NCBI GenBank assembly: GCA_017506865.1
Contig: JAFCMP010000113.1
Coordinates: 868,001 to 932,000, forward strand
Length of the DNA stretch: 64,000 nucleotides
Origin: Tribonema minus
Lineage: Eukaryota; Sar; Xanthophyceae; Tribonematales; Tribonemataceae
Reading direction: 5' to 3'
Shown: positions 1 through 64,000 of the stretch, piece after piece
Layout of the letters: each line of letters opens with the position of its first letter
How positions within the stretch are numbered: the stretch's first letter is position 1
The notes under the pieces: model-generated
Told to the model about the DNA's origin: nothing
The model's database searches: none
Seen by the model: the letters and a program-made list of their open reading frames with translations, nothing else
Translations under genes and position numbers: made by a program

Positions 1-548
1 CATCTGATCTTTGCACAATGATGTTTGCTTTGAAAAGCCAGAAGACCCTGTCATGCAAAGAGGTATCGCATGCAAGCGCCAGGCACATTGTGCCCACAAC
101 GACGATGAGCGCGCTTCACTGAACAAGGGGAGGTGTTCAAGTCACAACTTCAGCATATGACAAGGTTCGCAGCGATGGCCATTCATGGCTTACAAAGTTG
201 AAAAACAGATATGTCGTGCATTGCAGCGCGCAACGCTCCTGTGCCACCCCATTGCCCTGCGTGCATCGTCCGTCAAACAACACACAGAGCGTGTTATGGC
301 TCACGAGACAAGCGACACGGTCGCCCTACGCTGCATGCTCTGTGTGGGAAATACGGTTTCAGTGCTCAACATCTGAGCGTCTGTACACTTCAGCGGCAAT
401 AATCGCCGCTGATGGGAGTGGCACCAGCCAGCAACTTCAACTTGCATGTGTATCCCCACGCACACACGACCACAACCAATACATACAACACAGCCGGGGA
501 TACGCGCGCGCGGGCGCGCCGCTGCAGCCGCGGCCGCCGCAGCGGCCT
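1..548. other. Intergenic sequence downstream of PDCD5
   Basis: No reading frame here has a recognisable product or credible splice signals. The part nearest 549 is rich in GCC/GCG triplets and would be the 3' untranslated region of the minus-strand PDCD5 gene. I see no repeat or RNA gene. Confidence 0.5.
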
Positions 549-2840
549 CTACCCCAATAGGTCGTCGTCGTTGTCGTCGTCACTGTCGCCGATGTTGCGC
601 CGCCGCCGCATGGTGACCTTGGTCTTCCTCTCCATCTGAGCGCTGACACCCTCGAGCATCTGCACGAACTGCTCCTGCGACACCTTCCCTCCAAGCTTGC
701 CCTGCTTGGCGGCGGAGATGAGCATGTCCTCGAGCGCGCGCGCCTTGTCCTTCTTCACCATGGCAATGTTGTTGAGCCGCTCGCGCGCCTCCGGCATCAT
801 GATCTGGTCCAGTATGCTCCGTCTTTGGTCCTCCATGGCCGCCTCCTGCGCAGCGGCGCGGCGGTGGTACACATTGAGACACGTTCAAACCGACACATGC
901 AATGCAGATTCCGTACAGTGAGCTTAGATACCATTACGGTGGCACTGTTTGACTCGAGGCCAATGACTGCAGCAGCGGCGACCACGGTTATTGGTCGAAG
1001 GCACTTGCGGCTAACCATCCGTTGTCACCTAGAGCTCAACGATCTTGTTGATTCGTTTTTCATTCATCTGGGCTTTTCGCGCCCTGAGCGAGAATTAATA
1101 GAAAGTACACAGGGTTGGGGTTAGCAAGGGTGTTGAAAACGCGCACAGCGCGTTCACAGGAGCGCGATAGGTGAGTTTGTGCGGGAAAGGTTGTGGGCGC
1201 TGTCGTGAAAGGACGGTAGAGCATTGTGGTATGTAACGTTGGTGTGTAATTCGCCTGCTACTTGCTGTGTGTACCTGCAGGATGGGGGCGTCTGCGCCCC
1301 GCGCTGTCAGAGGACAGGCTGGAAGAATTCGAGGTGTTGTTTTTTTTGCACTTCCAATACCAGCGTCAATAACTACAGGTATTTTAGAATTTTCAATAAT
1401 AATTTGAATATTTGAAACATTTTTTATACCTTGGCCAGATCCTATAGGAGAACCTAAAGGCACGACAGAAACGGTCGTAAATCTTTTAAAAAAGGCCAAT
1501 ATTTTAATTTTCTAAAGCTTCAGCGTATTCACCATCGGACTGAGCAGACATTCCATCTTTATAATAAGAATTCTTGCAACAGATAAAAAAATTACCCTAG
1601 TTCGACAAGAACTAATTCCTATTTTGGAGATAATTGCACCGACAAAGCAAAAAGGATACTATCATCGACTATGCGTACACTACGCATGAATTATCCGCCG
1701 AGTCTCGCGTTCATAGCGACGTTGTGACCACAATGACCGTCCCAAGTGTTTAACTCGAAGAGCATGTACAGCAAAATGGTCTGTTTTGAGGGTCTCGATT
1801 TGTAGCGAGACCAGTGCTGCCAAGGTTCATGCACTGGGACCTTGCCATGGCTGCTTGCACACCGCGGGACCAGGAGACCAGTTTGCCGTCCATTGTGTGC
1901 AGCAGTTTCAGCAAAATACTTCAGTACCCCTGTCAATGCTCCTGCATGACAAATTGCTGTGAAGGTCCATTAGTCATGCAAACAAGCATGAGTCGAGCAC
2001 CTGACACCGCGCATACGCTTGCAGTTGGCCATATCTATGTACGAAATGCAAAGGAAGAACAGATTATGGACCCACGCCCAACCACAGGAAAGAGTGGCCT
2101 GGTGGTACGACATCAGCTTTGATTACATTGAAGGAAACACCAGAGGGCAGCAATGAGCGTCGCACGTAAAGGTCCATGCAATGGCTGGTGAAGACTTCTT
2201 TTTAGGATCACACAGGCGGAAAGCTGTGAGACACTAGGAGAGATCAGGCACTTGGATCTGCTAACGCTTGGGTTGCATACGTGACAGAAGTTTGAAAACA
2301 ACAACAACGAAAACTCAGGCACACCCGTAGACTAAACTTGAGGGTGTTCAAGATCAAGGACGTCGATGCCTCCCTGCGTGCCAAGCAGCACTTGCTGATG
2401 GTCGAAAGAGTGCGTCGGTGCGATCATGCAACGGTGATATAACATAGAGTTCATTCGGTTTCATAAGACACTGCTGCCTACCACGTGCCTCTGCTCCAGA
2501 TTGCCAGCCTGTGTTTCATTGTGCTCTTTGAACTTGACTGAAGCGATGATTATTCATCGAAGGCCTGTAAAACTGGAATCGGAGCTAAGTTTACTGCTGG
2601 TCCAAATGGCTGGCAGCATCAGGCCAGCAGCATGACGAGGAAGTGGAAAATGCCGTGAGAAAGAAGAAACTGGAGTGGGCAAAACGCGCCGATTGGCGTT
2701 CAAGTAAGGCTGCTTTCATGTGACAGTTGTCAGGTGCTAATGAATTGTATTTGTACCTGTTGTGCCTTCTGTGCAGCGGCTTGGGGATCCATGCCGCCAC
2801 CACCCGCGGTGAACCCTTCCGGCAGCTCCTGCAAATCCAT
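549..2840 (-). CDS. PDCD5: PDCD5 / TFAR19-family protein, two exons
   Basis: Two exons on the minus strand, 2840-2757 and 845-549, joined phase 0 to phase 0, give 126 residues; human PDCD5 has 125. Exon 1 starts at the ATG at 2840 and ends CAG before GTACAA. Exon 2 begins after GCGCAG. Exon 2 carries the family core: a helix with RRSILDQIM, then [20 protein letters not shown], then [12 protein letters not shown], ending in a basic RRRRNI stretch and an acidic DSDDDNDDD tail. Family members are small helical DNA- and chaperonin-binding proteins of nucleus and cytosol, tied to apoptosis and to tubulin folding through CCT; that role is inferred from the family. The Gly-rich N-terminus is like that of algal and fungal relatives. 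The 1.9-kb intron holds a dispersed repeat and a plastid-derived insert. The donor is weak, but the phase match and length support the model. Confidence 0.88.
925..1068 (+). repeat. Dispersed repeat family A, copy 1
   Basis: About 130 bp here match, at roughly 85% by eye, the reverse complement of 4131-4268, and about 65 bp match the reverse complement of 55130-55196. The shared core runs from the CACTTGCGGCTAACC motif to TTGATTCGTTTTTCAT. This copy lies in the PDCD5 intron. The shorter tail motif TTGATTCGTTTTCAT also occurs near 12037 and near 6166. Family unknown. Confidence 0.7.
1346..1499 (-). pseudogene. thiG: thiG fragment (thiazole synthase)
   Basis: The minus-strand translation contains [14 protein letters not shown], then [14 protein letters not shown] and VIDAGIG. 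This is the conserved middle of ThiG, the enzyme that forms the thiazole ring of thiamine. Only about 50 residues remain of a protein of about 260. It is not expected to be functional. The A/T-rich codon use (ATT, AAA, TTT) is plastid-like and quite unlike its host region. Confidence 0.82.
1506..1569 (-). pseudogene. ycf3: ycf3 fragment (photosystem I assembly)
   Basis: The minus strand reads [19 protein letters not shown], followed by EN. This matches the first TPR region of Ycf3, a plastid-encoded photosystem I assembly protein. Only about 20 residues are present. The match stops at the junction with the thiG piece. The motif is short but very specific. Confidence 0.72.
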
Positions 2841-3196
2841 CGTGCCCTTCACCAGCTATAGCTGAAGACCCGCTGTTTTTCCAATACGATCTTCAAGGTC
2901 TAGTTTCTTAATTTAGCGCTTCTGTCAGACAGAACTCTTGCTTCTGGCAAGCACCAGTTTTGACACCACAGGGACACACACACACATCACCACCAGCGGG
3001 CAACCACAAAACTTCACCATCGTGTCCATTTCATGCTGTGTGATGCTGTCGCGTGTGCGCACACAAAACTCAGTTCGGCAGCAGCACACCAAAACCGCAG
3101 TCTGATGTGACATTGCCACCGTGCGCACACTCCCCCCCCCTCCCTCCCCCCTTCCCCCTCCATGCACAACCCCCCCGCCCCGCCCCCAAGCGCGTG
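2841..3196. other. Short intergenic spacer
   Basis: These 356 bp separate the end of the FAD oxidoreductase gene from the start of PDCD5, both on the minus strand. The spacer would hold the 3' end of the former and the promoter of the latter. It has a CA microsatellite near 2971-2989 and a C-rich block at 3131-3187. I recognise no promoter element. Confidence 0.5.
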
Positions 3197-6100
3197 TCAC
3201 CGCAGCGTCTCCAGATCCGACAGCAGCGTGCGCTTGAGAATGAGGAAGTCAAAAGGCGTGTAACCGAGCACCGCGTGCGTGGCGATCCACGCCGCGTCCA
3301 AGCCGCCCGCAAACGAGTTTTCGCACAAGTCAGCGCTCGCCAGGAACAGTCCCGGAACGTGCGTCGGCGCGCGCAGCCCCGGCGCCGCCGCGCGCGCGCA
3401 CGTCGCCGACAGGCCCGGCCGCAGCTCCAGCACCGCCTGCCGCGGCAGCAGCGCAGGCAGCAGCAGCGCTCAGTGAGACGGCAGCGGTGTGTGAGACGCA
3501 TGATGTGAGGCGATGCGCATGGGGCATGGCCACTCGCGCCGCAGCGCTTGGGGGGGCGCCGTTGCCGCGTGTTCCATCGGCGAGGGAGATGTCGCGAAAC
3601 ATGGTACGATTTCGCATAGGAATCAAACTTTAACTTCATTTATTCGCAGTGAAACCCTTTTGAGGAAGCTCTGCTCGAATTGACCTTCAACGTCATCTGC
3701 ATCTGTCATGTGGTGGGTGAGCTCGGAGTATCTTTCCTCGCACTGCCGAATCACAGCTCTTTATGACATGTACTGATGTGTACCAAGTATACTGCTCACG
3801 CGTGCATGCATGGTCCGCACCGCAATCTGCAGGCGCGCAAGCTGCTCTGCATGTGCGTGGCAGCATGTACTGCATCTGTCACTGGGGGTGTGCTGCACGA
3901 GTTGAGACGCTAACACCGTCTCATTCTCATTTCAGTATACTGACAGCTGTTGTGTGCCCGACCACATGTCACTTGCACAGCTGCAGTGAGGGGGTGGGGG
4001 CAACAAAGGAGTGACTTCAGTTGGTGCCCGCGTGTAGTGTTCCAATGTGCGTGCCTCGCAACGCCCTTGGCGTGCACTGCAGAACTGCCCAGTTGTTTGC
4101 TTGTAGGCTCACATGGTGCATCTACTACATAGGTTATATGAAAACGCATCAAAAGATCGTAGACCTCTAGGTGACAAGGGGAGGTTAGCCGCAAGTGCCT
4201 TCCACCAATAACCATGGTCGCCGCTGCTGCAGCAATTGGCCACGAGTCAAACAGTACCACCGTATCCACTAGTCAAAAAGACTTCTGTGTGCAAGCTTTT
4301 AGCGTTCGAGGCATACTACGACAGTTGTTGCAAGGACCTGCATTAGGCAGCGACCGCCCTGATGATCACACACTGTGACCACCTCTTCTCCACGCCGACA
4401 TACGGTGGCAACGCGCCAACGGCAGTGTTTCGACAGAGTTACAAGATCTGATGCTTGCTTCCAGACAAGTAAAGTTGCGTACATGCCAACGCTGACCTCC
4501 TCAGCGTTGACAACGCTGACCTCCTCAGCGTTGACATGCATATATATCACTACACAACGGCTACTTCCCGACAGGTACAACACAATGCATACATACCCTG
4601 ACCACCCGCTCTGCGCCCGCGTCGCCGCACAGATGTCATGCAGCCAAAGCTCGCTTCCGCACAACTGTATCTTCATCACATTACACACCAAACTTCAACC
4701 ACCTCCTCCTCAACGCTGGCGTGCACACACAACACAAAACCAACCGCTACTTGCCGACTCTTACTGTACAGTTACAAATACATACGTACCTCCACCACCT
4801 CCTCGGCGCCGCGCGTCGCCGGGTAGATCTCGTGCAGCCGCCGCTGCATGCGCTCCTTCATGCGGTCCTTTACGCGCTCCACCGCCGCGCCCGCCTTCAA
4901 CGCGTACACCAGCGGCGCCTCGCCGTCCGCCCCCGCCCCCCCCGCAGCAGCGCTCGCCGCACCCCCCGTGACAGCGCTCACCCCCCCCCCTGCGTTCGCC
5001 CCCGACCCCCCTGCGCCAGCGCTCAGCGTCCCCCCCGCGGCAGCGCTCGCGCGCAGCACGTCGTCCGGCAGCTCGCACGTGACGACGCACGCCGTGTGCG
5101 CGGACCACCAGCGCTCTGGGTCCTTGGCGCTGGCGAAGGAGACGCGCAGCCACTCCGAGTCCTGGTCGTGGTAGCGCTCGTGCGCGCGCGCCGCGCCGTC
5201 GTCGCGCACCTGCGCCGTGAAGGAGTTGAAGTTGAAGGACCGCACCGCGAAGCAGTTGAAGTTAGGAAGTGAGGAAGGCTCGATGTGCAATACATGTTTG
5301 TACGCTGTGCGCCACGCAGGGGTTGAAGTTCAAGAAGCGTGAGGAGAGTGAGGAAAGCTCTCCATGTGCTATTCATGCTGTGCGCTGTCGTGCAGCTCAC
5401 GTCATGCTGGTGGCGCTCGTAAACGCGCTGCGCCGTCGTCGCGGACCTGCGCGCCGCGAAGGAGTTGAAGTTGAAGGACCGTGCCTGGAGAGAGCGAGAA
5501 GAGCTCTCCATGCGCTATACATGCTGTGCGCTGTTGTGCAGCTCACGTGAAGCAGCTGACCAAAAAAAACATGTGCAGTGCACGCATGTGGTACGCTGTC
5601 GTGCAAGCTTACATCAAGTAAATGGTGCACGGGAGCTGAAGTTGCTCCTTCAAAAGGGCGCGTCAAACTCATATGAGGAATGATCCGACCGCGTGCAGCC
5701 GTGTAGCTCAAGGCAGGATGGTGCTGAATCGGAGTGTTCTGTGGACTGTGCTTGATTCACTGCCCATGATCCAGCTGTATGCAATCGTGCATGCCACGCC
5801 GACGACTGGGGCGATCAGTGCACATGGCAGCATCTTGAACACTGAGCACACGTGAATTGTCCAGTGCCCTGAGAGTCCTGATCGTGGCATTGTCAGCGCA
5901 GGCACCGACCGGGCCGTAATCGCGCACATGCGCACCCTTGCGTGCAAACAAGTTGAGATTCCATTGTGAGTCTCCAAGAGAGCGCCTCGTGTGTACTTTG
6001 AGCAACTGTCTGTGTTTCAACCACAAGATGTTGTGTGATTTGTGATCCAAGCATAAGATGTTTAGGGTCAGGGTTAGGGTTAGGGTAAGTGTAACAGACA

Positions 6101-8093
6101 GCATAACTAAGTGTCTGTGAATCAAGCATAAGATGACTTCTTGTCGCCTAGTTCTCTACAATATTTTGATTCGTTTCCATAGCACGTCGTGAAGTACGCA
6201 GCATCACCTGGGACAGATAACGCAACTAGACTAGTGTACCTCAAATACTGAGCACATGTGATTGCGCTTGCGCTGAAAACGGGCTCGCCGAAGTCAAATT
6301 TCAAGACAAAGGCTTTCTGTCGCCCTTACTTGATCGTAGACTTGCACGATACTTCAAGGTGGGTCTTCACCCCCTCCCCCCCCCCCCCCCCACCCCTCCC
6401 CAATAACACTTCGAGATCATCTCATCTTCAAGAGCATACATACCTGCAGGTAGTCTGCTGGCGTCGCGTCCAGCGCCTCGTCCCAGTTCCCCGCCAGCCC
6501 CACGCACAGGTGCAGCCGCGGCCGCGCCGCCCGCAGCGCTCCGAACCCCGCAGGAAACCGCCCGCCATGCGCCTTCGCATCGTCATCCGAGAGCAGCGTC
6601 TCGAACGTCTCGATGGCGCCGAGCGCGCTCACGACGCAGCCGCCCTCTCGCACGCGCACGCGCAGCTCGCCGCCCCCCCCTTCCCCCCCCCCTGTGCGGA
6701 GCGTCACCCCCGCCGCGCGCCCGCCCTCCGTGAAGACGCGCGCGTGCGGCGGCGCGCGCGTAAGCACGCGCCCGCCCGCGGCCTCCACCGCCGGCAGCAG
6801 CGCGGCGGCGACGGCGCGCCAGCCGCCGCGCGGGTAGTGCGCGCCGTCGAGGCTCTGCGCGACCTCGCGCACGTACGCGCCCGCGGCGACCTCCTCGTGC
6901 GGCAGGTTCTCCGTCGAGAAGAGGCTTATTAGCGCCGCGCGCAGCCCCGCCGAGTCCGTGACCTTGTCCAGCACCGCGGAGACGGGCTTGGACGCGAAGG
7001 ACGCGTACGCGTCGCCGGCGACGCGCGCGACGCGCGCCGCTGTCGCCGCGCCGAAGACCTTCTCCGTCGCGCTCGCGGCGGACGCGCCCGCGATGAGCAG
7101 CATGGACGCGAAGAACGCCTCGACGCGCTCGCGCTCCTCGGGGTACTGCGCGCACAGCGCCTCCTGCAGGCGTGCGCGGCCCGCGGGGTGCAGGACGACG
7201 CCGCCGCGCGCGCCGACGTGCACGACCTTGTGCACGCGCAGCCCGCCGCTGCCGCCCTGCGCGGCGCCGACGGGGAACCACTGCAGCGGCGGCGCAGACG
7301 GGTGCGCCGCGGCCGCGAGCAGGCGCGCGTAGCGCTGCACGGAGCCGACGGCGGGCGAGACGGTCTCGAACTCGTGCGTGCCGTCGCCGACGGTGACGAC
7401 GGCGGCGCCGCCGACGCGCGGCGCGCTCTCCAGCACGAGGACGCGCTTGCCGACGCGCGCCAGCAGCGCCGCCGTGAGCAGGCCCGAGATCGTGGAGCCG
7501 ATGACGATGACGTCGTACCCAGATTCGTCCAGCTTGGAGGGGTGGAATGGGTCCTCCAGGATGTCGCCGCCCTTTTCGAGGGGCTCCCGCGGGGTGAAGG
7601 GCTCGTACCCCCGAGGTTTGCGGGGCGCGTTCATGGCACGAAAGTACATGAAGGCGGCGATGCCGAGGAGCAGCGGGTGCATGCCGGAGAGTATGGCGAC
7701 GGCCAGTAGGATGCGCCCCAGCGGCTGCTTGGCCCGCGCCATCATGATGAGGGTCATGATGGTGCCCACCAGCGGCAGCGGCCTCCTCCCGAACAGGTGG
7801 AATTCTCTCCATGCCGCCCCCGCCACGGCCATGATCCATTGTACCGTCGGGTGCAGTATGAAATCTTTGAAGGGGCCGTAGTTTTCATCCAGCTCCCTCT
7901 CGAACCTGGCCGCGTTGGCTGCTGCCTTCGCTATAGACCAGACCTCCTTGGCTGCTCGCTGCAGCACAGGCGCCTCGGTCTGAGTGCGCAACTTCCAGTC
8001 CTTTCTGACGAGCTTTGCAAACTCCTCGCTGTGCTCCAGCAGCGTTTTGATGACGTCCTCCCCCACACCCGTCAGCTGCTGTCCCAAGCGCAT
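3197..8093 (-). CDS. RetSat/CRTISO-like FAD-dependent oxidoreductase
   Basis: Exons on the minus strand: 8093-6444, 5209-4790 and 3436-3197, all phase 0; together 769 residues. Residues about 100-152 look like two membrane helices. A FAD-binding Rossmann start follows at about residue 193 (YDVIVIGSTISGLLTAALLA, then VLVLE). Its glycine pattern is GSTISG instead of the usual GxGxxG. Exon 2 has WLRVSFASAKDP. Exon 3 has VPGLFLASADLCENSFAGG and GYTPFDFLILKR, the family's C-terminal FAD-contact region. Relatives are retinol saturases, carotenoid isomerases and phytoene-desaturase-like proteins; the substrate cannot be told here. The usual segment with a GTPLT-like motif between exons 2 and 3 is missing, so an exon in 3437-4789 may be unfound. 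Both edges of exon 2 are duplicated in the introns. It is divergent from BTA1. Confidence 0.8.
4131..4268 (-). repeat. Dispersed repeat family A, copy 2
   Basis: Inverted relative to the copy at 925-1068. Translated on the minus strand it reads GRHLRLTSPCHLEVYDLL; copy 1 reads [18 protein letters not shown] and copy 3 CHLRLTIPCHLELYNLLV, so the same frame stays open in all three. It lies in the intron after exon 2 of the FAD oxidoreductase. Confidence 0.7.
4488..4535. repeat. Tandem 24-bp hairpin repeat, two copies
   Basis: Two exact head-to-tail copies of a 24-bp unit. Each unit contains AACGCTGA, a CCTCC loop and TCAGCGTT, an 8-bp perfect inverted repeat. The adjacent 4550-4600 region is not part of it. 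It lies in the last intron of the FAD oxidoreductase gene. Confidence 0.85.
4575..4670 (-). repeat. Copy of exon 2 donor edge, FAD oxidoreductase
   Basis: A degenerate copy of the real exon 2 end at 4781-4860. Both carry a CATAC-TACC donor block followed by CCGCGTCGCCG and ATGCAGCC-type exon sequence. On the gene's strand it lies downstream of the true donor, inside the intron. Confidence 0.55.
5166..5550 (-). repeat. Duplicated exon 2 acceptor edge, FAD oxidoreductase
   Basis: The true exon 2 start (5209) with its acceptor and upstream intron, 5166-5320, is repeated at about 5405-5548. Shared blocks are the exon start (GTGCGCGACGACGGCGC versus GTCCGCGACGACGGCGC), the GGCGCAG/GCGCAG acceptor, the GAAGGAGTTGAAGTTGAAGG block and a CTCTCCATG-type block. 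On the gene's strand the copy lies upstream of the real acceptor. A further partial unit ends near 5600. Confidence 0.8.
6062..6087 (+). repeat. TTAGGG telomere-like tract in intron
   Basis: Three to four imperfect TTAGGG units (one is TCAGGG) in the first intron of the minus-strand FAD oxidoreductase gene. The coding strand therefore carries CCCTAA. Confidence 0.85.
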
Positions 8094-9220
8094 GGCTGCG
8101 TTTTGAGGTCAAGGTTCTGGATTGCACGACCACTGATCAATTCGCCAGCACACGCACAGCCTTCAGCAAGCAGCAGGCTAGGCAGGGCACCAGGTCCAGC
8201 TGCCAACGTCCAAGTGATGCATGGCCTTTGCCGCCAGCCGATCTGTGTGCGCGTGCTTTTTTGCTTTTTCTCAGCCAGAAGTTCAAGTTTGACTTGAAGT
8301 GTGACTTGAAGTGAAGTTTTGAGGTGAAGAAGTTGTGCAAGATTCGTTCTTGGCGTAAACATTCGGAGAGAGCCAATGGGTAGCGGATTGCGTTGGCTGG
8401 TTTGCCGGCAATGTTGGCCGTTCAAGAGCACAGTGGCTCCAAAGGTGGCGTTGCACTGCGGTTGCCAGCGACCAGGCTACAACACAGTGAAGCTCCAGCA
8501 GGAATCTGGTGAGTCGAGCGCCGCGTACTCGTCCGCTGCTCGCAGGCCGCCGCCGCGTGCTGTTGCTGTCGTACACCACAGATTCCGGCACGCTCTGCGC
8601 GTCGAACGGACAACCGCCGTTGCCGCAACACGATGCATCGGCAAGGCACCGCGCGGCCAGCTACTGCAATCGGCCTTGCCCGCTTTTGTAGCCTCGTTGG
8701 CACCTCAGGAGGCAATATGCTCTACAATTTCTGCTGAGTTTGACATTGCATCAACTGTGTGTCAGCCGTTGTGGCTATCTGCACTCGGCAAGGCCGTGTC
8801 TGCTGTATGTGAGTGATTGCGATGCTTAGTGAGTGGCGAGCGCACGCTGCCATCCACGATGCACAACTGGCAAAGATGCAGGGCTCCCTTGAATCCATGT
8901 GTGTACAGTATCTTGGGCAGAGCTTGACATTGCTTTCACACTGGCATGGCACAAGAAGCAAAGCACAGCTCCTGGCAGCAGCAGCTGCAGCAGTTAACCT
9001 CATGCGGCCTAGCATTCACAGTCATAGGGGCAGCCTCAGCCTGACAGCATCCAGAGGCACATCAGGGTCACCCTCTCAGTCACATCCCATCATCTAGATT
9101 GCATCGCCGCAGCCATGAACAGCGTGCATTGCAGATCCTCTCACCTCCCGCGCAAACCTCAACCCCCCCCCCACCCCCCCAACACCTATCCAGCAGCCAC
9201 CGCCGCCGCCCACTGCCGCG
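8094..9220. other. Divergent intergenic region (two promoters)
   Basis: This 1.1-kb region separates the divergent starts of the FAD oxidoreductase (minus) and BTA1 (plus), so it should hold both promoters. A run of alternating TTGAAG/TTCAAG motifs lies at 8280-8330. A C-rich block at 9160-9182 precedes the BTA1 start. Open frames at 8376-8816 resemble no known protein. No TATA box is evident. Confidence 0.5.
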
Positions 9221-12200
9221 ATGGTGCTGCACTGCGGCGCGCTCACCACGTCGGCGCTGCTCCACGCCACCGCCGCCGCGCTCGCGTGCGCGGCGGTCAC
9301 CCACATGGCCTCCACCGTCCTGCTGGGCGTCGCCATAGGCTGCGCGATCTGCTGCTACCACCCGTCGTGCCGCACGTCGTCGCTGCGCGGGACGGAGGCG
9401 CTGTGCGGGCTCGCGAGCGGCGCGGCGGCGCTCGCGCTGTTCGCGACGGGCGCGTCGCCGGCGTGCGCCGCCGCGCGCGCGCTGTACCGCTTCGTCGCCC
9501 TCGTCATGGGCGCCGACGCCGCGTGGATGATCTGCAGCTTCAACGGCATTCGCATCGGGTGGTTCGGGCTCGCGCGGCACGCCGTCACAGCCTTTGTGCT
9601 CGTCCTCATGTCCGGTGACGCCGGCGCAACGCTGCCGCCCGCGCTCGCCGCCTGCGGCTTCCTCTACCTAAGCACCGACCTGCTGCTGGTCTTTGAGGCG
9701 GACTTCTGCGCGAACCCGTCGCGCCAGACGGCGGCGCCGTGGCTCGCGTTCGTCGCGCTCTTCCGCCTGCCCGTGTGGGGCTACTGCGCGTCGACCGCGT
9801 ACGCGTCGCAGTGGCGCCACGGCGGCGCCGCGGCGGCGGCGTTTGCGGCGTTCGCCGCGCTGGACTGCGCCGCCGCGCTCAGCGCGCGCATGACGCGCTG
9901 GTTCGACGCCAAGCACGCCGCCGCGTCCAAGGTGCGCATGGTATTTGGTCTTGCCCTTGTTGAAGTGTTTGCGCAACGTACAGTATGTAGGTGTAACATA
10001 GGGCATTGTTGGACTGCGCCGCCGCGCTCAGCGCGCACATGACGCGCTGGTTCGACGCCAAGCATGCCGCCGCGTGCAAGGTGCGTGCGGGCAGATGCTT
10101 CGAATTGGTCCTGCGTTTGTTGAAGTGTTTGCCCAACGTACAGTACGTGGGTAAAACATGTAGATGCAACATAGGGCATTGCTGGACTGCGCCGCCGCGC
10201 TGAGCGCGCGCATGACGCGCTGGTTCGACGCCAAGCACACCACCGCGTCCAAGGTGCCTGTGGGCAGACTACTTGGCATTTTTCCTGCATTTGTTGGACT
10301 GTTTGTGGAACGTACAGTCTGTAGGTACAGTATGTTGGTACGACATACATCTCACACTGTTGAACTATGCCAAGCGGTATGTTGGTACAGCGTACATCTC
10401 GCACTGTTGAACTATGCCAAGCGCACCGCCGCGTCCAAAGTGCGTGCTGGTGGGCATGCGGGCAGTTGTTGTTGTTCCTGCATTTGTTCAAGTGCTTATG
10501 CAACATCAAGTGCATGTAGAAGCGACATAGAGAAGTAGTTGAACTACGCCGCCGTGCTCCGCGCGCGCGCGACGGGCTGGTTCGACGCCAAGGACGCCGC
10601 CGCGTCCAAGGTGCGTGCTGGTGGGCGTGCGGGCAGTTGTCAATCCTGCAGTTATTGAAGTGTTTGTGCAATATACAGTACGTGGGTAAAGCATGTAGAT
10701 GCAACATAGGGCATTGCTGGACTGCGCCGCGCTGAGCGCGCGCATGACGCGCTGGTTCGACGCCAAGCACGCGTCCAAGGTGCGTGTGGGCGTATACTTT
10801 GTGTTTTTCCTGCGTTTGTTGAACTGTTTGTGGAACGTACAGTGTGTAGGTACAGTGCTGGTGCGACAGGAACAACATGATGAACTACGCCGCCCTGCAC
10901 CGCGCGCGCATGACGCGATGGTTGCGCGCCAAGTGCGCCGCTGTGTTCAAGGCGCGCGTGCGATGCCGTTGGCTCCGTGTTTGTTGAACTGTTTGTGCAA
11001 ACGTCATAGTGTATGTACGTATAGCGCATGCACTCTCGGGCTGAACACAACGCTCAGCATACTGGTATGACTGAGTGCGCTCTCGCAGTAATTGCGTTGC
11101 AGCATCTGTCACGAAGCAGTGAAGGGTGTGTCTCATGCGCCGAAAAGGGATTAGAATGTGCTCAAGTGCAGCAAGAGTCGCGTGCGCCAGATGTGCACAC
11201 AAGCTTGCAGCTTTAGCTTCAGCGCAAAGCAGCTGGCAGATACTTCTACATGCATCGTGTCATGGGTCTTGTGTATTTGAGCTGATGGCTCACCAGCAGT
11301 GCGCTGAGCTTTAGAGAACTGCGTACTTCTATCAAGGGCTGAGCGCCACCCGTACTAAGCCACTCCTGAAACAGATTTACTGTCAACTTGAAAGTCAACA
11401 CTTGAACCAACACACCCCTTCACGATTGTTGCTTTCACACACGCCCTAACCGTACACACAACATACTCCAAAACGCACACGCCCGGCCCCGCACGCATGC
11501 AGCGCGCCAACCCTAACCCTAACATCAACAGACGCCACTCACCCTCACCCTAAACCTGCTTACTCATTCCTTCCCCTTATCATGCCCCCCGCAGGCCCTG
11601 CCCCCCAACATGTGGGTCTCCTTCCTGGAGCTGCTTGAGATCGCGGCGCTGTATGGGCGCAAGACGGCGCGCGGCGCCGACACGCGTGCACGCCTCAACG
11701 CCATGTACAGCCTCTCCACCGAGGAGTACGACCGCTCGCGCGCGCTCACCCTCTTTGGCCGCCAGGTATGCATGTATGTATGTATATCGATGTGACAGTG
11801 CTCAACTCGTGCGCACGCCTCAACGCCATGTACAGCCTCTCCACCGAGGAGTGCGACTGCTCGCGCGCGCTCACCCTCTTTGGCCGCCAGGTATTTATGT
11901 AGGTCACAGTGACAGCGCTCATCTCTTGCACATGGCTCAACGCCATGTACAGCCTATCCACCGAGGATTAGGACCGCTCGCGCGCGCTCACCCTCTTTGG
12001 CCGCCAGGTATGTGTTGATTAGTATGACAGCGATTGTTTGATTCGTTTTCATGACTGCGCTCAACCTGTGCACGTCTCAACGCCGTGTACAGCCTCTCCA
12101 CCGAGGAGTACGACCGCTCGCGTGCGCTCACCCTCTTTGGCCGCCAGGTGTGTATGTATGTAGGTCAGTATGACAGCGCTCAACTCTTGCACATGGCTCA

Positions 12201-15200
12201 ACGCCATGTACAGCCTCTCACCGAGGAGAGACCGCTCGCGTGCTTGCCCTCTTCGGCTGGCAGTATGTAGGGTACGTGGCTGTGACAGCGCTTAACTTGT
12301 GCAGATGGCGCCTGTCTTGCGTGCTGATCGCACACCGTACGCATGTGCTAGGAAAGGCCTAAACCCTAGCCCTAGTAGCGGCAACTGATCGCAGGCCACT
12401 CTCGGCACCCCCCACCCCATGTACCACCCCTGACCACTTGACTACTGTGCTATGCCCTGCCCATCAGATCTCTCTGCTTCAAATCCATCACGACAAGTGC
12501 CCCCCCCCCCCCTCAACCCCCTCAACCCCCCCTCTCCCTCCCCTCCCCCCCTCCCCCTTCCTGCAGACCCTCATCGACCTGGTGGTCATGCAAGCAGAGG
12601 CCAAGCTCGCCCGCGCACGCGCCGGCGCGGGCGGCGGCGGTGGCTGCGGCGCCGGCTCCCTCGGCGCGTGGGTCGACATTGGTGGCGGCACTGCTCAGAA
12701 CCTGGCACTAGTGGCGGAGCGCCTGGACCTCTCGCTGTTCCAGCAGATCTACGTTGTTGACTACAGGTGTGTTGTTTTTTCCTCCTGCAGAGGGGTGCGT
12801 GGTGGTGAGCACTGATGGCGCTGCCCCCTCTCGTGCAATTGCGATGAAAGGGGGTCATTGTATTCGGGAGTTACTGCATGATTGGAAAGGGCAGCTGATT
12901 CTCTGAGTTCGCATGGGTTGCGTCCGCAAACTTATGGCAGGGCCAACTTGCAGATGAACTTTTGAGCTTATTTGCAGTTGCGATGTGCTTCACGGTCAAA
13001 CAAACATGCGTACGTAGTCGTGAGCTATAGGTATGGCGCGGCGTGCGCTGAGCACTGATGTGTGCGCCCTGCGCTTACAGATCTCATGCCTATCAAAGAC
13101 AATGTTGCAGCCTGCTTGCATGCCGCAGGCATCACAACCTGTTGTACTTGATATAATAGATCGCTCGAGGGGCGGAAAACCTGCCGTAATAGTACAATAG
13201 TAAGTAGTGCTGTTCGGAGCCTCGCTGCCTGGCTCTTCCAGCGCCACAGGTGCAGTCATTCACTTAATGCGAATCACCGATGAATCACTCGTGAATTGAC
13301 TGCGTTCATTTACCGTTCTTGCTGCGCGCTGCAGCGACGAGATGTGCAAGCAGGCCCGATGACACACCAACGCGAATCACTGATGAATCACCCACGGATC
13401 AACTGCGTAAATGTGCCGTTATTGCTGAGCGCTGCAGTGACGAGATGCTCGCGCACTCCTATTCACCCCAATCACCAATGAATCACTCATGAATTAACTG
13501 CTTTCATTTGCCGTCGTTGCTGAGCACTGCAGTGACGAGACGTGCAAGCACGCGCGCGGCCGCGTAGAGGCGCAGGTCTGGACCAATTCACCGCCCGCCT
13601 ATTCACACCAATGCAAATCTTCGTTGAATCACTCATGAATTGACCGCGTTCACTCATGAATTGACTGCGTTCATCGTTGTTGCTGAGCGCTGCAGCGACG
13701 AGATGTGCAAGCACGCGCACGGGCGCGTGGAGGCGCAGGGGTGGACCAACGTCACCGTCGTGCGCGCGGACGCGGCCACCTTTGTGCCGCCGCCGGAGGC
13801 CGGCCGCGTGAGCTTCGTCACCATGTCCTACTCCCTCAGCATGATCCCGGGGTGCGTGACGTTTACGGCAATGTTGGAAATAATTCACTTTAATTCTTGA
13901 TGTCGTCAATGACGTTGAAACAAACTGTAGGCGTACCACGTACCTTGTGGTGCAGCGCGTGCACATACTTGTACAGGATCTTGTTGGTGTACAGGATCTT
14001 GTTGGTGTGCAGCTTGCGGCAGTAGATGCCAATCTCCACCAGCGTCAGGTACAGGAGCGTCAGCGCCACGTACTGCGGCCAGCCGCCCACCTCGCTGATG
14101 CGGATTCACAGCGGTAGTGTACACAAAGAGGTACAATGTGGTGTCAGCGTGATGGTAGTACTAGATAAATGCATGGCAAGTTATATATAAATTACGATAT
14201 GGACTCGTTGTAATCGTCACCATGTCCTCCTCGCTCAGCATGATCCGGGATGCGTGGTGGCCCACGCGAAGTCGGATAATGTCTTTCTCTGTTTACTGTA
14301 CGAATAACAATTCTTTGTGCCGCCGCCGGAGGCCGGCCGCGTGAGCCTCGCCACCATGTCCTACTCGCTCAGCATGACCCATAACCCTAACCCTGATCCC
14401 AGGTGCGTGATGGTCCCAAAGAAGTTGAATAATTTCCACAATTACTGTATACTGTTTAAAAAAAGTAATGATCCTAACCCTAAGCCTAAGCTTTGTGAAC
14501 ATGTCCTACTCGCTCAGCATGATGCCCGGGTGCGTGATGGTCCAGTCAACGTTGAATTCTCTCCCCGTTAACTGTCTGAATAATGATTTCTCCCGCAGCT
14601 ACGTGCGCCTGGTCAACACCATCGCGCGCTACGCAAACGCCGTCACGTGCAGTGCATCGTACACCATGCATCTCGGAAGATGTATCAGAGATCACGCCCC
14701 TAACCCTAACCACTCCCCTCCCGCAGCTACGCGCGCCTAGTCAACACCATCGCGCGCTGCGCGGACGCCGACATGCGCACTGTACATTACATACTTCAGA
14801 AACTTCACCACATATCACGTGCACATACTTCAGAAACTTCACCACACATCACGTCTAAACCCTCACCACTTTAACCGTGACCGTGCCGCAGCTACGCGCG
14901 CCCGGTCAACACCATCGCGCGCTACGCGGACGCCGACACGCGCGTGATCGTCGCCGACTTCTTCACCTCCAAGGGCGTCGACGCGCCGCTGCCCGGCATG
15001 TTTATTACTCCTCGCTTAAGGCGTGAAAAGGCCCACTTGCTTTCAGAAGCAGTATCTGAGCTCACACCCTCACTTCAACAACCCAAACCCTATCTCCCGC
15101 AGCTACGCGCGCCTGGTCAACACGATGATCGCGCGCTACGCGGACGCCGACACGCGCACCCGTAAACCATGTACTTCAGAAAATTGTTTGAGATCACGCG

Positions 15201-18200
15201 CTAGCCCTAACCCTAACCTTAATTGCGCGTCCCGCAGCTACGCGCGCCTGGTGAACACCATATCGCGCTACGCGGACGCCGACACGCGCGTCGTCGTGGC
15301 CGACTTCTTCACCTCCAAGAGCGTCGACGCGCCGCTGCGCCAGCACGCGTGGTGGCGGCGCTGGCTCCTGCGCGCGTGGTTCGCGATAGACGACGTCGAC
15401 CTCGCGCCCCACCGCCGCGACGTCTGCGAGCAGACGCTCTCCCTCGTCTGGGAGACGAACCACATGGGCCCGCTGCTGAACAAGTCGATCGCCAAACTCG
15501 GGCCACACGTGCCGTACTACGTCGCCGTGTACATGCTGCCCGCGGCAGAGGGGGAAGGGGGGGAGAGGGAAGAGGGGGGGGACATTGCCGAGCGCTGCGG
15601 GCTGAGGGGGGCCACGCGCTACGTGTCGCCGGACCACGGCCGCTGCGACTGGGTCGCCGTGCCCAACTTCCTGTACAGGTGCGCGCGGTGTCCCTGTTGA
15701 GGTTGAAGTTGTTTGTTCACATTCTGCTACGCAGTGGCGGCCGCGTGGTGAGCTGATGTGGCATTTGTGTACTTCGACTTTCTGGTGTTTGTGTACTCTA
15801 ACTCCCAAGGCAGCAGGTACTGGGCAGGTGGCATCGCCGTGAGCGGTGCGTTGTGCGCTCTGTGTGCAGGTTGTGCAGCAGGTTGACATGTAGGGTTAGA
15901 TTTAGAGTAATTGCAGTGCATCTTCAATACATGCTTGGTGAGTATGGAAGCCCTCGTGGATCTCAATGCAGCTTGATCAGGCAACCGATTGTCTCACCAA
16001 GTTACTCTCATGTGTGCTTCAAAGTGCCTGCAATGTTACGTGAGCATGCGTGATGCTATACACTGCTCAGCATCAATACCCGGACTGACAATCACCATCA
16101 TCACCATCGGGGGGACTCCCGTGCAGCTACGCTATAAAGGACCCACATCAGCTGTCAGCCCAATGACAGCCCACATTCATGGTGTGCTGGTGGACTACAC
16201 ATCAATAAGACTGTACCTCAAAGCATGTTGCTGAGCACCGTCACCCCAACTGATCAGAAATCCTCACCCCCCCCCCCCCCCCCCCCCCAACCCGCGCAGC
16301 TACGCGATAGAGGACCCCCTGGTAGACGGCAAGCACTTGAACTTCCAGCCCGACGACAGCCTCCTCATACTCACCACGGGCGGCGACAACGTGCTGCACT
16401 GGCTCCCTAAGGTCGCGCACGTCACCGCCGTCGACATGAACGAGAAGCAGAGTGAGTGTGCGGGGAGCGTCACGTGATGAAGCTCGTTGAGTGCTGTCGC
16501 ATGTTGTTGCTAATGCACTGGCTCCCCAAGGTCGCGCACGCCACCGCCGCAGACATGAACGAGAAGCAGAGTTAGTGTGCGGGGAGCGTCACATGATGCA
16601 TTTTGTCGAGCGCTGTCGCATGTTGTTGTTGAGAATCGTGGAGGCTCCAAGATTGCACACGTCACCGAACTGTATACACGCTTGGGAAGCAGAGTGACTG
16701 CGGGGAGCGTCACGTGATGAAGTTTGTCAAGCGGAATCGCTCATTGTTGTTGAGCATCGTGGAGGCTCCAGGATTGCACACGTCACCGCCGTAGACGCGC
16801 ATGAGAAGCAGAGTGAGTGCGGGGAGCGTCGTGCGATGAAGTTCGCCGAGCGCTGTTGCATGTTGTTGTTGTTGCACTGGATCCGCCACGGCGCGCACGC
16901 CATGAACGAGAAGCATAGTTAGTGCGGGAGCGTCACGTGATGAAGTTCGTCGCGCGCCTTCGCATGTTGACGTTTCACCGGCTCCGCAACGGCGCGCACG
17001 CGACTGCTGTTGATGTGAACGAGAAGCAGAGTGCGTGCGGCGAGCGCCACGTGAAGCCTGTCCAGCGCTACCGCATGTTGTTATTGCACTGGCACTGGCC
17101 CCGCGGCGGTGCCGCCTGCAACTGTTGTCGGCGAGGACGAGACGCAGAGCATGTGCGAGGGGCGTCGCATGGTGAACTTTGTTGAGCGCTGGAAAGCGAC
17201 TTCAATGTACGTATTGGTGTGAGCCATTTCGCTGTAGTTAAAGTCTTCCTTGTAGACGCAGCTGTTAATATATGCCATCTCGCTGCAGGCGCAACTGATA
17301 ACATTGCTGCACCCCGCTGTCGCTGCAGACTACCTGCTGGAGTTGAAGTTTGCGGCGATCGCGTTCTCCGGCCTCCCCCTGCACGAGGTCCACGGCTGCT
17401 GCCTTCATATCGTTAGATTGCGAGGCCTTTATTGTAGGACACAACTCCAATGTTACTGACGGTGTCTGCTGTACCTGCTTTACCTCCAACGCAGACTACC
17501 TGCTGGAGTTGAAGTTTGCGGCGATCGCGTTCTCCGGCCTCCCGCTGCACGAGGTCCAGGACTGGCTCGAGCGCGGCAGCCACCGCGACATTGCGCGGCT
17601 CATGGGCCGCACGCTGCCGTACCTGAGCGCTGAGGCGCGGCAGTACTGGGCCAGCCACGCGTACATGATGGAGGAGGCGAGCGGCGAGGGCGGCGGCATG
17701 AACGGCCTGTACCTGGTGAGCGCTGCTGTGCGTGGTCATGTTTGTAACTAACTGCCGTAACCGGCGCAGTCATTCGTATCCATTGCTTGCTAGCAATGAA
17801 TCATAGGGTTAGGGTTAGGGCGGCGGCATGAACGGCCTGTACCTGGTGAGCACTGCTGTGTGGTGATGTTTGTAACTGACGTAACCGACGCAGTCATTCG
17901 TCATGCATGACGGAGGAAGCGAGCGGCGAGGGCGGCAGCATGAACGGCCTCTATCTGGCGAGCGTCTGTTGTTAGCGAAACTGATGTAACTGACGTCACC
18001 GTCGCAGTTTCGTTACACATGATAGAGGAGGCGAGCGGCGAGGACGGCGGCATGAACGGCCTCTACCTGGTGAGCGCACGTTGGTAAATAACGTAACTGA
18101 TGTAACTGACGTAACCGATGCGGATGTACCCTCAAGTATGACATATCGGCGGCATGCACGGCCTTCACCTGGCGAGCGCTGGGGTGTGTGGCGATGTTGG

Positions 18201-19973
18201 CAAGTGATGGCACCGAAGCGAACACTTGCTCAAGTATCAGGCATAAAATATCGATTGCTGTAACCTGACAATGCGCTGGCCACTGCCGCGGTCAGTGCTC
18301 AACCACAAGTGCTCCACTGGACTCACGCGCCGCAGCGCTCTAATCATAACCCTAAACGGTTCCCCCGCGCAGCACGGCTCGTACGGCCTGGTCCTGGCCT
18401 TCACGCGCCTGCTGTGCCGCTGGCTCGGCATGACACAGCACCTGGGCAAGGGCGACAGCACGCTCGCACGGCAGCAGGTGGCGGAGTCATGGCGCTACAA
18501 GCTCGTCAAGGCGGTGCTCACGCCGCTGTGCCATCCCACGCTCATGTGGCCGCTGATGGGTGCGTCAACCCATGATATTTGAAGTATATGATTGAAGTTT
18601 GACAAAATTGTCAACTTGTGTTGGAGTCGTGGCGCTAGAAGCTCGTCACCCCACGCTCAGTGTCGTCGCTGACGGGTGCGTCAGCCTACAATGTTTGAGG
18701 TTTATGGTTGAAGTTCGGACTGCATTGTAGGAGCGCGATCCACGCTCGTTGAAGGCAATCCTGATGTGTGCGTTTTGAGGGTGAAGGGTAGAGGGTAGCT
18801 CAGTGAATGGAGCATACAGCCGCACTTGTTTGTTTTTGGCACTCACAATGTAGTTTTTGAATTTTCGTGCAACTCCGATTATATCGCTTATATTGCAAAT
18901 TCGAAGCAGTTGCCCTCTTGTAAAGCATAATATTCACGCCCTCTGTGTCATCATGGTAGTTCTATGCTGAGTAGTCTCTTTTGTAAACAAGAGTTCAGCC
19001 TTTCTGGCGATGTTGCCTCACTGCTTGACGCTGAGGGCACAGCACTGTCGGCTATCTGAGCCTCGTATTCAGGTTAGGGCTAGGGCTAGCATTTCATTGT
19101 GAATTGTGACAGTGGCATTCCTTTTCCAGGCCTCCAGGCCACATGAAGCCACCGCTGGATGCTAGACAATGATAGTGATGCACAACGTGCCGGCTGTAGC
19201 GCTGTTGCAGCAGGGCTGCACCATTGCTCAGTCATGTGCACCACTCCGCAAGCTGCATCTGACGACACAGAGGGTGTTGCAGTAAGACCGTATCTGCTGA
19301 ATACTGCCCTGTATGCACTGCTCCACGAATTATAAGCCTCCCAGTACCTCAAGTGGCAAGTCTGAACGCCCCCCCCCCCCCCCCCCTTTCTTCAGGCATC
19401 CCGATGCACCAGCACGCGCGCATCGTGCACGGCCAGACGATGCGCGACTTTGTCAGCAACACGATCGACGGCACGTTCGTCTGGGCGCCGTGGGAAACGA
19501 ACCCGTACTCGCACGCGTTCGCCACGGGCGCCTTCTCGCGCGCGTGCCACCCCGACTACCTCGACCGCGCGAACCTCGAGGCGCTGCGCGCGGCGCCGCG
19601 CGCCGCGCTGCGCGCGCGCCTGACGATTGCGACCGCGCCGTACAGCGAGGCGATGCAGCGCCGCGGCGGCTACTCCAAGATGGTCTTCTCGGACCACCTC
19701 GACTGGCTGAGCGACGCGGAGGTGCGCGCGTTCGCCGCACAGGTGAAGGCCGCGCTGCTGCCGGGCGGCCTCGCGTCGTTCCGCTCCGCGGCGCTCGTCG
19801 CCGGCTACGCGCGCGCGTTCGAGGACGCGGGCCTCGAGTGCAAGCGCGTCGCCACGCACTGCGGCGCGGGCATGGACCGCCTCAACTCGTACGCGAGCTA
19901 CTATGTCATACGCCAGACGGAGGGCAAGGCGCGCGCTCCGCTGTCGAGCCCCAAGTTCGCGGCGTCCGGCTAG
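9221..19973 (+). CDS. BTA1: Betaine-lipid (DGTS) synthase BTA1 with N-terminal membrane domain
   Basis: Nine exons: 9221-9931, 11595-11765, 12567-12766, 13696-13851, 15238-15678, 16300-16451, 17495-17715, 18373-18559 and 19396-19973. Phases match at every junction and the sum is 2817 nt, 938 residues. Residues 1-237 form about six or seven hydrophobic helices that I cannot assign. Exons 2-5 are the BtaB-like methyltransferase, with SAM motif [12 protein letters not shown] at about 329, [10 protein letters not shown], and ending near residue 560. Exons 6-9 are the BtaA-like 3-amino-3-carboxypropyl transferase (DUF3419), with [22 protein letters not shown] then [11 protein letters not shown], and the C-terminal [13 protein letters not shown]. 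In the known pathway BtaA adds the homoserine moiety of SAM to diacylglycerol and BtaB trimethylates it. BtaB-first order is as in Chlamydomonas BTA1. The N-terminal membrane domain is unusual. Nearly every intron holds copies of exon edges. Confidence 0.93.
9862..10990 (+). repeat. BTA1: Donor-edge array, BTA1 exon 1
   Basis: The last 70 or so bases of exon 1 with the donor and about 95 bp of intron are repeated six times after the real exon. Donor positions are 9932 (real), 10081, 10254, 10440, 10611, 10780 and about 10952. The pitch is close to 170 bp. The first five copies keep GT; the last has GC. Copies share the AAG-GTGCGTG junction and a GAAGTGTTTG-CAACGTACAGTA intronic block. Copy 4 (around 10366-10450) is the most decayed in its exon part. 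Confidence 0.92.
11509..11523 (+). repeat. CCCTAA telomere-like tract, BTA1 intron 1
   Basis: Two CCCTAA units, about 70 bp before the exon 2 acceptor. Confidence 0.7.
11690..12275 (+). repeat. BTA1: Donor-edge array, BTA1 exon 2
   Basis: The exon 2 end (encoding [15 protein letters not shown] and ALTLFGRQ) plus donor is repeated four times. GT positions are 11766 (real), 11891, 12008, 12148 and about 12263, pitch 115-140 bp. Every copy keeps GCCAG-GTAT/GTGT or a close variant. Exon parts of the copies carry small changes, most in the last. Confidence 0.92.
13315..13740 (+). repeat. BTA1: Acceptor-edge array, BTA1 exon 4
   Basis: The exon 4 start with its GCGCTGCAG acceptor is preceded by three copies near 13330, 13430 and 13530. 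They share the intronic block AATCACTCATGAATTGACTG and the exon block GACGAGATGTGCAAGCA. The real acceptor is the last one, with the exon starting at 13696. Confidence 0.88.
14215..14565 (+). repeat. BTA1: Donor-edge copies, BTA1 exon 4
   Basis: Three copies of the exon 4 end, around 14217-14262, 14316-14425 and 14495-14560. Each has CACCATGTCCTACTCGCTC-like sequence, and the last two keep GGTGCGTGATGGTCC. The second is split by a CCCTAACCCTGATCCC tract that lies just where the exon end meets the donor. Confidence 0.85.
14585..15300 (+). repeat. BTA1: Acceptor-edge array, BTA1 exon 5
   Basis: Four copies of the exon 5 start, with complete CCGCAG acceptors, precede the real one. The copied exon starts would be at 14599, 14727, 14892 and 15103; the real start is 15238. 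All share CTACGCGCGCCTGGTCAAC with few changes. The third copy extends furthest into the exon (to about 15000). Short CCCTAA tracts lie directly before several of the acceptors. Confidence 0.93.
16119..16143 (+). repeat. BTA1: Acceptor-edge copy, BTA1 exon 6
   Basis: GTGCAGCTACGCTATAAAGG here mirrors GCGCAGCTACGCGATAGAGG at the real exon 6 start (16300). Confidence 0.65.
16267..16288 (+). repeat. Poly(C) run at BTA1 exon 6 acceptor
   Basis: An uninterrupted run of 22 C ends 11 bases before the exon 6 start, in the place of the polypyrimidine tract. Confidence 0.85.
16389..17190 (+). repeat. BTA1: Donor-edge array, BTA1 exon 6
   Basis: The exon 6 end (encoding VDMNEKQ) plus donor and the intronic block GGGGAGCGTCACGTGATGAA is repeated six times. 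GT positions are 16452 (real), 16571, 16694, 16813, 16918 and 17031; a decayed last copy is near 17150. The pitch is 105-123 bp. Confidence 0.92.
17314..17565 (+). repeat. BTA1: Acceptor-edge duplication, BTA1 exon 7
   Basis: The first copy (acceptor ending 17328) is almost identical to the real exon start at 17495 for about 70 bp, through CTGCACGAGGTCC. It then diverges into intron. Confidence 0.93.
17660..18190 (+). repeat. BTA1: Donor-edge array, BTA1 exon 7
   Basis: Four copies of the exon 7 end (GGCGGCATGAACGGCC then CTGGTGAGC). Donor positions are 17716 (real GT), 17846 (GT), 17958 (GC), 18070 (GT) and about 18172 (GC). The pitch is 102-130 bp. A TTAGGG tract at 17804-17820 abuts the first copy. 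Confidence 0.9.
17804..17820 (+). repeat. TTAGGG telomere-like tract, BTA1 intron 7
   Basis: Nearly three TTAGGG units, lying immediately before a copied exon 7 edge. Unlike most plus-strand introns here, the G-rich strand is the coding one. Confidence 0.8.
18488..18720 (+). repeat. BTA1: Donor-edge copy, BTA1 exon 8
   Basis: One copy at about 18628-18715 of the exon 8 end. Shared blocks are GCGCTA(C/G)AAGCTCGTCA, CCCACGCTCA, GGGTGCGTCA and the following TATGATTGAAG-like intron sequence. The true donor is at 18560. Confidence 0.85.
19369..19386 (+). repeat. Poly(C) run at BTA1 exon 9 acceptor
   Basis: 18 uninterrupted C end nine bases before the exon 9 start (19396). Confidence 0.85.
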
Positions 19974-21247
19974 GCGCGCAGCCGCGCCACGCGTGCGGTG
20001 TAGTAGAGAGCCCCGGGGGGTGTAATGTCATGCGCAACTGTGACGGTGATGAGCTGTCATGGTAATCGCGGCTCTCAACGTCGTTGCGGCTTCGGCCTGC
20101 AGGCGCACAAAGGCAGGGGGGGCGGCGCGGGGGGGAGGGGTTTGTGGGGGGCTGCTGCAGTTGAAGTTGTGCAGCGGTGCAACTTCCGAGCGTAGCTGGG
20201 GATGTCGTGGGCTGCGGCGTGTGGCATTGAGGCACTGACGGCGTAGCTCTTTGAGGTCATGGCTGCAGCGGCCCCTCATGAGGACTTTGCGCACTGGCGC
20301 CCCAGGCAAAGTGCTGAGCGCTGCTGCTGAGCGCCAGTTTAGACTCAGCTGAGAATGCGTATTTTGAGGATGTGCGCGCTGGCGCTTTGATGTCGTTTGT
20401 GCTGGGCACTGTTGCTCTTTTTTTGCGATGGGGAGGGGGTGTCGCCTGGCAGAGCAGATGATAAAGCGATGAGCAGCCCATCTGCTTTGCTCCTGAGGAT
20501 CCTCCTCCCTACACCGTTCCTGTGCTGTGCTAGATATCACATGCACTTTCTGTGGAAACAAAAAACCTGCGCTTGTGCGTTTACCGCTGCTGCCCTGTCA
20601 ACTGCTTCGCCCTTGCAAACTGCTTTGCCTGCCCGTGAAGCCTCCCCTCTTTTCCCTCTCGGTCTGTAGTGACAGTCCTGAACGGTCAGTGACAGTCCTG
20701 AACGGTCCGTGTGGGCGACACTTCAAATTCATGAGGTGGACTACATATATATATATATCACGCTCACTAAGGCCGGGCCAACCCGACAGCACAGCTAGCA
20801 CAGCCTCAGAGCTTCAACGGTTACAATGAAACGGTTGAACTCAAATTGATTCTGTGTTTTTTTAAAGTGTAGCGGCCTGGCCGATGCTGAGCGGATGCTC
20901 TTGAACGATGAAATGAAGCCTAATCTATTCAGTCGCTCCCCCAGCTAACCTCACACGGGTGACATGCCGCTTTGTTTGAAATCGCCTACGAAGTCCTAGT
21001 TCACGATGAGCAAGGTGTACACATGTGTGTGTTGGAGCCGTCTTGAAAGCAGATGATCCCCTCGCTATTAAACATCGAACAGCAACGTCCCGTCTTCACT
21101 AATGCACATGTGCATGTGAAGGTTGCTACAGTGTTCTTACAAGTTTACCTCACCCAGGCCTGGACTGGGAACTTCGCCCGGACGCAGCGTTACAGTTTGG
21201 TTGATGCGCTCCACAGCAGCACAGGTGCTGCTCTGCAAAGTGCCCGA
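19974..21247. other. Intergenic, BTA1 to subtilase
   Basis: Both flanking genes are on the plus strand. TGTAATG at 20021 lies 48 bp after the BTA1 stop and may be a polyadenylation signal. A GTCCTGAACGGTC motif occurs twice in tandem at about 20672-20706. The rest shows no recognisable feature; reading frames here do not resemble proteins. Confidence 0.5.
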
Positions 21248-22313
21248 ATGGTGCCATTGTGGCGACTTCTCGTCATAGCCGCTGCTGCAGCCACCGCAGC
21301 TACACCCAACCATCACCGCGGCCTCTCGCTTGCCAGCCTTGAGTCCGTGTGGCGCTCCAGCTTCAGGCACGAGCCCTCTCACGACGCCAGCGAGTCGCTG
21401 TTTCAGAATGCAGTGCAGCTCCAGTGGGCCCAGCTGCAGGCAGACAGCAGCAGCAGAGCCGCTGTGCTCGTGTGCACCGAGCGCAGTTCGCAGGCCGTCA
21501 GCGCCGTGGTGCAGTCCGTGCACGGGGTCCGCGCGCAGCTCGTCCACTCCTCGGGGACGAGGGCATGCCTGATCGTGCACGCCACCGCAGCGGAAGCGCA
21601 GGCCCTGAGCGAGGCGCAGAGCGTGGAGGGCCTGACCCTGCTGCCGCACTCCGCCAAGCTCAGCCCCGACCTCCTCGCAGGCCTGCGCCCTGCTGCGGAC
21701 GGCCGCTCCAGCAGCCCGCTGCCGGCCTCCCTGGACGTGTCGCTGTGCCCGGGCGTGCACGCGAAAGGGCAGCTTTCCCACTGGCGCCGCGCGCTGCGCG
21801 ACCACGGGCGGCGCCTGTGGACCCAGCACCTGAGCGCTGCTACGTCGCTAAGCGCTGATGACGACGCCGCGGGCTTCTGGCGCGACGTGGCGGACGCACA
21901 CGCCGGCGACGGCTGCGACTTCGCCGCGCTGTGGGTGGAGGACGCTGGCCCCGGCACAGCGCACGACCGCGTCACCGTGCGCGGCGTCGACAGGCTGGCG
22001 CGCGTGCGCAGCGGCGCGGCAGCAGGGGCGGCGGATCCGGCAGCGGCGGCAGCGGCGGCGGAAGCGGCGGCGCACGCGCGCTGCGCCGCGAGCCTCGCGG
22101 CGTACCTGGCGGCGCGCGGCGACGTGCTGTACGTGGACGCGCTGCCGGCGCTGCGCGCGCACAACACGGTGGCGGCGTGGATCGCGCAGAGCGCGCGCCG
22201 CGGCGCGACGCCGCTGTGGAGCGCTGGGCTGCGCGGCGGCGGCGAGGTCATTGCCATTTCGGACTCGGGCGTCGACGCGGCCAGCTGCTTCTTCACAGAG
22301 GAGCCGCGCAGCA

Positions 22314-22344
<31 letters not shown>

Positions 22345-25300
22345 GGCGGTGCAGTGCTCAAACTTCACGAGCCCCGTGACGGACCTGCGCAGGCGCAAAA
22401 TCGTGCAGTACGTGGGGTTTGCGGACTGCGCGGACGCGCCGGGCGGGCACGGCACGCACGTCGCCGGGACGCTCGCCGGGGCGCAGGCAGGTGGGTGGGT
22501 GTGCATGTATATTTATTATAATACATACCTGTGTACTTTTCATTCAAACTCCTAGCGCAGGGCGCAAAAAAGCCCATGCGTGGGTCGTTTTCATTGATGC
22601 TCACTTAGGGTGCAAAAGAGCCCAGATGGTGAATGTCAAGCTCGCTACCAGAATCTACGTGCATCCTGTGAACACCTTGAAAGTGTCTCAAAGCGCACTG
22701 ACGATAACTTCCAAGCGACATCGCAAGTGGCATCTCCCCCCACGCTGCATCTTCGTCCCATCTGCCCCCCCCCCCAGACTCCGCCATGTGTACTCATTGC
22801 TAATGCAATTACCACATGGCGTCCAGATCATTGTCGCAAAATCGCGCAATGCTCACCTCCGGCCGTCACCGAACCATTCTGAGTACACTATATGACCACT
22901 TGTTGCTGATCCATTACCACATATGGCGTCCAGATCATTGTCGTGAGGTCACGCAATGCTCATTTCAGGCCATAACCGAACCACTCTGAGAACACTACAC
23001 GACTACTTGTTGCTGATTCAGTGCCACATGGCGTCCAGGTCTTTGTCGCAAAATGACGCAATACTCAATCAGGCCCCAACCGAACCGTTCTGAGCACACT
23101 ACACGGCTACTTGTTGCTGATCCATTACCACAAGGTGACCAGCTCTTCGTCACAAAATCACGCAATGCTCACCTCAGGCCACAACCGCACCATTCTGAGA
23201 ACACTACACAAAATGCTCACCTCAGGCCACAACTGAACCGCTCTGACAACACTACACGACTGTGCCCCCTCCCCCCCCCCTCCCCGTGTTGCCTCAACAG
23301 GAGCGACTGCGGGCCGACACCTCGGGGACGGCATCGCGTTCGACGCAAAGCTCGCAGTCTTTGACCTCGGCGCCAGCGACGGAACGCTGCTCACACCTGC
23401 GGATCTCAAGGCGCAGATGCTCACGCCGTCGTACAAGGGCGCCGGCGCGCGCATCAGCAACAACTCGTGGGGCGCGATCCGCAACACGTGAGTGCTTGCC
23501 GCGCCCGCCACGCGCCGCGCCTGCCACGTGCCGCGTTGAAGTTGCTGTCTGGCATATCACCCTACCTTCAACAGCCGACTTCAAACCTCATCCTACCCCA
23601 CCGTTGTACAAGGGCGCCGGCGCGCGCATCAGCAACAACTCGTGGGGCGCGATCCGCAACATGTGAGCGCTAGCCCCGCGCCCCCTGCCCCTTCGCGCCG
23701 TATTGGCACGCTACATGTGTACGCAATGCAAAGCCCTTTGTTACGAAGTTGAAGTTGAAGGCGCTGCGTGGAGACTGCACGGAGAAAACTTCAAACAACT
23801 CGTGGGGCGCGATCCGCAACGCGTGAGTGCTTGCCCCGCCCTGCACACGCACACCCCGCCGCACAGCCCTTATTTGCAGCGTTCAAGTTGCTGCCCGGCA
23901 CACTACCTGCCCTTCAATTCCCAACTTCAAACCCCATGCTTCCCCCCCCCAGCCCTTCACCCTAGACACACAAGGCTAGATGGGCCGATGGACATGAGGG
24001 TGTACAACAACCTCAAACGCTTGAACCCGAACCCTAGCCCTAAACTCGATCTCTGATCGCCTCACTTCAAGTCCATCACAGGTCCACCCACACTCGACCG
24101 GCAGATGGACACGTGGGCATACAACAACCTTAACGCTCTTCCAAACACGCCAACCCGATCCGTAACCCCAAATCTGATCTCTAAATCCTAACTTCAACCC
24201 TGATTTCAACCCCACCTCAGGTACACCACGCTCGACCGCCAGATGGACAGGTGGGCGTACAACAACGCCGACGCCGCATGTGCTGCAGACCTCACCTCCC
24301 CCACTGTTTTGCATGCCCCACTGTTCTGCAAAGCCTGACTCTAACCCAAACCCTTACCCTAACCCAAACCCCATCCTACCCCCCCCACCCCTACTCCAGG
24401 TACACCACGCTCGACCGGCAGATGGACATGTGGGCGTACAACAACCCTGACGCCGTCCTCGTCGTCGCCGCCACCTTCCCCACTGTTTTTCCTGACTCTA
24501 ACCCTAACCCTAACTCTAGCCCTAACCCTCACCCCGGAGCCCTCACAATACCCCCACCCCAGGTACACCACGCTCGACCGCCAGATGGACATGTGGGCCT
24601 ACAACAACCCCGACGCCGTCGTCGTCGTCGCCGCCGGCAACTGCGGCGACAAGGGCAGCGGCTGTGCGGGCGGCGCGGGCCAGCTCGCAGGCGCCGGCTC
24701 CGTCATGTCGCCCGCGCTCGCCAAGAACGTCATCGCGGTGGGCGCGTCGGAGAGCGCGCTGGGGTCGGCAGCGCTCGGCGGCGACGTGGACAACGTGGCC
24801 TACTTCTCTTCGCAGGTGAAGTTGTTGACCGTGGGCTGCGCTCGCGTGTGGCACGCGCGCTGAGAGGGCGCACCCCTTACCTCCGTCCTAGGGCTAATCA
24901 TTCTGGCCCTGATCCGTTGCGTTCTGCGGCAACGCTCAGCACCAATGTCACTACCCCTCAGCAGCACCTTTGTGTCCCAATGGTGCAACGTGGCCTACTT
25001 CTCGTCGCAGGTGGGGGCGCTTGGTCGTGGGGGTTTTGTGTCGGCGTGCTGGCGTGTGGCGCGCTCGTGTTTGTGCGTGCGCTCGCTGAGAAAGTGCAAC
25101 CCCTGCCCCTGCCCCCAATCCTTACCCTGAGAACTGCGCGGCGAGCGCTCTGCGACGGCGTCGCCGCTGCGACTGTTGCAGCCCTCAACTCAACACCGAT
25201 CATAAACCGCAGGCAACCACACCGGGGTGGCCACATCAAGCCCTACATGGTGGCACCTGGCCATCACACGTGGCACAACCCTGAGCGTGACCCTAGCCCT

Positions 25301-25445
25301 GATCCCTAGCTCTCACCCTAACCTTCCCCCCTGAACCCCCCCAACCCCCACAGGGGCCCACCCCGGGGGACGGCCGCATCAAGCCCGACATACTCGCGCC
25401 CGGCTACCACACCGTCAGCGCGGAGGCAGCAGCACCACCATCAGA

Positions 25446-25477
<32 letters not shown>

Positions 25478-28400
25478 GCACGTGCCGCGTCGCCGCCATG
25501 GCCGGCACTTCTATGGCGGCGCCCGTCGTCTCCGCTGCGGCAGCGCTCATGCGGCAGTATTTTGTGCAGGGCTGGTACCCATCGGGGCGCCCTAACCCTT
25601 CGGACGTGTACAATCCGTCGGGGGCGCTTGTGAAGGCGCTGCTTGTGAATGGTGCGGCGCCCATGGCGCGCTACCGCGGGCGCGCCGAGAGCGTGACGCT
25701 GGGGGCCGGCCCCGATGGGTAAGCGGGTTGAACTTGAAGTACAGTGCAACGAGGAAGTACAGCTTCTGGTACTACTGTACATACAAATCTGGTACTACAG
25801 TACAGCTTTTGGTACTACTGTACGTGCTTTCGTTTGAGGAGCGAAAACTCCAGGATGGCATAGAGTCTGTATAGAATACGTGCACTAGACTCTAGCCACC
25901 GGCTGGCTTCGTTGCAGTGGCCCCGACGGGTGAGCGGGTTGAACTTGAAGTACGGGATCCCACTAACTTAACAGTACTTTGCCTGTACTGCTGGTGAAGT
26001 GCACGGGCGCGACAATGTGCAACACCAACTTCACACACACGCCAATTCTCAAGTCCACAAGCAGCGGGGCGTTTCCCAAGCAGATGCCGCCGCCGGCTCG
26101 ACCACCACTCCGCAGCACCTGCTCTGCATGCGCTGAGCACTGCCTTTTCTTTCCCCCTTACGAAGCCCCCCCCCCCCCCCCCCCCCCCCCCCGCCGCAGC
26201 TACCAGGGCTGGGGCCGCATCCAGCTGGATGCAGCGCTCGACATCGGCGGCTCCGTCGACCTGCACGTCGTCGACAGGGTCTACGTGCGCGCCGCCAACT
26301 TTGTCGCGACGTACTCATACACCGTGCGCGACGGCTACGACGGCGACTTCCGCGCGACCATGGTCTTCGTGGAGCCGCCGGGCGCCGTCGGCGCCGTGTC
26401 CCCAGTGCTCAACGACCTCGATCTGATTGTCACCGCGTACGACAGCGCAGCGCGCCCCACTGTTTTCTATCCCAACGGTGGCGCCGCACCGGACGCCGTC
26501 AACACGGTGGAGCGCGTCGTCGTGAAGCGCGACACCGCCGCCGCGCGCGCGTTCGTCGCGTTCGACGTCACCGTGCGCGCCGCCGCGCTCGTGACCGCCT
26601 CCGCGTCGCCGCCGCAGCCGCCGTTCTTTGCGCTCGCCGTGACGGGCGGGCGCGCGCGCGGCTACGATGCTGCCGCCGCCGCCACGCGCTTCGACTACAG
26701 CGACGCGACGTGGTACGTGCGGCTGACGCTGAGCGTTGAGGGAACGGCGCCGCAGGAGGCCGCCACCGCCAACTTTGGCCGCGCGCTCGCCGCGGCGCTG
26801 GCGGCGGCGTACGGCGGCGGCCTGAGCGCTGCTGCCGTGTCGCTGACGCGCGTCGACGGCGTCACTCCTTCAACGGCGGCGGCGGCAGCAGACGCAGGAA
26901 AGGCGACGCCGGCGGCAACGGCGGAAGCAAAGGCAACTACGGTGGCAGCGGCACCGTCGGCGGCAGAGGCAACATCGACAGCAGCTATGGCGGAGGCAGC
27001 GCCGCCGGCGGTGGCGGCGGCGGCAGCTGTGGCGCGCGTGCGCGTCACGCTGGACGCGCAGGTGGCGGACGCTACAGAGGGGGCAGCGCTCATGTCATAC
27101 CTGCTGGCGGTTTCGGAGCGGCGCGACGGCGCAGCTGCGGAGCTGCTGCGGCAGCTCAACAGCGCGCTCGGGGGGGTGACGACGGGCGGCTGCGTGTGCG
27201 TCGCGCGCGCCGCTGCATGTGAGTTTGCGATGGTTTTTTTTACAGTGAGGTGATTGTTTTTGAAGTGAGGGTCAGTGGTGTGCTCGCAGGGGTGACGACG
27301 GGCGGCGGCGTGTGCGTCGCGCGCGCCGCCGCTGCGGGTGAGCGCGTGCGATAATAGTTTGAAGCGAGTGTCGCGCTGTCCGGTCGGTGGGTGGCAGGCT
27401 GCGGTTCTGTGGGTGGAATGCGCAGCGAGCTGTGAGTTTTCTGGCCAGAGGCGCCTCTGCTGCGTGCAGCGGGTGCTGCATGTTGCGGAATGCAGCCTCG
27501 TGTTCAGTGTGTTGCCGCGTTCTGAATAGAACCTGAATGAGTGCAGTAGTCTTCGGCCCTGCACGTGTGGTGATGGATGCACACAGTTCGAAGCGAGAGT
27601 GATGCTATATGCAGAATGCGTACAGCGGTGGGCACATGCCAGCCAACAAGTTTGTACCTCAAACTTGAAGTAATTAGTGCAACTGACGACAATTCACAGC
27701 CGCCGGGGACGTGGCAAAGACGGCAGAACAAGCCAAAACCCCGAGAAAAGTGCCCCAACACCTTAGTCGTCTACACGCAGAAACCCTAGCAGAGCAGAGT
27801 CACCGCTATGCATGCATTTCTGTCGCTGACGAAATGTAATTATTCCTGTCACTGACACTGCTGTGCCTCCCGCCCCCCGCCCCCCCTCACGACACTGCAG
27901 CCACAGCCACTGCGTCGCAGCCGCTGGCCTTCGACTGCACGGCCTGCGCCGCCGACCAGCCCTACGCGGCAGTTACGTCAGTTACGCTCGCCGCGGGCGA
28001 CTTCACCCTGCAGTCCACCGCGCCGCAGCCTCAGGGCCTCTCCAGCGCCGACACCGGTCGTGCGGCCATCGCGTCGTTCGTCATTGCGCTGCTGCAAACG
28101 CCGACGCTGGCGCACGTCGCGGCCGCGCTCGCGATCGTGCTCGGCGCCAGCGGCGTCGCGGCAGCGCTCATACACGTGACGCACAAGCGCGCCGCCGTGG
28201 CGGAGCTGCCGGGGCCGCGCAAAGGGGTCGCCGCCGCCGCCGCCGCCGCCGCTGCTGCCGCCGCCGCCGCCGCTGCTGCCGCCGCAACCCCCTCCACCGC
28301 CGCCAACAGCCCCGTCACGCCCGCGAGAAAGCCCGCCAAACGGTCGTCAAATGTGTCGAGCCTGTCCAGCGACAGCAGCGGGCACGGGGACTGGTTTTCC

Positions 28401-29102
28401 GGGGGCGGCGGCGGCGCGAGCGCGCTGCCGCCGCCGTCGCGGCGCGTCAGCGACGGCCCGCCGCTGAAGCGCGGCGGCATCGACTACCAGGCCGTGCGCG
28501 CGGTGCACGGCGCACACATTGCGCACCCGCTGAGCTGCCCTGACCTGTCGCACGCGATGCTCGGCGGCGGCAGCAGCGGAGTCGGCGGCGGCGGCGGCGG
28601 CGCGCCAGCGCTGCGCAAGGCGTCACTGCTCGGGCCACGGTTGGACTACACGGCTGGCAGGGCGAGTCGCGCTAACTCGCGCGCGCGCAGCCCGTCCTCT
28701 GCGCTCAGCAGCAGTGTCAGCACGCTGTCAACGCTCGGCGGTAGTTCGGAAGTCGCAGCGGGGGCGGGTGCGTTCGTGTCGCCGCTTGGGCCGCAGTTTG
28801 GGCACAGCGGCGGCGGCAGCGGCGGGCAGCCGCCGGCACCGTGTCAGTATATACCTCAACCTTTTTCTTGCAGTAATTCAACTGTGGCGCTGAGCGGTAA
28901 CCGCAGTGGCTGCAGTGCGAAAGAGGATGCGGCGCGTGTTGCGGAGGTTCCCGCACACGGTCGCGCAGTAAGCGTACGTGTCGTACGTGATGTCACTGCA
29001 GATCAACATCGCGGTGACAGTTTTTCGAGTGTGGGTTTGCCGCTGTCAGTCAGCGAGGACGTGTGTAGCGAGCCAAACAGCGCAGGCGCGCTGTCGTTGT
29101 AG
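21248..29102 (+). CDS. Membrane-anchored subtilisin-like (S8) protease
   Basis: Six exons, 21248-22490, 23301-23487, 24563-24815, 25354-25718, 26200-27218 and 27901-29102, with all phases matching; 1422 residues. I chose the ATG at 21248 because a signal peptide ([20 protein letters not shown]) follows it. The catalytic triad is visible: Asp339 in AISDSGVD, His401 in GHGTHVAGT and Ser614 in GTSMAAP, with an oxyanion-type Asn in ARISNNSWG. After the protease domain comes a beta-rich domain with VLNDLDLIVTA and NTVERVVV, like the C-terminal barrel of KP-43-type subtilases. One membrane helix follows in exon 6 (AIASFVIALL to VAAALIHV). The tail is long and Ala/Gly/Ser-rich, presumably cytosolic. 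It would act outside the cell or in the secretory lumen. The substrate is unknown. Introns contain many copied exon edges and a 107-bp minisatellite. Confidence 0.92.
22796..23262 (+). repeat. Minisatellite, about 105-bp unit
   Basis: About four units plus shorter remnants in intron 1 of the subtilase. Each contains TTACCACATGGCGTCCAG, TTGTCGCAAAATC-like, GCAATGCTCACCTC and CGAACC-TTCTGAG-ACACTA blocks. It shows no obvious exon sequence, unlike the other intronic arrays. Confidence 0.85.
23428..23845 (+). repeat. Donor-edge array, subtilase exon 2
   Basis: The exon 2 end, encoding KGAGARISNNSWGAIRN, plus GTGAGTG is copied at 23605-23680 and, shorter, at 23790-23845. The true donor is at 23488. 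The copies keep AACATGTGAGCG and AACGCGTGAGTG at the junction. Confidence 0.92.
24339..24372 (+). repeat. CCCTAA-like tract, subtilase intron 2
   Basis: Degenerate CCCTAA/CCCAAA/CCTTACC units lying between two copied exon 3 edges. Confidence 0.65.
24497..24530 (+). repeat. CCCTAA-like tract, subtilase intron 2
   Basis: Four to five CCCTAA or CTCTAA units just before the real exon 3 acceptor. Confidence 0.75.
24786..25012 (+). repeat. Donor-edge copy, subtilase exon 3
   Basis: The real exon end (GTGGCCTACTTCTCTTCGCAG, donor 24816) is copied at about 24985-25012 with GTGGCCTACTTCTCGTCGCAG in front of GTGGGG. Confidence 0.88.
25210..25430 (+). repeat. Acceptor-edge copy, subtilase exon 4
   Basis: The block at 25210-25270 (GGCCACATCAAGCCCTACAT then GGCCATCACAC) mirrors the real exon start at 25354 (GGCCGCATCAAGCCCGACAT then GGCTACCACAC). 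The copy has diverged more than most. Confidence 0.75.
25700..25955 (+). repeat. Donor-edge copy, subtilase exon 4
   Basis: GATGGGTAAGCGGGTTGAAC and CTTGAAGTAC at the true donor (25719) recur at 25920-25955 as GACGGGTGAGCGGGTTGAAC and CTTGAAGTAC. Between them lie three units of GGTACTAC-GTAC (25766-25826), themselves partly palindromic. Confidence 0.85.
26166..26192 (+). repeat. Poly(C) run at subtilase exon 5 acceptor
   Basis: 27 uninterrupted C end seven bases before the exon 5 start (26200). It is the longest such run in the window on the coding strand. Confidence 0.88.
27170..27345 (+). repeat. Duplicated exon 5 end; possible cassette exon
   Basis: The exon 5 end, encoding GVTTGGCVCVARAAA with donor 27219, is copied at 27290-27337. 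The copy is preceded by CTCGCAG and followed by GTGAGCG, so it is bounded by both an acceptor and a donor. It is 48 nt, with phase 1 at each side, and would add 16 residues in frame between exons 5 and 6. Confidence 0.75.
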
Positions 29103-29601
29103 GCTCATGCAACCTGTATACGTGTAAGACCTCGTAGCCTCTCAACTTGAAGTTGAAGTTTTGGCAACACTATTATCGCCTCCTAATAATCACATGCCAA
29201 CTCGCCCATTTCTGTCAGACTCTGCCTTTTTCTGTTTCCTGCATCTGTGTCCGCTCTTTGACTGTGGGCCTCAACTGCACACTCTCACCCTTTGCGGCCC
29301 CGGGACCCTGGGCACGCGTTCAGTCCAACCTCCAACGGCAGGAAAGCGGGGTGCCGAGGAGAGGAGAGGAGGTGCTCGTGCCGCAGCAGCTGCTACTTCT
29401 GTTGCGGCTACTCTTGTTGAGACAAGCCGTGAACGCGCTACGCCTGACGCTGGCTGCGCGCTGAACTGGCCTGTGACCCCCATAACCAAGCGAACTTCGC
29501 GAAACCGCCACTTTTTGTGCGCATATCGCAGCACCTGCGGGAGCGAGGGCAGCAGCTAGCACACAGATGAAGTGGTCCACAGGCAAGCGCCCTCGTCTCT
29601 G
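29103..29601. other. Intergenic, subtilase to kinase
   Basis: These 499 bp lie between two plus-strand genes. TTGAAGTTGAAGTT occurs at 29146-29160 and TGTAAG at 29123. An in-frame stop at 29557 precedes the kinase start codon. No promoter motif recognised. Confidence 0.5.
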
Positions 29602-31336
29602 ATGAACAAGTACGAGGTGCTGGGGGTGGTGGGAGAGGGCGCCTATGGGGTTGTGCTTCGGTGCCGCAACAAAGACACCAATGACGTAGTGGCCATCAAG
29701 AAGTTCAAAGAGAGCGAGGACGACGATGTCGTCAAGAAAACGACGCTGCGCGAGGTCAAGATTCTGCGCATGCTGCGCCACCCCAACGTCGTTTCCCTCA
29801 AGGAGGCCTTCCGGCGCAAGGGCAAGCTGTACCTGGTCTTCGAGTATGTCGAAAAGAATCTGCTAGAGGTCTTGGAGAGCAATCCAAACGGGCTAGCCCC
29901 CGACACTGTGCGGCGCTACATCTTCCAGCTGTGCCAGGCCATTGACTGGTGCCACAGGAACGACGTTATGCACAGGGACATCAAGCCAGAGAATCTGCTG
30001 ATATCCGCTCGCACCAACGAGCTGAAGCTGTGCGACTTCGGCTTCGCCAGGGCCGTCACCAGCGCACGGCAGGAGCTGACGGACTACGTGGCGACGCGCT
30101 GGTACAGGGCGCCGGAGCTGCTGCTCGGAAGTGTCCACTACACCATGAGTGTCGACACGTGGGCCATCGGCTGCATAATGGGGGAGCTCATTGACGGCCA
30201 GCCCCTCTTCCCCGGGGAGAGCGAAATCGACCAACTGTACATTATCCAGCGAATGCTGGGGCCTCTGACGGAGGAGCACATGCAGCTGTTCCTGAACAAC
30301 CCGTGTTTTGCGGGGCTCAAGTTCCCAGACATGAGCCGCCCCGAGACGCTGCAGAAGCGGTTCGTGGGCAATGTCGGGAAGCGCGCCATGGCCTTCATGA
30401 AGGCCTGCCTGGTGAGTGAGCGCAAGCTGCTAACCGTCGTTAGGTCATAACCCTAGGTCCATGCCTGCAATAATTGCCAGCCACATACAGCCGCATGGTG
30501 GCTGATGTCAGGGCTCATGCAATAGCAGTCATGCCACTCTTTCAACATGGAGATTGCCACAGCGGCTGCGGGGACAGCCGCCAGTGTTCCGCAGTGAGAA
30601 TGGAGGCTGATGCCGATTTATGCCAGCCACCGCAAGCACAGCCACTGCCGACATCAATGTGTCTTCAACAGATTTGGCTGCATGCAAACAATCAACCCCA
30701 TCACGTTTCATCACATGACACCTGCATGATCTAGTCAGAGGGCTTGGCCGCAGCTGCTGTCTCGCTCGCTCTCAGTGTGGTGCGACCAATGGTGAAACAC
30801 AGCGCTCCACGGAGCAGCCACGCATGTGCATGCATCGACGACGCGCAGCTGACTTGCACGCTGCGCCGCCGTCGCCGCTGCCGCTGCCACAGATGATGGA
30901 GCCACAGCAGCGCTTAACCAGCAGGCAGGCAGTGGAGGACCCCCTGTTCGAGGACCTGCTGGCCGAGTACGTAGCCAAGTACCCCTTTACGAAGTACGCG
31001 AACGAGCCGCTGGGGCGGCAGCCCAGCCCCCTCAACACCCCCCCTCCCAAGCCCGCCCCGACGCTCGCGAGCTCCGCGCGGGAGTTCAGCGCGACGGGCC
31101 CGCAGCGGCGCGGCAGCAGGCTGGCAGCGCCCCCAAGAGGGGGTATGGGGGACGGCGACAGGGGGAGGGACAGGGGGCTGCCGGCGGCGGCGCCGAGCCC
31201 GCCGCCCGCTGCTGCCAACGGCTCGCGGCAGGGGCGCTTTGTGCGACAAGGCAGCACGCAACAGCAGGGGGGTGGGGACAGCGCGCGGCAGCCGCTGCAG
31301 CGGTGCGACGACGAGGGGGGGGGAGGGGGCAGCAGA

Positions 31337-31368
<32 letters not shown>

Positions 31369-31544
31369 GCGCGCGCAGCAGCAGCAGCAGCCCGCGGCGG
31401 CGGCGCGGCGCGACGGCCACCGGCCACAGCAGCAGCAGCAGCAGCAGCGGCAACAACATCGGGACTATAAAGCGGAGGGAGGCATATGGAATGACGGCGG
31501 CGCTGCAGGCGATGCCGGTGACGCGCGCGCCGCCAGCAAGGAGC

Positions 31545-31584
<40 letters not shown>

Positions 31585-32515
31585 TGACAGCAGGCACTTG
31601 CCGCAGTGCGGCGCCGCGGGGCGGAAGCGCGACAGCAGCTCGCGCGCAGCAGCATCGCCTGCGGACTACAAGCTGGGGCTCGGGGCGGCAGATGCGCGGG
31701 CACCGCCGCAGCAGCAGCCGTTGCAGCCGCGAGCGGTGGCGGCGGCGGCGGCGCCGGCGGAGCCAAAGCGCAGCGGCGGCGGCAGGACGGATGCGGGGGG
31801 GGCAAAGGGCGCGGAGCCGCCGGCGGCTGCGGCGGCGGCGCACCCGCCGAGCAGCGGCAGCAGCAGTGGCGGCGGCGGCGGCGCGCGGCGGCGGGGCAAG
31901 CCCTCGCCGACGGAGGACCAGCGGGAGGCCGAGCGCGCTGCGCAGGCCGAGCGCGAGCGGCAGCGCGAGTGCGAGATCCGCGCGTTTCGCGACTTCAGCA
32001 CGCGGCTGCCGCAGGAGCTGTTCCGGCGGCCGAGGCCGGGCAGCAGCGGCGGCGGCGGCGGCGCGGCGCAGGGCAGCGGCAGCGGCGGCGGCGGCAGCGC
32101 CGCTGCCGATGCGCTGGACATGTACGAGGCGCCGCGGCCGAGCGCGCGCTATCCGCCGCTGGAGCACCTGCAGCACGCGCCGCAACCGGATGCTGACACG
32201 CCAGTGCTGCCGCCGAGTAAGCTCGGAGGCGGCGGCAGCGGCGGCGCGACGGCGGCAGCGGGGCCGCGCGGCGGCGGCGGCGGCGGCGGCGGCGCAGCTG
32301 CGAGCTCAGGGCGGTATGGCGGCGGCGGCGGCGGGCGGCCGTATGCGCCCATGAAACCAATCAATAGACCAAATGCGATAGGGAGGGGCGACACTGGCGG
32401 AGTGGATGCGGAGGGGGAGCATGGGGGGAGGTACAGGGGGGGGCTGCCGCACCTGCCGCTTCACTTGCACCGCGACCTCGATGCATGCGCGTCGCCGATC
32501 GCGTCTTTCCGATGA
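29602..32515 (+). CDS. CDKL5-like CMGC protein kinase
   Basis: Exons 29602-30411 and 30893-32515, phase 0, give 810 residues. The start is the first ATG after an in-frame stop and gives [18 protein letters not shown], very like human CDKL5. Kinase motifs are the Gly-rich loop at 8-18, Lys33 in [13 protein letters not shown] at 124-131, DFGFAR at 145 and the activation loop ATRWYRAPE. The regulatory site is TDY at 160-162, where CDKL5 has TEY and CDKL1-4 have [21 protein letters not shown] and [11 protein letters not shown] favour CDKL5. The second exon finishes the kinase C-lobe ([19 protein letters not shown]). The rest is a low-complexity tail of about 500 residues rich in Gly, Ala, Gln and Pro. 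In Chlamydomonas the CDKL5 orthologue LF5 limits flagellar length, so a similar role is likely. The 481-bp intron has no copied exon edges. Confidence 0.9.
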
Positions 32516-34494
32516 CGCTTGTCGTGCCTGTAGCGGGCACGGTGCCGTATTTATAGTGTACATGCTGTAATGTACATGCTGTGCAGTGCGCGTCAGAGAT
32601 GGTACTGTCTTCTGATTTCACACGCTCTATGTATTAGTATGCACGAAATCTGTGTGTATATGATCGCCACGTCGGCGGCGGGTGCAGCACTCAATGGGCA
32701 CATACCTTCATCTGTTTCGCAGACAGTGTGCATCGTTTGCAAGGATCAGCCATGACGCGTGGCAGCAAGCGCCGCGTGCATTGCAATGTGCATGTGTGTC
32801 GTTGACTGAAGCGCGTGTGCACAGCGTGAGCTGGCAAGCGGCGATGCACATGCACTCTGGCATTGTCACATTTATCAGGGCCGGCAATCAAGCATCGATA
32901 GCACACGTCTCCGCGCGACTGCACTGTCATAGCAATTCCATGCTCCGCATCTGCAGCACTGGAAGCCATTGGCAGACCGCAGAGGGCAGGTACATAACGC
33001 ATTCTCAGGGAGTCACAAGGGATGCGCTGTGAGTAGCCAGTGCAAGTGACAGCCAGGATCAGTCTGCGCACATTGCGGCTGTCTGAGTGCAGCGATGGCC
33101 TGTCTGTATATATGCTGTCGCCCGCATTGGCCACATGATTGCAACAACCTGGACTAAGCAGTGCGCAATGACAATATACAGTCGAGCCGCATTCAATAAC
33201 ACTAGTTTACGCGCAGGCTTGAAGCAAGAGCAATGGCATTCAAGAGCGCATTGCGTGTGAGCAGCTGCTGAACTCGGCACCAGCGCACATCTGTCGCCAG
33301 TGATGAACAATGCAACATTGACAGAGAAGCAAGTAGGAGGACTGACGCATCTGTGCAATGGACACCTCCAATGGCGGTCTCATGGTATGCATGGTGCTGG
33401 TGCCATTATATAAGCCGCCGTGGCTGCGCCGCATTGGCTGGCCAGTGTATGCTGCAGTCACGCAGTGCTCAGGTTAACTACAGACTGCCTGAGGTGATTG
33501 GCGCGACAGACAATCTCTGCATCAGTATCCTCGCCTCGAAAGCTGCGAAAAACGCATACGCCACGCGTGACCAGCCCACCCAGACCACGCATGCGCCGTG
33601 TCTCTGTATCGTTGCCGTTGCTACATCCCGCTGGAAAGAAAGAAACACCATATGCATACTTGCCATGACTGCTCAAGCCTCCACTCTTGACCCCCTGCCT
33701 CGTCAGTCACGTGTCTCAGGGGTCAAACTTCCGCTCCCCTCGCCTGTCCCCCCTTTACCACGGTATTGTCTACTCTTGACCCAGCACGCAGAGTGACTCA
33801 AGGTCTGGTGTCTCCATATTCACTACTTCGGTCCCTCTGCCGCCATTTGCTGATCCGCGCGGGTGCCGCCACTACATACACACACGCCTCGTCAGCCCGA
33901 GCAACGGCAGCGCGGCCGCCGCAGCAAACTGCGGCCTGCTCTTGCCTCTTGACGACAGGCCATACTCCCGCGCTGCTTCGCCCGTTTGAGCGTCGGATGT
34001 CGGACCCCTATTGTATACCTGCTACCGCGCCACATACACCTAAGAACTCCATCTCCTCATAGCTCGTCGTCATCGTCGTTACGAAGCCGTCACGCATCAA
34101 GCGGCACCGTGCGCCGCCGCAGGCCGCCTTGCGCCACGGCTGCCGCCGCGCAGCGCCGTAGTCGCCGCCTGCGCCAGCGGCCACAGGGGACGCACTCTTG
34201 CGGTCTCTGCCTTGTTGTGTGCCCTCAGCACTGTTGCCATATTTGCTGGCACGCGCGGCGCCCCGGCGCAGCGGCAGCACTGCCGCTGCCGCCTGCGCAC
34301 CACACGCCGCCCTGCTGTTACATTTGCCGATGACCACCACGCCCATTACTGCGGGCCGCACACACGCTGCCGCCGCCACTGCCGCGGCCGCCGCTAGTGC
34401 TGCCGCGGCTGCCACCGCCGTCACCGCCGCCACCGCCGCCGCCGCCGCCGCTGCTGCCGCTGCCGCCGCCTCCACCGCTGCCGCCGCCGCCGCC
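32516..34494. other. Convergent intergenic region
   Basis: About 2 kb between the ends of the kinase gene (plus) and the coiled-coil gene (minus). TGTAATG at 32566 lies 51 bp after the kinase stop and may be its poly(A) signal. 34375-34494 is a (GCC)n-rich stretch. Composition elsewhere is near 50-55% GC. Open frames at 33353-33796 and others resemble no protein and I see no splice signals. I find nothing else. Confidence 0.5.
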
Positions 34495-36678
34495 TCACGC
34501 GGAGACGTTGGCCACGGCTATGACGCTGAACACGTCGAACGGCGCGTCCGCGTGCCAGCGCCACCTGCCGTTCTGCAGCGCGTAGTGACCGTCCGCGCCG
34601 AGCGGGTACCACACCTGGACGCCGTCCTGCAGCGGAAACTCCCAGAACCACTGCCACGCGGCGCCGCGCAGCTCGTAGCGCCCCCTGTGCCCCTCGGGGC
34701 GCACCGTCGGCGCCTTCCCGCGCGTCACCTCAATGTCGATGCGCGACGGCGGCGGCGGCGGCGGCAGCGGCGGCGGCGCCACGGGGGCGGCGGCAGCGGC
34801 GGCGGCGGCAGCGGCAGCGGCAGCGGCGGCAGCATCGGCGGCGGCGGCAGCATCGGCGGCGGCGGCGGCATCGGCGGCACCTGCGTCGTCGTCGTCGTCC
34901 TCGTCCTCGTCGTCAGGCGGAGAAACCGCTCTGCGCTTCATCTTCCTGTCGACTGGTTCGGTGATAGGCAACTCTTTGTAGGTGGCCGCTTTGAGGCGCA
35001 AGTTCTCTTGCTGCAGTCAGCGGGTGCGAGCAGCAGCACAGCAGCAGCAGCAGCGTCAGCAGCAGCGTCAGCGGCGGCATTAGCAGCAGCGATGCAATTA
35101 CCAGTGAGAATTGGCGTCTTCAGCAAAAGTGTTTGGTGGGGCACCACGTCTTCACAGCACCACACCTGCCCACTGCACATGATTGTGTCTTGGCAGTGAG
35201 AGCAGAAACCTGCGCAGCGCACTCGCAGCGGCATCATGAAGAGAGCCGAATGCGCTGGGCCAAGATGGCGATAGTACTTCTCAACATTGAAGTAGGAAAG
35301 TGTCCCATCACATGCGGCCCTTGCAGTGCGCTGGCAGTGAGTGACAGCAGTCTGTGGCAACAGCAGTGTAGCCAGCTCAGAGACTGGGGGCTGCCGCCAA
35401 AGAGGATGCGTAAAGTTGGCGAACAGCACCTACACCCCAAAGTACTTGTTGAACTTCAATATGGCTCAGCACTTCCCACGCTCGCCGAATCCAACCACCA
35501 GCCATGCCGAATGCAACATAGTAAATATCGCAAGTGCTCTAGGCTGTGATGATGTGACAGCGCCATGTGTGCTTGTACGTACTTCCATGTGCAGTGAATA
35601 GCTGTCCTATTGAGCGTGGCGCAGGGCACGATTGGGCCTGTACCGTAACATTGTAATAGGAGGATTAAGACTAGGGTTAGGTAAGGGTTGATCAGCCGCG
35701 TAGGGTTGATCAGCCGCGATCAAGGCAGCACCTGGTGCCGAGCTGCGTTCTATAACAGTTGTGCTGCAGGCTTCGCACGGCAGCGTACTTGAGCACAGCT
35801 ATCGTTAGTCATCGCCGACAAATCAGTGGCCAGAACATCATTCCCGTGGCTAGCGCGCTGCCTCAGAGGATGGGCCTGAGCATCCGCTGCCACCGCTGCC
35901 GTCGCAGCCTCACCTCGAGCTTCTCCACCCGCGCGCGCATGTACTCCAGGCTGCGCATGTGGCTCAGCGAGCGCACGGGCGCCTGCGCCAGGATCGCCGC
36001 CGCCGCCGCCGCCGCCTGCGCGCCCTTCTTGGCTACTTTCTTCTGCGCCGCCTTGACCAGCTTGCTCTCCTTCATCTGCCTCGCGCGGTGGCTGTTCACG
36101 TCAGCTGCGCCGTTGCCCGCCTCCAGCAGCTGCCGCAGCCTGGCGCGCTGCTTCCTGAGCGCCTTCTTCGAGAGGCCGGGTGCTGGCGCTGCTTCGGCGG
36201 GCTCCAACGCCGCCGTCGCCGCTGGCGCGACGGCGGCGAGGACCATGTCTGCGGCCGCAGCAGCTGGGGCTGGCGCTGCGGCAGCTGCCGCTGCGGCCGC
36301 CGCAGCAGCCGCAGCAGCTGCGGCGGCGGCGGCGGCGGCGTCAGCTGGGGCGGCGGCGGCGGCAGGTGGGGCGGCGGCTGCGGCAGCTGGGGCAGCTGGG
36401 GGGGGAGGGGGGGCTGCGGCCACGGCAGCTGGGGCTGCAGCAGCTGGCGCTGGCGGCGGAGGAGGGGGGGCGGCAACCATGCCTGCAGCTTGCAGTGCGT
36501 GCAGGGCGGGACGCCAGGCGTGCGGCGGCAGTGGCGGCAGCGGCGGCAGCGGCGGTGGCGCCATCGGTGGCTGCTGCATGTGCCCCTGTGGCGCGCCTGG
36601 TGGCGAACCGTAGAAAGCTCTGCTCGCGCCTGCTGGCCAGCCCTGATTGGGACGATTGCCAGGTCGAGGAATTGGCAT
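34495..36678 (-). CDS. Coiled-coil protein with Trp-rich C-terminal domain
   Basis: Exons 36678-35914 and 35010-34495 on the minus strand, phase 0, 426 residues. The N-terminal half is Pro/Ala low complexity. A basic stretch follows (LSKKALRKQRARLRQLLEAG and SHRARQMKESKLVKAAQKKV). The exon junction falls inside a leucine-rich coiled coil, EYMRARVEKLE joined to QENLRLKAATY, which supports the splice. Basic region plus coiled coil recalls bZIP factors, but the spacing is not that of a standard bZIP. After an acidic DDEDEDDDDD block and an Ala/Pro linker comes a compact Trp/Tyr-rich segment (GRYELRGAAWQWFWEF, VQVWYPLG, GRWRWHADAPFDVF) that I do not recognise. A nuclear DNA- or RNA-associated protein is a guess. 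It is divergent from the WW/ankyrin gene across 357 bp. Confidence 0.68.
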
Positions 36679-37035
36679 GTTGGTTCTTGTGGAAGAAGTT
36701 CAAGGCAGCAGCAATTGAAAAGTGTCAAAGAAACGTTTCCGCAGGAGCAGTAGCGCTCCTCGCTAGCTTGAAGGCAGCCTGACTGAAGGCAGCCGACAGG
36801 CCGAAGCAGGGGTCCTGAAGGTCCACTTGACGCTCACCAGCACTACCGCTGCGGGCACTGCTTCAACGCTCTGTGAAAAAGTCTTCACTCGGCTACTGCC
36901 TCATTGTCGAACACGGCGCCCGCCAGGTCTTTTTGCTTTCTTCCCTCCAGCAACGAACTTCAAATTGAGGCCTGCAAAAACGGTTGAGCTTGTAGCTCCT
37001 AGGTAAACAGAGAATGCGCCACAGGGGGCGAGCCC
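36679..37035. other. Short divergent promoter region
   Basis: These 357 bp separate the divergent starts of the coiled-coil gene and the WW/ankyrin gene, so they probably work as a bidirectional promoter. GAAGGCAGCC occurs twice around 36770-36793. No TATA box seen. Confidence 0.45.
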
Positions 37036-37802
37036 ATGAGTGTAGTTGCACCAGCGCACCTTGCTCGTCCGCAGATCGGCACAATCTCAAAGTCAGGATT
37101 GCAAGATCGGGAGTCAGCCCCATTCTTTAATCCGCAGCAGCGTCGAATGCAACAGGTTGCATCGGATCTTGCAGACAACAACGATTCAAAAATGGCGTCT
37201 TCAACAAATGATGCTGCCGAGGTTGATTCTACCATCCTCAAGGCAACTAAACAGCCTCTGCCGGCTGCTGCTGACGCTGAGATCACCGCAATGGCACCAC
37301 AAACTGAAGTGCTCGTGATCGCTGACTACGCGGCCCGGCCAGGACGGAAGACAGAAGAGCGCCGAATCACAAAGGCCACCGACACTCTGACCGGCAGTAC
37401 TAGTGCTCAGCATCCAGAGGTGGCAGTACGAACTGTAAGACCGGAAGCTGAGAGCGATGAGCATGCGGCTGCTGCTACCGCCACTGCTGCAGATGCTGCA
37501 GTCATGCCGAATCGGCCAGAATCACCCATACAACAGGCTCTGGTGCACAAAGCAGACAGAGCAACGCAGCAGGCACAGCCAGATGCTGCTCCTGCCACTC
37601 TCGCCTCACAGCCTGCGTCGCAGATCCCGGTGCTGTCTGACGTACCCACACTGAGCACTGATCGAGCAGGACATTCACAGCAGCAGCATGAGCAGCAGCA
37701 GCATGAGCAACAGCAGCAGCACCAGCAGGAGCAGCAGCAGCAGGAGCAGCACCAGCACCAGCACCAGCAGAAGCAACAGCAGCAGGAGCAACAGCAGCAG
37801 CA

Positions 37803-37836
<34 letters not shown>

Positions 37837-40800
37837 CAAATCGGTGTTGCAGAGCCGATGCCTGTGTCCGCAGTTGCCAGTAGTGCTTCAACGCAGCAGG
37901 TGCAGCTCATGGCGGACACCAGAGGTGAAGACCTGACACAAGAGCAGCCGCTCGAAGACGCGGCTGCCGCTGCCGATGCGCACGGCTGGGTGCAGCTCAC
38001 CGACCCTGACAGTGGCCACCTCTACTACTTCAACTCCGTGTCGCAGATCTCCCAGTGGGACCCCCCCGATGCCTGGACTGCCTACGCTGCCGCCCTCCCA
38101 ATTGAGGGTCAGCCAGGTGGCCCGGATGCAGAGGGGACATCAGCGGCAGCAGCGGCGGCGGCGCCGCCGCTGCACGCGCGCAACAGCTCGGGCGACAGCC
38201 CGCTGCACCTCGTCGCCGCGCAGTGCTCGCTGCCGGCGATAGAACTCATGCTGCGCAGCGGCGCGGACGCGCGCGCCGCCAACGCCGACGGCGAGACGCC
38301 GCTGCACCTCGTCGCTGCCGCCGCTGCCGCCGCCGCCGCCGACACCAATACAATCGATGAGACCGCGCGGCTCGCATGCGGAGCGCTGCTGCTGGATGCC
38401 GGCGCCGACCCCGACGCGCGCGACGCGCGGGGGCGCACGCCGCTGCACCGCGCAGCGGCGGCGCGCGGCGGCGCACGCTTCGTGGCGCTGCTGCTGCGGC
38501 GCGGCGCCGCGCGCAGCGCCGCCACCGACGACGGCGACACCGCGCTGCACCTCGCGGCGCGCGCAGGCTTCATGGAGGTGATGGAGCTGCTGGTGCACGA
38601 CGAGGACGCGAGCGGGGGCGGTGGCAGCGCTCATCCGGCGGCGGCAGCTGCGGGCGGCAGTTACGGTTACACGTACGTGCCTCTGGAGCCAGAGGTGCCG
38701 GCGATGCATGCAGCGACGGCGCGTGCAGGCGCTGGTGGTGGCGCTGCTGTCGGTGCTCCGATGGTCAGCAGTGCACATGGCGTAGTGGGTGCACCGGCGG
38801 GCGGCGCGCTCGCTGCAGCAGCAGCAGCGCTCAGCGCCGACTATACGCAGGAGCCGAGCACTGACACGCAGCAGCTGCGCACGCCCTTCGATGCCAGTTT
38901 CGGCGGTCACCACGCAGGCGGTGACGGCAGCGCGGCGGCAGCGCTCCGCAGTCACGCACAGGTCCAGGGCCACGATGAAGCCGCTAATGTCGTCGCACAG
39001 AGCGATCCATACGACGGCAGCGCTCGGCAGGCGGCGGCAGCAGCAGCGGCGGCGGCGGCGGCAGCGGCGGCGGCGGCGTACGAGCAGCGCCACGGCGCCG
39101 CCGCATCGCAGTGGGTGCAGCTGCGCGACGAGAGCTCGGGGTACCCCTACTACCTGGACGTAGCGACAGGGGCAACGCAGTGGGAGCCGCCGAGCGCTGC
39201 TGACGCTACTGTGGAGCTGCAGCTGCCGGACACACTGCAAGAGGTGGACGCGCAGCAGAGCTCAGCAGAAGCGCTGTGGCAGCCCCCCCCCTACCCCGAG
39301 CACGGACTCGTCCCGCTGCATCTGCTGCCACGCGAGCCAGCACTGCTGTCGCCGCCGCCGTCGCTGCTGCCGGCGGCGCCGTCATCGCACCGCGCGACGC
39401 TGGCAGGCAGTAGGAAGCAGCAGCAAGCAGCGTCGCCGGCGACGGCGGCGACACGGAGTGCGCGACGTGCGCGCAAGGCAGCGGCAGCGGCAGCTGCTGC
39501 TGCTGCACTGGCGGCAGATGGTGCCAGCGGTGGCGGCGACATTGCAGATTCTACATCTCCTGTGGCAGCACCGGCGGAGGTGCCCGGCAGCAGCGGCGGC
39601 GGCAGCAGCGGCGGCGCGGAGCGGCACATGGCTGTTTGGAACCGGTTCTTCGAGAACGCGCTGCAGCGTTCTGGCGGCAGCGGCAGCAGCGCGCCCCCGC
39701 CTGCCACGCCGCTGCCGCCGGATGCGGACAGCACGCGCGGCATCGCGTTGGGGCAGCGCCTGCGGCGCACCAAGACGGCAGCAGCAGCAGCAGCAGTGCC
39801 AGGCAGCAAACCTGCCAGCCATGAGGCCCTCGCCCCGGGCGCCAAGTACATGACGTGGGCGCAGCCGCTGCCGCAGCGCGAGTACGCAGCGCTGCTGAGC
39901 GCGGCCGCGGGCGCCGCGGCGCCGCAGCGCGCGCGCTGCGCAGCGCTCTTCGCGGCGGTCATCGCCGGCCGCGCCGCCGACGCCGCGGCGCTGCTGCGCG
40001 CGGGCGCCGCGCCCGACGCCACGGACGACGCGGGGCGCACGCCGCTGCACCACGCGGCGTGGCGCGGCAACGCGCAGCTCGTGGAGCTGCTGCGCGACTT
40101 CGGCGCGGACGCGGACGCGCGGGACGGCCGCGGCGGCACGCCGCTGGCGGCGGCAGCGGCGGCGCGCGGCGCGTGCGCGTGCCTGCTGGACCTGCTGGAG
40201 AGCGGCGCCGACGCGCGCGCAGCCGACGCCGCCGGCGACACCCCCCTGCACTGGGCGGCGTGGTACGCAAACGCGCCTTGCGCGCGCGCTCTCGTCGAGT
40301 ACGGCGCCGATACAGCAGCGCTCAACCGCGACGGCGCGACGCCCGCGCAGCAGGCGCGTGCGGCTTCGCCGCTGCGCATCACCGCACCCGAGGATCTGGA
40401 GCGTGTGCTTCAGTTTCTCGACAGCGTCGCTGCCGGCGGCGGCAGCGGCGGCGGCGGCAGCAGCGCGACGGGTGCGACGGCGCGGCGGCGCGCCGGCGGC
40501 GAGTCAGGGCGTGCGGCGGCGGATCCGGAGCGCCGTGACTCCAGCAGCCCCAGCAGCTTTGTTGAAGTTCGCATGGAGCGCGGAGGCAGCAGCGGCGGCA
40601 GCGGCGGCGGCGGGCGCCGCGTGTCGTGGCGCAGCCCGTCACGCGATTCTGCCACATCACGTGGTCACACACTCAGATCTACTGGCAGTGGCGGCAGTGG
40701 CGGCGGCGACGAGCGGCAGTTGGGCGCAGCCACTATGCAGCGAACGAAAGGGAGAAAGGGGACCGTGTCACCTGCAGGATGGCAGGCATCGGCGGCGGGA

Positions 40801-41427
40801 GCGGAGGCTGCCTCGGGTGAGGCGATCGGGAGGCAGCGTTCGGTGCGCGGCGGCGGCGTGGCGGGCAGCGCGCGCGCGCAGCAGCGCGGCGTCAGCGGCC
40901 CCGACCGGCACGCTGCGGAGCGCAGCATTGAATCCAGCAGCACCTGGCATGGAGCGGCGGGCGCGCAGAGAAGGCCTGCGCAATCAGGTTCTCCCAGTGC
41001 TGGCAGTCCTGTCAGGCGGCGGCACAGGCGCAGGGGCAGCGGCGACGCCTCCAGCGCTGCCGCCGCGGCAACCAGGCACTGGGGAGCGGCTGCCGCTGAC
41101 GCTGCTGCCGACGAGCGCAGCGTCTCTGACTTGTACGGCCATAGCGGCAGCGACGGCGGCGGCAGCGGCACTGGCGACGACAAGGCGGGGTCGAAAGCAG
41201 CGGGGGGGCGTGATGGGCGGGGGGGCGCGTGGTACGGCAACTTTAACTTGCGCCCGGGGCAGCAGCAGGCGGCCAGCGGGTGGGGAGCGCCTGCAGGCCC
41301 GCTCACGCCGCCGCCAGGCGAGCCTGGCCCGTCACCTGCTGACCTGTCAGACCAGCCAGAAGTTGAAGTTGAAGTTGAACATGGCGGCGGCTGGGGGATT
41401 GTCGGCAGGGTGCTGGGAGGGTGGTTC

Positions 41428-41458
<31 letters not shown>

Positions 41459-41916
41459 GTGGCGGCGGCGGCAGCAGCAGCAGCGGCGGCAGCAGCAGTG
41501 ACGAGCGCAGCGGCAGCGCTGCGTCGACGCCGCTGCGGCGGCGCGCAAGCGGCGGCGCCTCGGGCAGGCCGCCCACGGACGCGGAACTCGCTGAGCATCT
41601 GTCGTTGTCACCGCAGCGCTCGGTGGAGGGGAGCGGTTACGGCAGTTACAGCCCCGGTCGCCTGAGCGCTGCTGCCGGCAGCGACGCCGGCAGCAGCGGC
41701 GGCGCCGGCAGCTGGCGCAGCCGTGGCAGCACGCCCGTGCGCGGCGCGCCAACGGGCGGTGCGCGGAGCCCTCTGGGTGCGCAGTGCTCAGACTATGCTG
41801 CAGGCGAGAGCTACGGAGCGACGGTCGAGTCCTTGTACCCTGACGCATTCGCCTTCAGCCCGGGCGGCGGGGCGGGCGAGGGTCGCGCAGACAGGCGGCG
41901 GCGGCAGCAGCGCTGA
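37036..41916 (+). CDS. WW-ankyrin-WW-ankyrin protein, single exon
   Basis: A single open frame of 1626 residues without introns. A Gln/His/Glu-rich tract spans about 214-268. WW domain 1 is at about 316-349 (GWVQLTDPDSGHLYYFNS to QWDPP). Ankyrin repeats follow at 386-525 (ADGETPLHLVAA, ARGRTPLHRAAA, DDGDTALHLAARAGF). WW domain 2 is at about 690-722 (QWVQLRDESSGYPYYLD to QWEPP). A second ankyrin block is at 967-1106 (DAGRTPLHHAAWRGN, AAGDTPLHWAAWYAN). The last 500 residues are Gly/Ser-rich and disordered. WW domains bind proline-rich ligands and ankyrin repeats bind proteins, so this is likely a scaffold. There is no catalytic domain. EVEVEVEH near 41358-41381 is encoded by a TTGAAG-type repeat that also occurs in non-coding DNA. 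Upstream ATGs were not excluded. Confidence 0.85.
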
Positions 41917-43328
41917 CGTAGGTAGCGCAGCTTGTGTGTTATCATTCATTGTGGCCAATGTATAGTGCTTGTAATGAGCATGTGGCTGTGTGCCGCTGTT
42001 TTCAGCACTGCCCCATGTGTGGTTGTCGCACAATTCTTGAGTGGCGCAACACTTCCCGACAGAGACTGCAGAAGTTTGTGATCCGACTCCTGTGTTTTGC
42101 CTGGGTGTCAATAGCTTGTTCGCCATGTCTGAAGGGCTTTTGTTGACCTAGGAGGTAGGTTTGCGCTGTCATCTGAACTTTGGGTGTGCACTGCACGTCG
42201 TGCGATGCAAAAATGACAGCAACACAGCAGTGCTCAACTGCAAGAGCGCTTTACTGCTTCCTGAACCCCGCATGGTGGCAATGGCAGTGCACTATGGCAT
42301 CTTGATGTCCCGTAGCAGCAACCCATGCGTGCATCTGCCTGCTTGTGTGCTGTGTATGTACTGTCTTGCCATGAGCTAACGCGTGCAGGTTCTGAACCTC
42401 ACAACGCTGTGCAACCCCAGGCACGCTCAAGCGACCCCCGTTGGCCGTACCATGCAGGTGTGTTTGGGTTTAGGCATATGCATCATGCTTGCTCAGCGAG
42501 GTCTGCAGCAATGCTCAGCAGCAGATACGCAGCAGCAGCAGCGCAACGAAAAGTCGCAAAATACCATGTGCGCATACAACCAAAAACTGCGTTATAGTGC
42601 GCACACAATTCATGAAACGAGGGCAGGTGCAGGCTCCGCTCCCTGACGCGCATCACCGTGCCGCTGAGCCTTCGCAAGCCGACAAGCCCTCGCAAGGAAC
42701 TAGAGGCGGCTGAAGAATCGCTGCTTCTGCTACATGTGGAGAGGCAGGGTCACGCATGTCCTGTGTGTGTGTGTTACGTCCACACACGCCGTCGGATGCG
42801 CCCCTGCCTGCGGCGCCACGCGCGCGCTCTGACTGCTTGAAGTTGAAGTTTTCAACGGCGCCTACTTCAAGGCGCGCGCCCCTCACGATACGGACCACAT
42901 TGTGGCCAAGGCGTCGCGCTCTCCTTCACCCAGGAGGAACACACTGACAGTTAAAGTAGATGGGGGGGGGGGGGGATTGATAGATGCAGCGGCGGCGCGC
43001 CAGGGATGCAGCGCGCCTGCCGGCTCTGAAAGGGGGGGGCGTGTAGCCGCAATGCGCGGCGCTGCGTGCGAATATGACCCGGGCGTCCGTATCCACCGCC
43101 TGAGAGCAGGCAGGGTAGGTAAGGCGCACCCGAGGACATACATACCGCGTCTTGCCCGCGCCGTGCCAACTTCAAGTGGGCACGGCGGCAGCAGAGGCGG
43201 CGGCGGCGCAGCAGCAGTAGCAGCGCATCGGCGGCGACACCGGCAGCAGCGGCGATTGCCGCGGCAGCCACACGGGGGGGGGGGGGGGGATAAGAATACA
43301 GCAGCAATGCACCGCGCAGTGCGGCGCG
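41917..43328. other. Convergent intergenic region
   Basis: About 1.4 kb between the WW/ankyrin gene and the first PP2C gene. TGTAATG at 41970 lies 54 bp after the stop and may be a poly(A) signal. A poly(G) run lies at 42962-42974 and another at 43275-43288. TTGAAGTTGAAGTT is at 42838-42850. No gene recognised. Confidence 0.5.
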
Positions 43329-45335
43329 TCACTGCAGCAGAACGGCAATGACGGACGTGTCATCGTCCGAGCCGGAGCGGATAGCGTTGCCGACAACCGC
43401 CTCGGCGACGTTGACCGTCGTGAGCGCTTTCGCCTGGCGCTTCATGCCGGCCTTGAGCGCCGCCACGACGTGCGCCGTGTCGCAGAAGTCCCAGACGCCG
43501 TCGCTCGCGAGCAGCAGCGCGGCGGCGTCGCCGCGCGCGAGCGGGCGCAGGTGCACGACCTGGAACTGCGGCCGCGCGGAGAGGACGCCGGGCGCGAGGC
43601 AGTGGAAGTCAAGGTCGCCGAGCGCGCGCGTCGGCAGCAGCACGCCCAGGAGGCGGTTGTCCACGAAGTGGCCGCCGGCGGCGCACACGCGCGCAACCTC
43701 GTCGGGGTTCATGCAGTTGTGGCGCGCTGCGGAGGGGGGGGTGGGGGGGGGTGGGGGGGACGGGGTGAGTGCGGAGGGGCCGGGGGGCGTGGGTTCAGAG
43801 TTGAAGTTATGGCCCGAGTTGAAGTTTGGCACCGAGGGATGCCGCGCCGCATGGAGGTGACAGCGAGCGAGTTTACGCACAATGCCATAGCTTCAAGGGC
43901 ATGTGTCATAGGTGAATGAGCCCTGCTGCTTGCGGTCAATGGGGTGCAGGCGCGTCGTGCGGGGAGCGTATTGCAGGCTGCGCATTCGCACGCGGCACAG
44001 AGCTGCTGCATGGCTGCAACGCCTTCTCTCTTCGACAGCTAAACTGTTGCTTCGTCGTGGCTTGCTGTTGTGCAGTCCAGCTATCTGCCTCAGTTGACTC
44101 CCCTCCTCTCGCTGCCCCTCGTCAGCTCTACAGCACCTTCAGCAGCAACTTCAACCCGTGTGTGTTCGGTTGCCGTTGTGACAGAGCGATGCGCACTGCA
44201 GATCCTCGTGACAGCTGAGATCCTCGTGACAGCTGAGGCGACGTGATGCCGCCACAAGCAGTTGCGGGCACCGCGCCCTGTGCACCCAACTCAAATCCCC
44301 TCAGCAAATGCTGGGCATGCCTGGGTATTGCAATTTGACTGCAGTACACTTCTGTTACTTCATTTTGAGTCACATGCCCTCCCAGGCAACCAAAGCATTA
44401 ATGGCGTACTCCCAGTCAATGAGTGAGTGCGCAAGTCGATGCTTCAAAGGTCTGCAACTAGACCCAGCTGGCATGTATGGGGGGAACAACGACAGTTCGC
44501 TGAATGCCCAACACAATCACGCCTTGACCATACGACCACTGTTACACAATGATCTACAGATGCGCCTCACACACAGCTGACACCGCCGTCCTAGGGGTCA
44601 GCGTTACGGGCGGCCTGTTGCTGACCCTGACTCTGCGTAGTTGATCGCTGTGATGTCAGTGCACAGTTCCCGGTTCACCAGGACCACTGCCACCGCACCA
44701 TCAACCCCTCCCGCCGCCGCAATGTAAACTATAAGACCGCCGCGACATCACAACAATCATCCTTCACAAAGACCACTACTAACCCAGACCCTAACCTTAG
44801 CCCTCACCTGTGCTCCTCGCGGACTGCTTGTCGCCCTCCTTGACGTCACAACAGGCATCCTTCTCAAAGACCACTAATAACCTAGCCCTAATACTAGCCC
44901 TCTCACCTGAGCTCCTCACAGACTGCTTGTCGCCCTCCTTACCGTCACAACAATCATCCTTGACGAAGAACTAATGGCCTAACCCTAACCCTAACCCTAG
45001 CCCTCTCACCTGTGCTCCGTACGGACTGCTTGTCGCCCTCCTTGACGTACATGATCGCCTTGCTGTCGCCGAGGTTCGCCGTCACCACCACGCCGTCGCA
45101 CACCGCCGACACCAGCGCGCACGCGCCGCTGCAGTCCACCTCCGCCGCGCCCGCCTCAAAGTCGCCCGCCGTGCGCGCGAACGCCTCCTCCAGCGCGCCC
45201 ACGAGAATTCTTTCTAGCGTGCTCGCGTCGTGCGGCAGCGCGCCCGGGAGGCCCTCCCACGCGGCCGCGCGGCGGAAGTGCTCCGGGAAGACCTTCACCG
45301 CGGCCTTGGCGCACGCCGCGCCGCCTTCGTGACAG

Positions 45336-45366
<31 letters not shown>

Positions 45367-46917
45367 TGTAGGTATGTATGGTTTGCACGGAATGGTGGCG
45401 GCGGCGGTGCCCAGGCGGTGGCAGAGAACATCAAAACGTATAAACAGCGCGGCATGGCACTGCACGCCTGCGCGTGCACGATCACGTACTGCAAGGCTAG
45501 GGCTTGCGTGGTGGGCGTTTTGAGCGCTGCTGAAAAGCAAACTTCAAGTGCGCGTTCCGCGTCTGACTCACCAGAACTAAGCTGTTTCAACCTCTGCCGC
45601 ACACGCTGTGCAGTCTGCGGGCTGCAACTATACGGAATGTCGCCTGCTGCGTGACTGTAACCAAGTGCACCGGCCCACGAGCAGTCAATCGGTACTGCAT
45701 GTTGAGCGCGTCTGCAGGAGCACAAGGCACAGCAGCGCTCACCGTGGCCGTCAAACACGCCCAAGAGCGCGACGGTGCGGTCGCACGCATCGCTGTTGGC
45801 AAAGACGTCGCACTCAATGAGCAGCTGGTCCTCGTTCTCGCCGTTGGCGTGCCGCAGCCCCGTCGTGCTGTGCGACGACACCCTGCATGACGCGATTTCA
45901 TACACAAAGTCTGTGAGGCGATAGTCTTTGAACTTAACGCTCAACTGATAACTTATTGGTTGTGTCTCTGGCGCACGCTTAGGGGCGCAAGGCGGCGTTG
46001 AGCGTTGTGGAAGTGCAATGCAGCGTACTTGCGTGGCGTGAGGTACGCATGGCCGCCGAGGAAGCGCATGCACACGTGCGGCAGGCAAAAGAGCGTCAGT
46101 TGTATCAGTTGTCAGAGCCTGCAGTGCAGGCAGCATGCAGTGGCGTCCAAGTTGAACAACCCAAAGCGCTGCGTGTGCCGCCACATTGGTAGGAGGGTGG
46201 TCCTTGCACCACCAGCACAGGACATCCGTGCAGTCAGACTGCTCAAGTCAACTTCAAAGTTGCATCACTGTTGCTGCACTGTTGCAGAGAGCTCTATTGG
46301 TTTACACACCTGGATATGACGGGCGCGCAGCTGTTGCGAGGGGACTTGCTCCCCTTGCTACTGGGGGAGGTGCGCGAGCCGCTGCTTGACCGGATCAGGC
46401 TGGCGAAGCTATTGCTGAAGCTGCTGCGTTGCCGGGCAAAGAAGCCGGTGCCAGGCGACGTAGTCGGAGGGTGGTGAAAGCTGTGGTGCCTGTGCTGCTT
46501 GTCGGTGCACACAGCAAGATCCGAAGTAGCCCTGAGCAGCTTCAGTTCGAGGTCCGCAGCGGGATCGCTGACGGTGCCCTCGTTGCAGGCGTCAAAGAAC
46601 CCAGAACTCTGAGACACGACCTTGCTGCGACAGAACGAGAGCAGCTTTCTGCTGGATCTCGGGCCGTGGCAGCTGCTACTGGAGAGAGGTGCGGCGCTGG
46701 AGCTGGACAGTGGTGCCGTGCTCGGGTGGCTCGGCAGCGGCGTTACCGATTTCGGCGCCTCCCGAGGGCTGGACGCGCTAGCGCTCGCCACCCAGGCAGG
46801 CAGTGTTAACGTCGGCAGTTCTGTCGCCATTGCAGGATCCGCCATCATGACTGCAGCAGCTGCAGGTAGTTGCGCACACGCAAGACCACGACACGAAAAC
46901 ACAGAGTTGGTCTTCAC
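43329..46917 (-). CDS. PP2C-family protein phosphatase A
   Basis: Exons on the minus strand: 46917-46310, 45882-45743, 45324-45010 and 43726-43329. Phases 2, 1 and 1 match and the sum is 1461 nt, 486 residues. The first 200 residues are Ser/Pro/Ala-rich and unassigned. The PP2C domain shows GLRHANGENEDQ at about 211-222, DGHGG at 247-251 (built across the second junction), VVVTANLGDSKA, LPTRALGDLDF, ASDGVWDFCD near 430 and SGSDDDTSVI at the end. These are the Asp/Gly residues that hold the two metal ions of PPM phosphatases, so the enzyme should be active as a Ser/Thr phosphatase. Substrate and location are unknown. The intron after the third exon contains copies of that exon's end. It is divergent from the EME1 gene across 550 bp. 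Confidence 0.9.
44800..45060 (-). repeat. Donor-edge copies, PP2C-A third exon
   Basis: On the plus strand, CTCACCTGTGCTCC and GGACTGCTTGTCGCCCTCC at the true exon end (donor before 45010) recur at about 44805-44850 and 44900-44945. The copies run into TGACGTCACAACA-GCATCC in place of the exon's TGACGTACATGATCG. On the coding strand they lie downstream of the true donor. Confidence 0.88.
44979..45003 (+). repeat. CCCTAA telomere-like tract, PP2C-A intron
   Basis: Four units (three CCCTAA, then CCCTAG), ending just seven bases from the true donor. On the gene's own strand it reads TTAGGG. Confidence 0.85.
45335..45358 (-). repeat. Poly(C) run at PP2C-A third-exon acceptor
   Basis: 24 G on the plus strand, so 24 C on the coding strand, ending ten bases before the exon start at 45324. 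Confidence 0.85.
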
Positions 46918-47467
46918 AAAAATCGCAAATAACGCTAGATGTTGGCAATCAGCAACACCATTGAGATGCGTAGCAGTGTTGATCGGGCATTGGGGTGTCG
47001 CGTGAGCAGATGGTGTGGCGGCAGCGACAGTATACGACAGGTCGCGAGCGATCCTTCACCTTGTGTCGCACGATCACCAGCCGCTGCACAGTCTCCACGC
47101 AGCAATTTCCTCAGCGCAGCGCTCCAGCCTCGTTTGCAAGCCCCTGCAACGCCCTTCCATCACCTCTGCACCCAATACCGAGAGACCTCCTCAGAGGCGC
47201 ACCACCAAGTCTCAGTGAAAAATGAGAGCAACCCTAGCCCTATCATTCAACTTTAAACTTTCACTTCCCGCGCCTGCGGGCAGCTGGCTGGATCGCAGTA
47301 CCTCGCGGGTGTGAGCGGTCGAGTCGACCTGCTCTGTGACTGCGAAGGTGTGCGCGCTGGCCGTACATCGCATGTAGCGGTAGCTACCGAGCTGCCCTGT
47401 GCACCGAAGCTACCTAGCTGGGATTGCGAACGAGTGCCTCAGTCATCCTGCAAGGCAGCAGCGGTTC
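46918..47467. other. Divergent intergenic region
   Basis: These 550 bp separate the starts of PP2C-A (minus) and the EME1-like gene (plus), and should contain both promoters. One CCCTAGCCCTATC motif lies at 47232-47244. Nothing else recognised. Confidence 0.45.
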
Positions 47468-50367
47468 ATGGCTGCTGAGGCCATTGACCTTTGCTTGTCC
47501 AGTGACGATGAGGTGGAGCGCTTGCCCCTGCAGGGCGCCAACAGCAACGCCGCAAGGCATGCAGCGAGGCCATGCGACATCAGGTGCAACGCTGTTACCA
47601 CTGCTGTAGCTACTGTTCAATACACCTTGGAGACACAACGATCATGTACATTAGCGGCACCAGCGTCAGTATCAGCAGCCGCAGCAGCCGCCAAACACGC
47701 ACGACCAGTTTCTAGCCCCGGCGCCGCAGCCTATGACGGTGAATCATCGAGCGATGACGATCTCCTAAACATTGACGGGTTTGCTGCATTGAGACGGCGA
47801 CGAGCTGCAGAAGCAGCAGCAGCAGCTTCTGCTGCCACCAGCATACCGCAGATCAGCACAGCACCCCGGAGTGTCCCTTCGCATGTGTCAGGAAGCCAAG
47901 CATCAGCAGCGGCAGCAGCACACGAGGAAATGGCACATACAATACCGACTAGAGACAGAGCCTCGACAAGCAGTGCAGCAGCAGCAGCAGCATGGACATC
48001 AGCACCAATGGAGCGGAGCTTCTCAGCATCACGTGATGACACGGCATTCGCACCCAGGGGCACAAGGCAGCCGCCTATCAAGAACAACGGGTGCTCGCCG
48101 CTAAAAAAATCCAGCAGCAGCAGCAGCGCCAACGGCAATGGAGGCGGAAGGGTCGTGGACCTATGCATCGACAGCGACAGCGACGCTGGTGCGCCTGCCG
48201 CAGCGGCAGCAGCCTGGGGCCTGGATGTCGACGACGACGATGAGGTCATGGAGCTGACGCCGCCGTCATATTCGCAGCGCAGCGACGCCTCGGAGGCCTC
48301 GTCGGCGGGCTCCAAGCGCTCCGCGCGCAGCGCCTACGGCGGCGAGGAGTCGCAGTGCAGCCTCACAGCGCGCTACGACGGGCTGGCGCTGGCGTCGCAG
48401 CAGAGCGTCGGCAGCCAGTACGGCGACCAGTACGACGGCCCCGCTTTCCCCTCGCAGCAGAGCTTCGGCAGCCAGCACTCGGACTACGGAGGCGCCGCTT
48501 TCGCCGCAGTGTCCCGTTCGTCCAGCAGCAACAGTGCTTGCGCCGGCACTGGCAGCAGCAGCAAGGGCGGTGGCGGTGGCGGCAGCAAAGGCGGCGGCGG
48601 TGACGGTGCCAGCAGTCAGCGGGGCGGGGGCAGCAGCGGCAAGCCCAGCGGCGGCGGCGGCGGCAGCGGCGGCGGCGGCGACGATGGGGAGCCGGCGCCC
48701 AAGCGCAAGCGCGCGCGCCTGACGCCGGAGGAGCGTGAGGCGCGCGAGCGCGCCAAGGCGCAGGAGAAGGCGGACAAGGCGGCGGCGCGCGCGGCGGCGA
48801 AGGCGGAGAGCGCCGCCGCCAAGGCGCGAGAGAAGGAGGGCAAGGCGCGCGCCAAGCTCGAGCGCGCCGTCGCCACGGGGCGGCACGTCGCGCAGGAGGT
48901 CGCGTGCGTGCTGGACGCGGGCTGGCTGGACGCGATGGCGGAGCCGGACCGCGCCGCGCTGACGGAGGCGGCGGCGCGCCAGGGCGACGACAAGGAGGCC
49001 TTCAAGGTGCGCGGTGGCGGCGGCGGCGGCGGCGGCGCTCGATGGCGGTGGATGATGATCGTGTGTGTTGAGCCACAGTAGTCTGCCTGGTGGTCCTAAG
49101 AGGCAGGCTGGTTGACGTGTATTTGCAGTGATCGCGCAATGTGACAACGGTTGGTCAAGGTGCTTCGTGCCTCATTGAGTGTTTCAGAATCAGTCCTCTC
49201 GGGCATTTGGTCACGGCAGCAAGCGGTAGGCCTGCATGCTCATGCTGCACATTGCAGCGCTTGTGCGTGGACGGCTGGACATAGGCCCCCTGAGTGCAAA
49301 AAGTGAAAAAGGGCCTGTGCGCGCAGCCCAGCCAAGAGCGCAGCAGACATCCGCACGCAGTGCCTGCGGCGTACGCATTCAGCAACACACACAAGCATCT
49401 GCCGAGTCACCAACATCCAGTCCGCAACCCAAAAGCCAATTATCCCACCCTCTCGCCCCCGCCCCCCACACACCACCCCCATGCTCACCGACAACTCCAC
49501 CCGCTTGACGCGCGCACACAGGTCCTGCAGGCGCGCGGCGCAGTGCGCGGCGCCATCTGGTGGACGCGCCGCGGCCTCCTCGACGGCGGCGCCGCCGCGG
49601 AGGGCGACGGCGTCTCCATCATGCAGGAGCTGCGCGTCGTCGCCGTGGACCCGGCGGAGTTCGCGGACGCGCTGGCGGTGCCCGGCGCGCCGCCCGATAC
49701 CTACCCCGGCGTCGGCGCCCTCGTGGACGCCGTCGCGGCGCGCCTGTGCGGAGGCGGCGCCGGCGGCGGCGCGGCGCGCGTCCTGCTGCTGCTGCAGGGC
49801 GTCGCGCGCGAGCTCCACCGGCGCGTCGCGGCGCGGCACCGCGCGGCGCAGCGCGCGGGCGCGGCGGCGGCGGCGGCGGCGGCGGCGTGCCCCGGCGAGG
49901 ACGCGCTGCAGGACTGCCTCGCGTGGCTCATGGTCGCGCGCGGCGTCGAGGCGCGCGTCACGCGCACCCCCGCGGAGACGGGGCAGTACCTATGGGACCT
50001 GACGCGAGCGCTCGCGCACGGGCCGTACCGCGCCGCGCTGACGGACCTGCACTGCGTGTCGCGCGCCAAGGTGACGGTCGCCGGCGGCGCGCTGTGCGGC
50101 GCGGACAACGCCGGCGGCGGCGCCACCGCCGCCGACGTGTGGCTGCGGCAGCTGATGCAGGTGCCGGGCGTGAGCGAGCCCAAGGCGCGGAACATAGTGC
50201 GCGCGTACCCGTCGGCGCGGCGCCTCGTGCACGCGTTCACGGACCCCGCGCAGCCGCAGCCCGCGGCGCTGCTGGCGCACGTCATGTCGGAGCGGCGCGA
50301 GCTTGTGCTGAGCGAGCGCGTGTACCGCTTCTTCACGACGCGCGACCCGGACATGGTGGTCATGTAG
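47468..50367 (+). CDS. EME1: EME1-like subunit of a MUS81-type structure-specific nuclease
   Basis: Exons 47468-49006 and 49522-50367, phase 0, 794 residues. The first 430 residues are disordered, Ser/Ala/Gly-rich, with acidic SUMO-interaction-like motifs (IDLCLSSDDE at the start, VVDLCIDSDSD near 230). A KRKRARLTPEE basic stretch and a long charged helix follow. The C-terminal part has the ERCC4-like fold of EME1/MMS4. It includes VLLLLQGVAREL, then an LVARGVEARVTRTPAET-like stretch and tandem helix-hairpin-helix sequence VPGVSEPKARNIV. The MUS81 catalytic ERKxxxD motif is absent, as expected for the non-catalytic partner. In known systems MUS81-EME1 cuts branched DNA during repair and recombination in the nucleus. 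A MUS81 gene is not in this window. AATAAA at 50489 may be its poly(A) signal. Confidence 0.82.
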
Positions 50368-51143
50368 TCCAGTAGTAGAGGCACGTTGTTTGAGTATGTG
50401 GCAGGGGAGGGGGGGGGGGTAGGTGCGAGGGGTGGCGTGGTATCGCGCTCTCCCGTATCCTAGCCGCTTGGCACTGCATGCGGTTTCTAATAAAGTTGTG
50501 CGCTGTATTTTTTTGATATGTCGCACGCGCCCCGTGATCATGCAATGCGTTCATCAGTGATCGTATCTGTTACTGCGTCAATCACTGCGTTGGTGCACAT
50601 GTTCAAAGAATTTGTGATGATGCAATGCGTTCATCAGTGATCGTATCTGTTTCTGCGTCAATTACTGCGTTGCTGCACATGTTCAAAGAATTTGTGATCA
50701 TGCAATGCGTTCATCAGTGATCGTATCTGTTACTGCGTCAATTACTGTTGGTGCACGTGTTCAAAGAATTTATGGAATCGGAAACCTGATATTTCTGGCA
50801 ACTTCCTCGAGCTAAGCGCATGATACCAGCTACGCATTGGCAGTTTGGGAGCAGTAGGATACATGAACATCAGCCACTGTGGAAGCGGCGAAACCATCCT
50901 CTTAGAAGCTTCTTGTTCAAGTTGTAGCTCGGCGGGCGCGGGCGCGGGCCCAATCAGCATTTACTTCACGAAAAGTCGTGCGAGTTCTGGCAGCGGGTGC
51001 TGCGAATGAAGTCCATGATCACAAAAGATCAGTCACTACCTCCCTGAGCTTTCAGCAAACAAGTCCAGCAAGCACCAAGAAAGCAGACTTCGGCCCCGCA
51101 AGCAGACTCGAGCAATCTTCGAAGCTTCACGACTGTTGCAAAC
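50368..51143. other. Intergenic with an 80-bp tandem repeat
   Basis: The spacer holds AATAAA at 50489-50494 (possible EME1 poly(A) signal), a G-rich run at 50407-50419, the minisatellite at 50534-50771, and presumably the promoter of the cupin gene. Confidence 0.55.
50534..50771 (+). repeat. Three-copy 80-bp minisatellite
   Basis: Units start at 50534, 50614 and 50694. They share TGCAATGCGTTCATCAGTGA, TCGTATCTGTT-CTGCGTCAA and GTTCAAAGAATTT with few differences, so the array is young. Confidence 0.93.
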
Positions 51144-52405
51144 ATGTCTCCCGTCAGCAAGACCGTCTGCCTGGCCGCCTGTGGCCTTGCCCTCGGTCTG
51201 CAGTCCGCCAGTGCTGGCGCTCCCTTGCCGAACAAGCACAGGCAATTGCAAGAGGCGGCCGCCGTTGTGTCTTTCGCCTTGCCCACTCGAGCTGCATTCA
51301 GGTGAGGTTTACAATCACCCGGCATCATTGCGGCAGTGTTCGTCGTCTTGTACAAAAAGTGCTTGCACGTTCGGATTGCAGGTGCATCACTTGTCTGCGC
51401 TCGCGCGTTTCTCTTGCATCGACCGCTGGCATCTGAACGTCTCTGCTTTTTCAACAGGGCGCAATTCGTCAACAACGAGGACTTCACGTTCAACATTGAT
51501 GCGTCCAAGGCCACAACCGGCAACGGCGGCGGGTCGGCGCAGACGCTCAGCGCTGCACAGCTGCCCTCGCTGACCGGAGAGAAGGTGGCCATGGTGAAGC
51601 TTGTGCTTCAGGTGCGTGCGCGTTGACTGCTGCCTCGCATGATGCTCATCTGCGGTAGTCACCCCACGATGCTCGTTGACAAAGGTAGCAAGGGCTTGAT
51701 GCGCTGTTCATACTTTTGACATGAGCAGGATATGCACAGACAGAAGGCAGATTGGCGTGCACGCAAACATGCATCTTTTTGAAGGGTGTGCTGTTTCCGA
51801 CCATGTAGTCGCAGTTTGAGTGGGTGTGACCAACTTGACTGCCAGGAAAAGTGCAGTGCCGAAAGAGTCGGTCACAACAGTCACGCCAGCAGAACTGCAC
51901 CCCTTTGAACTCCTCCTGCAATGCCAGCACAGCAGCGTGAGTCACATTACCTGCCCCCCTCCCCCCCCCCCTTCTTAAATCGCTGTAGCCGTGCGGCATC
52001 AACCTGCCGCACGTGCACCCGCGCGCGACCGAGATCCTCTACGTCATCGACGCGCCCGCGGAGGGCGTCCTCACCGCCTTCGTCGAGGAGAACGGCGGGC
52101 GCACGATCGAAAACACCATCGTCACGGGCGAGGCGGCCTTCTTCCCGCAGGGCCTCACGCACGTGCAGGTCAACATGGGCTGCGCGCCCGCGACCATGAT
52201 CGCCGCGCTCGGCTCCGACGACTTCGGCGTGCAGACGATCACCAGCGCCGCGCTCAAGGGCCTCGCCGCCGCGGAGGGACTCGGCGAGGGACTCGCGGCA
52301 GCGCTCGGCATCGCGCAGGACCAGCTCGCGCTGCTCGTCGGCGGCTTCCCTGATGGGCCCGCGATCGGCGCCGCGGAGTGCCGCCAGCGCTGCGGCCTGC
52401 CCTAG
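51144..52405 (+). CDS. Secreted germin-like cupin
   Basis: Exons 51144-51301, 51458-51611 and 51989-52405, phases 2 then 0, 242 residues. A signal peptide is clear: hydrophobic core CLAACGLALGL and an ASA cleavage site near residue 24. The two germin motifs are present. The first is GINLPHVHPRATE with metal ligands His112, His114 and Glu119. The second is GEAAFFPQGLTHVQVN with the fourth ligand His162. The PHxHPRATE form is typical of germin-like proteins, many of which bind manganese and act as oxalate oxidase or superoxide dismutase in the extracellular matrix. Which activity this one has cannot be read from sequence. Lower identity at both ends. The acceptor before exon 3 has a C-rich tract. 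No copied exon edges are seen in its two short introns. Confidence 0.92.
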
Positions 52406-54001
52406 AGCGGTGCGCGCTGTCACACAGGCGGCGGCAGCGGTGCCGTCAGCGCTGCGGCGTGCCCCAGAGAACGCGTGTGCGTTGAGAGCACTGTGACACA
52501 GGGCGAGAAGCTGGCAGCGGCGGCGGAGGCGGCGGAGGCGGCGGCGTGGAGTGCCGCCGGGGCTGCGGGGCCTGAGAGATGCTGCATATGCTGAGCACTG
52601 TTGAGGGGCGCGGCCGCGGTGCCGCTGAGCGCTCTACATAGCGCTGCTTTAGGGAGATGTGGTTTGAGCACTGTGCAATAGCAACGCCGTTGCTACAGCA
52701 GCGGCTGCGCGCGATTGTTTAGACGGCTCTGCAGTTAAAGAGGCTGATGCTCCCACTAGAGCAGCGAGTACAGTACCACAGGTGTTTTTTTCTTTTTTTG
52801 TAAACACGAGCGTCTAGGGTATGCATGCTGGGAGTTCAGGGTAATGACAGCCCCCGCACACATATTTCTGTTTTCAAGTTCAACGACGGCTGCCGTCGAG
52901 CCACCGCTTGGCAAACACCCCAAGCCATATTGCAGTTGAAGTGCGCACCGGCGCACGTAGACCTTGTTTACATCAGACATATCACACCAATTTCGCACTG
53001 CAAATTGCGTTAAACCGGCTGATGCCAATATATATCATGTGATCTGCCATCGTCCAACTTTAACTTGAAGCTGCCCATCTTCATCTTTTCTTGCAAGCTT
53101 CTTGCAATGCTGTGCTGCGGCCGCTGTGCCAATGTCGTATTGCAGCTGCTGGTATCTGGGTTACGGCGAGAACACTCGACTCTTGTGCACGTTGTGCACC
53201 TCGCTAGGCGGTCTGGCAGTGGCAGGCAAGGGCCTGGCTATCTATGCTAGAGCAAAAGCATCCCTACGTGCGTCCCCACTCGGCCGCAAGGCATGTGACT
53301 TGGGCAAAGCAGAAAACAAGGTGGTGTCCTGTCTTGGCATCACACCCGCAGAACCAGATGTCTTCTACTACATACCTATATACTTCGGAGCACAGTATTA
53401 TAAGGTGTGTACTACATGATAGTTCTACATATCGATAGGTTAGCTACACGTGCGCAGGAGCGTGCCAGCAAATTCTGCACCTTGACGGCGGTGCCCATCC
53501 GTGATTGTGTTGGAGTCAGCGCCAGAGCATCTGATCCCATGGAAGACAGGCTTCTTATGCTTCCACAACCGCTATTAAGGCCAAAGTGCTTACACAAGGG
53601 GCTAGGGTCAGGGTTTGGTAGTGGAGAAGACCATTGCAAAGCACGGAAGCGGCCACCACAGCAGGCACAAAAGCAGCCACGCACGGCAGGTATATGTGCT
53701 CAAGGTAGATTAGCAGGCACTCTATAGCATTGAAAGTGGTTCAGCAAACAGAGATACCGCTGTCACGCCTGTACGCCAAGATGTGATCTGTGCACTGGCA
53801 TGAAACACTATGCCAAGCCAGAGAGACATCAATCTTGAGCATCAAGCATTGCAGAATACCATGGTGCTTACAAGAGGCTCTGAACGGCCTGGCGCGACCG
53901 CACATCGTGCAGCTCATCTTAATCCAGAAACCCTTCCAAATCGGCCGATTGGCCACATCATCGTTGTCCACACCATTGTCCGTGTGAGCGCTGTCACGTA
54001 C
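52406..54001. other. Intergenic or undetermined sequence
   Basis: The stretch follows the cupin gene and runs to the last exon I can place in the next minus-strand gene. 52855-52925 resembles 59295-59360 (GACGGC-GCCGTC-AGCCA core). The minus strand at about 53430-53590 has a frame with SMGSDALALTPTQSRMGTAV that could be a further 3' exon of the neighbouring gene, but I cannot place splice sites. Confidence 0.4.
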
Positions 54002-57000
54002 AAGCGATTTGAACATGGAGTGGCTTGGGTCAAATGTTGGCCTGCCACTGCTGCCTGTTCCGCTGCCGCCTGAGTGCCTGCTAGTACCGCTGCTTCTGCC
54101 GCTGCCTGTGCTGCCACCGGCACTGCTGCCGCGGCCGCTGCCGCCGCAATGGCTGCTGCTCGCAGTCACCTCAAAGTCCCGTGTGCGTAAACTCAGAAGG
54201 TCGCGCAGCAGTGCCCAGCCCATTGAGAGATTGTTGTCCGCGTTGATCATCTTGATGCAGCTGCCATCCATAAAGAGGATGGTCATGCGCTGGCGAAGGT
54301 CTGTCAAGACCACAAGTGGCGGCGGGCTGCATTACAAGGGCACAGTGCAACAGCAGAGAGAACGACACACCTCCATGAAGTTTGAAGTCAGGGGGAGGGG
54401 GGGGGTAAGTTGATGATTGTGTGACAAGCGTGCGCACACCATCACACAGGCATTGCTGCTAGCAGATGCTGTACGGTAGAGGGACATGCCTAGATGGTGC
54501 GTGTGATGTGATGCTTGAAGACGCACCATCATGTATACATACATCTGTTTCGGCATGGAGCTGCAGACTAAAAGTATACTTCGAAGTATACGGTGACAGC
54601 GTCGCCGCACGCAGGAGACCAAGCTCTTCACTTGTGTTTTTGTGACATGCAAGCGGGTTTAGCTCAAAGGATCTGGCCAAAGTGCCAGCATATTAAAGTG
54701 CAAGTCAGCCAATGTCGTAACGTCTACTTAGCTTTGTGATATATATGCTTCAAGTCCTAACGGGCTGTTAGATTCAATGTAGCATGCAAGCAGCTAGAAC
54801 AATGCTTCTTTAAGCACGCGCCCTTGTGGGCTCAAGTGTCAAGGACCTGGTTCAAGGTGTATTAGCTGTCAATCCATGCAGTGGTTGACTGCTGCTGCCA
54901 TACAAGGCTAGCTGTAGCAGCATCCATGCCATGCCGTACGCAAATCCAACTGCCTCGGTATCAAACTCCACAAGCCAAGTCTGCGCAATGACGTGTCAGC
55001 GAAAGGCTGAGGTTGTCCTGGCTTGCCATTAGAAGCAAGTACTTAGGGCATGGAGGAGCGTAGTTGTAGTTGCATGCAGGATGGCATAGCGCAGCAGCCG
55101 CAGCTGCTCCAGATGCGAACATTGATACTACATGGAAACGAACCAAGAGATTGTAGAGCTCTAGGTGACAAGGGATGGTTAGCCGCAAGTGACATATGAT
55201 ATATGCGCTGAGCACAGTGGCTATGGAAGCTGGCACACTGATTCTCGGCAGTCGACCTCCATAATGTCATTTGAAGTCCGGATGATGCATTGCTTTGGTC
55301 CCATGTCAGCAAAGTTCAACTCAGCACAGCCACTTTCGGTTTCAAGAGAGTGGCACAAAGAAATCCTAGGAATGGATGCAATCTGCCAAATAATTAAACA
55401 GTAGATTACTGGGCTAGTATTCTGTCACCACAGTTCATGAACACAATTGTCTTGAGGCTCACATTATCTGGAAGCTGCACACCACCACAAGCTGCATGAA
55501 CGCTTGACACAGGTGTGCCCGAGTCACATCCTTCTTCACCTGCAAGAGAAGCAACACACCGGCCTGCCCATAGCAAGGCACAATCATAGCAGTTGTGTCA
55601 ACAAAGTGACGGGATTGGTGCTGCTGATAGCACCATAAATGCACACACAGGTGATGATTACGCAGCGACCATCACCATTATGGCTCAAGGCACCATGGAT
55701 GCACAGACAGGTGATGACTATGCCACATAACAACGATGGTCATTGCTGCTCAAACAAACTCAGCTGTTGCGGACAAGACTGCAAAGATGTGCAAGTGCTG
55801 CGCGCAATGGCTCATGACTACCAAAGTCAAGCTGCTCGATTTATAAGCTTGTACACCTTTGTCACATACATGGCAGCATTACTTGGCAACAATACATCAG
55901 AAGCATGATGGTGATCAAAGGGTAAGATGATACACTCTGACCATCACTACATACATTACTGTGGCACTGCATGATTATGATGGTAAGATGATACATTGTG
56001 ACCATATTTACATACATTGCTGTGGCACTACATGAATCGTAAAATACACTACAAGAATGGGCGAGGCCACACTCCACAACATCATGCACTACAGTCAAGG
56101 CATTGTCAGCAAAACCATATTTTGATGCCGTTGACGTGCTGGAAGTACTGTGATAACGGCTTCCACATGGCGAGAAAGAGCTCATAAAAGTCATGTTTGT
56201 GACTGGATAGACCTGCAGAAAACATAAGTGACGATCCCGGTACGCTGAGCGCGTAACGACCGCCGCATCTGAAACGCCCTTGAACGTGTTGCCGCAAATC
56301 ACTGCCAAGTCCGCGGGCATGGTGAGTTTTAATTCACTGCCATGAAGCAGCACCAGCCTGCTGCGTGGCACATGCAAGCGAGAATAACTAGCAGTGAGTG
56401 CAGATAAGTGCACGCGCGAAGGAGGGGTTGATGACAACGGCACATGAAACTTTTGATAAAAATATCTACAAATGCGTGATTACAAGAATGTTACTTGCGG
56501 CATTCACAGATGCATCCATTTCAACCAGATGAAGATGAAGTTATGTTCAACTCTCTGTCATCAAGTCCCATACTCCACACCTTGACTTGCATATGAGCAA
56601 AGCCTTTATGGTTTCTTAATGTGCATTTGGGAAGAAGAACACATTTGAAATTGAGCTGCTGCAGTAACCAGTGAAGATGCTGCATAGGCAGCATTCAGCC
56701 ACAATGCTCACCTGCTGCTCTGCTCAGGGCTGCCAACAAGACTGCCAAGCGCGCTTTGGATATGCCCCACGTATTCCGCACTCTGCTGACTGTCGTCTTG
56801 AGAGGTCCACACAAAAGCGGGCTCCTCCATCGGCTGCTGATGCAGCTTATATTGAGGAAATGGCACCGGCAGTGTCTGAAGACCTGTGGAAGCAGAAGCA
56901 GATGATAGTTTTCAGGGAGTCACTCTTTACAGGACAACAACAGCTTACAGCCAGCTGAAATTAGCGGTTATGTTATTTACAACAGTTCATCAATGCAGCG

Positions 57001-59014
57001 GTTGTAAAGCCAATGAAGGCTCAAAGATGCGCTTGGGTAACCGCAGTCACTGGCATCTGATAACTCATGCTCATGATTCCACTGAGCACTGAAGGATGGT
57101 GTTCCATCTTAATGTGCTGTTGTACTGTGGCTTATGCTGTTTTCGATTCTGTCGTGGTGAGCTTAGCGTGTGTAGCGCACAACGCACAAAGCGCCGCAAA
57201 GCACTGTAAAATCTTGACTCCATCATGATAGCTCTGAGGATTACAACAAAAATGTGTTGATTTTGTCACTGTGAGCGTTGTGGATGAATTTGTCAAAGTC
57301 AGTGTTGACAGCAATATCACCAATTTTGACACGACAACGCAACACTACTGGCTTTGCAGTATGAAGGGGGCGCGCCTGCCACCCAGGCTGCAGGTAAATA
57401 GCATAATGTCGTACCAAACAAAAGTAATGTCTGATTCAGCAGAGTGTCTTACATGTCAGCCTGTTGGCAACAAGACAAACTGGCACGAGCTGAGCACAAG
57501 TCTGCCTGATGATGCTACAGGATGCTGGCAAATGTGAGTTTGAGCGTGAGCAGAGCATCGCAGGTGCAGGCATTGCCCAATAAGAAGAAGAAACAACACA
57601 GGGACTTGAAGTTGACACTCACCTAGCCGATGTTGCACAAATAACCACTGTTCCTCGTCCACCTTGGAGATCGATGCTGCAGGAGGCACCGCTGGGCGCA
57701 CCACAACACCAGCTGGCACATATCCTCCTAAAGGTGGTGAGAGAGCAAGCACATAGTCAGAGTGAGCCTTACAAGCATGGTTCCACTTAATCTCAACAAG
57801 CACATGGTCAGAGTGTGCCTTAGAATGCATCATTTTACTTGATTGCAACCCTAACCCTAGCCCTGAGCGCACACTGTTGCACGGAAGCAGTTGCAAGCCA
57901 AATCGCTCAGCTGGCCAATGCATTATACATTTCAGGCTGTTGAACCCAGTGTCAGTGCAGTAACCAGCAGCATGTGACACATGCACCCTGGCACTTGCGC
58001 TACCATCATCACCCCATGAGTACTCTTCACCCTGTGTGCAGCTTTGAGGGGGGGGGGTGGGGGGGAGTTCCGCTGAGGATTACCCCCCGATACTGCATGC
58101 ATACCCCGCATGGAATGGGGCAGGTCAACCATCCCCTCCCGTTTTGGGAGTGCCGTTGCTGACCAATCAAGGGTGCACAGCGAGAGAAGGGCCCTGGCCT
58201 TGTAAACTGTGTTGGCCACTCGACCACGGCGATTCTAGTGTTGTCGAACAAATTGTGTGCCTGCTTGATGAAGGCGACATTTTCAACAAGTGCATACGGG
58301 GTTGACTGGGCAAGGACATTGCCATGGTGCGGCATTCAGAGATACCATGAGCTCTTTCTGGCATATGCATGCTTGCTCCCAACGGTAGCAGCACCTCTAG
58401 GACTGCGCACTACGGCCAGCTCTGGCTGCACGCAGAGTGCATTGCCTCATGACATGATGCTTGCGGAATGCAATGCACGGCCTGTGCAGCACCAGCCCCC
58501 AGCACAGACGTAAGGACAGCGCACATATGGTACAAATGAAGCTTGCCTGGTGCCGACTCAAGGAGCAGATTTATGTTTGCCTGCAGCTGTTCGACGGCAC
58601 CCCATGCACCAGCAGCAGCTGCTGCATCCCTTTGAGCTCGAAGCTTCGGCAGCTCATCCTGCAGGTCAGTACCTAGCAAGCCAGCAATGTCTCTACCCAG
58701 ACCACCCGAAGCAGCAGGGAGACGGCCTTCTTCGCCCTTAGCGCCGCCCAGTGCATGCATGACTGCAAACAGATTCGCCCTGCAGGGTTGGAAAAGGTGA
58801 CATCACACCATAACTGATGTTGGCACTGCAGCGTGGTTTTGCGTGCTGTACAGACCTATTGCCGTCAGTTGCCGGTGCCACGATGCCTGCTGACAACAAA
58901 AAGGCAGCCAGCTTTGTGGGCAGTGACAAGGCTGCAGCACGTTGCAGTTGATCGAAGCAAGGACAGGCACGCAGCAGAGCCACATGAGCTGCGAGCGGTG
59001 CAGACTGCCTTCTT
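54002..59014 (-). CDS. Unrecognised multi-exon protein, partial model
   Basis: Minus-strand exons with good splice sites are 59014-58856, 58779 to about 58540, 57727-57623, 56883-56712, 55539-55463, 55365 to about 55257, and 54300-54002. Two joins match in phase: 58856 to 58779 (NR then ANLFAVMHALGG) and 55463 to 55365 (QIM then ISLCHSLETESG). A block near 56230-56120 (HKHDFYELFLAMWKPLSQY) and one near 58310-58210 (TPYALVENVAFIKQAH) also look coding. Other readable pieces are LRAQRDAAAAAGAWGAVEQL (helical), YVPAGVVVRPAVPPAASISK, PMEEPAFVWTSQDDSQQSAE, LNFADMGPKQCIIRTSND and RMTILFMDGSCIKMINADNN, followed by a Ser/Gly linker. I do not recognise the family. Codon use is less GC-rich than in the neighbours. 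Ends and several joins are unresolved. Confidence 0.45.
55130..55196 (-). repeat. Dispersed repeat family A, copy 3
   Basis: A shorter copy, same orientation as 4131-4268, sharing CACTTGCGGCTAACC, CCCTTGTCACCTAGAG and TTCGTTTCCAT on the minus strand. Confidence 0.7.
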
Positions 59015-59760
59015 CTAAAAACACCAGTCAGCATGCATCGTCGCACAGTGAAATAGTGATACTGTATAGTGATGTCGTGTGGCAAATTGTCTCACCTCGC
59101 CACCTACACCGATCGCCCAGCCCCTCCCGTCATTGGTGCTCTAAGCTTATTCGGCTCACCTCACGAGGTCAACCTCAACCTGAAGTCAGAATAAACTCAG
59201 CTTGCAATCGCAGAGTGTCAGGCTGTCTTTCGTTTGTGCAGAGGACAATCCACGTAGTAGTTGTAGTAGCAGAAGTACTGGAGCATGTACGTTGCCCGAC
59301 TCTGTTCTCAAGTCCGACGACGGCCGCCGTCAAGCCAATGCTCGGCCAGCCCGTTGTTGCAGGCAGAGTGAACTCAGGCACATGGTGGACCTCTCCACGC
59401 TCACGTGTAGATGCGACACAGCGCTGCACTGCACTGTATGACAAAATTTGCAAGCTAGATCGCCAGCGCAGCGCGCAGCCCGCGCGCTCCGTAACGCTCG
59501 CATTCGTTAGCACACACGTAGCAGGTCTGCAGCCGCCGCGTGCGTGCGCTCAACAGCATAGCACTTGAAGCGTAATATATTTGCAGTCAAGTGCACCCTC
59601 GTAGTGGCACGCTGACAGCGATTGTAACAACTCGCGTAACAAATCCCCCCAGTCAGCAGCAGCGCTCAGCAGCAGCAGCGTCCGACCCCCCCCCACACAC
59701 ACATCGCACACACACATCGCCTTAGAGTGGGCGCGGCAAGTGGTGGAGGAATCCCCACTA
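59015..59760. other. Intergenic or 5' part of the unrecognised gene
   Basis: This lies between the first exon I trust in the unrecognised gene and the end of PP2C-B, both minus. It may hold further 5' exons; candidate donors GTGAGC and GTGAGAC sit near 59090-59160, but no convincing peptide accompanies them. A partial match to 52855-52925 lies at 59295-59360. Confidence 0.4.
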
Positions 59761-62700
59761 TTATGACCAACCCTCTTCAATTTCGCCAATGCCGTCGCCG
59801 TACTGCAGCAGTATGGCGCTGACGTTGTCGGCGTGCGGGGGGTGCCCCCAGCATGCGTCCTCCGCTGCGCGCCTGTCGAGATGTGCGAGAGGCGACGCGG
59901 TGCGTCACTAGTGTCAGTAACTTCAATTGTAGCTAAAGTTTTGACTGCGCAGCTTACATGCCATCAAGGTGCTCTCATAAATCAGATGTCGCGTGGCGCA
60001 ACGCGCACCGGTCTGCCAGCAACAAGAAGTCGAAGTACACATTCTAGGTCGGCATGCGCAGGGTGCCCCCAGCACGCGTCCTCCGCTGCGCGCCTGTCGA
60101 GATGTGCGAAGCACCGCGGTGCGTCACTAGTGTCAGTAACATCAAGTTGAAGAATGGGGTTGATTGCGCAGCTCAGATCCGAATGAGGTGCTCTTGGGGT
60201 CTGGTGTGAAGAGCGGGGTGTGCCGGACTGTCAGTAACATCATGCTGAAGTACACAATCTAGATTGGCGCTTGCGGGGGGGCTCACGTGCCTTGTCCGCT
60301 GCACGTCTGTCGAGCTGTGCGGCGCACGCGCCGCCGTTGTGGGTGTCGCTATATTGCACTACATATTACCATCGGCCTACATGTGATCAAGGTGCTCTCG
60401 TGTTCAGCTGTGATGTCAGGCTGTAACATGGACAATGCAGGCTGCTGGCGAGTAAAGCTGAGATCAATGCCTCATTCTTGTTGAGTGGCTTTCCGCCTGC
60501 CGCGTTTGTGTGGATCCTGGCGCTCAATGGGGTTCTGCCGACATGCTCTCCACCCTTGAACTGAACAGCATTGAACCAGCCGCCTGTGCAATCTCAGCAT
60601 GTGTCCACATACTTGAAAGTACTGCAACAATTATACCACACAGTTGCACTTGCAGAATCTGATGACCTTTGGATCACCTGCGAGAGTGAATGGCCACTCC
60701 GAAGCAGCATTGCTCCACCCGCCAACCAAACCTACAAGCATGCATACCCTATATGCATGCATAGCAGGGGGTCAACTGTCCCCTCCCCTGTCCCCCGTGC
60801 ACCACTGCGTCCTCTACAAAAGCACGGTTCAGTACAATCTTTTGGTACCTGCAAGACCCCGCATACAGTTGGCTGATAGACGACGAGTGATTTGCGATTC
60901 TCATGAGACTAGAGTCAAGGTCAGGGTCGTAGTGAAGGTGAAGACAAGGTCTGCAAGCGTGGAGACCCTCCCCTTTTCACCTATTCCCCTGGCATCCCCT
61001 CGCCGCTGCTCGTGGCAGCAAGTATAAACCTTTTGTCTGTAGCATCGCCACTGCAGGCACAATGCAGGAGCACCACCCTACGGCGCCTACCCTAACCCTA
61101 AGTGCACTCTCTGCGCAAACACTGACACACGCGCGCGTGCCGACTCACATGACGAGCGACTTGCACGTACGCAGCAGCACGGGGTCCTCCCCCGCATGGC
61201 GCGACGCCCCCAGCGACCCCCCCCCCCCTCCCCCCTCCCCCCCCGCCCCCGTGTCCCCCTCGTCCTCGTCCGCGATGTCCTCCAGCACGAGGCGCTCGAG
61301 CGCTGCCGCCATGCGCCACACGGGCACCGCGTCCCACACGCCGTCGCTCGCGAGGATGACGACGCCAGCGCCGCCGCCGCCGTCGGTGCCGAAGCCGTCG
61401 AGCTCGACGCGCGAGAGGCGACCGTGGCCGCAGATGAGCGCCCCCGGCAGGCCCCCCAGCGGCGCGCGTTTCGCGTAGAAGTCGCCGTACGCGCGCGTGA
61501 CGAGGAGCCCCCCTGGGTAGACGCGCGGCTTACGCGGCGCGGACTTCCAGGGGACGCAGCAGAGGGGGGGCGCGCGCACGCGCCGCGCGCGCCCGCGCAC
61601 CTGGAGCTTTGCAGAGAGTGGGCATGTAGGTATGTGAGAGTGAAAACGCGTGTCTGCGCGGTTCGTGTGCGCGTGCTGTGTGCTTGTGTGTGTGGGGGGG
61701 TGTGTGTGCGCGCGGGTGTGTAAGCGTCTGCAAGGGCGTGCGCAGCATGGCACTTGCAGTACAGTTGCGCGAGTTTGCTGCGACACAGGGCCGCCTTCTA
61801 TGACGCCATGCATGTGTATCTCCTTGTCACGCTGTATTGCAAGCGCACTGTCTGTTATTAAAACACAGCCCTTATCCTACTACTTCGTAGTAGTAGTGAC
61901 GGAGTATGAAACCTACATACCCTACTTGCATGTGTATGCATACCTGCACAGGTTCTCACCACAGTGGAGTTACTCTGGTTAGTCCACCATGTACTGGAAC
62001 AGCACCAGTTCAGTACTGTTCCGACCCTGCGTCAGTACTGTTTCTCCACTTGCACAAGCATCTACATAATAATCACTTCTTTGCAACACCAGCCTGCCCC
62101 GGTCTAGTGCTGTTCTGCACTTTGCATTGGGTCCACCTTGGGTGTCCTACTCTGCCACGGTGTTTAGTTTCGTCAAGTAGATTTGCACATAGCAGAACTC
62201 ACTAATGAGGTTACCCCGACCCGCTGCAATGCTTGTGCCCTAGGGTCAGGGGTAGAGTTAGGGTTAGGGTTAGGTCAGGGTCAGGACATTCGTCACTGAA
62301 GTCTACATGTGGGGTTGGCACCTGAGCGTTCGGATTAGGGATAGCATTAGAGTCAAGGTGGTATTAGGCTCTGATCTACTATTGAGGTTGATATAACTAT
62401 TGAATGAGGGTTGGCACAATCCCGCAGCATTGCACAGGCGCGCCAGCCCTTGGTGTTCAGTGCCGTGATTCTCTCGTGCTGGGGTGAGATAAAGTTTGGG
62501 ATTAGGTTCAGGGTTCAGGACAGGGTACCCCGGTGCTTCGAATGCACCCAACTCCGCGCTGTTCAGCGCGCAGTGATGCTCAGCCTTGAAATTGAGGTTA
62601 GGCTTGAAGTCAAGTTACTAGCAAGCCGGGCATGTACCTCCGCGCTGACGCTGCGTATGCGGCCGTTTTAACGCGTCGTGATTATCAGAAGAAGGATTCA

Positions 62701-63952
62701 AATTTGGGCCCAAAAACCAGATTGTTTGGGTAATGGTTAGAGTTGGGGCGTACCTCCCCGCCGACGCTGCGTATGCGCGCCGTCTCCGCGCTGTTCAGCG
62801 TGCCGTGGTTCTCCGACAGGGGCTCGCACACAAGTCGCATGCCCACGCGCCGCACCAGCGCCGCGGCGGAGTCGCCGCAGTTTGCCAGTATGGCCCTGTT
62901 GCCCTCCACGACGCAGACCGTCTGCAGCCAGAAGCGCGAGTCGCAAGGTAAACTTCACGTGGTGACGCGCCTGGTCAAAGCGAAGGACTGCTGTGTCAGA
63001 GTCGAAGTTAGGGTATGAAGAAGCGTTAGCATAGTGGGGTGAAGGGCAGGAATGTGCTTGCAATGTCAGGTCACAAGGTGGCGCGAGCGACGCTGGCAAC
63101 CTGCTTCTAATCCTACTACTTCGAAGTACTGGAATTAGAGTTGGGGGCGAGGAATTGCGAGTAGATTTCACTTGCATGGACGCATTGCACTTCTTTACAT
63201 GACTGAAGTGATTGCCTACCCCTAACCCTAACCCCAAACCTAAGCCTAACTCTAACCCTAACCCTACGTGATAGCCTTACAGCGCAAAACGCGCTTATGT
63301 GCTTCCCGTACCCTTCTGATGATTGCTCCTGTCATTGTTGATGTTGCAACAATATATATTCAAGCTGTTTGTGCAGCACACCACAGGCTACAGGTCAGAG
63401 GCAGAAACGGCAGAAATGAGACTACATGATGTTGATATGATCAGAAAAGGGCATGCCTTTACTCAATCTTCCTGAAAGCAAAACTGACCTTCCATTGTTA
63501 ACGTCAGGGTCGGAGCTTAGCCATCGACACTGGTGACAAGAACCACATGTTTGTGACGTCATGCACACGCTGTAAAACAACCAGAATACTTCAACTTGAA
63601 GTATATAAGTTCCGCACCGCCGTGCTGCCGTCGCGCGGGAAGCTCCAGTCCCCCTCCCCCGCAGGCCCCGCGGCGGCCATCACTCCGGGGTCCTCCGGGT
63701 TGAATGTCGATTGCGACATTGACGGCCGCTGCTGTGCAGCGCGGTGCTGTATGGTTTCCAGGTACTCGTAGAACTTGTCATCGAGCGTTGGCCACAGCTG
63801 CTGAAGCGCTGCCTGAAGGCGCAAAAAAGTACAAGAAGAAACAGCTAAGTGACAGGAAGAGGTGGGGAATAACAGTGGTCGACTGGGGTGATCACAAGGC
63901 TGGAGTAGACCTTTGCAGATTGAAGAAGCTCCGTTGTCCCTGCTGGCGCCAA
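59761..63952 (-). CDS. PP2C-family protein phosphatase B, 5' end beyond the window
   Basis: Exons on the minus strand: 63952-63911 (tentative), 63812-63618, 62921-62754, 61600-61149 and 59872-59761. All phases match (0, 0, 0, 2) and the visible part is 322 residues. PP2C signatures in order: FPRDGSTA joined to TVCVVEGNRAILANCGDSAA, then ARIRSVGGEV, YPGGLLVTRAYGDF, VVILASDGVWDAVPVW, CKSLVM joined to RAAEDACWGHPPHADNVSAI, and a short end GEIEEGWS. The last exon is too short to stand alone but completes the metal-binding HADNVSAI motif. The N-terminal DGHGG region must lie to the right of the window. It is a different gene from PP2C-A, with a different intron pattern and low sequence likeness. 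Introns carry copied exon edges and telomere-like tracts. Confidence 0.87.
59815..60335 (-). repeat. Acceptor-edge array, PP2C-B last exon
   Basis: On the plus strand the real edge (GGTGCCCCCAGCATGCGTCC, then CTGCGCGCCTGTCGAGATGT around 59872) recurs at 60061-60111 (GGTGCCCCCAGCACGCGTCC, CTGCGCGCCTGTCGAGATGT) and, weaker, at 60275-60330. The intronic block GTGCGTCACTAGTGTCAGTA is copied with the first. On the coding strand the copies lie upstream of the real acceptor. Confidence 0.92.
62257..62275 (+). repeat. TTAGGG telomere-like tract, PP2C-B intron
   Basis: Three TTAGGG units within a longer GGGTCAGG-rich stretch (62241-62285). Confidence 0.85.
62545..62800 (-). repeat. Donor-edge copies, PP2C-B third visible exon
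   Basis: The true edge (plus strand GTACCTCCCCGCCGACGCTG then CGTATGCGCGCC, donor before 62754) is copied at 62634-62662 (GTACCTCCGCGCTGACGCTG then CGTATGCGGCC). The exon block CTCCGCGCTGTTCAGCG also recurs at 62551-62567. Confidence 0.85.
63218..63267 (+). repeat. CCCTAA telomere-like tract, PP2C-B intron
   Basis: About eight CCCTAA or variant units (CCCCAA, CCTAAG, CTCTAA) over 50 bp. It is the longest such tract in the window and lies in the intron between 62921 and 63618. Confidence 0.85.
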
Positions 63953-64000
63953 CTGCAACGGGCAAGTGCAAGTGCAACTTCTGAGTTCACGTTGCGGCCC

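Follow-up and report, generated by a model that had tools for sequence, protein, structure and literature searches.

The introns of a BTA1-like gene in the alga Tribonema minus contain tandem copies of the gene's own exon edges, each duplicated together with its splice site. We read these arrays, at a probability of about 0.78, as neutral tandem repeats of the mirage type that are anchored by the exon. Mirages are a known but little-studied kind of repeat, and what is new here is apparently the host and their abundance.

The gene lies in a window of 64,000 nucleotides (the whole stretch of DNA that was analysed), to which the following coordinates refer. The name BTA1, which comes from a preliminary description of the window, is presumed; Pfam supplies the families alone.

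9221-19973, plus strand: BTA1-like gene, nine exons, with a methyltransferase domain and DUF3419 (Pfam)
9221-9931, 11595-11765 and 12567-12766, plus strand: exons 1-3
13696-13851, 15238-15678 and 16300-16451, plus strand: exons 4-6
17495-17715, 18373-18559 and 19396-19973, plus strand: exons 7-9

Translation of the spliced nine-exon model meets no internal stop. Pfam methyltransferase families cover residues of about 327-453 of the protein and DUF3419 covers 556-919, each in a single stretch. Judged by exon length, the Pfam matches contain six of the eight junctions, one of which is just four residues from a match end. Splicing of the gene is read, in this one assembly, from the open and domain-continuous frame given by the outermost edges. 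The N-terminal region of about 300 residues that precedes the methyltransferase domain (within 9221-9931) has no Pfam match, and its first 240 residues appear hydrophobic by eye.

To detect edge copies, the best local score of each of the 16 internal exon edges against its own intron was compared with scores from 300 dinucleotide shuffles. Ten edges outscored all 300 shuffles, namely the donors of exons 1, 2, 4, 6, 7 and 8 and the acceptors of exons 4, 5, 6 and 7, whereas the scores of the other six were reached by 6 to 228 shuffles. These ten are exactly the six donor and four acceptor edges named in the preliminary description, whose central claim, that exon edges are copied with their splice sites into the introns, is thus borne out. 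The pattern as such also stands, although the number of affected introns does not: an edge copy is present in eight of the eight introns rather than seven, but the copy in intron 5 has only 26 bp, and it scores 20.0 against a shuffle maximum of 15.3 but is missed by exon-only BLAST. That search (E ≤ 1e-3; start of exon 5 set two bases late) recovered 28 intronic copies, of which 26 come within 4 bases of the exon edge and two fall short of it by 13 and 51 bases. The proposed anchoring on splice sites is right. All copies in the gene are on the plus strand.

9932-11018, plus strand: intron 1 array, six exon-1 donor-edge copies (BLAST, shuffle test)
10010-10080, 10181-10253 and 10390-10439 (partial), plus strand: exon-1 donor copies 1-3
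10540-10610, 10716-10779 and 10881-10951, plus strand: exon-1 donor copies 4-6
11766-12309, plus strand: intron 2 array, four exon-2 donor-edge copies, spacing 116-140 bp (BLAST, shuffle test)
11805-11890, 11931-12007, 12068-12147 and 12183-12263, plus strand: exon-2 donor copies
13266-13695, plus strand: intron 3 array, three exon-4 acceptor-edge copies, exon-like part from 13335, 13438 and 13533
13852-14590, plus strand: first half of intron 4, three exon-4 donor-edge copies ending at 14249, 14402 (this second copy holds an 18-nt telomere-like insert) and 14529
14599-15237, plus strand: second half of intron 4, four exon-5 acceptor-edge copies (BLAST, shuffle test)
14599-14650, 14727-14778, 14892-14998 and 15103-15157, plus strand: exon-5 acceptor copies
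16119-16144, plus strand: intron 5, one short exon-6 acceptor-edge copy, site and exon-like part from 16127
16452-17191, plus strand: intron 6 array, six exon-6 donor-edge copies (BLAST, shuffle test)
16570, 16693, 16812, 16917, 17030 and 17148, plus strand: ends of the exon-6 donor copies
17325-17398, plus strand: intron 6, one exon-7 acceptor-edge copy (BLAST, shuffle test)
17716-18219, plus strand: intron 7 array, four exon-7 donor-edge copies (BLAST, shuffle test)
17817-17845 (abutted by telomere-like sequence), 17906-17957, 18017-18069 and 18147-18171, plus strand: exon-7 donor copies
18623-18683, plus strand: intron 8, one exon-8 donor-edge copy ending at 18675 (shuffle test)

The gene holds 33 copies in total, 1-6 per edge as first described, and it is the outermost edge that adjoins the full exon, again as described. 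With all copies counted, the spacing is about 97-211 bp, which matches the earlier figure of about 100-210 bp except at the first exon-4 donor copy, which lies about 400 bp away. Arrays span 5,017 of the 7,936 bp of intron sequence (63%), so that 'intron growth', one of the two interpretations originally offered, is a fair description of the outcome. Intron 4 is covered in full; intron 5 adds nothing to the span, its one copy of 26 bp falling under the array threshold.

Edge duplications also occur elsewhere in the window.

23426-24635, plus strand: edge arrays in the next gene model, at the donor of the exon ending at 23487 and the acceptor of the exon starting at 24563
24791-25031, plus strand: edge duplication at the donor of a predicted exon ending at 24815
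44737-45048, minus strand: edge array at the donor of a predicted exon starting at 45010
59827-60327, minus strand: edge array in a gene model, from self-comparison
5169-5558, minus strand: edge array at the acceptor of a predicted exon ending at 5209

The genome assembly comprises 158 Mb in 554 contigs; its light-harvesting family is large, with 92 exon matches to PF00504. The window was pooled with 12 stretches of 10 kb at chosen fixed positions and 16 kinesin-bearing loci (L017-L033 minus L031, which overlaps L027) into a partly chosen, non-random sample of 246,558 bp. Outside BTA1 and the kinesin exons, gene models came from a self-trained codon HMM. After removal of called exons that were shorter than 25 nt or copied a longer neighbour, and of models with fewer than 150 coding nt, the sample contained 48 gene models, 164 exons and 116 introns. 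Self-comparison yielded 73 duplicate clusters. When 12 bp were needed on each side of an internal edge, these divided into 31 edge arrays, 14 mixed, 13 intron-only, 13 intergenic and 2 exonic; under a second rule, which allows terminal edges and needs just 2 intron bp, into 46 edge, 13 intron-only, 9 intergenic, 2 exonic and 3 other. By the second rule, and with three poor arrays counted, edge arrays occupy 34 of the 116 introns and 20 of the 39 multi-exon models in the pooled sample, the remaining 19 having none. Exon-edge repeats seem common in this genome.

Edge copies were found at exons placed by PF00225 at the kinesin loci L024, L028, L032 and L033. In L024 (C511), three true exons match PF00225 positions 13-94, 97-280 and 280-327, and an intronic donor copy gives an extra match to 73-95 only. 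L028 (C246) has a match to 191-311 and, after it, a copy that matches 268-311. The outermost edge maintains protein continuity at both loci. No such array was seen at other kinesin loci, for example L018, L019, L021 and L025. Genome-wide counting of edge copies by kinesin family matches alone was dropped as too coarse.

A loose copy threshold gave 172 copies, chance matches included; in its control, 38 of 257 edges matched reversed introns, against 86 of 257 with real introns. At this threshold the L006 exon at 8725-8886 is flanked, on opposite sides, by ten copies of its donor edge and seven of its acceptor edge. L006 (about 6248-8785 and 8828-9787) is the densest example of edge copies that we encountered. 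The analyses of codon position, spacing and GT/AG retention rest on a stricter score.

The copies look like neutral debris. Across 85 copies, exon-versus-copy substitutions are 0.072, 0.076 and 0.163 at codon positions 1, 2 and 3. In the 21 arrays with at least two copies, copy-private changes number 51, 66 and 71 over the three positions (p = 0.18), differences of the exon from all copies 4, 0 and 9, and changes in two or more non-unanimous copies 4, 9 and 26. This pattern is expected of neutral copies derived from an exon that is changing synonymously.

The second interpretation in the preliminary description was a system of decoy or alternative splice sites, which would require that copies be maintained by selection for regulation. 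Many copies do retain an entire site together with 40-70 nt of the adjoining exon, and in BTA1 GT is kept in 18 of 24 copied donors and AG in nine of nine acceptors, as such a system would have it. Retention in the pooled sample, however (GT in 44 of 54 donors, AG in 27 of 31 acceptors), is what drift alone predicts, the neutral expectation being 81-86% at a copy drift of 0.072-0.10 per site. Furthermore, copy-private changes are even across codon positions, with no sign of coding constraint, and use of 32 of the 33 copied sites in BTA1 would break the reading frame or run into a stop, the sole frame-keeping site being the exon-5 acceptor copy at 15103. A selected system is therefore unsupported and very unlikely, and decoy or alternative exons were set aside on the neutral site retention and the even codon-position spread. 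Special preservation of the exon-derived half of the copies was also considered and dropped. Among copies found by their exon half, copy-copy identity is 0.807 for the exon part versus 0.669 (21 arrays), but among 34 copies found by their intron half the result is reversed, with substitution divergence of 0.185 in exon and 0.155 in intron, so the apparent preservation is mostly ascertainment.

The preliminary description held that no named class of intron repeat behaves in this way, which is incorrect. The accessible parts of two reports describe 'mirages', tandem repeats over the exon-intron boundaries of several amphioxus genes (PMC3087553, PMC3902484): Adh3 and the globins BflGb6 and BflGb9 (PMC3087553), with PGBD5 and troponin C added later (PMC3902484). 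As described there, mirages affect both 5' and 3' boundaries, with units of 150-160 bp in BflGb6, and form several copies that are 81-100% identical, many but not all of which keep the splice signals (PMC3087553). Units of 10-160 bp are reported, regular splicing is undisturbed, and the clusters show length instability between haplotypes and concerted evolution within a cluster (PMC3087553, PMC3902484). These are gene-by-gene reports from one animal lineage, in which mirages are called possibly general in cephalochordates (PMC3087553, PMC3902484).

The BTA1 arrays share with mirages a repeat unit that spans the exon-intron boundary and the duplication of both donor (six) and acceptor (four) edges. 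Arrays in the sample are likewise minisatellite-sized, with a median copy spacing of 147 bp (10th-90th percentile 109-231 bp, n = 85), although the upper end exceeds the reported 160 bp. Unlike the amphioxus cases, they occur in an alga and in 20 of 39 sampled multi-exon models, reach ten donor copies at one edge (L006) and cover intron 4 end to end, and the neutrality of their copies has been measured. Since the testable defining features of mirages are present, we file the BTA1 arrays as mirages and not as a new class. A genome-wide or algal mirage report was absent among the matches listed (titles and abstract starts), a weak negative given that subscription papers lie mostly outside them.

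Two other known systems are related. The accessible parts of the sources describe intron gain by tandem duplication, of AGGT or junction-spanning sequence, in Drosophila cases (PMC2891723), and a duplication crossing an intron-exon boundary in potato RdRp (PMC4974935). As in the alga, exon sequence with splice sites is tandemly duplicated, but there a new intron arises, whereas here existing introns lengthen. The variable internal tandem repeats of human segmental duplications are, in the accessible text, also minisatellites, some at exon-intron boundaries and able to alter introns; they differ in a mean unit of about 30 bp and in that half lie in coding sequence (PMC2812944).

The structure of the arrays bears on how they grew. 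Copies hold edge, site and intron in register. Units of one array have common breakpoints: four of five exon-1 copies take in 71-73 exon bp, and nine donor copies of L006 take in 44-61. By eye, non-adjacent units can be more alike than neighbours, including in intron 1; unequal exchange or slippage would be expected to give both. Nearer copies are the more exon-like in 84 versus 51 of 135 informative pairs (permutation p = 0.029), and in 49 versus 22 without L006, so older copies tend to sit deeper in the intron, an order that any tandem history starting from a fixed end would give. Some copies have exon halves of about 95% identity beside non-homologous intron flanks, as in L032 and at 17325-17398, where 70 exon bp at 96% identity adjoin just 4 bp of homologous intron. 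Such copies are not a plain contiguous duplication, and the filler between copies may be decayed homology. In plants, tandem duplications arise from paired-nick repair or patch-mediated breaks and are not known to be tied to splice junctions; events of this kind could supply founders of about the observed size, sometimes with filler.

Under the mirage reading, the arrays are minisatellites whose unit straddles the exon-intron junction and takes in an exon edge of about 60 bp, its splice site and part of the intron. A founder duplication whose breakpoints fall on opposite sides of the junction, in exon and intron, would leave the true exon intact and place an edge copy in the intron, and unequal exchange or slippage among similar copies would later add units. 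The intronic copies drift neutrally, as the measured changes show, while the true exon changes mostly synonymously, so that copies can preserve old synonymous exon states, as the substitutions support. The exon would serve as an anchored master unit kept intact by selection, so that an array at an edge could still be recognised, and seeded anew, when one confined to the intron has already decayed. Judging from the open frames, splicing would have to settle on the outermost site, with exon definition or proximity as the simplest means, and introns would lengthen from their ends through neutral duplication. The intronic placement of copies and their inclusion of the site follow from the survival of exon-sparing duplications; any such tandem duplication also leaves the outermost edge joined to the exon, so these features by themselves call for no special mechanism.

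The concentration of arrays at edges was measured against intron-only arrays. For a 147-bp unit, possible placements amount to 25.7 kb at internal edges and 51.6 kb within introns, and a detection simulation favoured edge arrays just 1.21-fold. Matched counts are 34 edge versus 13 intron-only arrays, a 4.3-fold excess per placement after the 1.21 factor (p = 2e-6); without BTA1 they are 27 versus 13 (3.5-fold, p = 1e-4), and under a stricter overlap rule 28 versus 13 (3.6-fold, p = 8e-5). These values replace an enrichment of 46 versus 13 (about 5.9-fold), matching having taken out nine arrays at terminal or doubtful edges absent from the placement total and three repeats of low identity that are mostly exonic (window 36179-36459, L007 492-812 and L015 5046-5332). 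Intergenic arrays are scarcer still, at 9 in 111 kb, a scarcity for which the anchoring account gives no reason. Duplicate coverage is roughly level through introns up to the junction: on the donor side it is 0.17-0.26 in the intron, 0.245 in the last exon bin and 0.09 by 100 nt into the exon, and on the acceptor side it climbs again deep in the exon, to 0.18 at 160-180 nt.

An excess of this kind could arise if junctions were mutational hot spots, where a boundary-tied process (nicks, R-loops or nucleosome edges, for example) preferentially copies a segment of favoured exon overhang and makes introns grow. The 34 to 13 count and the rarity of intergenic arrays fit that proposal, as does the exon overhang of the nearest copy, which clusters at 60.6 ± 17.8 nt (n = 40; KS p = 5e-6 versus a uniform range set from the data). 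Random breakpoints fail to explain this clustering near 60 nt, as does the anchoring account. The excess, however, is found in older arrays. The edge to intron-only rate ratio is 1.5 at non-exon divergence ≤ 0.12 (3 versus 4 arrays, p = 0.69), 2.0 at ≤ 0.20 (9 versus 9, p = 0.14) and 3.0 at ≤ 0.25 (15 versus 10, p = 0.009), where young-array counts are small and 9 of the 34 matched edge arrays are undatable, having too little aligned non-exon sequence. The broad spacing of copies (10th-90th percentile 109-231 bp) also argues against the proposal, and we consider hot spots of this sort unlikely.

Because the excess is concentrated in older, diverged arrays, we read most of the edge bias as anchoring, that is, as older arrays staying visible when one end is exon under selection; a true junction excess of up to about two-fold is possible. 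The 1.21-fold detection advantage is smaller than the trend requires, so anchoring must also work by re-seeding. It is distinctly unlikely that junctions are true duplication hot spots at which a chromatin-, nick- or R-loop-linked process repeatedly copies an edge of about 60 nt with its site. Were they so, gene structure would set the pace at which introns grow from their two ends, and every intron would hold a time-ordered fossil record of the synonymous states through which its exon has passed.

Introners, which are mobile intron-like elements, occur in algae, and these or other transposons carrying splice sites might also be held responsible; apparently unrelated filler does separate some copies. 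In the accessible part of one source, introners are found in a minority of eukaryotes (PMC9860276). The repeated sequence here, however, is each exon's own edge, differing per edge and lying in local tandem. The exon-1 unit, the one DNA query searched, had a single weak genome match elsewhere (G000:C457:722977-723037, 61 bp, 83%; a paralogue exon or chance) in a search that skips common words, and a mobile origin is highly improbable. An assembly artefact is scarcely credible: tandem repeats are often misassembled, and the arrays were judged from the assembly alone, but the copies diverge from the exon and from each other by roughly 5-25%, with indels, and they recur at many unrelated loci, as misplaced reads would not.

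With mirages in about half of the sampled multi-exon models, where the accessible reports on amphioxus proceeded gene by gene, this genome offers a natural experiment on a large scale. Splice sites that are almost identical to the real one and keep tens of bases of exon context appear to be passed over at a distance of 100 bases or more from it, and could test exon definition versus local sequence in a lineage that has received little study. The arrays are also a source of neutral timing within genes, and they offer a concrete way, open to testing, in which introns lengthen.

Three further sequence features were recorded. In the pooled set, 17 of the 86 introns of at least 300 bp carry a run of at least eight C shortly before the acceptor (-70 to -5), compared with 0 of 86 after donors and 1 of 86 mid-intron; examples of this poly-C acceptor tract are at window 16267-16288 and 19369-19386. 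Telomere-like CCCTAA/TTAGGG hexamers occur at 0.60 and 1.01 per kb in introns (sense strand) versus 0.16 per kb in intergenic sequence, values uncorrected for clustering. They are present at window 14380-14399, 15204-15219 and 17804-17820 and in other introns, and some abut or interrupt edge copies; they are possible break-repair traces or branch-point-like sequence. Window 37003-41913 is a 4.9-kb open frame in which triplet-type repeats are extensive; it is probably a coding exon of low complexity.
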